Origin: a virus | Strand: one strand, 5' to 3' | Length of the DNA: 37,538 nt | IMG/VR virus record: IMGVR_UViG_3300031758_006648 | Span: 1 to 37,538 of that record | Part shown: positions 1 to 37,538 of the stretch, piece after piece | How positions within the stretch are numbered: position 1 is the stretch's first letter | Layout: the number at the start of each line of letters is the position of its first letter | Notes under the pieces: generated by a model | What the model saw: only the letters and a program-made list of their open reading frames with translations | What the model was told of the DNA's origin: nothing | Database searches by the model: none | Position numbers and translations under genes: made by a program

Positions 1-800
1 AGTATATCATGTGAGTTTGAAGGCCCTGCTGATTTAAGTTCTATATTACCTACTTTAAGAACGAATCCTTTTTTATTATTTTTTCTCCAAGTATCTCCAA
101 GTTTACCTTCGTTTACCGATTCATTTCTTTTATCTAATGCAAAGTATATCTGATTTTTAACTTTTTGGAATGCATCGGTTGCTGCTTTTTGGTTTCCAAC
201 AAATCCCATTTCTAATCCAATTTCATTTGAACGAACACCTTTTTTAGCCAATGCCATAATTTGTGCCGCAATTGGTTTAGATACTACCTGAGTTGGAGTA
301 TCCACATGAATAACATGTTTAAATTCTTCCATTATGGTTTCATCTAATCCTAACTGAGCTTCTGCGTCTAAAATTTCATGATAATCTAAATCCTTTAAAT
401 CATCTATAATTTGATTTCTACTTGCATTTGGGTTTTTAGATACGGCTGCTCCTACTTTTTTCTTAGCAAATGAACCACCTTTATCATACATTGCCATTAT
501 ACCTTTAAAATGTGTATCATTAGGTGACATTTCAGTTAGGTTTCTACCATCTTCTGGTCCACCTATTACTGAGCCAAATGCACCTTCCGCTCTCAATACA
601 CCTCTTATGATTTCTTTTAATCTTTCTTTAACGTGTGTTGGCAATCCTTTATGCTTTGTGGATGCAAAATCTTTCGCATCAACTTTTTTCATAGTATCCG
701 CTACCTTTTCCACTTCTTTCGATGGTGCTTCCATATCACCTTTTTGAGTAGCGTGAACCATACCCATAAATCTTTGTTGTGCTTTCGATACTGCTGGCAT
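1..800 (-). CDS. DUF3008-like phage protein, C-terminus cut by window edge
   Basis: An open frame runs from the ATG at 800 to base 1 without a stop (about 266 codons), so the C-terminus lies outside the window. The first ~55 residues start MPAVSKAQQRFMGMVHA and later contain KDFASTKHKGLP, which I recognise as the small phage domain called DUF3008. The rest is a longer extension I do not recognise; residues ~165-215 look helical and faintly helix-turn-helix-like. It is the last gene of the unidirectional run, 4 bp after the stop of the small paralogue upstream. Its place next to probable virion genes suggests a structural or packaging-associated role, but function is unknown. The family match is from memory of the N-terminal motif. 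Confidence 0.8.
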   Translation of the reverse strand, partial: MPAVSKAQQRFMGMVHATQKGDMEAPSKEVEKVADTMKKVDAKDFASTKHKGLPTHVKERLKEIIRGVLRAEGAFGSVIGGPEDGRNLTEMSPNDTHFKGIMAMYDKGGSFAKKKVGAAVSKNPNASRNQIIDDLKDLDYHEILDAEAQLGLDETIMEEFKHVIHVDTPTQVVSKPIAAQIMALAKKGVRSNEIGLEMGFVGNQKAATDAFQKVKNQIYFALDKRNESVNEGKLGDTWRKNNKKGFVLKVGNIELKSAGPSNSHDI

Positions 801-804
801 TTGA

Positions 805-1080
805 TTAATTTTTAAGTTTTACTTTAAAATTTTGAATGGCTACTTCCAATGAATCATCCCATTCTGGATCTTCGGTGATTTCAAATAATCCCAATTCAGT
901 ATCCATAAAATATATAGTAGCACCATCTAATGGGGCATATTTATCATCAAAAATTGCATCAATAAACTTTGCCCCTTTAACTAATGGGTTTTTGGTTACT
1001 AATTCAATTTCAGATAAAAATACTATGTTTTCATCATCAATTGTCACCGCATTTTCTAATTTCCATTCAGATACTTTCAT
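805..1080 (-). CDS. Small acidic phage protein, paralogue of the next gene
   Basis: A 91-residue acidic protein of unknown function with no signal peptide or membrane segment. It starts MKVSEWKLEN and ends NFKVKLKN. The neighbour ending 1 bp upstream of its start begins MTISEFKIEN and ends KFKVKLK, with a shared KFIDA/KLIDA core and a late acidic patch, so the two look like an old tandem duplication. The leader is A/T-rich, without Shine-Dalgarno. It sits between the oxygenase/HAD pair and the DUF3008-like gene. It is likely a small soluble phage protein; I cannot assign a role. Confidence 0.75.
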   Translation of the reverse strand: MKVSEWKLENAVTIDDENIVFLSEIELVTKNPLVKGAKFIDAIFDDKYAPLDGATIYFMDTELGLFEITEDPEWDDSLEVAIQNFKVKLKN

Positions 1081-1081
1081 C

Positions 1082-1339
1082 TTATTTTAATTTTACTTTA
1101 AATTTTTGCTCTGATAGAGGTAAGAATATATCGTATTCTTCATCTTCCACAATAATAAAACTATCTATTTGATTCGGTGTCATATGAATTAGAGATTCTG
1201 CTCCATCTTCATTTACCAACATCGCATCTATTAATTTATCACCTTCGTTAGCATAAGTTCCATCAAATAATTGCATTGATTCTGCGATTTCTGCTGTAAT
1301 GCTTTTGTGATTTTCTATTTTGAATTCTGAAATAGTCAT
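1082..1339 (-). CDS. Small acidic phage protein, paralogue of the following gene
   Basis: An 85-residue acidic protein sharing both ends and a central (K)(F/L)IDA motif with the gene at 805-1080. The shared frame is: N-terminal SE(W/F)K(L/I)EN, central IDA, an acidic stretch (EDEEYD here, EDPEWDD there), and C-terminal FKVKLK. Function unknown. It follows a short AT-rich gap (1340-1369) holding an ATATTTAT element also found before three other genes, so it may have its own promoter. The ATG start gives the cleanest alignment with its paralogue. Confidence 0.75.
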   Translation of the reverse strand: MTISEFKIENHKSITAEIAESMQLFDGTYANEGDKLIDAMLVNEDGAESLIHMTPNQIDSFIIVEDEEYDIFLPLSEQKFKVKLK

Positions 1340-1363
1340 TTTTTGTTATTTTAGATTTATATA

Positions 1364-1371
1364 TAAATATT
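1364..1371 (-). promoter_or_regulatory. Candidate AT-rich promoter element (ATATTTAT type)
   Basis: The 30-bp gap before the paralogue pair reads AATATTTATATATAAATC on the minus strand, a near-palindromic AT block 25-32 bp before the ATG. The same ATATTTAT 8-mer occurs before the genes starting at 4923, 5715 and 14987. No TTGG box lies 19 bp upstream, so it differs from the three stronger promoters. This could be a late-type promoter or merely AT-rich spacer. Confidence 0.3.
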
Positions 1372-2068
1372 AACTATTGTAAATAAAGTTATTTTCTTTG
1401 GTTAATACTCCTGTAAGCACTGCAAATCTGTTATTATTTTCCGATAAATAAGGTGTCACCGAATGAGAAGGATTATGTTTAACAAAATCTAAAACCGCAA
1501 AATTACCCCATTTAGGTTGTTGTTTGAATTTATTACCTATCACTAATTCACATCCATCTCCATCTACCCAATCTTTATTTAAATATATAAGAATATTACA
1601 AACCATATTAGGATTCCCACCATCTGCGTGATTATCTATGTAACAATCTTTGGTAAAATTTGTTACATTTATTAGATTTCTATTGATTTCCCAAATTCTA
1701 TCCAAAGTTTCCTCACCATAACAATATGTTATAATTTCAGAAAATAATTCTCTTATATCAGGTATCAACTCGGATAAAATTTTTGAACCTTCATTATTCT
1801 CATTATTAAATGTATAGAATATTTGCCAAACTCTATCTTTGTATTTTCTTTTTAACCAATCGTTTTTAATTATTTCGGCCTCTTTGAATGTTGAGACGGT
1901 AGTACTTTCTATTTTATCGGAAGAGTTCCCAAAATAAGAATGAGTTACTCTTGTATAAAATTCTCTATTTAGGAGTGGGTTTAGTTTTTCCAACTTATTT
2001 AATAAAGATGGATTTATTTCAGATAAATGACCGAAATAACAGCCATTCTCTTCTATTTCTTTTATCAT
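1370..2068 (-). CDS. 2-oxoglutarate/Fe(II)-dependent oxygenase (prolyl hydroxylase-like)
   Basis: A 232-residue protein whose C-terminal half has the double-stranded beta-helix signature of 2OG-Fe(II) oxygenases. The iron ligands are His147 and Asp149 (DNHADG) and His202 (PSHSV); Arg214 (NNRFAV) is placed to bind 2-oxoglutarate. The strand ILIYLNKDW followed by GDGCEL is typical of the prolyl-4-hydroxylase type. The N-terminal ~100 residues are helical and unrecognised. The start overlaps the HAD gene by 4 nt (ATGA), implying translational coupling. T4-like phages often carry such oxygenases near structural genes; the substrate (protein side chain, nucleobase or small molecule) cannot be told from sequence. 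Confidence 0.85.
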   Translation of the reverse strand: MIKEIEENGCYFGHLSEINPSLLNKLEKLNPLLNREFYTRVTHSYFGNSSDKIESTTVSTFKEAEIIKNDWLKRKYKDRVWQIFYTFNNENNEGSKILSELIPDIRELFSEIITYCYGEETLDRIWEINRNLINVTNFTKDCYIDNHADGGNPNMVCNILIYLNKDWVDGDGCELVIGNKFKQQPKWGNFAVLDFVKHNPSHSVTPYLSENNNRFAVLTGVLTKENNFIYNS

Positions 2069-2589
2069 CCTTGAACCAATTGAATCTTTTTTCTAATATT
2101 GGGATACTTGTTTAATCTTCTTCTTACTGCATCAACATTTTTAGAAGAATCATCTACGAAATAAACATTATCATATCCGTGATTTTTTATTTCCCTTTCA
2201 ATCCAATCCGCTTTTGTTTCAGGATTATTATCACCTAATGCTACTACAAACACATCCTTAATACCACTATCCTTAATAAAATCATATACGGGTTTATAGG
2301 CCGCACGAGCAGTAAGGATATAAACCGCTCTTGAAGAATCTCTTACCATTCTTCTTAATAATTCAAAATAGGCTTTAATTTTAATTGGATTTTTTACTTT
2401 TTCGAAATCTCTAAAATCAAACTCATCTCCCGGCTTTTCTTTATATACTGCGTATTGTCCAGGTGTTAATTTAGATTTCTTACCATCTTTATGTGTGATA
2501 TAGATATAGGAAGATGTTTTGACGAGGGTATCATCAAAATCAAATACTCTTAACTTTTTGTCTTCTACAAATAAACTTCTTGCTATCAT
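2065..2589 (-). CDS. HAD-superfamily phosphatase
   Basis: A 174-residue HAD phosphatase-like protein. Motif I is FDFDDTL with nucleophile Asp17 and acid/base Asp19; motif II is the Thr of LTAR (Thr93); Lys126 can serve as motif III; motif IV is FVDDS (Asp146, Asp147). The size and layout resemble the 3'-phosphatase domain of T4 polynucleotide kinase, but there is no kinase P-loop, so it is a stand-alone phosphatase whose substrate (nucleic acid 3' end, nucleotide or sugar phosphate) is open. It starts one base into the stop of the membrane coiled-coil gene (TAATG) and overlaps the oxygenase by 4 nt. Confidence 0.85.
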   Translation of the reverse strand: MIARSLFVEDKKLRVFDFDDTLVKTSSYIYITHKDGKKSKLTPGQYAVYKEKPGDEFDFRDFEKVKNPIKIKAYFELLRRMVRDSSRAVYILTARAAYKPVYDFIKDSGIKDVFVVALGDNNPETKADWIEREIKNHGYDNVYFVDDSSKNVDAVRRRLNKYPNIRKKIQLVQG

Positions 2590-2900
2590 TAGCCATTAAT
2601 CACTTTTTTGGTTCTAGCCTTTTTACTCAACTCCTCATTTTCAACTCTTAAAAAATCAACTGTCACTTTAAGCTCTGCAACTTTTGATGTTAAATCTAAA
2701 ATCATTTGACGAAGTTGTTCTTTCTCCTTTGAAGATTCTGCTAAAAGTGCTTCTAATTTTGAAATTCTATCTCTGCAATCGTGCTTAATAAAATCTTCAT
2801 CTTTATCTTTTTTTTCAGCTCTTTTTTCATAGTATCTCCAAGCAGATGTCCCCCCTAATACGGTAATTGCTGTGATTAATACTGAATATACGTTTTCCAT
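2589..2900 (-). CDS. Membrane-anchored coiled-coil protein
   Basis: A 103-residue protein with one N-terminal hydrophobic segment (about residues 4-20), a basic/charged linker, then a heptad-rich coiled coil (about 45-95), ending in a basic tail. The N-terminal segment would leave the coiled coil on one side of the inner membrane. This plan fits an i-spanin-like or holin-associated lysis protein, or a virion-associated membrane protein; no lysis gene lies nearby to decide. It sits 6 bp after the structural-like gene and is joined TAATG to the HAD gene. No family recognised. Confidence 0.7.
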   Translation of the reverse strand: MENVYSVLITAITVLGGTSAWRYYEKRAEKKDKDEDFIKHDCRDRISKLEALLAESSKEKEQLRQMILDLTSKVAELKVTVDFLRVENEELSKKARTKKVING

Positions 2901-2906
2901 AATCGA

Positions 2907-3998
2907 TTAATATTTTGGGCCCATATTGCCCTTTTTCATTGAATCAGCCCAAATTTGAAACGTCTTCTTTAAATCGGAAGGTAATTCTTTATCTCTAATT
3001 GTTAATGAACCTTGTGGGGAAATATGTGCAATAATTTTGTAATCACCATGTTCTTCTTCCGCTCTATTCCATATTGTTAAACCGTTTCCCATATATCCAG
3101 AACCGATGTCATATTTTTTTGCTTCCTCTACTCTAGAATGAATTGGTTTACCTATTACGGGTGTTTCTACAATTGAATGAACTATATCAGTTAATCTTCG
3201 CCCTACTGATTCTTTAAATAGTTTATTGATTACACTACCTGGTACATAATCAGGTAACATCTTATCCAAATCTTGTGGAGAAACGGCTTTTAATTTTTCA
3301 ACTTTATCCGCAAAACCTTTCGTTTCAGAATGTTTTCTCATTCTATCTGCAATAACTTTGCCATCAACTTTTTTATCAGAAAACCCGGTTTGAAATTCTT
3401 TTAGTGATTCTGATTTAAATGGGTTAAACAATCCTCTACTATTTACTTCTTTTTCAGTAGATGGTGCAACTTTTGCGTTTTGCTGATGTTTGTGTTTAAT
3501 CGGATTGTATTTTTCCAATTCATCAACATTAACATTACCATCCGCATCAGTTTTTACCTCACCATACTTATCATCTCCCAATCTTACAATACCAACTGTT
3601 TTAGTTCTTTTATTGTAAACTAAATCATCTTTTTTAAATTTACCTTCTTTTAAAAATTCTTCTTTAGATAAAACTCTAATTTCATCAAACTTAATTTCGT
3701 TTGTTCCATATTCATGATAGTTTGATGATGCCTGTGAAATGAAGTTTTCTGCATTAGTAATATGGTCTTGAATCCAAGCAGGTATATCCTTTTCGTTTTC
3801 ACCCATTTTGGCTTTTAATTCAGTTGCCATCTTAATGATAGTATCCAATGAACTTTGAGCCATTGAAACTTCGTGATCTTCCTCCTCTTTTACAACGGTC
3901 TCAACTTGTGGTTGAAATGCTCTTGCATAAGGGTTAGAAACAACCTGTCCTGGCTGAACACCCATACCTTTCATCAATTCTTTAAGATTCATATTCAT
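2907..3998 (-). CDS. Probable virion-associated protein
   Basis: A 363-residue, mostly hydrophilic protein. Residues ~46-98 form a helical segment ending in AWIQDHITNAENFISQ, a pattern I know from many T4-like and marine phage proteins (usually annotated as structural). Residues ~105-165 look like a small beta-rich domain (VYNKRTKTVGIVRLG). The C-terminal ~70 residues contain HGDYKIIAHISPQGSLTIRD. It starts MNMN, as its neighbour starts MNMK, so either ATG may be used. It lies 4 bp after the stop of the next upstream gene and clusters with other phage structural-type genes. Function is inferred from motif familiarity only. Confidence 0.65.
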   Translation of the reverse strand: MNMNLKELMKGMGVQPGQVVSNPYARAFQPQVETVVKEEEDHEVSMAQSSLDTIIKMATELKAKMGENEKDIPAWIQDHITNAENFISQASSNYHEYGTNEIKFDEIRVLSKEEFLKEGKFKKDDLVYNKRTKTVGIVRLGDDKYGEVKTDADGNVNVDELEKYNPIKHKHQQNAKVAPSTEKEVNSRGLFNPFKSESLKEFQTGFSDKKVDGKVIADRMRKHSETKGFADKVEKLKAVSPQDLDKMLPDYVPGSVINKLFKESVGRRLTDIVHSIVETPVIGKPIHSRVEEAKKYDIGSGYMGNGLTIWNRAEEEHGDYKIIAHISPQGSLTIRDKELPSDLKKTFQIWADSMKKGNMGPKY

Positions 3999-4002
3999 AA
4001 TA

Positions 4003-4923
4003 CTACTTATATTTGCTTAATATTTTATATGACACTTCTGCCATTTTCTTTAATCCCATTTTTAACATATTCTCCTTATTCACATTAGATAATCCATTGT
4101 AAATATGTAGAATTGCATTAGCGGTTTGAACATCCACCAACATTGTTTGTCCGGTTTTTTGGTCTTTTACTTTTGCTGCCGAATGGGAATCTACTATATT
4201 TTTTAAAGTATCAAGTATAGAACCCTCTTTATCATTTGCTTCATTTCTACCTAACTTATCCTTCATCTTATTCACATCATCTTCCGAAGGTGCTCCATTA
4301 ATATATCCATTAGGTAAAGATAATCCTGTTCCTATACCTCCTGGCAATCCTTCAGTATGCGGTGCTTTAATACCATACCCTTTTTTGTAATTTGAAAGGG
4401 TTTGTAATGCATTTTTTAATCGGTCTTGAAATAATTTTTTTTGTTCAGGTGATTTTGTAGCTGAAAGTTTACTTTGTAATGCTTTTATTCTATTATTAAG
4501 GTTTTGTATTTTATCACCTTGCTCTGATTCCTTTAGATTTTTATATCCCTCTACTACTTTATTTATCGCCTCTTTTACCTGCTCCTTATTTAATCCTATT
4601 ACCTTTATATCTCCATTTTCGTTTTGATAAAGAGCGTGTTTTAACCCAATTTCATTAAAGTAGGTCATCAGCTTTTCACCAATCAACTTCCCCTTTAATT
4701 CTTTTGTTTGTGGTAAACCTTGCGCAACATGCTGAGGTTCTTCTCCTTCGGTTTTCCAACCTCCTCCGGCCGCTTTGTATTGTTTGGCAGCCCAACCATT
4801 AGCATACGCAGATGGGTAAACATCGAATTTCTTCTTTGCCTGTGATACATAGTATTGCCACTTTGAGGGGTTAGTGGGAACATTCTTTTCCAAAAATAAA
4901 GTAATATTTTCTTTCATATTCAT
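4003..4923 (-). CDS. Probable virion-associated protein with basic YPSAY motif
   Basis: A 306-residue basic protein. Residues ~18-57 hold KWQYYVSQAKKKFDVYPSAY followed by ANGWAAKQYKAAGGGW, a conserved segment I associate with phage proteins near head and neck genes (YPSAYAxG). The middle (~100-190) is helical and lysine-rich; residues 190-210 are Gly/Pro-rich (GLPGGIGTGLSLPNG); the rest is helical. No enzyme motif is visible. The start is MNMK, with a second ATG six bases in. The 33-bp gap upstream carries a TATATTTA element. It is probably structural or DNA/capsid-associated; the exact role is unknown. Confidence 0.65.
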   Translation of the reverse strand: MNMKENITLFLEKNVPTNPSKWQYYVSQAKKKFDVYPSAYANGWAAKQYKAAGGGWKTEGEEPQHVAQGLPQTKELKGKLIGEKLMTYFNEIGLKHALYQNENGDIKVIGLNKEQVKEAINKVVEGYKNLKESEQGDKIQNLNNRIKALQSKLSATKSPEQKKLFQDRLKNALQTLSNYKKGYGIKAPHTEGLPGGIGTGLSLPNGYINGAPSEDDVNKMKDKLGRNEANDKEGSILDTLKNIVDSHSAAKVKDQKTGQTMLVDVQTANAILHIYNGLSNVNKENMLKMGLKKMAEVSYKILSKYK

Positions 4924-4931
4924 ATTGTATA

Positions 4932-4939
4932 TAAATATA
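4932..4939 (-). promoter_or_regulatory. Candidate -7-like element (TATATTTA)
   Basis: In the gap 4924-4956 the minus strand reads AAAAAAGATATATTTATATA just before ATGAATATG. A similar A-tract followed by TATATTTAT stands before the gene starting at 5715. There is no TTGG at the -33 position, so this is a weak candidate for a second class of promoter used by the structural-type genes. Confidence 0.3.
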
Positions 4940-4956
4940 TCTTTTTTATATTAGAA

Positions 4957-5715
4957 CTATGCGGGAGGGTTGAAATCTTTTTTACCACTTTTATCCCATC
5001 TTACTCTTATTGGCTTATCACCATCTGTCTTTTCACCGCCTTTTTTAGCATCTCCTCCGGCTTTTTGCGCGGCTCTCTTTCTATTAACAAAATTAGCTCT
5101 ACCTTTTTTACCTAATTTATCTGCTGCTGCAGAACTTAAACATGCAGCATAGGCTTCTCCTTCTTCTCCTGCACCACATTTTCCTATTCTCTCTCCTTTA
5201 CTATTATATCTATCCCAGCCTCCGCCACCTTTACCACCCCACTTACCTTTACCAAACCATTTTCTAAGGTCTTCATTTGTCGTAAGTGAATGTGATGATG
5301 GTAATATATTAATACCAACTTTCTTACCCAAATAAATTGTTATAGGAGTTATTGGAATTGGAGATGGAACAAACTTAAATGAAACTAAAAATAGTATTTT
5401 CACAACATCTTTAGATTGTGATTTTAAAAATCTTTTTTCTGCTTCCGATACTTCCTCTCCCATAATCATTCGTTGGAATATATGTAGAGCAACTATTGTT
5501 TCTTTCTTTTCCCTATCGGTAGCACTTTTAAATTCTTCCCAATTATTTTTTACGAAATGCTTTGTTTTTTCAAGCCAATTTATCACTTTATTTTTTGTAT
5601 TTGATACCAAATCTTCATTTTTTTCTCTACCTGCACAATGTGCTTTTTGAGAAAATCCTTTTGGATTATCACAATCAATACTATTTTTGTATTTGGTAGA
5701 CCAACTCATATACAT
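4957..5715 (-). CDS. Phage protein with LETM1-like membrane segment between two basic Cys/Gly motifs
   Basis: A 252-residue protein with three parts. Residues 10-31 hold SIDCDNPKGFSQKAHCAGR, a short Cys/His motif known from marine phage structural-type proteins. Residues ~84-142 (MGEEVSEAEKRFL, then hydrophobic VPSPIPITPITIYLG, ending NILPSSH) closely follow the membrane-proximal segment of LETM1 proteins (GxELxxxEr..., VPF..P, ...LPSxF). Residues 148-222 are Gly/Lys-rich with a CGAGEEGEAYAAC motif, like the small basic DUF5872-type phage domain. The start may be the ATG at 5715 or 5709 (MYM). It is probably virion-associated and membrane-interacting; the LETM1 link is my pattern match and needs a profile search. 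Confidence 0.65.
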   Translation of the reverse strand: MYMSWSTKYKNSIDCDNPKGFSQKAHCAGREKNEDLVSNTKNKVINWLEKTKHFVKNNWEEFKSATDREKKETIVALHIFQRMIMGEEVSEAEKRFLKSQSKDVVKILFLVSFKFVPSPIPITPITIYLGKKVGINILPSSHSLTTNEDLRKWFGKGKWGGKGGGGWDRYNSKGERIGKCGAGEEGEAYAACLSSAAADKLGKKGRANFVNRKRAAQKAGGDAKKGGEKTDGDKPIRVRWDKSGKKDFNPPA

Positions 5716-5722
5716 AAATATA
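5715..5722 (-). promoter_or_regulatory. Candidate -7-like element (TATATTTA) at the gene start
   Basis: The minus strand reads TAAAAAAGATAATCATATATTT running into the first ATG. The TATATTTA overlaps the ATG at 5715, so if it is a promoter the real start is the second ATG (5709). It resembles the leader of the gene starting at 4923. Weak candidate. Confidence 0.25.
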
Positions 5723-5734
5723 TGATTATCTTTT

Positions 5735-6166
5735 TTAACTTATCTGAAACGAACCTATGTTTTCGGATATAATACCTTTTAAAGGTAGATTTATTGAATC
5801 ATAATCTTCCGTCAATAATAGAGTATCCTCTAATCCTACGTCAAAAAGAGTATCGGTAATAAAATGTTCGGTATTTGTAAGTGTAGGCTCACCGGTATAA
5901 TAAAAATAATGTGGAGCTCGTTGTTCTTTTAATTTAATAAGAGTTTCAAAGTTTTTCGCATTGCACCAAAGAGCAAACATATTCAAAAATGTTGGCTTTA
6001 TTGGATAGTAGGGTTCATTAGTTCCTAAATAGAATTCATTATTATGCCACCAAACATCTACCCAACAATGTAATCCCATTCTAATTACTTCTTGTATCTG
6101 AAAAGGTTTATTTTCCTTTTTTTCTTCTACACCGAATATATTACCTCTTAAAGAAATTAAATACAT
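5735..6166 (-). CDS. Degenerate glycerophosphodiester phosphodiesterase-like (GDPD) protein
   Basis: A 143-residue protein with the frame of the short GDPD/PI-PLC-like proteins found in polysaccharide clusters: ISxRGN at the start, a strand with VDVWW(HN)xEFYLGxxEP, then LWCNAKNFETL, and a closing LPLKGIISENIG. In the family the first motif is HRG and the third is GHDEP; here they read LRG (Leu6) and GTNEP (Thr48), and the usual E-x-D is V-D (Asp37). Two catalytic histidines and one acidic residue are therefore replaced. It may be a non-catalytic sugar-phosphate-binding protein or a decaying gene. It overlaps the glycosyltransferase before it by 10 nt. Confidence 0.6.
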   Translation of the reverse strand: MYLISLRGNIFGVEEKKENKPFQIQEVIRMGLHCWVDVWWHNNEFYLGTNEPYYPIKPTFLNMFALWCNAKNFETLIKLKEQRAPHYFYYTGEPTLTNTEHFITDTLFDVGLEDTLLLTEDYDSINLPLKGIISENIGSFQIS

Positions 6167-7317
6167 TTGTCTAAATAATAATCAGATTTTGTACTTACTA
6201 ATTTGTGTTCGTAAGTATTTTTATTCTTTACATTAAATGTAAAATTTTGAAAATCGAATGTGCTCCCAACTCGCACTTGCTCATTAGAAATAAATGAAGA
6301 TATATTAGCTAAAAGAGAAAAATCATCATTATTGAATTTAGTGACATCTTTAACCAGTATCATTATATCATTTTCTCTTACACAATTAATTGATTTAATT
6401 TTTTTGGATAAGTTTATTTTTGTATCTATTTGCTGCTCTCCTATCACATTAATAAAATCACAATCAACATATAAATTAGAAACGAAAGGTTCAACACTTT
6501 TCAATAATTCAGCATTACAATTTGATATAATTAACCCAACATCGTATGTGTGAGATTTCTTATCTAAACTCAATCTTCCCCATTTTCTAACTTTATTAAG
6601 TATAGATTTATTTTCTATAATCTTTGTATTGTTCTTATGTTCTTCCGAAAATCTTGATGTCTTTGAAACAAAATGATATACAATACTATCTAAACTTACA
6701 ATAGTTTTAATACCTAATAATTCTAATCGATATAATATATCATCATCTTCACAAAACATCGGTGAATATAAATTATCCATACCACCTATTGAAAGATATA
6801 TACCTCTATGTTGGGCTATAAAAAATGCAGAACCGTTTGATGTTTTATCTTTGTATTGAGATTGAGTTTCTTTTACAAATTTTTCTAAACCTACATAATC
6901 AACCTCATCAAACTCTAACCCAAAATCTTTAATAATTTTACCTGGTCTATCATGTCCCGCAAATATAGGAGGTTCAATTGTTGTGTATGAAACTGCGGTA
7001 GATTTGTTAAGGTGTTTTTCTATATTTTCTAACCAACCCCCTAACATCACTATATCATTATGACAAAATACTATGAATTCTTTTGTAGCGATTTCGGCAC
7101 ACTTATTAAATGTATCCGAAAATGTTTTTTTATCATCTGAATAAAAGTATTTTAGATTAACATCGTTTAGGGAATCCAACCATTCATGTGTCCCATCGTT
7201 AGAACCATAACTTACAAAACATAATTCTTCATTAGGATATATTTCTCTAAACCTTTTGTAGAATTTTTGAGAATAATCCAAATTATTTTTTAACCCTACT
7301 AATGTAGAAATGTTCAT
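6157..7317 (-). CDS. Family 2-type glycosyltransferase with C-terminal extension
   Basis: A 386-residue protein with an N-terminal GT-A fold (about 1-230). The nucleotide-sugar/metal site is HND (86-88, in FIVFCHNDIVMLGGW), a common variant of DxD in GT2 enzymes. The late acidic motif CEDDDILYRLELLG (189-202) would hold the catalytic base, followed by YHF (214-216). Residues ~250-386 form an extra domain without recognised motifs. It would transfer a sugar from an NDP-sugar in the cytoplasm to an unknown acceptor. It lies 2 bp after the epimerase stop and overlaps the GDPD-like gene, within the glycan cassette. Confidence 0.82.
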   Translation of the reverse strand: MNISTLVGLKNNLDYSQKFYKRFREIYPNEELCFVSYGSNDGTHEWLDSLNDVNLKYFYSDDKKTFSDTFNKCAEIATKEFIVFCHNDIVMLGGWLENIEKHLNKSTAVSYTTIEPPIFAGHDRPGKIIKDFGLEFDEVDYVGLEKFVKETQSQYKDKTSNGSAFFIAQHRGIYLSIGGMDNLYSPMFCEDDDILYRLELLGIKTIVSLDSIVYHFVSKTSRFSEEHKNNTKIIENKSILNKVRKWGRLSLDKKSHTYDVGLIISNCNAELLKSVEPFVSNLYVDCDFINVIGEQQIDTKINLSKKIKSINCVRENDIMILVKDVTKFNNDDFSLLANISSFISNEQVRVGSTFDFQNFTFNVKNKNTYEHKLVSTKSDYYLDKCI

Positions 7318-7319
7318 AA

Positions 7320-8195
7320 TTACTTTTTATTTAGTATTATTTCAATTCTTTCTTCCAAAGTATATTTTGGTTTGTAGATTGAATTAAATAATGTTGGGTC
7401 ACAAACTCTATAAGATACTCCAATCGGTTTTTCTAATAAATGCTTTATTCCTTTTGATGGAGTATGGCCACTTATTTGAAACATCGTTTTTGCCAATTCA
7501 TTAAAAGGAGTTGCAATACCACACCCTAAATTTAAGGCATCTAATTCAACATCATTATCAACAACTGTCATAACTGCCTCCACTATATCATCCATATGAA
7601 TAAAATCTCTTACTTGCGTTCCATCACCCCATATTTCAAATTCATCAACCTTTCTTTTAATTCTATCAATAAATGAGGGGAATGGATATGTTAAATCTTG
7701 ATCCTCGCCATATCCACTAAATGGTCTGAATACATAAACTTTAGTTCCACTTTCTTTAACGAATTTTGCCAAGTATTCACCTGTTAATTTAGACCAACCA
7801 TAAGTGTAATCAGGTAATCTTATATCATCTAAATTAATATCGCTTTCTTTTAATCTATATTTAGAATCTGGATGTTGCAAATATGTTGGATATGCCGCGC
7901 TACTACTAAAATATACAACTCTCTTTTGTTTTGTTTTAATCACCCAATTGAAAAATTCCGAATCAATTGATAAATCGGTAGCAACTGATAATGGTTCTTT
8001 TTCAATTGTTTCTCTTCCACCTACAATTGCAGCCAAATGTATGATTAAATCAAAGACCTCAGAAGATTGTTTAAAATAATCTCTACAATCATTTCCTTCT
8101 TTTAAATCTACTCCTATAATTTCATTTTTATCACCAAAGTATTTTAAAAAAGACCTTCCTACAAATCCTAAATGTCCAGTTATTAATATTTTCAT
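7320..8195 (-). CDS. NAD-dependent epimerase/dehydratase (extended SDR)
   Basis: A 291-residue extended short-chain dehydrogenase/reductase. The NAD-binding GxxGxxG is TGHLGFVG (6-13), Asp30 ends beta-2 for NAD specificity, HLAA follows at 53-56, SSSAAYP at 97-103 supplies the catalytic Ser, and Tyr132-x3-Lys136 (YGWSK) is the catalytic pair. The C-terminal part has the usual VRDFIHMDD and LNLGCG stretches of NDP-sugar epimerases and dehydratases. It would act on a UDP-, GDP- or dTDP-sugar; the product (4-epimer, dehydrated or reduced sugar) cannot be told. ATGA overlap with the preceding glycosyltransferase implies co-translation; it likely supplies the donor for the neighbouring transferases. 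Confidence 0.9.
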   Translation of the reverse strand: MKILITGHLGFVGRSFLKYFGDKNEIIGVDLKEGNDCRDYFKQSSEVFDLIIHLAAIVGGRETIEKEPLSVATDLSIDSEFFNWVIKTKQKRVVYFSSSAAYPTYLQHPDSKYRLKESDINLDDIRLPDYTYGWSKLTGEYLAKFVKESGTKVYVFRPFSGYGEDQDLTYPFPSFIDRIKRKVDEFEIWGDGTQVRDFIHMDDIVEAVMTVVDNDVELDALNLGCGIATPFNELAKTMFQISGHTPSKGIKHLLEKPIGVSYRVCDPTLFNSIYKPKYTLEERIEIILNKK

Positions 8196-9064
8196 CGTAT
8201 TATTTTATTGTATAATTCAATGTGCTGTTTTGCTACATTTTTTGAATCACATAGTTCTTCTATGTTTTCAGGTTTATTTATATCAATTGAAACAATGTCA
8301 CCATTTTGATTAATAATATACATATACCCATTTACTCCACAACACCAACCTTCTAATGTTGTTCTCCCTAAAAGAATTCCCGCAGTAAAATCCATATTTT
8401 TTACTACGTTTTCAGTATCCCATCTTTTATCTATGTATTTGATGTTGGGGTGGTTAAAATTATATTTGCTTTCGCTCATCAAATATAAATCCCAATCTTT
8501 ATCTATACAGTTTTTTACTAAATGGGAGACTGCTTTAAATCTTATATTATCTAAAACTTCTCCAACAAATATTCCTGTTTTCTTACTATACTTTGATTTA
8601 TCTTTATCATTAAACCTATCTCTATCTATGGGATTATAAATTAGTGATATATCAGTTGGATTAATTTTATAATTATCTATTAATGATTTTTTAATTGGCT
8701 CTCTTATAGCGATATAGTGATTTATTCCTTTATTCAAAATAGGAGTTTCACTTCTTATTTCCGAATGTATAATGCTTATTTTCGGTATATTATTATTAAA
8801 GTATTTTAATATAAATTGGTTTACCTCTGGCTGGCTTGCTACTATTAAATCGTAATTTTGATTTACATCTATATTATGTAAGTCGCATTGTTTAACATTA
8901 TTCTCCTCTAATTTTCTTCTTACTAAATCACCCCTATCAATGTCTCTTAAAGTAAAAAGGGTTACATCGATTCCTAATAGATTTAATTCTCTGGCTAATT
9001 CATAATGATATAATTCACTTCCCCCTAATCCATTTACATTTAAACAACTCAATAAAACTTTCAT
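8192..9064 (-). CDS. GT4-like glycosyltransferase (GT-B fold), short
   Basis: A 290-residue protein. The N-terminus has the GT-B acceptor-site pattern NVNGLGGSELYHYELAREL (9-27), as in GT4 enzymes. Residues ~161-185 (KTGIFVGEVLDNIRFKA) mark the start of the donor-binding half, and LLGRTTLEGWCCGVNGYMY near the C-terminus occupies the place of the GT4 ExxxxxxxE nucleotide-sugar motif, with one clear Glu. At 290 residues it is shorter than typical GT4 enzymes (~350-400), the C-terminal lobe being reduced. ATGA overlaps at both ends place it tightly in the glycan operon between FkbM and the epimerase. Confidence 0.78.
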   Translation of the reverse strand: MKVLLSCLNVNGLGGSELYHYELARELNLLGIDVTLFTLRDIDRGDLVRRKLEENNVKQCDLHNIDVNQNYDLIVASQPEVNQFILKYFNNNIPKISIIHSEIRSETPILNKGINHYIAIREPIKKSLIDNYKINPTDISLIYNPIDRDRFNDKDKSKYSKKTGIFVGEVLDNIRFKAVSHLVKNCIDKDWDLYLMSESKYNFNHPNIKYIDKRWDTENVVKNMDFTAGILLGRTTLEGWCCGVNGYMYIINQNGDIVSIDINKPENIEELCDSKNVAKQHIELYNKIIR

Positions 9065-9696
9065 AAATTTAATTTAAAAATTACATTTATCAGGTTATCA
9101 AATATTATATCATATTTTTGATTTAGTGAATTTATAGCGTTTTGTAAAATAGGGGTATTACCATTATATTCAAATATGATAAACTTTGGGAATATATTTT
9201 CATCTATCATCTGATTCAAAACTATTAAATCATTCCCTTCAACATCTATACTTGCTATATCAAAATCCTTATATTTTACTTTTTTAAGAATGTTTGAAAG
9301 AGTAGTAGTTTTAATTATTTCACTATTATAACGAACACCTCTATTCGTTTCCCAATAATTTTTATCAATATGGTTTAATGTAGAAATTTGATTAACACCT
9401 TCATTATGCAGAGAACCTAAATAAATTTCCTTCTCACCCTCTTCTAAATCTATTGCATAATCGAATATAGTTACTTTATCATTTTCTTTATACAATTCAT
9501 TTAATTTATTAACACAATCGGTAGTAGGCTCTATCAACACCGCTTCCCACTCGTAATTCTGAATAAATAATCTTGAATTTGAATATGTTACACCATCATT
9601 TGCACCAACATCTAAAAACGTTCCGCCTCTTTCTAAATTAAATTCCTTTAAGTGTGATAAGATTAATTCATCTTCATTGTGTTGCGAGTATCCCAT
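9061..9696 (-). CDS. FkbM-family SAM-dependent methyltransferase
   Basis: A 211-residue FkbM-type methyltransferase. Starting with YSQHNEDELIL, it continues with the SAM-binding motif TFLDVGANDGVTYSNS (about 26-41), then AVLIEPTTDC (motif II), and DIASIDVEGNDLIVL (motif IV region) and ends with a short beta-strand. FkbM proteins in polysaccharide clusters O-methylate sugars, so the likely role is methylation of a glycan or nucleotide-sugar made by this cassette; a protein or lipid acceptor is not excluded. It joins the preceding gene by TAATG and the following by ATGA. Confidence 0.88.
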   Translation of the reverse strand: MGYSQHNEDELILSHLKEFNLERGGTFLDVGANDGVTYSNSRLFIQNYEWEAVLIEPTTDCVNKLNELYKENDKVTIFDYAIDLEEGEKEIYLGSLHNEGVNQISTLNHIDKNYWETNRGVRYNSEIIKTTTLSNILKKVKYKDFDIASIDVEGNDLIVLNQMIDENIFPKFIIFEYNGNTPILQNAINSLNQKYDIIFDNLINVIFKLNL

Positions 9697-10379
9697 TATT
9701 CTTCAATTAAATCTTTAATTTTATTTACATCATTTAAGAAATCAAATCCTCTTCTATAATCCATATATTTTTGTTGGTCAATATATGCCACCGAAGCCGC
9801 ATCAACATACTGTGAATCTCTTTCCGCTTTACCATTATCAGGATGAATATGTTCAAATACAACATCATCAAAATATTTTATAATTTGGCAACTATTACCC
9901 AAATCTAACCAGAAATTATCTGCATACATATGAATCAGAAAATTCGGCACCATAAATCCTAATTGATTAATTATGTTAGATGTTAGGCAAACTGCGGTAG
10001 GTAGTTTAGCTCCTTGTAACAAATCATTACCGTAAGCTATTCCTATATTATTATTTTCTTCAAAAAATTGTAAAAATTTTGATTCCCATTTTGTTTTAAT
10101 AATATGGTCATCTCCAAAAAATGCTATACATTTATACTGGTTGGCATATTTCAAAGCAATTTGATTAAGTGTTGGAATCATTCTAATACGTGGATTAATT
10201 TCGTATATAACACCGTCTCTAATTGGATACTGATGTGAATCATCATCATCTAATGCTATACATAAATCACTAAACCCTTCGGTATTTTCCTTCCAATTTT
10301 CTATAAACCTATCTACATTAGGGAATCTTTTGCTATCACCACTTCTAGATGGGACTACAATTAGAATTTCTTTTTTCAT
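9696..10379 (-). CDS. GT-A type glycosyltransferase-like protein
   Basis: A 227-residue protein with the GT-A layout of small phage and polysaccharide-cluster transferases: the N-terminal strand ILIVVPSRSGDSKRF (5-19), IALDDDD (41-47), and the metal/nucleotide motif FFGDDHIIKTKW (88-98). A further FWLDLG and HIHPDNGKAERD stretch near residues 157-195 matches the acceptor-side His/Asp region of such enzymes. It is likely a cytoplasmic sugar transferase in the glycan cassette. The donor is unknown. A 4-bp gap separates it from the preceding GT2 gene. Confidence 0.78.
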   Translation of the reverse strand: MKKEILIVVPSRSGDSKRFPNVDRFIENWKENTEGFSDLCIALDDDDSHQYPIRDGVIYEINPRIRMIPTLNQIALKYANQYKCIAFFGDDHIIKTKWESKFLQFFEENNNIGIAYGNDLLQGAKLPTAVCLTSNIINQLGFMVPNFLIHMYADNFWLDLGNSCQIIKYFDDVVFEHIHPDNGKAERDSQYVDAASVAYIDQQKYMDYRRGFDFLNDVNKIKDLIEE

Positions 10380-10383
10380 ATTA

Positions 10384-11007
10384 TTAAATTTTATCGTAAA
10401 AATCGTTTTGTTTTTCTTGTCTTTCTATTTCCTTGTGATGATATAGTGAGTAATTTTCATCTGATGGGAAATTTGTAAAAGTTGTGTATCCGGTTATTCT
10501 TTCATGCACTTTTCCATGCCATTGAACTTCTTCGGTATTTTTGTAAATACGAGTTTGATAATCAGGCCAATTTACCCAACCTTTATCATCAACTTTCCAA
10601 CCCCATTTTTGAATATGTGATTGAGTTAATCCTTCTACGGTATTCACTCTTGGAACAAAAATTATATCAACTTCATTTATAGTCAGAATTTGTTTTAATC
10701 TCTCTAATAAAATTTCCGATGGTTCTTCATCTGCATCAATTTGAAAAATGTATTTTCCTTCACAATGTTCTTTTAGATTATTTTTAAAGGATGCAAAATC
10801 TTTATTAAGAGGAAATGATATAATCTTAATTTGTTTTTGTATATCACTAATTATATTGAGATAATCCACAACTTCTTTTGTAACTGATTCACTATCATAT
10901 TGAATAACAACCTCATCCTCGCTATCTATACGCACGAGGAGAAAGTTAATTAATGAGGTGAGTTCTTTTAACTCATTACAAACAGTTATAGCGTAACTTA
11001 TTTTCAT
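10384..11007 (-). CDS. Family 2 glycosyltransferase
   Basis: A 207-residue GT2 enzyme of the WaaE/KdtX-like short type. It has ISYAITVCNELKEL at the N-terminus, a mid-domain FKNNLKEHCEGKYIFQIDA (74-92) where the acidic DADEE (91-95) binds the metal-nucleotide sugar, and GWVNWPDYQTRIYKNTEEV followed by WHGKVHERI (about 158-180), typical of this subgroup. It would add a sugar to a growing glycan from an NDP-sugar. It starts 2 bp after the Gly/Tyr-rich gene. Confidence 0.85.
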   Translation of the reverse strand: MKISYAITVCNELKELTSLINFLLVRIDSEDEVVIQYDSESVTKEVVDYLNIISDIQKQIKIISFPLNKDFASFKNNLKEHCEGKYIFQIDADEEPSEILLERLKQILTINEVDIIFVPRVNTVEGLTQSHIQKWGWKVDDKGWVNWPDYQTRIYKNTEEVQWHGKVHERITGYTTFTNFPSDENYSLYHHKEIERQEKQNDFYDKI

Positions 11008-11009
11008 AC

Positions 11010-11468
11010 TTAATCTTCGTTGTGGTGTTTTTCAGAATGTTCTTCCGATTGAACCGGCTTATTATTTGTTGAATTTGTATAACTCCAAGCACTACCACTC
11101 GGATAACCATATGCAGTTGATGTACTTCCAAATCCAAATGGTGGATTAGAGTATGTAATAGAACCATATCCAGGCGTAGCTACAATAGTTCCACCACTAC
11201 CAGATGATGTTAGTGTTGTACCATTTGTATCCGGTTGACACGTTATCCTATATGGGTGGTATGGGTCTACATAATGTGGATGTTGCCATACAGGTGTTGT
11301 ATTGGGCGTTCCCCATCCACCTTCTCCAATTGGAGTTCCTATTTTCGGTTCATCACTTACTTCTTTCAATTTATCTTTTAATAAATCCCATTGTTTCGGA
11401 GTAACATTAAATTCATGCACTCCTTCGGTAAATCCTTTTAACCAAAGGACAAATTCTTTAGATGTCAT
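11010..11468 (-). CDS. Small phage protein with Gly/Ser/Thr/Tyr-rich tail
   Basis: A 152-residue protein with two parts. Residues 1-38 form a helical segment (KEFVLWLKGFTEGV, then TPKQWDLLKDKLKEV) of a type I have seen at the start of small phage proteins. Residues ~45-140 are low-complexity, rich in Gly, Ser, Thr, Tyr and Pro; the tail ends His/Glu-rich (EEHSEKHHNED). No enzyme motif. The Ser/Thr-rich tail inside a glycosyltransferase cluster makes it a conceivable glycosylation acceptor, though this is only inference. It could also be a minor virion or assembly protein. Confidence 0.7.
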   Translation of the reverse strand: MTSKEFVLWLKGFTEGVHEFNVTPKQWDLLKDKLKEVSDEPKIGTPIGEGGWGTPNTTPVWQHPHYVDPYHPYRITCQPDTNGTTLTSSGSGGTIVATPGYGSITYSNPPFGFGSTSTAYGYPSGSAWSYTNSTNNKPVQSEEHSEKHHNED

Positions 11469-11470
11469 AA

Positions 11471-12160
11471 CTATGTGTTTGGTTGTGATGTCTGATTAAT
11501 TACTTCTATTTTTTCCGCAATACTCTCAGGCGGTGGTTCTAAATTAATTTCTTTTTGTTTTATTATCTTTTCGACCTTCTCTTCCTTTTTTAACTCCTGT
11601 GGAGTTTGTTTAGGTTTTTCTAATTTCTTCTCCTCATCAATTTTCTCTTTATTAGTATAACCTCTAATCATTTTTGATTTTATATAAGACTTAGTTAATT
11701 CAACTTCTTCAACTGATCTTATTGAAGCCATTTTGTATTCTCTATAATTACCATCGTATATTAAAGGTTTCTTTTTTAAGATTGTAAATAGAGGTTTACC
11801 ATCTAATGGAAATTGTCTTAAAAGAAATCTAAACTCTTCTGCTTCATCAATTTTTTGTTCACTAATTGAATCAGTAGCCGCTTCTAATGCATAAAAGAAA
11901 TTACGAGGATTTACATGCTTTAATTTTAGTGCAGGAAAATAGTAATGAATCATACCTTTTTCATCTTTACCTCTAAATTTTCCTATTAAAAAAATGTAAG
12001 TAGTATCTAATCCTGCCAAAACTTTTGTTTGAGATGGGTCCGCATATTTATAAACTTGTATTTTGTAAAAATTACCAGGTTTCATAATAGTTGTCGAAAC
12101 CTTTCTACTTGTCTTAAACAATTTTCCCCATAGAGGTAGATATATCCTAGATTCTGCCAT
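11471..12160 (-). CDS. Unrecognised phage protein with charged Pro/Glu/Lys tail
   Basis: A 229-residue protein I do not recognise. The N-terminal ~165 residues look like a folded alpha/beta domain (YKIQVYKYADPSQ, TYIFLIGKFRGKD, MIHYYFPALKLKHV). The last ~60 residues are disordered-looking, rich in Lys, Glu and Pro, ending SQPNT. No signal peptide or membrane segment. It lies between two glycosyltransferase groups, 3 bp after one and 2 bp before the Gly/Tyr-rich gene, so it is co-transcribed with them. T4-like phages often have such a conserved protein near structural genes, so a virion role is possible. Confidence 0.65.
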   Translation of the reverse strand: MAESRIYLPLWGKLFKTSRKVSTTIMKPGNFYKIQVYKYADPSQTKVLAGLDTTYIFLIGKFRGKDEKGMIHYYFPALKLKHVNPRNFFYALEAATDSISEQKIDEAEEFRFLLRQFPLDGKPLFTILKKKPLIYDGNYREYKMASIRSVEEVELTKSYIKSKMIRGYTNKEKIDEEKKLEKPKQTPQELKKEEKVEKIIKQKEINLEPPPESIAEKIEVINQTSQPNT

Positions 12161-12163
12161 TTT

Positions 12164-13399
12164 TTAGAATTCTGGTAGTATTAAATCAACATGCTTTGCA
12201 ACCTTTATATGTCTATCACAAATACCTTTTAGGGCCTCTGTCATTTTATTATGTGAAAACTTATTTATATTATCCCTACCTAATTTTTTAGATTCGGAGA
12301 GGTATTTATCATAATTATTAAACACATCAATTAATTTGAAAGCCGCATTACTATAATTTACATAAAACCATTGTGATTCAGGTAATAAAAATTGATTTGA
12401 AGCTGATGGGTCTACATTTTTTAATTCACCATCTAATAATACTGATTGTTTATCATTTAGAAAATCTAATTGACCACTCCAACCACTACTTATTACTGGT
12501 TTTCCTGTCATACTAAATTCTAATAGAGGTCTTCCAAATCCTTCACCATGTGTAAATGAGATAGTCGCTTTTACTTTTGGATGATTATATAACTTCCACA
12601 TATCATCAGGTGTTAAATCACCATGTATAAGATAAATTGAAACATCACTCTTAACCTGAGATGCTACCTCTTCAACTTTTCGGAGAATTTCTTCTCTATC
12701 TCTAATTGAAAATCCCGCTGATGAGGTTTTGAGTATTAGGGCAGGTTTCTCACCCTTCGTTCTACTAAATGCAGAAAGAAATGTTTGAATCATTCCGCCT
12801 ACATCTTTTCTATCATGATAAAGATTTCCTTGTAACCAATGGCCTACGAATAAGAAACAAAAGTTTTCTTTAATAGAATCTAATTTATCCAAACCATCTA
12901 ACTCTTTGTAATCAGTTCCTTCAAATAAAACTTCTACCGGCTTTGAAACTCTATGTTCGGTTATTACCTGTTGAGTGGTTTTATCCCTTTCTGTCCATTG
13001 TGTCCCAGCTATACCTGATTTAGAATGCTGTGAAGTTGTAATAACCAAATCCATTCGGTTACACCCATCAACCCAATCCTTCGGTATTACAGTCGTTTCA
13101 ATTCCAGCGGTAACCCCTATATTAAATTTTCCTACTTGTTGAAATTCATTTGGAACTGTCATCTGAACATATACATCAGGTTGTATATTTATTTCACCAA
13201 CAATATTATCTAGTATCCATTTATGAAATTCATCGTTTGGATTAAGTTGATCCATAGGGGTTGCTCCCCATCTCGTTGAAACAATCTTAATGTCATAATA
13301 ATCTAAATCTCTAAATGATTTGAGTAAATCTCTTGCATGATCTCCATATCCACTCCTAGTCGCTATTGGAGCTTGATATAATAAAAATGGTTTAGCCAT
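12164..13399 (-). CDS. GT4 glycosyltransferase (GT-B fold)
   Basis: A 411-residue GT-B glycosyltransferase. The N-terminal acceptor domain begins FLLYQAPIATRSGYGDHARD (5-24), the Gly-rich loop of GT4 enzymes. The donor domain contains FLFVGHWLQGNLYHDRKDV (182-200) and the E-x7-E motif HGEGFGRPLLEFSMTGKPVI (Glu286 and Glu294), which binds the NDP-sugar. Full length for the family. It lies 7 bp after a second GT4 gene and starts a run of co-directional glycan genes. Retaining transfer is expected for GT4; donor and acceptor are unknown. Confidence 0.88.
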   Translation of the reverse strand: MAKPFLLYQAPIATRSGYGDHARDLLKSFRDLDYYDIKIVSTRWGATPMDQLNPNDEFHKWILDNIVGEINIQPDVYVQMTVPNEFQQVGKFNIGVTAGIETTVIPKDWVDGCNRMDLVITTSQHSKSGIAGTQWTERDKTTQQVITEHRVSKPVEVLFEGTDYKELDGLDKLDSIKENFCFLFVGHWLQGNLYHDRKDVGGMIQTFLSAFSRTKGEKPALILKTSSAGFSIRDREEILRKVEEVASQVKSDVSIYLIHGDLTPDDMWKLYNHPKVKATISFTHGEGFGRPLLEFSMTGKPVISSGWSGQLDFLNDKQSVLLDGELKNVDPSASNQFLLPESQWFYVNYSNAAFKLIDVFNNYDKYLSESKKLGRDNINKFSHNKMTEALKGICDRHIKVAKHVDLILPEF

Positions 13400-13406
13400 T
13401 CGTAAC

Positions 13407-14792
13407 TTATTTTATTTTATATAATTCAAATCTTTCTTTTGGTTTCCAATTTTCAAAGGCCCTTTCCATCCCTTTAACCATTTCATCCGCCATTCTTTGT
13501 GAATAGAATCCGTTTTCTGAAAGGATGAACTCTCTACCTTTTAATCCCATTTCTTTCCTTTTTTCTTTCGGAATGTCATACCAATACTTAAATGCATCTG
13601 CTAATTCATATACATCTATTTTATCATCTATGATGTAAGGAGTTGGAACTGAACCGTTCATATTTTGAGCCCTTGCCCACAATGGCTTAACCCATTCTCC
13701 ATGCTCTACTTTATCTTCCCATTCTCTCCAATCATGCAAAGAACCAATCTTAACATAATCTTCTGCGGTTAATAACTTTCCATCCAATTTAAATCCACAT
13801 TGGTCTTGCAAACCACCTGTCACTAATAAGATAGATGGAACACCTGCCATTATACCTTCACAAGTCGTTAGGCCAAATCCTTCATTACCGGCAATGTTCA
13901 CCGATACATCACAAAGATTTAGTAATTGATTTATTTGTTCGGTAGATAATCTATTCGTTGAAAATTTAATTTCTGCATCAGGTGCTAATCTTTTTGCAAC
14001 GGCAACTAAATCAGTTCCATTTTCATCGACCGGCTGTGTATGCATCAATAACATCACCTTCTTTCTCTTTTCCTCCGGTAATTTATCTAAAAACTTTTGG
14101 AATGCCCAAATAACATCTGATGGTTGTTTTCTACGAATGTTTCTATTTGACCAATAAACTACGAATTCGTAATCATTACCTGCAAATAGTTTTTGTTTCA
14201 ACTCATCACTACTATCTTCTAATGGTTTATACAATTTTGATACACCATGTGGAACATAACTTACTTGCCAATCTTCCAACGGCTTCCAAGTTTTCCCATT
14301 TTGTAATGCACCGGTTCTTTTAACAATGCCATAAGTTTGCTTAGAGATACAACCCAACCAATCACAACTTTCATAGTAATCTCTATTGTAGTGTGGATCT
14401 GGCAAATCATCCCAAATATGGTAGAAGAAAATTGGACAAGTTTGTCGAATTTCATGCTCCATATCATACAACCAAATCCAATAACGAGGGTCGGTAAAAT
14501 GTAGGATAGCATCTATTTTGTGTTTAGATAATAGGTTTCTAATTAAATCCGCATTACCATATCCACTATTAGGATAAAGTATTACACTAGCATCTTCAAC
14601 ACCACTATGCTTTTTTACATCATCGGATACATCAATTATTTTCCCAACTTCGGGATGTTGAACGGCTGCTGCAACCTGAATCCAATTGTATTTGCTTACG
14701 GAACCTAAAACTATTTCTTTTGACATAGTAGCTATACCACTATGCATTCTTAAATCATCTGATAGAAGAAGAATTGTTTTTTTATTATTCAT
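13407..14792 (-). CDS. GT4 glycosyltransferase (GT-B fold)
   Basis: A 461-residue GT4-type enzyme. The N-terminal loop is LLSDDLRMHSGIATMSKE (9-26). The donor domain has FVVYWSNRNIRRKQPSDVIW (210-229) and the E-x7-E motif in GNEGFGLTTCEGIMAGVPS (Glu304, Glu312). The core is slightly longer than its neighbour, with an aromatic-rich mid-region (DPRYWIWLYDMEHE). Both adjacent GT4 proteins use the same fold with low identity, so they may add successive sugars. It is the first glycosyltransferase of the cassette, 3 bp after the ribbon-helix-helix gene. Confidence 0.86.
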   Translation of the reverse strand: MNNKKTILLLSDDLRMHSGIATMSKEIVLGSVSKYNWIQVAAAVQHPEVGKIIDVSDDVKKHSGVEDASVILYPNSGYGNADLIRNLLSKHKIDAILHFTDPRYWIWLYDMEHEIRQTCPIFFYHIWDDLPDPHYNRDYYESCDWLGCISKQTYGIVKRTGALQNGKTWKPLEDWQVSYVPHGVSKLYKPLEDSSDELKQKLFAGNDYEFVVYWSNRNIRRKQPSDVIWAFQKFLDKLPEEKRKKVMLLMHTQPVDENGTDLVAVAKRLAPDAEIKFSTNRLSTEQINQLLNLCDVSVNIAGNEGFGLTTCEGIMAGVPSILLVTGGLQDQCGFKLDGKLLTAEDYVKIGSLHDWREWEDKVEHGEWVKPLWARAQNMNGSVPTPYIIDDKIDVYELADAFKYWYDIPKEKRKEMGLKGREFILSENGFYSQRMADEMVKGMERAFENWKPKERFELYKIK

Positions 14793-14795
14793 AAA

Positions 14796-14987
14796 TTAAA
14801 ACTGTGAACCAGAAATTTGTAATTCTGAAAATGAATCAATTTTGTTTTTAAAGTTTGGGTCTTCTACATACATTGTGAGAGAACGATTTACTAATTTTTG
14901 TAAACTCATTTTGTCATCAATTGTAACCCTTTTGAATTGCGAATAAAGATCTTTAAGAATCTTTACACTCGTTAGTTTAACATCCAT
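14796..14987 (-). CDS. Ribbon-helix-helix (Arc/CopG-like) DNA-binding protein
   Basis: A 63-residue protein. Residues 2-50 fit a ribbon-helix-helix fold: a short beta strand (KLTSVKI), helix A (LKDLYSQFKRVTIDD) and helix B after a turn (SLQKLVNRSLTMYVED). Such dimers bind operators in the major groove. It heads the glycan cassette just after an AT-rich gap, so autoregulation or control of the operon is likely but not shown. Too short for any catalytic role. Confidence 0.7.
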   Translation of the reverse strand: MDVKLTSVKILKDLYSQFKRVTIDDKMSLQKLVNRSLTMYVEDPNFKNKIDSFSELQISGSQF

Positions 14988-15041
14988 ATTATTATCTTTT
15001 GTATATATAAATATATATATATTTTTTTTCCAAAAAGATAA
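14988..15041 (-). promoter_or_regulatory. AT-rich leader, candidate operon promoter
   Basis: A 54-bp gene-free gap before the ribbon-helix-helix gene. On the minus strand it holds TTTTTGG, an A-tract, then alternating TA ending ATATTTATATATAC. A TATATTTA sits at 15008-15015, but only 14 bp after the TTGG, not the 19 bp seen at the three good promoters. The TA repeat could vary in length. It is the best place for a promoter of the glycan cassette and for an operator of the adjacent regulator, but both are unproven. Confidence 0.35.
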
Positions 15042-15389
15042 TTATTTCCAAAAAACTTGTATCCCTAATATGGCGGAAGCCAAAATTAAGCAAATGAATG
15101 TTTTTACGGTAATAGGTTCTCTAAAAATTAGTATGCTAAGAGATACGAATACTATTATACCCACTCCAAATCCAATTAGACGGGAGGGCCATAATGCTCC
15201 ATCAAATGCGTTTACTAAATGGTTTACCGATTTTAGATAGAACCACATTCCTGGCATTGCACTTATTATAATCAATAATGGGTATTTTTGAAACCATCCA
15301 AATTTTATACTACCTTGTAGTTGTAAAAAAGATGTAATTTGGCCAATTATTCCCCATAGTATTCCTTTAATTAACTCCACAATGAACAA
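15042..15389 (-). CDS. EmrE/EamA-like small multi-pass membrane protein
   Basis: A 115-residue protein with four hydrophobic segments (about 3-22, 36-54, 67-88, 94-113). The last two (PSRLIGFGVGIIVFVSLSIL, FREPITVKTFICLILASAIL) resemble the C-terminal half of SMR/EamA transporters, and FREPIT matches the E/P-containing turn of that family. The first SMR helix lacks the EmrE Glu14-type residue, apart from Glu5. No ATG is available: the start is TTG at 15389, with AAGGAG 8 nt upstream, or GTG at 15380. It overlaps the nuclease gene by 19 nt. Transport function is unproven; it could also be a virion or superinfection-related membrane protein. Confidence 0.7.
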   Translation of the reverse strand: MFIVELIKGILWGIIGQITSFLQLQGSIKFGWFQKYPLLIIISAMPGMWFYLKSVNHLVNAFDGALWPSRLIGFGVGIIVFVSLSILIFREPITVKTFICLILASAILGIQVFWK

Positions 15390-16231
15390 ATTTTTCTCTC
15401 CTTAAACTCACACCAATCACACTGCTTCCCTTTGTTAGTTGGATAATCTACATCTTTATATTTTCCCTCTTCATCAAATACACTCTCTACGAAATCCATA
15501 AACCCTTTCCATGCTTTATTGATAGAAGGTTTACCACTCGCAGGAACGTGCTTTGAAATACGAGGAATTGGATAATCAGCATCTTCCTTAACTTTTCTTT
15601 TAAGGATATGAAATTCTACATTAACCTTATCCTCATCTATCTTATACTTTTCAGCGTAAAACTTTTTGTATAATAAGATTTGTGCGTTCTTAATCGGGTC
15701 TGCCTTTTGGTATTTATTCCAACCGGCAGTTGATGTTTTAAAATCTATGATGGTAATTTTCTTTGTAGCAATTTCTCTGATAATAATATCGACAAATCCA
15801 ATAAAGTGCACATTCTCTTTAATAGGCATATTAAGTGGTAATTCTATTGCCACCAATTCATATCCCTTTTTAGAAAAGAACAATACTAATTTACTTTTAA
15901 AGTATTGTAGTATCTTTCTACCATCACCGAAGAATTCTTCTAACTCTTCTTTTGTGCAAGGAAATTCATTCTCTCCTAACTTTTCTTTTTCTTTATTAAA
16001 GTTTTCAACTAATCTATCTTTCAACAACATATCCAAATCCATTGCCAACGCCGATGATTTAGTTGCATTATACATTACATCTAAAAACTTTTGTAAGGTT
16101 TCATGCATTGCTGTTCCGAAAATCAAATGTATGTTAGCATTTGAAATAGATAGCCCATCAATATAAGATAGCTTATATTGTTGAGGGCAAGATGTCCACA
16201 TTGAATATTGAGAAAAAGATACTCTTGCCAT
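15371..16231 (-). CDS. PD-(D/E)XK nuclease, Cas4/RecB-like, with four-cysteine Fe-S motif
   Basis: A 286-residue nuclease. Visible motifs: His43 (AMHETLQKF), Asp148 (GFVDII), Asp163-x-Lys165 (IIDFKTS), and Q184-x3-Y188 (QILLY), the order of RecB-family exonucleases (motif I-III and QxxxY). Cys15 near the N-terminus plus Cys271, Cys274 and Cys282 (CDWCEFKERKIC) match the four ligands of a 4Fe-4S cluster in Cas4/AddB-type proteins. It likely degrades or trims DNA ends in replication, recombination or host DNA breakdown. No CRISPR array or Cas1/Cas2 is in the window. It joins the clamp-loader subunit by TAATG. Confidence 0.88.
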   Translation of the reverse strand: MARVSFSQYSMWTSCPQQYKLSYIDGLSISNANIHLIFGTAMHETLQKFLDVMYNATKSSALAMDLDMLLKDRLVENFNKEKEKLGENEFPCTKEELEEFFGDGRKILQYFKSKLVLFFSKKGYELVAIELPLNMPIKENVHFIGFVDIIIREIATKKITIIDFKTSTAGWNKYQKADPIKNAQILLYKKFYAEKYKIDEDKVNVEFHILKRKVKEDADYPIPRISKHVPASGKPSINKAWKGFMDFVESVFDEEGKYKDVDYPTNKGKQCDWCEFKERKICSLWS

Positions 16232-16689
16232 TATTTCTTTTTGGTTTTAGTTTTTGTAGATTTTTTTTCTTTTTCTACTTCTCCATACTTTGTTTTTAAG
16301 TAAGTGAAGTATTCATCACCTTCTTTGATATGAGTGAGAATGTTGTAGTAATCAATTGCTGTATTTTTTGAACAATTGTATTCTACCATAATCAATTCTA
16401 CTAATTTTTCATTAGCAGATTCCTCACTCTTTCCCTTAATATAACGAAGGTATTGCTTTCCTTTCGGTAAAACTCCTATCATAAAAAGATAGTAAAGTTT
16501 AGGCTCCATTGTTTGAGTTAATGGTTGAAATTGGGCAATGGTTTCTACAAAATCATAGTTCATAGAAAGAAATCTATGAATCATATAATTACTCCAAGTC
16601 TTTAAATCTTCTTCGGATAATTTATCGAAGTAATTAGGATCTTGGTCTTTTGTTATAGCGTTAAGATGGTCGAAAAGCGTTTTAGCCAT
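16231..16689 (-). CDS. 62: Clamp-loader small subunit (T4 gp62-like)
   Basis: A 152-residue protein with the T4 gp62 pattern: an N-terminal helical part (LFDHLNAITKDQDPNYF), LPKGKQYLRYIKGK (84-97, where T4 has PRGKRYGKWAK), and VEYNCSKNTAIDYYNILT (111-128, where T4 has YQVNTNDAINYKSILT), followed by a basic tail (KKSTKTKTKKK). gp62 is the non-ATPase subunit that with gp44 loads the gp45 clamp. T4 has 44 and 62 adjacent; here the ATPase is ~6.5 kb upstream, at 23193-24137. The family call rests on my alignment by eye. It joins the nucleosidase and nuclease genes by TAATG junctions. Confidence 0.75.
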   Translation of the reverse strand: MAKTLFDHLNAITKDQDPNYFDKLSEEDLKTWSNYMIHRFLSMNYDFVETIAQFQPLTQTMEPKLYYLFMIGVLPKGKQYLRYIKGKSEESANEKLVELIMVEYNCSKNTAIDYYNILTHIKEGDEYFTYLKTKYGEVEKEKKSTKTKTKKK

Positions 16690-17261
16690 TATCCAGCAAT
16701 ATATTTGTTATAAAATTCTAATTTAAATTGAGAATACCCAATTCTGCAGTTTTTTTCCCAATCATCCATCCCACCATCATCACTTACCCATTTGTAAGAA
16801 ACTATCGGTATTTTGAACTCTTTGCAAACTCTCGTAATTGAGTATAATTCCATTTCAAATATACTACATTTATTTAACAATTCCAACTTTTTAGGGGGAA
16901 AGTTTTTAACCTTTTCCTTCGTAATAAAGGTTTCGGATGTGAAGCAGCTAACTCCTTCATTTTCAATCTCTAAATAATCCCCATCCTGGTCGAAAGGGGT
17001 GATAGAATAGGGAACTAATGGTTCTGCATCCATATCACCATTATATACATCTTTAACCTTTAATAACATACCCTTATCCATACTAAAACTCCCACAGCTA
17101 CCAAAATTACAAACTAAATCAGGTTTGTGTTCCAATATGCCCATAGCCGTTTTATATCCAGCGTTTATCTTTCCAACGCCAGTATGAATAATCGGATAAT
17201 CAAACAAAGTATCATATCCATCTGATTCTTCTTTTAATGCACAAACAAATAATACTTTCAT
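16689..17261 (-). CDS. MTA/SAH nucleosidase-like protein (PNP_UDP family)
   Basis: A 190-residue member of the nucleoside phosphorylase/hydrolase fold. The N-terminal CALKEESDG holds Glu12 (proton relay in MTAN), HTGVGKINAGYKTA (26-39) and PDLVCNFGSCGSF (47-59) form the ribose/phosphate region, FEMELYS (135-141) is the M-E motif binding ribose hydroxyls, and SDDGG (160-164) supplies the catalytic Asp161. It is somewhat shorter than bacterial MTAN (~230). It would split 5'-methylthioadenosine or S-adenosylhomocysteine to adenine and ribose derivatives. With four DNA-type methyltransferases and FkbM in the window, removal of SAH is a sensible job. Other purine nucleosides are possible. Confidence 0.82.
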   Translation of the reverse strand: MKVLFVCALKEESDGYDTLFDYPIIHTGVGKINAGYKTAMGILEHKPDLVCNFGSCGSFSMDKGMLLKVKDVYNGDMDAEPLVPYSITPFDQDGDYLEIENEGVSCFTSETFITKEKVKNFPPKKLELLNKCSIFEMELYSITRVCKEFKIPIVSYKWVSDDGGMDDWEKNCRIGYSQFKLEFYNKYIAG

Positions 17262-17267
17262 ACTCTA

Positions 17268-17582
17268 CTACAATTCTAATGTTAAATTACTTTGAGGTTC
17301 TTGTGGAGGAGGTGTCTTAACTTCTTGCTTTTCTTGTTTTGGTTTTCTAAGTTCTGCGGGTATCAACTCATCAACGGGCTTTCCACAACTTCCGCATATC
17401 AATATATCAAATGGTAATACCGCATCTTTTGTTGTCCCGGTTACCAATTTTGAAAATTTCTTAATAATAGCTGCGGAGATAAAATACTCACCTCCACAAT
17501 TTGAACAATTAAAATCCTGTGCCTGTGACCAATCTATTTTTGGCTGAGGTGGTAATTGTTGGTTTCCTAAAATTTGTGCCAT
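17268..17582 (-). CDS. Zinc-ribbon phage protein
   Basis: A 104-residue protein with two CxxC knuckles: CSNC (26-29) and CGSC (63-66), separated by a hydrophobic stretch, consistent with a zinc ribbon. The N-terminus is Pro/Gln-rich and the last ~25 residues are Pro/Glu/Lys-rich and probably disordered. T4-like phages carry a similar small zinc-ribbon protein of unknown role. It is 6 bp before the nucleosidase gene. DNA or protein binding is likely; function is unknown. Confidence 0.75.
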   Translation of the reverse strand: MAQILGNQQLPPQPKIDWSQAQDFNCSNCGGEYFISAAIIKKFSKLVTGTTKDAVLPFDILICGSCGKPVDELIPAELRKPKQEKQEVKTPPPQEPQSNLTLEL

Positions 17583-17593
17583 AGTTTTTGTTT

Positions 17594-18496
17594 TTATTTT
17601 TTAATGTTTCTTTTTAATACTTCAAATATTTTTTCGTGTCCATTTTCATTAGGATGACACGGATCGGGAGTTCCATAAGGTCTATCCGGCATTAACCATT
17701 CTTTCCATATAGTTGTATCATTACCACTATATAATGGTTCAATTAGAACATCAGTTATTTTATTTTTTTCATCTATCTCATCGATGAAGAAAAAGTTTTC
17801 ATCTTTAAAAGTGTTATAAAAGCAATTTTTAATTTCACTTTCCTCTGTCAAAAATCTTACCATCGATTTAGCGAAAAATGTAGAATTCCCTACATAATAA
17901 TCTTTGTAATTTAGTTTATATCCCATAATAGGAATTGGTATATCAAAGAATAAGTGTTCTATCTCATTTTTTTCAAACCATTTGTGAACTAAATAAATCG
18001 AATAACTGTTTTGTTTAAATAACTCTTTTAGATAATCAACCCATTTTGTGTGGTCAAAATCTTTTTTGTAATGCCAATACTTTCTATTGTAGAAATTTTC
18101 GTATTCAGTCCAATAACCTACCCAATCATCTATTCTTAAAATCTCTTCCTTTTCCCCATACTCTTCTCTAAAATCATCAACCCTAAAGCTATTAGAGTTT
18201 ACTTCTTTAAAAAATCTATTACCATAAAAAGGATTAGGAATAAGGTCTTTATCTATTTGTCTTTCGAAATATGTAGTCTGAAATAATACCAAACTATTCT
18301 TATAAAATTCTATTGGTTTATTCATTAGAGTATTACTCCCTACTATATTACCTGCACCACTAATTGATAGGTTAATTAGTGGAACTCCTAACCAATCAGC
18401 AATTCTTTGCCCATAGATTTTATTCTTATCAGCATTTAATCCATAACTGATAGAACAACCCCATAATATAACTTTATCTATTTTTCCCATATCCAT
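17594..18496 (-). CDS. SGNH/GDSL hydrolase-like protein
   Basis: A 300-residue protein with SGNH ends. Block I is ILWGCSISYGL (10-20), in which Ser15 replaces the usual GDS nucleophile context (GCS). The C-terminal block V has Asp278-x2-His281 (DPCHPNENGHEKI), a good catalytic dyad. Between them is a long aromatic-rich region unlike typical SGNH proteins. It could be an esterase or acetyl-hydrolase, or a non-catalytic relative. It overlaps the methyltransferase upstream by 19 nt; the start ATGGATATGG lies within that gene's final IWIW codons, so the ATG at 18490 is an alternative. Confidence 0.72.
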   Translation of the reverse strand: MDMGKIDKVILWGCSISYGLNADKNKIYGQRIADWLGVPLINLSISGAGNIVGSNTLMNKPIEFYKNSLVLFQTTYFERQIDKDLIPNPFYGNRFFKEVNSNSFRVDDFREEYGEKEEILRIDDWVGYWTEYENFYNRKYWHYKKDFDHTKWVDYLKELFKQNSYSIYLVHKWFEKNEIEHLFFDIPIPIMGYKLNYKDYYVGNSTFFAKSMVRFLTEESEIKNCFYNTFKDENFFFIDEIDEKNKITDVLIEPLYSGNDTTIWKEWLMPDRPYGTPDPCHPNENGHEKIFEVLKRNIKK

Positions 18497-19701
18497 ATTG
18501 GTTCTCCAAATGCTTGATTTTTTCCTTCTTCCGCTTGCTTCTTTGAATCATCTGAATAATAATCACTTACGGCAGTTCCAGCACCTCCGCTGTTGGGTCT
18601 TTTCGTCATTTCCATGCCAATACACCCTCTATATTTTAACCCCCTAGAATGGAGGAAATCATTCATAGCGTTGGTTATATCTACATACCCACCATCAGGT
18701 GCAGAAAACACATCTGAAATGTTTACGGCTAAGATTCCACCCTTCTTCAAAGTCGGAATCATTTTCTCTAATGCCTTATGTAAAAAATTAGTATTCCAAT
18801 CATCTATTTTTTTATATCTCAAATAAGATTGAGTATCGTGATCTGAATACCTTTCAGTATTGAAGTAAGGTGGTGAAGTAAAAATTGTATCAAAATAATT
18901 TTCATATTCCGAATAATCTACATCTTCCGCCGGTTGTGGAATAAATGTAGCTCTTTTTTCACTCTCAAAAAATGTTTGATTAAACTTATAGTATTCTTCT
19001 TGCAAAAGATAGTGTTGATGATTATTTAAGTTCGGGTCTATACCAACATAATGTTTAGTATTATCACCCGCATAAAATCCTGCAAATCTATCACCCCATC
19101 CTGCCGAAAAATCTAAAATGTATTCGGATTTAAAATAATCGTAAAGTGCTTTTGCAACATTTGGTTTGAATTGAGATGCTACATATTTTCTCAAATTCAT
19201 CGCCATCTTTAAGGTATTAATGCTTACATCAGTTAAAACCTTATCTAATGTAAAGAATGCTCTTACAATGGTCTTTATTCCTTCAACTGTCTGCCACGTT
19301 CTCCAACCGGATGGGCCTCTTACCCAATCAACTTTATATCGGTTCTCTACGTGGAATTTATTGGATGCTTTATTACCAACGGTATACTTTTTGAAATACA
19401 TAAACTTACCATCAAATGTAAGTGGGTATTTACTCTCTCTACCATTACGAGGAAACCAATTACCTTCAATCAATATATCAGGCCACCAAGTTCCTTTTAA
19501 TTTTTTGTAATCTTCTAATACCTCTTCATTAGTATAAACCGGTATAGGTAATGGATATGTATGACAGACTTCTGATAGGGTTTCTATAATTTCTTCTTTA
19601 TCATAAGTTTTTAAAATATATGCCCACTCCTCCTCATCAATAGTGAGGTATGGTTTCATATCATAAAACTTACTAAAGTATTCTTTTATAGTTTTCTCCA
19701 T
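18478..19701 (-). CDS. DNA methyltransferase-like protein with TSPPY motif (paralogue 1)
   Basis: A SAM-dependent methyltransferase of 407 residues from the ATG at 19701 (409 if the TTG at 19707 is used). Residue numbers here count from the TTG. Motif I is LDFSAGWGDRFAGF (198-211), GIDPN follows at 222-226, and the catalytic motif IV is FTSPPYFNTERYS (276-288), as in amino-methyltransferases of the N4-cytosine/N6-adenine type. The N-terminal ~180 residues contain KKLKGTWWPDIL and GNWFPR, an unfamiliar domain shared with the upstream paralogue. The order I then IV with TSPPY is unusual for beta-class enzymes. It probably methylates DNA bases, though other targets are open. Confidence 0.82.
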   Translation of the reverse strand: MEKTIKEYFSKFYDMKPYLTIDEEEWAYILKTYDKEEIIETLSEVCHTYPLPIPVYTNEEVLEDYKKLKGTWWPDILIEGNWFPRNGRESKYPLTFDGKFMYFKKYTVGNKASNKFHVENRYKVDWVRGPSGWRTWQTVEGIKTIVRAFFTLDKVLTDVSINTLKMAMNLRKYVASQFKPNVAKALYDYFKSEYILDFSAGWGDRFAGFYAGDNTKHYVGIDPNLNNHQHYLLQEEYYKFNQTFFESEKRATFIPQPAEDVDYSEYENYFDTIFTSPPYFNTERYSDHDTQSYLRYKKIDDWNTNFLHKALEKMIPTLKKGGILAVNISDVFSAPDGGYVDITNAMNDFLHSRGLKYRGCIGMEMTKRPNSGGAGTAVSDYYSDDSKKQAEEGKNQAFGEPIWIWEK

Positions 19702-20915
19702 ATCCAAATAGGTTCACAAAATCTTTTACCTTCCGCTTCCTTTGCTTTTTCTAATGCCTCTTCGGTATAACGGTCTTCATCACCTTCAATAATTGCCCCC
19801 GCTCCTGCTGAACCAGGTCTCTTTGCCATCTCCATGCCCAAACATCCTTCGTATTCCGCACCTAATGTTTGGATATAATCATTCATTGGGTTTGTAATTT
19901 CAACATAACCCTTTTCTCTATCATTTGATTTAGCATAAACATCTGCAATGTTCACTGCCAAATAACCTCCTTTACGAATAGTTGGCCATAAGTTATGAAT
20001 TACTTTATGTAAAAATTGTTCATTCCATGCATCAATAGATTTATATCTTACCCAACTTTGAGTATCATCATAAGAATACCTCTCAACATTAAAGTAAGGA
20101 GGTGATGTAAATACTATATCAAAATGGTCGGTATATTGTGAAAAATCTAAATCTTCGGCAGGTGAGCAATGAAAATCTGCTTTCTTTTCTATTTCAAAAA
20201 ATGTTCGGTGTTTTTCATACCAATCTGCTTGCTGACGATATATCGGGTGATTTTCTTTTCTAGGGTCTACGCCTACATAATGCTTTCCGGTTTCACTTGC
20301 ATAGAATCCCGCTAAACGGTCTCCCCATCCTGCTGAAAAATCTAATACATTCTCTACTTTAAGATAATCGTATAATGCCTTTGCCACATTAGGTTTAAAT
20401 TGTGCACAAATGTATTTTCTTAAACCTAAACAAGTTCTCAAAGAGTTTCTATCTATCTCATCAAATTTAAGAGTATATAATCCACCCATAAGTGAAACCA
20501 TAAACTCTCTTGTTTCCCAAGTTCTTTTTGGGCCAGGTGAAACGGTACCGTCTACACTCCAACGATTTGCCTGTTGGAAAAAATTAGAGGATTCATTACC
20601 AACATTATTTCTACTGAAGTATTGTTGTTTACCTCTAAATGTTATTGGGTATCTGCTTTCTGATGCTTTTCGTGGAAACCATTCTCCTTCTTTAAGAATG
20701 TCAGCCCACCATGTACCTTTTAATTTCTTATACGCATCTAATACTTCTGCATCAGAAATTTGTGCGTAAGGTATTGGGTATTCCATAAGAATGTCGGCCA
20801 ATGTTTCCTTAACATCATTAATATCGAATGTATTTTTTATATACGTCCACTCCTCTTTACCTATGTGTAAGTAAGGAGTCATTCCCTTAAATTTGTCGAA
20901 ATAATCTAAATACAT
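19686..20915 (-). CDS. DNA methyltransferase-like protein with TSPPY motif (paralogue 2)
   Basis: A 409-residue protein collinear with the next gene: KKLKGTWWADIL (63-74), EWFPRKASESRYP (78-90), FKPNVAKALYDY (173-184), motif I VLDFSAGWGDRLAGF (190-204), GVDPR (215-219), motif IV TSPPYFNVERYS (270-281), and EPIWIWRKL at the end. This shows tandem duplication followed by divergence. It overlaps the GNAT gene by 29 nt and the next methyltransferase by 16-22 nt, suggesting coupled translation. Role as for its twin: SAM-dependent modification, most likely of DNA. Confidence 0.84.
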   Translation of the reverse strand: MYLDYFDKFKGMTPYLHIGKEEWTYIKNTFDINDVKETLADILMEYPIPYAQISDAEVLDAYKKLKGTWWADILKEGEWFPRKASESRYPITFRGKQQYFSRNNVGNESSNFFQQANRWSVDGTVSPGPKRTWETREFMVSLMGGLYTLKFDEIDRNSLRTCLGLRKYICAQFKPNVAKALYDYLKVENVLDFSAGWGDRLAGFYASETGKHYVGVDPRKENHPIYRQQADWYEKHRTFFEIEKKADFHCSPAEDLDFSQYTDHFDIVFTSPPYFNVERYSYDDTQSWVRYKSIDAWNEQFLHKVIHNLWPTIRKGGYLAVNIADVYAKSNDREKGYVEITNPMNDYIQTLGAEYEGCLGMEMAKRPGSAGAGAIIEGDEDRYTEEALEKAKEAEGKRFCEPIWIWRKL

Positions 20916-21468
20916 TTCTTATAAAGTTATATTTTTTATTATCAATGATGGTTTCTATATTTTTATGAGCCGGTAATCTCAACTTATAAATTGAGCCAGA
21001 AATAAATCCTTCTTTTTTACCATGCCACATTTCACTATTTTCATCTACTAATTCAAACCCATTTCTTTCGTAAAATTTTCTAGCTGTTTCGTTTGCAGTT
21101 CTAACTGATAGAATAATGTTTTCACATTGCTTTGATTTACAATACTCTACAAACTGATTAAATACTTTTTGAGCAGAACCATTTCTTTCTTTTGATGCTA
21201 TTTGGTGAATAATCATATCACCTTTTTTCTTTCTAGCAAATGTCTTTCTTGCAATCTTAGAATTACCCTTGCTTTTCTCAAAGGTTATAACTACGCCATC
21301 TTGCAATACTACACCACCATTAGGTTTATTAAAGTATTTTTTCAACTTAAATCCTTGTCCAGCCAAATGGGGAAATACTTTTGGATATAAATCAATTATT
21401 TCCATTGCTTCTCTGATGGCTGCATCCATTTCATCACCCTCATTTTGTATATTAAGTATTCTAACCAT
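20887..21468 (-). CDS. GNAT-family acetyltransferase
   Basis: A 193-residue GNAT protein. The central fold shows MIIHQIASKERNGSAQKVF (85-103), the acetyl-CoA pyrophosphate loop region with R/N-G-S-A in place of the classical Q/RxxGxG/A, then a beta strand NIILSVRTAN and the helix ETARKFYERNGFELV typical of motif B. It overlaps the asparagine synthetase gene by 8 nt and the methyltransferase by 29 nt, so it is made with them. Substrates could be a protein, an amino group on a modified base (compare Mom, a GNAT-fold DNA modifier of phage Mu), or a small molecule; this cannot be decided here. Confidence 0.85.
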   Translation of the reverse strand: MVRILNIQNEGDEMDAAIREAMEIIDLYPKVFPHLAGQGFKLKKYFNKPNGGVVLQDGVVITFEKSKGNSKIARKTFARKKKGDMIIHQIASKERNGSAQKVFNQFVEYCKSKQCENIILSVRTANETARKFYERNGFELVDENSEMWHGKKEGFISGSIYKLRLPAHKNIETIIDNKKYNFIRNVFRLFRQI

Positions 21469-22921
21469 TTATTGAGAAAAATTTATTAAGTAGTATATCA
21501 TTCTTATACGAATATAAGGATTTTAATTGAGATTTCAAAGTATCTTTACGAAGTTCCATCATATCACCGGTTCTACAGCCTTTTGCAAAGTAAACCTTAG
21601 GTCTATAAAGAAGTTCATCTGAAATCTCTCCCTTAAATGCTGCTCTTAATAAGGGTTTCATATGTCCACCTTCTTTTTGATAAAGGGGTGGAATGTTTAG
21701 TGTATATTCTACAAACGGTCTCCAACTATAAGGAGTTCTAACCTCTACGGTTCCACCCCACATAATAGATTGGTTCGTTGTTAGAAAGTTTGTTTTATGA
21801 ACATCTTCTACTAACTTTCTTCTTGCCTTATCGTAATCTTCCGGTCTCCAATGAAACGCCTGAATATGTCCATAACTTCCCCATATCTCATCTGAAAGGT
21901 CTCCACTAAACACAACTTTAAATCCTAACTCATTTATTTTTTTGGATAGGGCTATTTGTGCAATCGCTGAACCAACATTTTGCCATCTACTTTGTTCAAT
22001 CACATAAAGTGTTTCTTCAATTGCATCTTCTACATCTTTTTCAGTCAATATAATTTCATGCAACTTAACACCGAATTCTTTTGCAGCAATTCGTGCATAT
22101 TTTATATCATCGTTCTTTGTATCACCATCTCCCATTGAAACTACAAATGCCTCAATGTCAGGCTTAATACGCGAAAGTATATAAGTTGTAATTACTGAAT
22201 CAATACCACCGCTTAGAATTGTGCAAATGGGAACATCTGAAACCATCTTTACTTTTACGGCTTCTTCTAACATTTTTCTAATGTTATTGACAATAGTTTC
22301 TCTATCATCATTTATTATTTCAGTTGGAAGTTTGTAATAAGTTTGGGCTGAATGTTCTAATGTTTTGTAATTATATTCTAAATAAGTACCAGGATAAATT
22401 GCCTTTACTTGTGTATCATATAAATCAGTAAGTGGAAGGCCTTTCTTTTCGGAACAAAATACTAACTTACCATCGTTATCAATCCCATACCAAAGTGGAA
22501 GTTCACCTACATAATCTCTAACTACAAATACCTTATCTATTTTAGTATCAACTATTGCAAATGAAAACATACCATCTAATAACTCAAATGATTTAGTTCC
22601 AAATTCACAATATGCGTTTAAAATTATTTCAGTATCAGATTTAGTTTTGAACTTTGTTTTTAGAGATGACTTCAATTCTTTAGTTTCAACGCTATCCCAA
22701 AGTTCCCCATTATATACAATACAAACCGTCTTATCTTCATTCCACATTGGTTGATTCGCAGTTGAGGAAAGGTCTTGTATTGAAAGGCGGTTATGCCCTA
22801 CATAGATGTCATCAATTACATCTACAATAGAAGCATCTCTACCTCTATGAATTATTTTTTGTAAATGGTCTTTGGTTTGCTTTATTGATGTAAACCAATT
22901 ACCTCCTATTATTCCGCACAT
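21461..22921 (-). CDS. Asparagine synthetase B-like glutamine amidotransferase
   Basis: A 486-residue AsnB-type enzyme. The N-terminal class-II glutaminase has the nucleophile Cys2 (MCGIIG), HRGRDAS (25-31), Arg45 in GHNRLSIQD, YNGELWD (70-76) and Asp96. The synthetase half has the PP-loop LSGGIDS (236-242) and VFSGDLSDEIWGSYGH, the equivalent of the LSGEGSDE loop. It is shorter than E. coli AsnB (~554) but has both sites. It would transfer glutamine ammonia to an adenylated acid: aspartate, or another carboxylate in a modification pathway. It joins the small membrane protein by TAATG and the GNAT gene by an 8-nt overlap. Confidence 0.9.
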   Translation of the reverse strand: MCGIIGGNWFTSIKQTKDHLQKIIHRGRDASIVDVIDDIYVGHNRLSIQDLSSTANQPMWNEDKTVCIVYNGELWDSVETKELKSSLKTKFKTKSDTEIILNAYCEFGTKSFELLDGMFSFAIVDTKIDKVFVVRDYVGELPLWYGIDNDGKLVFCSEKKGLPLTDLYDTQVKAIYPGTYLEYNYKTLEHSAQTYYKLPTEIINDDRETIVNNIRKMLEEAVKVKMVSDVPICTILSGGIDSVITTYILSRIKPDIEAFVVSMGDGDTKNDDIKYARIAAKEFGVKLHEIILTEKDVEDAIEETLYVIEQSRWQNVGSAIAQIALSKKINELGFKVVFSGDLSDEIWGSYGHIQAFHWRPEDYDKARRKLVEDVHKTNFLTTNQSIMWGGTVEVRTPYSWRPFVEYTLNIPPLYQKEGGHMKPLLRAAFKGEISDELLYRPKVYFAKGCRTGDMMELRKDTLKSQLKSLYSYKNDILLNKFFSING

Positions 22922-23193
22922 TAAAACTTTTCTTTTTTCTTAAAGTATTTGAGGATTATTATCTTACCAATAGAGCCAGATAAAAGAAATAGGATAATTG
23001 TAACCCAATCACCCTTTAAAAAACTATCTACTGAATACGCGGTTGATGCAATCCAAAAGGCAGTTTGTATATTAAATAATAAAACTGATTTTGTTATATC
23101 ATTTTCAACTACCCATTTTATTTCTAAAACTTTAAATACGGCTAACGCTAATTGAGAAAATACAACAAATAAATAAACTAAAAAATCATTCAC
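22921..23193 (-). CDS. Small multi-pass membrane protein
   Basis: A 90-residue protein with three hydrophobic segments (about 3-20, 36-53, 62-82) and a basic tail (KYFKKKEKF). The pattern, with EIKWVVEND between helices and GSIGKII near the end, resembles small DUF5698-type membrane proteins, but I am not sure. The start is GTG at 23193, overlapping the clamp-loader stop by one base; no in-frame ATG exists near the start. Located between replication and modification genes; function unknown. Confidence 0.65.
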   Translation of the reverse strand: MNDFLVYLFVVFSQLALAVFKVLEIKWVVENDITKSVLLFNIQTAFWIASTAYSVDSFLKGDWVTIILFLLSGSIGKIIILKYFKKKEKF

Positions 23194-24137
23194 TATTTAA
23201 CTAATTGTATTACTGAAATAATAGTTGCCATAAATGTAATCTCCTTATCAACTACTAATGCATCTTTTGATGTTCCTTCCGCTAATGCAATAATAACATT
23301 TGCAGTATTTCCTTTTGCGTAATCATCCAACTTATCATATAGAAACGAATAAACATCAGTAAAATCTGAAATACGATTATCAGCTACTAATTGTCTTATT
23401 ACCATAAACTTATTCCTAACTTCATCTTTTGATTTTAGTATTTCTACTAATTTGATACGAAAATCAGAATCAACTATTGTAGCACTATCAGTTTTCAAAA
23501 CACCATTAACACAAGCTAATTGACAGGTATTAATAATTTTTCTGATATCAGGATAATATCCATCTACAATAGGAACTAAATCAGCCGGATTAAATTGTAT
23601 ATCCTCTTCTTTTAGAATTTTAGCAATTTGAACCGCTACATCTTTCTTTGTTGGGGGTACAATTTGAAATGATTGACATCTACTTTGAATTGGAAGAATG
23701 ATTTTCTCTATGTAATTACACGTCAAAATGAATCTACAATGCTTACTAAATGTTTCCATTAAGTTTCTTAACAACGCCTGTGCATTAGGTGTCATATAAT
23801 CAAACTCATCCAATATAATAATCTTATATGGCTTGAATCCAACTCCACTTGCAAAGTTTTTCACTTTATTACGAACCGTATCAACATTGTTCTCATCAGA
23901 TGCGTTGATAATCATTACATCGGATTCGATATTTTTTACGATTAGTTTAGCGAGTGTTGTCTTACCTGTCCCCGCTTTACCGAAGAAAAGTAAGTGAGGT
24001 ATATCACCACTTTCGATATACCCCTTTACTTTTGCTTTGAGATTTTCATTACCTACATAATCATCTAACTTTGTAGGTCTATATTTCTCAACCCAAAGTG
24101 AGTGAACTTGTTCTTCTTGTTGTTCGAAAAAACTCAT
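23193..24137 (-). CDS. 44: Clamp-loader ATPase subunit (T4 gp44/RFC-like)
   Basis: A 314-residue AAA+ clamp loader. LWVEKYRPTKLDDYVG (14-29) is the RFC box, FGKAGTGKTT (52-61) Walker A, IIILDEFD (106-113) Walker B with DEFD in place of DEAD, TCNY (139-142) sensor 1, and SRC (152-154) the arginine-finger motif. Length matches T4 gp44 (319). With the gp62-like subunit it opens and loads the sliding clamp at primer ends. It lies 18 bp after the clamp gene and is likely transcribed from the clamp promoter. Confidence 0.95.
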   Translation of the reverse strand: MSFFEQQEEQVHSLWVEKYRPTKLDDYVGNENLKAKVKGYIESGDIPHLLFFGKAGTGKTTLAKLIVKNIESDVMIINASDENNVDTVRNKVKNFASGVGFKPYKIIILDEFDYMTPNAQALLRNLMETFSKHCRFILTCNYIEKIILPIQSRCQSFQIVPPTKKDVAVQIAKILKEEDIQFNPADLVPIVDGYYPDIRKIINTCQLACVNGVLKTDSATIVDSDFRIKLVEILKSKDEVRNKFMVIRQLVADNRISDFTDVYSFLYDKLDDYAKGNTANVIIALAEGTSKDALVVDKEITFMATIISVIQLVK

Positions 24138-24155
24138 ACTTTGAATTGTTTAAAA

Positions 24156-24872
24156 TTATGATAATTGAACTTCTACTAGGAAATATGATGAAGTGAATCC
24201 ATCAACAGAGAAATCCACATTTGCTAATCCTTCTTTCGATACTTTTAATGTTGCTTTGTTAGCCTCTTTGTTAGCAGAAAGAATCTCTTTGAAATACTTT
24301 GCGGAGAATGAAATTGGTTTTACTTCTCCATCGAAACTATCATTAACTACCAACTCAACTCTATTAGTGTTGATGTTAGAATAACCAATAACAATTTTCA
24401 ATTTACCTTTTTCCGTCAATACAGTAAAATTATCGATGTCACTCAACGCTGATTTTGCTTTGATAAACTTCTCAATAAAATTACCATCCATATCAATACT
24501 GATACCGAACTCTGGTAATTGTTTTAAATCCGGTACATTTGGAATAACTGCTAAATCCGCTAATTGGTATTGAACGGTTGTAGCATCTGATGTTAGAGAT
24601 AATGAAATCGGCTTTTCATCAACTTTTTTCAAAGTGATGTTTACATCATTTCCTAATACACCTAATAAACTTTTTAATGTGTTTGTATTGTAAACACCGA
24701 CAGTAGAATCTTCGAAATCGAAATCTACCACACTAACTGAACCTAATACAGTCTTATCATCGGAGATAAAACGGGTTGTTAATGTTTTGTTTTCTGCTTT
24801 CCAAGAAACTGATTCAACTAATCCTGCCAAATTATACTTTGAGATAAAACGGCTTAAACGATTTTTGTCCAT
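24156..24872 (-). CDS. 45: DNA polymerase sliding clamp (T4 gp45-like)
   Basis: A 238-residue protein of the size of T4 gp45 (228). The two-domain beta/alpha layout, the start NRLSRFISKYNLAGLVESV, and the conserved hydrophobic strand pattern are those of gp45/PCNA-type clamps; it has no motifs that can be read as catalytic. It would trimerise around DNA, tether the polymerase and, in T4, also link late transcription to replication. Context (polymerase before, clamp loader after) supports the call strongly. A TTGG-N19-TATATTTA promoter lies 34-65 bp upstream of the start. Confidence 0.9.
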   Translation of the reverse strand: MDKNRLSRFISKYNLAGLVESVSWKAENKTLTTRFISDDKTVLGSVSVVDFDFEDSTVGVYNTNTLKSLLGVLGNDVNITLKKVDEKPISLSLTSDATTVQYQLADLAVIPNVPDLKQLPEFGISIDMDGNFIEKFIKAKSALSDIDNFTVLTEKGKLKIVIGYSNINTNRVELVVNDSFDGEVKPISFSAKYFKEILSANKEANKATLKVSKEGLANVDFSVDGFTSSYFLVEVQLS

Positions 24873-24905
24873 AACGATTGTTTTAATTTTTATTTTTTAT
24901 TGTTG

Positions 24906-24937
24906 TAAATATATGTGTTTTATTTCGATTTTCCAAA
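24906..24937 (-). promoter_or_regulatory. Bacteroidota-type promoter for the clamp/clamp-loader operon
   Basis: Minus-strand TTTGG at 24937-24933, a spacer of 19 bp (24932-24914), then TATATTTA at 24913-24906. This matches the Bacteroidota consensus TTTG...TAnnTTTG except for the last base (A for G). The -33 box directly abuts the polymerase stop codon (24938). Transcription would start a few bases after 24906, giving a leader of about 25-30 nt with an A-rich run before the clamp ATG. Confidence 0.75.
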
Positions 24938-27478
24938 TTAAAATGAGAAAAATTTATCAGATTTTGTAATTTTTAACTGTAAATGCCCCCATCCTAATGC
25001 TTTATAAAAATCTTCTAATTTATTCTGCATTTCATGCTCAAAAATCTTATCATAATCAATGTAATTTTTGATGAAAGATTCTACCTCTTCCGGATCATCT
25101 GCTCCCTTAAAAGCTATTGTTTCTAATCCTAATGGGTTTTGTTTAAGATATACCCATTTCATTTTATCACCATTCTTCATAGGTGAGTATTTAAACCCAC
25201 AATTAAAGTGCTTCAACAATTGATTATAAGTCCAAGCAGCTTTAACATGCGCAGGAGTTCCTTTAAGGAATTGGAACATCGCGCCTTTTGCGGGAGTATA
25301 TTTTGAAAGTTCTTTTACCGAACTACTTTTAGCAATGTTATATGGTTTAACTAATGGAAGTGAACCTTTGAAATTAATAATCTTTTCATCCATAGTTTCC
25401 TTTGTTTCACCCTTTAATATATCAATAAGGGTTTGCCTCATAAAATCTTTGAATGATTGAGGAAACGATGAACGAACTACATCTAAACCTTTTACATCTA
25501 ATCTATCTACCGGAACTCCATTTTCTGCAATAATCCATTGTGCATATCTTTTCTTTGCAATCCATAATCCGGCCCTAGCAACGAATTCTTTTTTAATCTG
25601 AAAACGATGTTTATCTTTTGGAACATTTATTAATTTTTCAGATAATATATCATAAAAATTATTGAGATAATCCTGTGTTTCTCCAGCGATACCATCTACT
25701 AATTTAGCAACTTCACTATCTTCCATTTGTTTCCAATTAGGATGCCTATGGTCTAATAATGGAACTGCGGAAAAGAATACTGAATCAGTATCAATATAAA
25801 TGTTGTAATCTGCTTCCTTTGTTCCTAACTCTTTATTGTATTTTATATTAGTCATATCGGCGGTGGATTTAATTACCGTTTGACCAGTAATCGTAACCGC
25901 TTCCGCATTATCAATATCGTAAAAACGAAATGAAGGTAATCCTAATACACCATAAAGTGAGTTAAGAAGAATTTTTTGAACCAATTGTCTTTTCTTATAA
26001 AATGCATATTTTTCTTTATCACCCGCTTCTCCAAATTGCTTTTCTAGCTTTCGGAATTCAACCCTCTTTTGAAACCATTCATCCAATATTGCAGGAATAC
26101 AACCGATTTTATCATTCCTATAAATTACACCATTTGAAGCAATAGAGTATCCACTATCGTTGAGAAACTCTTTGAACTTTTCTTTTGTAATTTGCTTTCC
26201 TTGTATTGAATAAGAATCATCCAATCCCTTTAAGTATCTTTGTATATCCCAATTATCAACCTTACCCATTTTGGTTTCGGGTGATATATTTAAGGTCATA
26301 ATAATAGATGGATAAAGAGATGTTAAATCCAAGTCATATACCCAATCGTATTTACCAACGATAGGGTCTTTCACATACGCACCAATAAACTTTTCATCTT
26401 TTGCACTCTCATCGATTCCACCGGTTTCTCTCATAGAATCAATCATTCTATCTGAATCCTCTTTCTTCATTTTATTAGGTGCTACTAATCCTCTTTGGCG
26501 TAAGAAACATAAGAGTGCTCCCTCTAATGGTCGTGAAGTGAAAAAAACATCTTCATAGGCAACGTGTCCGGCGTGTGCAATACCTCTACACAAATCGATA
26601 AATTGTAGCTTCTTATCCATATCTACAATCAACCTAACATCTTCCAAGTTATATTCGATAAACTTTTCTTTATCTTTTTCAAATAACTCATCCAAGTTTC
26701 CGGTGTATTCAACCTTACCTCTACCTAATTCAATCTTTGCGACCGTATCTAATCGGTAGTTGTCTAATTCAGTATAATTGTATTCTTTATATAGAACTAA
26801 ATAATCTAATGCCGATACTCCACCAATAAACCATTTTTTTCTATAAGGTGAATAGAATACCTCTCTAATCGGAGATAATCTTTTTGCTTGTCTTTCACCC
26901 AAAAGGTTTTTCAGACGATTAAATAGATAGGGAACGTCAAAGAAATCTATATTCCATCCGGTTATAATTGTTGGGGAAATAGATTCGTATATATCTAAAA
27001 ATTTATTCAGCATCTCCTTTTCAGTATCGAATGGAGCCACTAATCTATTTCCGGATTTGGATGGTTGTATTGTTCGATTCTTGTCTAATACTAATACATA
27101 ATAAAAATCTTCAACTGAATCATGAACAGCGATTGATGTAATTTCGTTTTCTGCCTTTTCAGTATCAGGTAGACCAGAATTCATTTCAACCTCAATATCA
27201 AAAGTAAGAACTTTATGCCCTTCGGAGGGTAAATCTGAATTGGTATATAAATCTACCAATACTCTGGTTATTTCAGGAACATCAGATTCAAATAAAGATG
27301 AATCTTCTTTTTCGTATTTAAAAACCTTTGTTAATTTATCTCCATATATGGATGTCCATTCACCGTTTACCGCAGGTTTAAAAGCGTAACGTTGATATGG
27401 CATTGTAAAGTATCCCTTTACATCATCCCATATATGGATAGTATTTGTATTTCTTTGGTAGTATATATTTTGATACAT
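24938..27478 (-). CDS. 43: Family B DNA polymerase (T4 gp43-like)
   Basis: An 846-residue replicative DNA polymerase with 3'-5' exonuclease. Exo I is FDIEVE (Asp94, Glu96), Exo II GWNIDFFD (Asp178), Exo III YNLEDVRL (276-283). Polymerase motif A is YDLDLTSLYPSI (381-392), motif B KILLNSLYGVLG (502-513) and motif C YIDTDSVF (561-568; Asp563, Asp565). All catalytic acids are present. It is a little shorter than T4 gp43 (898) and has no visible intein. The C-terminus ends in KSDKFFSF, where a clamp-binding tail is expected. It has its own promoter in the gap upstream, and precedes the clamp gene. Confidence 0.96.
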   Translation of the reverse strand: MYQNIYYQRNTNTIHIWDDVKGYFTMPYQRYAFKPAVNGEWTSIYGDKLTKVFKYEKEDSSLFESDVPEITRVLVDLYTNSDLPSEGHKVLTFDIEVEMNSGLPDTEKAENEITSIAVHDSVEDFYYVLVLDKNRTIQPSKSGNRLVAPFDTEKEMLNKFLDIYESISPTIITGWNIDFFDVPYLFNRLKNLLGERQAKRLSPIREVFYSPYRKKWFIGGVSALDYLVLYKEYNYTELDNYRLDTVAKIELGRGKVEYTGNLDELFEKDKEKFIEYNLEDVRLIVDMDKKLQFIDLCRGIAHAGHVAYEDVFFTSRPLEGALLCFLRQRGLVAPNKMKKEDSDRMIDSMRETGGIDESAKDEKFIGAYVKDPIVGKYDWVYDLDLTSLYPSIIMTLNISPETKMGKVDNWDIQRYLKGLDDSYSIQGKQITKEKFKEFLNDSGYSIASNGVIYRNDKIGCIPAILDEWFQKRVEFRKLEKQFGEAGDKEKYAFYKKRQLVQKILLNSLYGVLGLPSFRFYDIDNAEAVTITGQTVIKSTADMTNIKYNKELGTKEADYNIYIDTDSVFFSAVPLLDHRHPNWKQMEDSEVAKLVDGIAGETQDYLNNFYDILSEKLINVPKDKHRFQIKKEFVARAGLWIAKKRYAQWIIAENGVPVDRLDVKGLDVVRSSFPQSFKDFMRQTLIDILKGETKETMDEKIINFKGSLPLVKPYNIAKSSSVKELSKYTPAKGAMFQFLKGTPAHVKAAWTYNQLLKHFNCGFKYSPMKNGDKMKWVYLKQNPLGLETIAFKGADDPEEVESFIKNYIDYDKIFEHEMQNKLEDFYKALGWGHLQLKITKSDKFFSF

Positions 27479-27494
27479 CGTAACTTTTAATTAG

Positions 27495-27525
27495 CAAATA
27501 TAATAATAATTTTTGAAATCTCCAA
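27495..27525 (-). promoter_or_regulatory. Bacteroidota-type promoter for the DNA polymerase gene
   Basis: Minus-strand TTGG (27525-27522), 19-bp spacer, TATATTTG (27502-27495): a full TAnnTTTG -7 box with the expected spacing, in the 52-bp gap between thioredoxin and polymerase. The -7 box ends 16 nt before the polymerase ATG, so the leader would be about 10 nt, with no Shine-Dalgarno. Confidence 0.78.
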
Positions 27526-27530
27526 CTGAA

Positions 27531-27791
27531 TTAGAGATTTTCATTAATTGCATTAGTATATGCTAATTTTGATTGAACTCCACTAAATCTACTTACTTCC
27601 ACACCATTTTTTTCAATAACAACAGTCGGAACTGAACGAACTCCGTATTGAGCTGCTAATTCAAAGTTTTCATCAACATCTATATCTTCGAACTTTACAT
27701 TAGAATAACCACTTTTCACTTCTTCAAAAACTGGCTTTAAGGCTTTGCATGGCCCACACCAACTTGCACTAAATTTTTTTACACTAATCAT
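27531..27791 (-). CDS. Thioredoxin
   Basis: An 86-residue thioredoxin-fold protein. The active site WCGPCKALKPVF holds Cys12 and Cys15, and the cis-proline is in VPTVV (about 55-58). It is shorter than E. coli thioredoxin (~108) because the N-terminal strand-helix is missing, as in many phage thioredoxins and glutaredoxin-like proteins. Position right after the ribonucleotide reductase genes suggests it reduces the C-terminal CxxC of the alpha subunit. Confidence 0.9.
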   Translation of the reverse strand: MISVKKFSASWCGPCKALKPVFEEVKSGYSNVKFEDIDVDENFELAAQYGVRSVPTVVIEKNGVEVSRFSGVQSKLAYTNAINENL

Positions 27792-27810
27792 ATTATTTTA
27801 TTTTAATTTA

Positions 27811-29592
27811 TTAACCTTCACAACTTACACACTCTGGATCCATTGCCTTTGCCGCTATATCACCTCTTAATACCGATTCGGTTCTCATATAGTAAAGTGT
27901 TTTAACACCTTGTTTCCATGCTTCCAAATGAACTTGATTAACCCATTTTGGTTCTGCGGTTGCAGGAAATGCTAAATTTAGAGAAACTGCTTGGTCGATG
28001 TATTGTTGTCTCACACCTGCTTGTCTTACTAAATCCAATTGATTAATTTCTTTAAATGTTTTGAATACATCTTTTACTGAACTACATCGATGTGCCCTTT
28101 CATCAATTGATACTTCTTTACACTCAACTAATTTATCACCTGAAAAACACCAATCATCTAAAAAATCCAATCCTTGTACCGAACCTCCATCTGCAAGAAT
28201 TTGATCCCATACTTCTTTATTGTTTTTACCAATCTTACGAAGCACTCTTTCCAATTCAGGATTTTTTCTAATAAATGTTCCTTTTGAAGTTTGTTCGGTG
28301 AATACATTTGCTGCCCACGGCTCAATACCACTACTTACATTACCACTTAATTTTGAGTTTGATACAGTCGGTGCTACTGCTCTTAAATGTGTATTACGGA
28401 ATCCACTCTCTCTACACCAAAGAGGTTCTCCATATTCTGCTGCCAAATCTCTACTTGCACTCTCACTTTCTATTTTCATTTGTGAGAAAATCTTACGAGT
28501 TTCAAATTGGGCTTGTAATCCTTCAAATGGTATTCCCTTTTGTTGTAGGTAAGTATGCCACCCTAATACACCTAATCCTAAGGCTCTGCCTCTTTCTGCT
28601 GAACGAACTGAATTTTCAAAACCTTTCATATTCTTAGCTCTTTGTAAGAACTCCTCCAATACACCATCTAAGAAGATAGTAGATGTATAAACTAAATCAG
28701 TATCTTTCCATTCATCGTACTTTGCTAAGTTTAAGGAACTCAAACAACAAACGAATGAATGTTGCTCATCGGTATGTAATACAATCTCTGAACAAATGTT
28801 AGTCATGTGAACTTTTAAACCATTCTTTTTGTACATTTCAGGATTTGCTTTGTTCACATTTCCTTTGTACATAATGTAAGGTTCTCCAGTTGCTTTTCTT
28901 TTCTGAAGTAATTTACCCCATTTTCTTCTTGCTTCCGGATCTCCTTCTTCTAATTTTTTCATAAACTTATCACTCACTACTACACATTGGTGTAAGTTAA
29001 GTGATTGACGGTTTACATCACCCTTTGGTTCTCTAATCTCTAAAAAATCATCAAAATCTTTATGTTCGATTTTTATGTTCACCGATGCCGCACCTCTACG
29101 AACCGCTCCTTGATTAGTTGCTAAGATGGTAGAATCGTATATTTTTGCAAATGGTACAATACCATCGGATGTTCCATTACCGGTGATTTTAGAACCCGCA
29201 GGTCGTATCATATTGATTCCAATACCAACACCACCACCATGCTTTGCCAACAACATCAACTCTAAATTCTTTGAACCAATCTCATAGATACTATCACCCA
29301 CATCAATACCAAAACATGAAATAGGCAATCCTCTATCAGTACCAGTATTTGATAGTACTGGTGTAGCTAAACACAACCATCCTTTCCAAATGTAATCAAA
29401 AAATTTTGTTGCCAATTGTGGTTTCTCTAATCTTTTGGCTACCGCAGTAGCAACTCTCCAATATGCATCTTTTGGTTTTTCTCCTGCCTGCAAATATGTT
29501 TTAGATATAGTCTTTACATAAATCTCATTATTTCCCCAAGATGGAAAATCAACATCTACCTCCCAACCGAGTTCTTCGCCGTAATTCTTCAT
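27811..29592 (-). CDS. nrdA: Ribonucleoside-diphosphate reductase alpha subunit (class I)
   Basis: A 593-residue catalytic subunit. Active-site residues: Cys93 (SCFG) and Cys283 (CCLSSLNL) as the redox pair, NICSE (265-269) with the thiyl Cys267, YY at 567-568 for radical transfer, and C-terminal ECVSCEG with Cys588/Cys591. The protein starts directly in the ten-stranded barrel domain, so the N-terminal ATP-cone of E. coli/T4 NrdA is absent. Residues ~479-505 are an unusual insertion (see findings). Many residues of the C-terminal part resemble Bacteroidota-type NrdA. It reduces NDPs with the beta subunit and lies 20 bp downstream of it. Confidence 0.95.
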   Translation of the reverse strand: MKNYGEELGWEVDVDFPSWGNNEIYVKTISKTYLQAGEKPKDAYWRVATAVAKRLEKPQLATKFFDYIWKGWLCLATPVLSNTGTDRGLPISCFGIDVGDSIYEIGSKNLELMLLAKHGGGVGIGINMIRPAGSKITGNGTSDGIVPFAKIYDSTILATNQGAVRRGAASVNIKIEHKDFDDFLEIREPKGDVNRQSLNLHQCVVVSDKFMKKLEEGDPEARRKWGKLLQKRKATGEPYIMYKGNVNKANPEMYKKNGLKVHMTNICSEIVLHTDEQHSFVCCLSSLNLAKYDEWKDTDLVYTSTIFLDGVLEEFLQRAKNMKGFENSVRSAERGRALGLGVLGWHTYLQQKGIPFEGLQAQFETRKIFSQMKIESESASRDLAAEYGEPLWCRESGFRNTHLRAVAPTVSNSKLSGNVSSGIEPWAANVFTEQTSKGTFIRKNPELERVLRKIGKNNKEVWDQILADGGSVQGLDFLDDWCFSGDKLVECKEVSIDERAHRCSSVKDVFKTFKEINQLDLVRQAGVRQQYIDQAVSLNLAFPATAEPKWVNQVHLEAWKQGVKTLYYMRTESVLRGDIAAKAMDPECVSCEG

Positions 29593-29612
29593 AAATTTAA
29601 TTCTTAATTTTT

Positions 29613-30626
29613 TTAAAATATATCATCCCAATTTTCACCTTCACCTGCTTTACTATAATCAGTAGGTCTGATAGCAAAGAAATCAGTATGTGTCACACCT
29701 CCTGTTAAATGGTAGAACCAATCTAATTGAGATGCCTTTTTTTCGGTGTATTCAAAATAGCCATCGCCACCTTTAATTGGGTTATATCCTAACTCTCCTA
29801 ATTTTTCATTAATTCTTTTTGTAATGAATTCTTTTAGGTCATCTGCTTTAAGGTTTTCTAAATCACCCATTTCAAAAATCTTATCAATAAATTTGTGTTC
29901 TAAATCTCTAATTATTTCTGCTGCTTTGTAGATATCAACTTTTGCTTCTTCTAACAATTCAGGATACTCACTACACATGTGTCTGAATAATTGACAACCC
30001 ATCTTCGAATGCAGTGATTCATCTCTAACACTCCACTTCATTTGTTGTCCAATTCCTTTTAGTAAGTTTCTCATTTGGAAACTATAAAGAACTGCGAATG
30101 AAGAATATAATGCCACACCTTCTGCAAATGCCGAAAAGATGGCCAATGAACGAGCAACTTCAATTCTTGCTTTTGGATTAGTTTTTAAATCTTCCGGTGT
30201 CCAATCAGCAGTTGTATTAGTCAATAGTTCAAATCTTTCCTTCATCGCTTCATCGTGTAGGAAACCTTCGAAATCATCTAATCCTAATGTTTCATTAAGA
30301 TATGAATATGCTACTGAATGTATTGTTTCTTGCGAACCAAACGCCATTGCCATTTGTCTAATCTCATGCTTTGGAAACCATTTGGTAACCATGCCTGTCC
30401 AATAATCGGATACGGCACATTCGGTTTGAGCAAATCCTAAAAGGATGTTACCAACTAAATGTTTTTCTTCTTTTGTTAAATTTTCATTCCAATCCTTCAC
30501 ATCCATCTGCATAGGGATTTCGGTATGTAACCAAAAAGCCTGCATTTGCTTCAACCAACCTTCGGTATAGTATTCTGGATATTCAAATGGTTTAAATGGA
30601 ATTCTTTCGGTAAATAATTTGCTCAT
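29613..30626 (-). CDS. nrdB: Ribonucleoside-diphosphate reductase beta subunit (class I)
   Basis: A 337-residue radical-generating subunit. The di-iron ligands read as Glu69 (QTECAVSD), Glu100 and His103 (QETIHSVAYS), Glu169 (FAEGVALY), Glu203 and His206 (RDESLHSK). Tyr107, four residues after His103, occupies the radical tyrosine position (Tyr122 in E. coli). The first ligand is Glu instead of the usual Asp. No N-terminal ATP-cone is present, in contrast to some Bacteroidota NrdB proteins. A 96-bp AT-rich gap precedes it. Confidence 0.94.
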   Translation of the reverse strand: MSKLFTERIPFKPFEYPEYYTEGWLKQMQAFWLHTEIPMQMDVKDWNENLTKEEKHLVGNILLGFAQTECAVSDYWTGMVTKWFPKHEIRQMAMAFGSQETIHSVAYSYLNETLGLDDFEGFLHDEAMKERFELLTNTTADWTPEDLKTNPKARIEVARSLAIFSAFAEGVALYSSFAVLYSFQMRNLLKGIGQQMKWSVRDESLHSKMGCQLFRHMCSEYPELLEEAKVDIYKAAEIIRDLEHKFIDKIFEMGDLENLKADDLKEFITKRINEKLGELGYNPIKGGDGYFEYTEKKASQLDWFYHLTGGVTHTDFFAIRPTDYSKAGEGENWDDIF

Positions 30627-30722
30627 CTTTAAAACTTTGTTTTGTTATTAAGGTAAGAATAAATAGGATATATACCGTAAAAAATTTTAGGTTCTTTAGA
30701 AAATTTTTTCATTAATATTTCT

Positions 30723-31781
30723 TTAGTTTTTTTTGTTAAAAATAAAGATAGGTTCGTATTTTATACCCTTCCCAGCAATACTGGATAATGCAAGTTTTAT
30801 TGTTTTTTCTAATACAAATCCTTCTTCTTCCGCTACTCTAATCGTTTCACTTTCTATATCTTTATGTTTAGGAGTATTTGCTATATTTAATAACATTTTA
30901 CCCCCACTTTTTAAGCCAATATGACAATTTGCCATAGTTTGTTTTAAAAATCCATCCACCCATAAATGTGGTGTAGGGTATTTTTTATATGATTGGGTTT
31001 CCTCATCACTATATTTTTCAGTATCGAAATAAGGTGGTGAAGTAAAACACAAATCTAATGAATCTTTTTCTGGTACGAATACTTCCGAACCTAATTGGTG
31101 GAGTATAACATTTTTACCATAAAAATTTAGGTCTTTATTTAATTTACCTAATCCCTCATAAGTTTTACCGCTAGGATCAGTTCCTATATACGTTTTACAA
31201 TTACTCGTTAGGAATCCAATTAATCTACCTCCCCATCCACAACTCATATCCCACACGGTCTCCCCACCATAGTTATTATATATCCATTTAGCAGCCGAAG
31301 GTCTGAAATTACTGACAGTTTGGTTGCCACCATATATTTTGAAATTTTGTCTTAAACGATTTAGGGTAAATTTACCATCACTATGTTTAAGATGCCAATT
31401 CCAAGTCTTTCTAATAATTTCTTTGAACTTACTATCATCATTCCAATAATCAATTGGTTTCATTTTACTATTACCACATTGAACATCTATCCAATGGGGA
31501 AAATAACTCCATGCCAATCCTAAACAATGCATTGTTTGGTCAATATAACCATCTTTAAATAAAGTTGATTCATCAAACTCACTTAAAGATTTCATATCAC
31601 CAATCATATTATCGGTGGTTGAATGGTAGTGAGGAAATCCTTTTTTTCGATGATACTTAAAAATTATATCTAATGCTGATTGAACATCATCTATTTCTTT
31701 TATATTTTGAGTTATTCTTTCATACTCTAAATCTAACTCATCCCATTCTATAAACTTAGCAAAAGTATTATAGTTTATCAT
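30723..31781 (-). CDS. DNA methyltransferase-like protein with TSPPY motif (paralogue 3)
   Basis: A 352-residue relative of the two genes at 18478-20915. It shares NFRPSAAKWIYNNY (158-171), motif I VWDMSCGWGGRLIGF (176-190), GTDPS (200-204) and motif IV FTSPPYFDTEKYS (246-258), but its N-terminal ~150 residues differ and lack the KGTWW block. All core motifs are intact. It likely methylates an amino group in DNA. It overlaps the small conserved gene by 14 nt and ends before the gap upstream of nrdB. Confidence 0.82.
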   Translation of the reverse strand: MINYNTFAKFIEWDELDLEYERITQNIKEIDDVQSALDIIFKYHRKKGFPHYHSTTDNMIGDMKSLSEFDESTLFKDGYIDQTMHCLGLAWSYFPHWIDVQCGNSKMKPIDYWNDDSKFKEIIRKTWNWHLKHSDGKFTLNRLRQNFKIYGGNQTVSNFRPSAAKWIYNNYGGETVWDMSCGWGGRLIGFLTSNCKTYIGTDPSGKTYEGLGKLNKDLNFYGKNVILHQLGSEVFVPEKDSLDLCFTSPPYFDTEKYSDEETQSYKKYPTPHLWVDGFLKQTMANCHIGLKSGGKMLLNIANTPKHKDIESETIRVAEEEGFVLEKTIKLALSSIAGKGIKYEPIFIFNKKN

Positions 31782-32052
31782 TTAACTCATCTTCAAATTT
31801 GCTTATAATAATCGGTGATATGTCTTCCCCATCGTCATTTGTAATTTTTAATCCTATTACATTGTATGAAAGGTATTCAACTGCCAATTCTTCGGAAAGT
31901 TGGTGGTCTTTTATAAGAATATCTACCATTGATTTATAATCATATATAATTTTTTTAGAATCAACATCATATCCTAATATAGCATTATCAAAATAATCTA
32001 ATATAGCCATTCCAGCACATATTTCATCAACTAATCCAATTTTATTTTCCAT
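31768..32052 (-). CDS. Small conserved phage protein
   Basis: A 94-residue protein from the ATG at 32052 (MENKIGLVDEICAGM...); a TTG at 32073 would add seven residues and overlap the methyltransferase, so I prefer the ATG. It contains IIYDYKSMVDILIKD then AVEYLSYNVIG and SPIII. I recognise the YDYxxM...EAxEYLxYNVIG...PIII frame as a small protein common in T4-like and other phages, of unknown function. It separates two methyltransferase genes. Confidence 0.72.
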   Translation of the reverse strand: MENKIGLVDEICAGMAILDYFDNAILGYDVDSKKIIYDYKSMVDILIKDHQLSEELAVEYLSYNVIGLKITNDDGEDISPIIISKFEDELNDKL

Positions 32053-32065
32053 ATTACGTTTGTTA

Positions 32066-33226
32066 TTATCCAAAAAATTTATTTACCGTTTCTTTTAATT
32101 TAGGGGTTACTTCTACTTTTTTACCTTTTTCTTCTTTGTATGGATTGCCGATTTCGTAATCTATTCTAGTCTCTGCAATTTGAAAATATTCTTTTTCTCT
32201 TTCAATGCCAATGAAGTCAAATCCACCTCTTACTGCCGCTTTACCAGTTGAACCACTACCCATAAACGGGTCAAGAGTTGTTCCACCATTTGGTGTTACT
32301 AAACGGATTAGGTATAACATTAAATCAGTTGGTTTTACGGTTGGGTGTGTATTATCACCTCCTTCATTTCTATCACCCTTTGATGCTTTCGGGCAATAAA
32401 AGAAGCGTGATGCGGCTTCATATTGTTCATCTAATATCTTACCTGCTTCTTCATCAAAGATTACATTAGCAGGAAATCTACCAGTTGGATTATAGTTTTG
32501 TGGTTTTAACATTGAGTAATCGCCATAGATTTGGTTTGAACCCATTGTGCTACCGAAATCAGCGTGTTGGTTTTTGTTAATGCTCTCTGCTTTATCAGCT
32601 TCACTTACAAAATCAATTCTACTATCATCTATGTTTACACCACCGACACCCCATTCTAATACATTACCTGCTACGTTACCCTTGAAAGGTTTTCTTGCCA
32701 TTACTATTGGTTCGTGTGCGGGTTTTAATGCAGTTCCCCATCCCTCCCATTCGTTATTTATAATTTGTTGTGTAGTATCATTCTCTATATCTGAACTAAA
32801 CATTCTACCTTTTTTATAATCAATTTGACCGGTTGGTTTATAATCGTTACCCATTCTTGCTTCACGTAAGGCCTTTGGATTTGATTTGCCGGTCTTTTCT
32901 AATGCATCTACTGCTTTACCGATGTTATGTGATTTTGGAAACCCACTACCATATATCCACATAATCTGGTCTCTAATCTCAAACCCTGCATCTTCAATCC
33001 TTACTGCCATTCTGTGATAAGTTCTACTACCTGCGAATGATAATAAGTGTCCGCCTGGCTTTAATACCCTCATACACTCTTCCCATATAGCCTGTGAGGG
33101 AACATCGTAATCCCATTTCTTTCCCATAAAGGAAAGTCCGTATGGTGGGTCTGTAACAATTGAATCAATAGAGTTATCTTCTAATTCTTTTAGTTTATCT
33201 AAACAATCTCCTAATAGTAATTTCAT
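32066..33226 (-). CDS. Site-specific DNA methyltransferase (N4-cytosine/N6-adenine, beta-type order)
   Basis: A 386-residue DNA amino-methyltransferase. Motif IV TDPPYG is near the N-terminus (25-30) and the SAM site motif I LDPFMGSGSTG near the C-terminus (318-328), preceded by HPTVKP (294-299): the beta-class order. The central ~150 residues (about 100-280) form the target-recognition part. DPPY is compatible with adenine-N6 or cytosine-N4. No restriction endonuclease is next to it, so it is likely an orphan enzyme for anti-restriction or marking. It is not close to the three TSPPY paralogues in motif order. The start lies 3 bp after the helicase stop. Confidence 0.92.
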   Translation of the reverse strand: MKLLLGDCLDKLKELEDNSIDSIVTDPPYGLSFMGKKWDYDVPSQAIWEECMRVLKPGGHLLSFAGSRTYHRMAVRIEDAGFEIRDQIMWIYGSGFPKSHNIGKAVDALEKTGKSNPKALREARMGNDYKPTGQIDYKKGRMFSSDIENDTTQQIINNEWEGWGTALKPAHEPIVMARKPFKGNVAGNVLEWGVGGVNIDDSRIDFVSEADKAESINKNQHADFGSTMGSNQIYGDYSMLKPQNYNPTGRFPANVIFDEEAGKILDEQYEAASRFFYCPKASKGDRNEGGDNTHPTVKPTDLMLYLIRLVTPNGGTTLDPFMGSGSTGKAAVRGGFDFIGIEREKEYFQIAETRIDYEIGNPYKEEKGKKVEVTPKLKETVNKFFG

Positions 33227-33229
33227 AAC

Positions 33230-34591
33230 TTACCCCATATTATCTACATATTTTTTATGCAGTAGTTGTTTTTGTAAAAGTTCTCCATTCTTAGCTTCTT
33301 TACTAGCGATGATTCCATTTGGAGAATTATTTGCATATACTTCTATAATACCTTTATTAGTGTTCATCTTTGCAGGAAATGTCATACCATCTTGCCCAAA
33401 TCGGTTTTTCATAATGTGAAAACGAGCCGTATCATTTAGTTTATCGGTATCCTTTCTACTAACTGATATAATTAAATCGGCATTCATTACCTTTGCGTAT
33501 GAATCTGCAATCTTATCTGCCTGAATTACTTCGGAATCAATTGCACTTCTATTTGTTTGCGATGCAGTCCAAATTGGTATTTGATACTCACCACTTAAAG
33601 CTCTTAAATCAATATAAATCCCCCCCTGCTCAGCGTAATCAGAATTATTTTTTGAATTAGTTGATACCAATAAATCTGCATAATCTATAATAATTAAATC
33701 TGGTTGAAACTTTGTTTGCCTAACCATATCAACGTGCGCAGCAATTGTATTGGCGGTAATACCTTTTGGTGGATAGTATTTAATAATCAATCCTCCTTTT
33801 AGTTTATCTACCTTTTCTCTGATTTCATCTTTATGTTCTTTTAAATCAGCTGATGGTATAGATGTGAAAATAGTATCATATCTCTGCCCAACATAATTTT
33901 GTGTAAGTTCCAAAGTGTAATGTAATACATTTTTACCTTGTCTTACCGCTTCCGCTCCTATATGTGATAATACCCAAGTCTTACCAACACCGGAAGGTGC
34001 TACAATAACTCCTAATTCACCTGGCCCCAATCCTCCATCGGTCAATTCATCAATAACATCCCAATTTGTAGCAACGGTTCTCCTATTTACTTCTTCAAAA
34101 CGAGCTTCAAGTTCTTCTTTATAATCCAATCCCAAATCAGCAGTCTGCCCAACTTTAACGGCATCCCTAACCATTTTTTCAATCTTTTCAAATTGACCGG
34201 TTTTTAATAATTCAACTGAATTTAGGATTACATTTTTAAAGTTTTGGTTTTTACAAAATGTTACAAATTCAGTTTTTACCCATTCTTTATCAGAATGTTG
34301 TGTGTTTTGATACACTGCCTTTAATTGCCCAACTACATTTTGTTGTAATGTATTATCGGATATTTTTTGAACTTCGGTTTTAAAGAAATCGGTAGTTGGA
34401 ATGTTTTTGTATTTGTGAAAATACTTCTTTGTTAAATCAACAATCCATTTATTCGTATCTGCTTCAAAATATTTTGTTTCTAATATATCGGATACTTGTT
34501 CTAAAAAAGTTCTATCAACAACTAAATTAGCTACAACCTTTGTTTGGTAACTTTGACCATATTTTGATAGATTATCTACAGCTTCACTCAT
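33230..34591 (-). CDS. 41: Replicative DnaB-type helicase (T4 gp41-like)
   Basis: A 453-residue RecA-fold hexameric helicase. Walker A is APSGVGKT (198-205), Walker B IIIDYADLL (300-308), then SQTNRSA (344-350) and a late basic KNRFGQDG (395-402) as the arginine-finger region. The N-terminal ~170 residues are helical, as in DnaB/gp41. It would unwind the fork 5'-3' and recruit a primase, which is not in this window. A Bacteroidota-type promoter lies directly upstream; its -7 box ends 4 nt before the ATG, so the transcript may be leaderless. Confidence 0.93.
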   Translation of the reverse strand: MSEAVDNLSKYGQSYQTKVVANLVVDRTFLEQVSDILETKYFEADTNKWIVDLTKKYFHKYKNIPTTDFFKTEVQKISDNTLQQNVVGQLKAVYQNTQHSDKEWVKTEFVTFCKNQNFKNVILNSVELLKTGQFEKIEKMVRDAVKVGQTADLGLDYKEELEARFEEVNRRTVATNWDVIDELTDGGLGPGELGVIVAPSGVGKTWVLSHIGAEAVRQGKNVLHYTLELTQNYVGQRYDTIFTSIPSADLKEHKDEIREKVDKLKGGLIIKYYPPKGITANTIAAHVDMVRQTKFQPDLIIIDYADLLVSTNSKNNSDYAEQGGIYIDLRALSGEYQIPIWTASQTNRSAIDSEVIQADKIADSYAKVMNADLIISVSRKDTDKLNDTARFHIMKNRFGQDGMTFPAKMNTNKGIIEVYANNSPNGIIASKEAKNGELLQKQLLHKKYVDNMG

Positions 34592-34595
34592 AGAA

Positions 34596-34627
34596 CAAAT
34601 ATAGAGTTTAAATTTTAAATTTCCAAA
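34596..34627 (-). promoter_or_regulatory. Bacteroidota-type promoter for the helicase gene
   Basis: Minus-strand TTTGG (34627-34623), 19-bp spacer, TATATTTG (34603-34596): identical to the consensus. It sits next to the exonuclease stop (34628), and the box ends only 4 nt before the helicase ATG (34591). The start of transcription would fall at or within a base or two of the ATG. Confidence 0.78.
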
Positions 34628-35662
34628 TTATTTTAATATAAGATTTCCAAATGATGTTCTCAACCAATCATTAACATCTGTCCAATTTTGAAGTATCTTA
34701 TATTTCATACCCATCCCGATAAATTTCATTTTATCTAATGGCTCAACGTCTTCTCTAAATCGTTCTACAATTTTTAATTTAGTTGTCCCACTTATATCCG
34801 GATTATCTAATTGCATTAAATCAAAGTTTCTTTCAATAATGCTTTTGCTATCTATAATTGTTTGAAAAACTTTGTATTTATCTTTTTCAGCTTCCGCTGC
34901 GCTTAATAGTTCTTCTATTGTCACTCTCTTTTCACCTTCGAAAAGAGGTAATCTTTTTTGTAATGTTTTTAATCCACACCCCTTTACTCCATCTATATTA
35001 TCTGATTTATCGCCATCTAAAACCCTATACCAAATAAAGTTTTCAGGATGAATACCATATAATTCAACCAATCTTTCTTTTGTAATCCTTTCTTTTTTAA
35101 GTGGATTCCAAACATTTATATTATCGGAAACTAGTTGTAAAAAATCTTTATCAGATGAAAGTATCAATCCTTTTTCTTCTTCGGTTAAAACCTGCTTCGA
35201 TAAATAACCAATAACATCATCTGCTTCGATATTATCATAAACCATAGTTGTTACAGGTAAAATGCTTAATATATTACCTAACCAACTAATCTGTCGTTTC
35301 AAACTAATTTGTTCATCTTCTTCCGTCATCAAATCATCATACTGACGGTTTACTCTGAATTTTACTTTTCTATCCGCTTTGTAATTAGAAAAAGTTTGTC
35401 TTCTTTTTTGTGAACCACCTTTGCCATCAAATATAACAACCACTCTCGTTGGATTTTCATTACGAATTACCATACCTAATGATTTTAGAAACCCAACTAC
35501 ACCACCTACATGCTCACCATCTTCATTCATTGTGGGGTTGGTGCTCCAACAACGAAAAAAAGTATTAAGGCCATCTACAAATAAAACTTTTGAATTTCGG
35601 GTTCTAATTATAGTATGCTCGTTACTTATTTCATTTAATAAACTTTTATATTTTTCGTTCAT
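34628..35662 (-). CDS. rnh: 5'-3' exonuclease/flap nuclease (T4 RNase H-like, FEN family)
   Basis: A 344-residue PIN/FEN-fold nuclease. Metal-binding acids: Asp30 (FVDGLNTF), Asp78 (VIFDGKGG), Glu145/Asp147/Asp148 (IEADDVIG), Asp170 and Asp172 (SSDKDF), and Asp215/Asp217/Asp220 (LDGDKSDNI). A helix-hairpin-helix follows (GVKGCGLKTLQK). T4 RNase H (305 residues) has the same plan and removes RNA primers and flaps. It overlaps the SGNH gene by ATGA and precedes the helicase promoter. Confidence 0.92.
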   Translation of the reverse strand: MNEKYKSLLNEISNEHTIIRTRNSKVLFVDGLNTFFRCWSTNPTMNEDGEHVGGVVGFLKSLGMVIRNENPTRVVVIFDGKGGSQKRRQTFSNYKADRKVKFRVNRQYDDLMTEEDEQISLKRQISWLGNILSILPVTTMVYDNIEADDVIGYLSKQVLTEEEKGLILSSDKDFLQLVSDNINVWNPLKKERITKERLVELYGIHPENFIWYRVLDGDKSDNIDGVKGCGLKTLQKRLPLFEGEKRVTIEELLSAAEAEKDKYKVFQTIIDSKSIIERNFDLMQLDNPDISGTTKLKIVERFREDVEPLDKMKFIGMGMKYKILQNWTDVNDWLRTSFGNLILK

Positions 35663-36369
35663 CTAAAATTGTTTTTGATTTGTTCAGCGATTCTATCTAT
35701 TACATCACGCGTAAAATGATGGTATTCATACTCACCAATTTCAAAATAGAATTTACTTGTTTTCAGCGTATCCGATTCATCAAAATTTAAAATATACTTT
35801 GATAAATTAGTTTCATTTAATAACGAATGCAAACTTATTGATTCCCCATTATAATCCATATTCAAATTTTCTAATATAACAATTTTAAAATTTATTTCAT
35901 TATTATTTAAAAAATTTACAATATGGTTTAGTTGAGTAAAGAATTTGTAATAAAAATCAAATAAGTTTAATTGTATATTTTCAGCAAATACATTGAATGA
36001 TTGAATTTGCCTTTCGGTTAATTCATTTTGTAATCCATTATGGTAGTATTGTGGATGAAGAAAAAAATTATCTGAAACTGAATATAAACTCAATTCATGC
36101 AGATTTAATTCTTTGCTTTGCCTAACATCGATATATGAAAATCTATCTAAAAAAGATAATTGAAAAATTATATAATCACCTTTTTTATATTCACTCAAAA
36201 ATCTTAATAGATTTGTAAAAATATCTGGATTACTTAATCCAGAAATAGAATGATTTTTTTGTTCTAATGTTAAGTGATTAGCTACTCTATTATAGATAGA
36301 GAGAGGAGTTGAACCCCTCTCCCTATTATATGTTGAATATGAATCACCAAATACCCATAAGTTATTCAT
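35659..36369 (-). CDS. SGNH/GDSL hydrolase-like protein
   Basis: A 236-residue protein starting with block I of SGNH hydrolases, VFGDSYSTYN (6-15; Ser10 the presumed nucleophile), and a later SGLSNPDIF (43-51) that could be the block II Gly region. The C-terminal HHFTRDVIDRIAEQI resembles the helix after the catalytic His, but no clear Asp-x2-His is present. It may be an inactive or divergent esterase. It is translationally coupled to RecA (TAATG) and the nuclease (ATGA). A second SGNH-like gene is at 17594. Confidence 0.65.
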   Translation of the reverse strand: MNNLWVFGDSYSTYNRERGSTPLSIYNRVANHLTLEQKNHSISGLSNPDIFTNLLRFLSEYKKGDYIIFQLSFLDRFSYIDVRQSKELNLHELSLYSVSDNFFLHPQYYHNGLQNELTERQIQSFNVFAENIQLNLFDFYYKFFTQLNHIVNFLNNNEINFKIVILENLNMDYNGESISLHSLLNETNLSKYILNFDESDTLKTSKFYFEIGEYEYHHFTRDVIDRIAEQIKNNFR

Positions 36370-37487
36370 TATTCTACTTCATTCGGCAATGCACCATCAA
36401 CTTCCATATTATCGATATCATAAGTATCTTTCTTATATTGAAGAATTGTTAGTTCGCAAATTTTCTTGTAAATTTGTTCTCTCAATTCAACATTATCCAT
36501 CATCATCTTAATGAAATCTTTTGATTGAAATTTGATTATTTCACCGGTATCGGTATCAGTATATTCATACCAAGCACCACCTTGTTTAACTAATTTGTTT
36601 TCCTTCATTACTGTCAGCCAACTACCATAGTTATCAATACCTCTATCGAAGAAGATATCGAAATCAGCGGAACGCAATGGTGGCCCTAATCGGTTTTTAA
36701 CAACTTGTGCTCTCACCGATATACCTACCACTTTATCATTACCACCAACTTTCATTTTAATCTGACCAACGTTCTTCAATCTTAAACGAACCGATGCGTG
36801 GAATGCCAAAGCCTTACCACCACTCGTTGTCCAGGGGTCACCGAACATTACTCCTAACTTCTGTCTTAATTGGTTTGTGAAGATGACTGCGATTTTCTGT
36901 CTACCAATTGTATTAGTAATCTTTCTCATCGCTTTGGAAATGATAATTGCCTTATCAGTTGCGTAACCATCTTTATCATAATCCGATTCCATCTCTTTTT
37001 TAGTTGATGCCGCCGCTACTGAATCCACAACAATTGTAACCAATTTTTGTGCATCTTTTTCTCTAACCTTCTCAATAATAGTTTCAATTGTTTCAAATAT
37101 ATCTTCAACTGTATCTACTGAAACATATAACAATTTGGATACATCTACTCCGATTGCATCAAAGAATTCTCTACTCACCGCAGTTTCAGTATCAATCAAT
37201 ACTGCAATACCACCTTGCTTTTGAGTTTCCGCTAAAAGATGGGCAGAGAGTAATGATTTACCACTCTGCTCCAATCCCGTTAGTTCGGTAATTCTTCCAA
37301 CTGGAATACCACCATATGGTCGGTTAGAAATAGCAACATCTAACATAGCAGCTCCGGTGGATATCCAACCATTTACATTGGTTGGAGCTCCTTCGGAATC
37401 ATCATCTAAGAAAAAGGCGATTTTTTGGTCTTTTTGTTTTTTGTTCAGACTATCAACCAAAATGTCTGCTAAATCTGTTTTTGCCAT
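36369..37487 (-). CDS. uvsX: RecA/UvsX-type recombinase
   Basis: A 372-residue RecA-fold recombinase. Walker A is GLEQSGKS (71-78), the catalytic Glu101 is in DTETAV, Walker B VVDSVAA (153-159), and FTNQLRQK (203-210) before the L2 region. The L1/L2 layout resembles bacterial RecA more than T4 UvsX, but the company of T4-type genes suggests the phage recombinase role in recombination-dependent replication and repair. The C-terminus is acidic. A 9-bp gap separates it from the gene at the window edge. Confidence 0.93.
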   Translation of the reverse strand: MAKTDLADILVDSLNKKQKDQKIAFFLDDDSEGAPTNVNGWISTGAAMLDVAISNRPYGGIPVGRITELTGLEQSGKSLLSAHLLAETQKQGGIAVLIDTETAVSREFFDAIGVDVSKLLYVSVDTVEDIFETIETIIEKVREKDAQKLVTIVVDSVAAASTKKEMESDYDKDGYATDKAIIISKAMRKITNTIGRQKIAVIFTNQLRQKLGVMFGDPWTTSGGKALAFHASVRLRLKNVGQIKMKVGGNDKVVGISVRAQVVKNRLGPPLRSADFDIFFDRGIDNYGSWLTVMKENKLVKQGGAWYEYTDTDTGEIIKFQSKDFIKMMMDNVELREQIYKKICELTILQYKKDTYDIDNMEVDGALPNEVE

Positions 37488-37495
37488 AATCTATA

Positions 37496-37538
37496 TTATT
37501 TGAATAAATCTTCGAATGCATCTGCTACTTGTTGAGTA
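37496..37538 (-). CDS. C-terminal fragment of an upstream gene
   Basis: The last 13 codons plus stop of an open frame entering from the right edge, ending TQQVADAFEDLFK. The acidic, aromatic-containing tail would suit a ssDNA-binding protein or any replication protein, but there is too little to name it. Its TAA (37496-37498) is 9 bp before the recombinase ATG, matching the spacing of other genes here. Confidence 0.5.
   Translation of the reverse strand, partial: TQQVADAFEDLFK

Follow-up and report, generated by a model that had tools for sequence, protein, structure and literature searches.

A coupled AsnB-GNAT gene pair, exchangeable beside a TSPPY methyltransferase in T4-like phages, as a candidate system for DNA hypermodification

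Introduction

In a stretch of viral DNA of 37,538 nucleotides (the window), five successive genes overlap one another and code for an AsnB-type amidotransferase, a GNAT acetyltransferase, two paralogous methyltransferases and an SGNH-like hydrolase. Do these genes act together, and on what substrate? An earlier note had placed all five in a single modification pathway, possibly for DNA bases or virion proteins; we found no paper describing this gene set. A GNAT-fold enzyme, Mom, modifies adenines in the DNA of phage Mu. In the Synechococcus phage S-B43, CmoA-CmoX-CmoY is a carboxymethylcytosine system in which the AsnB-like CmoY acts on 5-carboxymethylcytosine in DNA; a ligase cluster with a glutaminase was predicted to use ammonia, and the authors' preliminary search gave no candidate for a CmoA-associated N6- or N4-carboxymethyltransferase (PMC12783734).

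Results

The five genes are intact, and their overlaps are partly generic

The block and the other genes needed here are as follows.

17594..18496, minus strand: SGNH-like hydrolase, weak GDSL match, GCS and DPCH motifs
18478..19707, minus strand: MT2, paralogue of MT1 (53% identity), PF01555 at cut-off
19686..20915, minus strand: MT1, class-I SAM methyltransferase with a TSPPY motif and an N-terminal part of ~170 aa, PF01555 weak, DNA-methyltransferase PHROGs
20887..21468, minus strand: GNAT acetyltransferase of 193 aa, paired with AsnB1, PF00583/PF13673 above cut-off
21461..22921, minus strand: AsnB-type amidotransferase (AsnB1, 486 aa), class-II glutaminase and PP-loop amide-forming domain, PF13522/PF13537/PF00733
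22921..23193, minus strand: predicted membrane protein (90 aa), marking the cassette's left edge in this lineage
30723..31781, minus strand: MT-family protein (352 aa), third paralogue, 29% identity to MT2, TSPPYF and GWGGR motifs

All five reading frames are present and overlap as the earlier note had described, by 8 (AsnB/GNAT), 29 (GNAT/MT1), 22 (MT1/MT2, with a TTG start for MT2; 16 with the in-frame ATG) and 19 nt (MT2/SGNH). The catalytic motifs are likewise intact, namely Cys2 (MCGIIGG) and the SGGIDS PP-loop in AsnB, TSPPYF in both methyltransferases, and GCS and DPCH in the SGNH-like protein. Close relatives show strong purifying selection (dN/dS ~0.02-0.13). Gene overlap per se is unremarkable in this window, where other adjacent pairs overlap by 1, 4, 8, 10, 14 or 19 nt. 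Moreover, the overlap that follows each methyltransferase is a property of its own 3' end, whatever gene comes next: it recurs with gp44 (23/26), SGNH (11/11) or another methyltransferase (25/26) downstream, because the C-terminus EPIWIW[KR]K encodes an out-of-frame start codon.

Only AsnB and GNAT stay together

In the relatives, AsnB and GNAT remain together while the presence of SGNH and MT2 varies. The SGNH-like gene, whose Pfam match is below cut-off, is kept next to MT1 in relatives devoid of AsnB (L011-L017) and is missing from most AsnB-positive loci of other gene order; it probably lies outside the cassette. The linkage of MT2 to the pair is not strict, MT2 being absent from four loci that carry both AsnB and GNAT (L015, L018, L019 and L022). 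As for MT1, it is a near-core gene in this phage group, widespread alone between gp45 and gp44, so its proximity to the cassette may be positional; for the same reason we discounted its presence near AsnB or PLP cassettes as strong linkage. Since SGNH and MT2 are not retained with AsnB-GNAT and the methyltransferase overlaps are generic, the single five-gene pathway was abandoned.

The AsnB-GNAT pair itself is tightly coupled. AsnB lies just upstream of GNAT in 77 of the 79 GNAT loci found, and the two genes overlap by 1-14 nt in 38 of 39 non-redundant pairs. Several gene orders occur, all of them within the T4-like RNR-thioredoxin/gp45/PolB/gp44 replication cluster, and the gene after GNAT is not MT1 in 13 of the 39 non-redundant pairs (it is often ~450-600 aa long).

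In near-identical relatives, the pair is replaced from start codon to start codon by a single fold-type-II PLP gene. Loci L022 and L016 can be aligned over positions 1-3995 and from 6001 onwards. Between these segments, one locus has precisely AsnB plus GNAT (2,005 bp), where the other has a single PLP gene (785 bp). In the present lineage the breakpoint falls between AsnB and the 90-aa membrane protein gene, whose product had zero matches in a Pfam search. No PALP match was found in 19 AsnB1-positive records. The interchangeable cassettes are AsnB1-GNAT, a PLP enzyme alone, TS-like/AsnB2/PLP, and PLP/CxxC protein; on a by-eye reading of the sequences, ParB-like, DUF262/HNH-like and HD-type proteins repeatedly adjoin them. 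In these T4-like phages, which possibly infect Bacteroidota, MT1 is the constant element and the neighbouring cassettes are exchanged beside it.

Is the slot beside MT1 a mere variable hot spot, with AsnB-GNAT unrelated to the methyltransferase or to DNA? MT1 is 98-100% identical between the AsnB-GNAT and PLP groups, and no MT1 site separates AsnB-positive from AsnB-negative relatives, as one would expect of a hot spot, where the occurrence of MT1 alone would also fit. Co-adaptation of MT1 to the cassette was rejected on these grounds, the comparison showing only that the same MT1 accompanies both. Against a mere hot spot, a small set of enzyme types keeps reappearing in the slot across independent gene orders, and the AsnB and PLP cassettes recur with a thymidylate-synthase-like gene. 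On balance we consider this explanation rather unlikely.

AsnB1 departs from asparagine synthetases

AsnB1 passes the asparagine synthase cut-off (TIGR01536), is 30% identical to E. coli AsnB and keeps the glutaminase Cys, Arg, Asn and Asp residues together with the SGGIDS PP-loop. These features would suit an auxiliary metabolic gene supplying protein synthesis with asparagine or some other small amide, with an independent GNAT. However, in all AsnB1 members sampled two aspartate-site residues are replaced: GEGSDE has become GDLSDE, with loss of its Glu, and the Arg of TTIRAS is lost (..GSA..). The score against the asparagine synthase B equivalog (NF006949) is 289 for a cut-off of 499, and AsnB1 is almost invariably coupled with a single GNAT family. 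A metabolic role of this kind therefore seems improbable, and a plain asparagine synthetase was rejected because of the lost aspartate-site residues.

AsnB1, AsnB2 and the enzyme of phage TurkishDelight group together with 98% bootstrap in a small tree with few outgroups. The TurkishDelight protein is the best AsnB1 relative from an isolated phage, and its gene lies between those of a C5-cytosine methyltransferase (gp123) and a CmoA homologue (gp125). AsnB1 itself matches QueC only weakly, as a PP-loop protein. In a scan of GTDB contigs, no close relative of AsnB1 was found in bacterial genomes.

The GNAT partner resembles N-alpha-acetyltransferases

Profile and predicted fold both place the partner in the GNAT superfamily. 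Its AF2 model (pLDDT 79) has RimI, PaiA, NAA50 and NAA60 as nearest PDB folds, hence a closest resemblance to RimI/NAA-type N-alpha-acetyltransferases, and the GNAT sequences preserve little of the canonical acetyl-CoA loop R/QxxGxG/A. The earlier note had invoked Mom as a precedent; BLASTP and profile comparison detected no sequence similarity, and on this basis the GNAT is not Mom. That the nearest folds act on protein N-termini could mean that the pair modifies a replication or host protein, for example, the GNAT acting as a RimI/NAA-fold enzyme and AsnB amidating a carboxyl. We regard this as very unlikely: in annotated phage operons AsnB relatives sit among base-modification or sugar genes, and to our knowledge there is no precedent for AsnB-type protein amidation in phages.

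Sugar genes are indeed present in the window, where a surface-glycan cluster at 1.4-15 kb (1370-14792) encodes glycosyltransferases, an epimerase, an FkbM-type methyltransferase and a 2OG oxygenase. Served by these genes, the pair might amidate and N-acetylate a virion or host-surface sugar. The GNAT does match PseH weakly, and in cyanophage S-SCSM1 AsnB is encoded in a glycan gene cluster. However, that phage glycan AsnB is just 25% identical to AsnB1 and branches outside its group in the AsnB tree, and in the other gene orders the pair is flanked by RNR/thioredoxin and gp45/PolB, the neighbourhoods inspected showing no glycan gene. A sugar target is accordingly unlikely in our view.

MT1 is DNA-methyltransferase-like and CmoA is absent

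MT1 and MT2 have the [DNS]PPY motif IV, and MT1 the class-I SAM fold, of N6/N4 DNA methyltransferases, with a Pfam score just below (MT1; PF01555, N6_N4_Mtase, E 3.8e-5) or at (MT2) the cut-off, and SPPYF is invariant in 33 members of the family. The MT1 model (AF2, pLDDT 89) matched generic class-I methyltransferases and Trm11 in Foldseek, so that the fold search could not be used to read which group MT1 transfers.

No CmoA (Cx-SAM synthase, TIGR00740) was detected in 39 relative records or in 17 AsnB1/AsnB2 records (up to 274 kb), the same profile detecting both S-B43 and TurkishDelight, and no C5-cytosine methyltransferase (CmoX, PF00145) was found in the 39 relative records. The AsnB-like amide ligase of the CmoA/X/Y system has a counterpart in AsnB1; with CmoA and CmoX absent, direct membership was rejected, and these phages do not make the published carboxymethyl handle. 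Nor were QueC, QueE or TGT genes identified among the window proteins scanned.

Discussion

We tentatively propose that the AsnB-GNAT cassette is a functional unit and that its most likely role, to which we give a little less than even weight, is the hypermodification of phage DNA bases or nucleotides. The earlier proposal is supported in part, by the coupling of AsnB and GNAT across divergent phages, by the base-modification operon that houses the best isolate relative of AsnB1, and by the position of the cassette in the replication cluster beside DNA-methyltransferase-like genes. In our best, though unproven, reading, decoration of the bases hides phage DNA from host defences. AsnB1 would take ammonia from glutamine, activate a carboxyl on the base with ATP and form an amide; the GNAT would then acetylate an amine of the same group. 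We infer that DNA is the target, that the amide precedes the acetyl group, and that the methyltransferase supplies or shares the handle.

One could imagine, as a long shot, that the TSPPY family transfers not a methyl but SAM's 3-amino-3-carboxypropyl (acp) group, placing it on an exocyclic amine of a DNA base, and that the AsnB, GNAT and PLP cassettes act on acp. AsnB would then amidate the acp carboxyl and the RimI/NAA-like GNAT would acetylate the acp alpha-amine, while the fold-type-II PLP enzymes of the alternative cassettes would act on the alpha-amino-acid centre of acp. CmoA would not be needed, and the DNA would carry a swappable amino-acid side chain. An MTA/SAH-nucleosidase-like gene (16689-17261) was dropped as support for acp transfer, since it occurs only in the gene order of this lineage.

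If the DNA reading holds, phages would possess a second family of DNA hypermodification of the amide type, one that is widespread among uncultured T4-like phages, which raises the question of where the carboxyl handle comes from without CmoA. Clean exchange of cassettes between close relatives is what would be expected under selection by host defences for a new chemical coat. AsnB1, GNAT and MT1 can be expressed and assayed on plasmid DNA; should the cassette act elsewhere, AsnB1-GNAT remains a tightly coupled enzyme pair with some other substrate.

Among known systems, AsnB1 shares with E. coli AsnB the domain order, glutaminase residues and PP-loop, and differs in its altered aspartate-site residues, shorter C-terminus and near-constant GNAT partner. 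With Mom, the phage GNAT has in common the fold, the phage origin of the gene and a presumed DNA target, although the sequences show no similarity. The 7-deazaguanine cluster of Achromobacter phage Motura also contains a class-II glutaminase/PP-loop protein within a base-modification operon, although this AsnB relative is only 23% identical to AsnB1. Compared with CmoA/X/Y, the present cassette does without CmoA and a C5-methyltransferase, its neighbouring methyltransferase is of the TSPPY (N6/N4) type, and a GNAT is tightly coupled to AsnB. In both cases, however, an AsnB-like ligase stands beside a SAM-dependent DNA-methyltransferase-like enzyme in a phage, and it is in an operon of the CmoA/X/Y kind that the TurkishDelight AsnB resides.

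The five-gene block and its overlaps

The window, a viral record of 37.5 kb, belongs to a T4-like phage and has RecA/UvsX-like, exonuclease, helicase, RNR, PolB, clamp and clamp-loader genes. Downstream of gp45 (clamp), gp44 (clamp loader) and a 90-aa membrane-like ORF (TM90) it carries:

21461-22921, minus strand, AsnB (family AsnB1)
20887-21468, minus strand, GNAT
19686-20915, minus strand, TSPPY methyltransferase MT1
18478-19707, minus strand, its paralogue MT2
17594-18496, minus strand, SGNH-like gene

We re-derived the ORFs and their overlaps (8, 29, 22 or 16, and 19 nt), and the coordinates and motifs reported in the earlier note proved correct. The overlaps themselves are nothing special. 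Gene overlaps also occur between other pairs elsewhere in the window, and whichever gene comes 3' of an MT, be it gp44 (23/26), SGNH (11/11) or another MT (25/26), the two often share about 19-22 nt, because the codons of the MT C-terminus, EPIWIW[KR]K, contain an out-of-frame start codon. The last two overlaps of the block are therefore uninformative on a shared pathway.

Two further genes bring the DNA-MT-like genes of the window to four:

30723-31781, third paralogue of the TSPPY MT family
32066-33226, CcrM-like/phrog_67 N6/N4 DNA MTase, near the third paralogue

The window also holds a surface-glycan-like cluster (1370-14792; 2OG-Fe(II) oxygenase, HAD, glycosyltransferases, NAD-epimerase, FkbM methyltransferase) and, downstream of the block, an MTA/SAH-nucleosidase-like protein (PF01048, 16689-17261) retained only in this lineage's gene order.

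AsnB and GNAT as a two-gene cassette

From IMG/VR we took 80 MT1, 40 AsnB and 79 GNAT loci. In 77 of the 79 GNAT loci the gene immediately 5' of GNAT was AsnB, and 38 of 39 non-redundant pairs had an overlap of 1-14 nt. MT1 came immediately 3' in 25 of the 39 pairs and after a 67-aa ORF in one; another gene followed in 13, PolB at once in one case and, judged by eye, ParB- or DUF262/HNH-like proteins in some. The gene orders included gp44-TM90-AsnB-GNAT-MT1, thioredoxin-AsnB-GNAT-MT1(-MT2)-gp45-MT'-PolB, HD-like-AsnB-GNAT-...-MT1-PolB and HD-like-AsnB-GNAT-PolB, and MT1 by itself between gp45 and gp44 was common. SGNH is retained in AsnB-lacking relatives (L011-L017), and MT2 is missing from the AsnB-bearing loci L015, L018, L019 and L022. 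Conservation in relatives thus extends to the AsnB-GNAT pair and not to SGNH or MT2, which, together with the generic MT overlaps, argues against the single five-gene modification pathway proposed earlier. What these sequence comparisons do support as the functional unit is a cassette of two genes, AsnB and GNAT, in a slot prone to modification.

The window AsnB is 90% identical both to that of L088, a close relative (MT1 97%), and to that of L109, from a distant lineage (MT1 73%, gp45 58%), and GNAT identity drops from 96% to about 50% between the two; AsnB appears to have passed from lineage to lineage on its own.

Alternative cassettes beside the methyltransferase

In the relatives L013, L014, L016 and L017, one 255-aa fold-type-II PLP enzyme gene (PF00291) occupies the AsnB-GNAT slot. 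The alignment of L022 with L016 runs to the start of AsnB/PLP and resumes at the MT1 start codon, with 98-100% identity in MT1 from one group to the other. Such clean breakpoints beside a near-identical MT1 mean that AsnB-GNAT and the PLP gene are true alternative cassettes at a single site. No PALP match was obtained in 19 AsnB1-bearing records, with a Pfam model that overlooks a 278-aa PLP variant in some records.

In other loci a PLP gene follows the divergent family AsnB2 (64/67), and a thymidylate-synthase-like gene of 228-232 aa (PF00303) usually comes before AsnB2. This trio is conserved in uncultured T4-like phages (L166-L232, 67 loci, e.g. L043:1029-4061) and is a candidate for a separate nucleotide hypermodification cassette. 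By eye, its TS-like protein retains a Cys and has Asp at the thymidylate synthase Asn position, which we take to match dCMP-type enzymes. A third arrangement, gp45-PLP (324 aa)-CxxCxxCC protein (182 aa)-MT-gp44, recurs in L136-L165 (e.g. L146), with an extra radical-SAM/SPASM gene inserted among these genes in L141. All three arrangements adjoin one MT family. Since this phage group has the MT as a near-core gene, nearness to it alone is no proof of shared function. The slot beside MT1 might be merely variable and AsnB-GNAT unlinked to MT or DNA, which we regard as doubtful; this concerns linkage to MT1 and the readings below concern the substrate, so that their probabilities are not strictly exclusive.

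ParB-like or DUF262/HNH-like proteins (by eye) abut MT or cassettes at L024:3530-4792, L042:4341-5783, L075:3575-5260 and L281:6166-7704. Judged by eye from an HHDLGK motif, genes for HD-type hydrolase-like proteins, possibly nucleotide hydrolases, adjoin AsnB1 and AsnB2 cassettes (L274:2910-3563, L202:8415-9188).

Possible substrates

RimI, PaiA and NAA50/60 are the closest folds to the GNAT structure model (pLDDT 79); modification of a protein by the pair is nevertheless very improbable in our estimate. The GNAT had been likened to Mom, but its sequence is unrelated and lends the comparison no support. The MT1 model (pLDDT 89) shows a class-I MT that carries TSPPYF and has an unassigned N-terminal part; for the model, generic MTs and Trm11 were the sole Foldseek matches.

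AsnB1 retains SGGIDS and, in the glutaminase, the residues Cys/Arg/Asn/Asp. In all AsnB1 sampled, Asp replaces the Glu of GEGSDE (giving GDLSDE), and TTIRAS has lost its Arg. In E. coli AS-B, residues in these segments help to bind and activate aspartate, and the substrate of AsnB1 is therefore probably a different carboxylate. Synthesis of asparagine or another small amide is quite unlikely. A small tree joins AsnB1, AsnB2 and the TurkishDelight enzyme at 98% bootstrap and leaves outside E. coli AsnB and the enzymes from the S-SCSM1 glycan cluster and the Motura 7-deazaguanine cluster; action on a sugar is unlikely. Hypermodification of DNA or nucleotides by AsnB-GNAT is the best explanation, at slightly less than an even chance.

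Comparison with the CmoA/CmoX/CmoY system

The best AsnB1 relative among isolated phages, TurkishDelight gp124 (30%), is flanked by a C5-cytosine MTase (PF00145) and a CmoA homologue (25% to S-B43 CmoA, E 2e-22; also a TIGR00740 match). Only E. coli, among control genomes, passed the CmoA cut-off. An MT relative on a phage contig (L312, phage genes seen) binned in a Flavobacteriales MAG gives a weak hint that the host of these phages is a member of the Bacteroidota. The TurkishDelight layout is that of the CmoA/CmoX/CmoY system, in which CmoY, an AsnB-like enzyme, attaches glycine to 5-carboxymethylcytosine in DNA and ParB-domain genes accompany CmoX; also reported was a ligase cluster that bears a glutaminase and is predicted to draw on ammonia (PMC12783734). 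In contrast to that system, neither CmoA nor a C5-MTase was found in the relatives' records up to 274 kb, the CmoA search recovering both positive controls (S-B43 and TurkishDelight). Were AsnB1 to amidate a base, the carboxyl would thus need another source, perhaps Cx-SAM from the host, some other chemistry or SAM's acp group.
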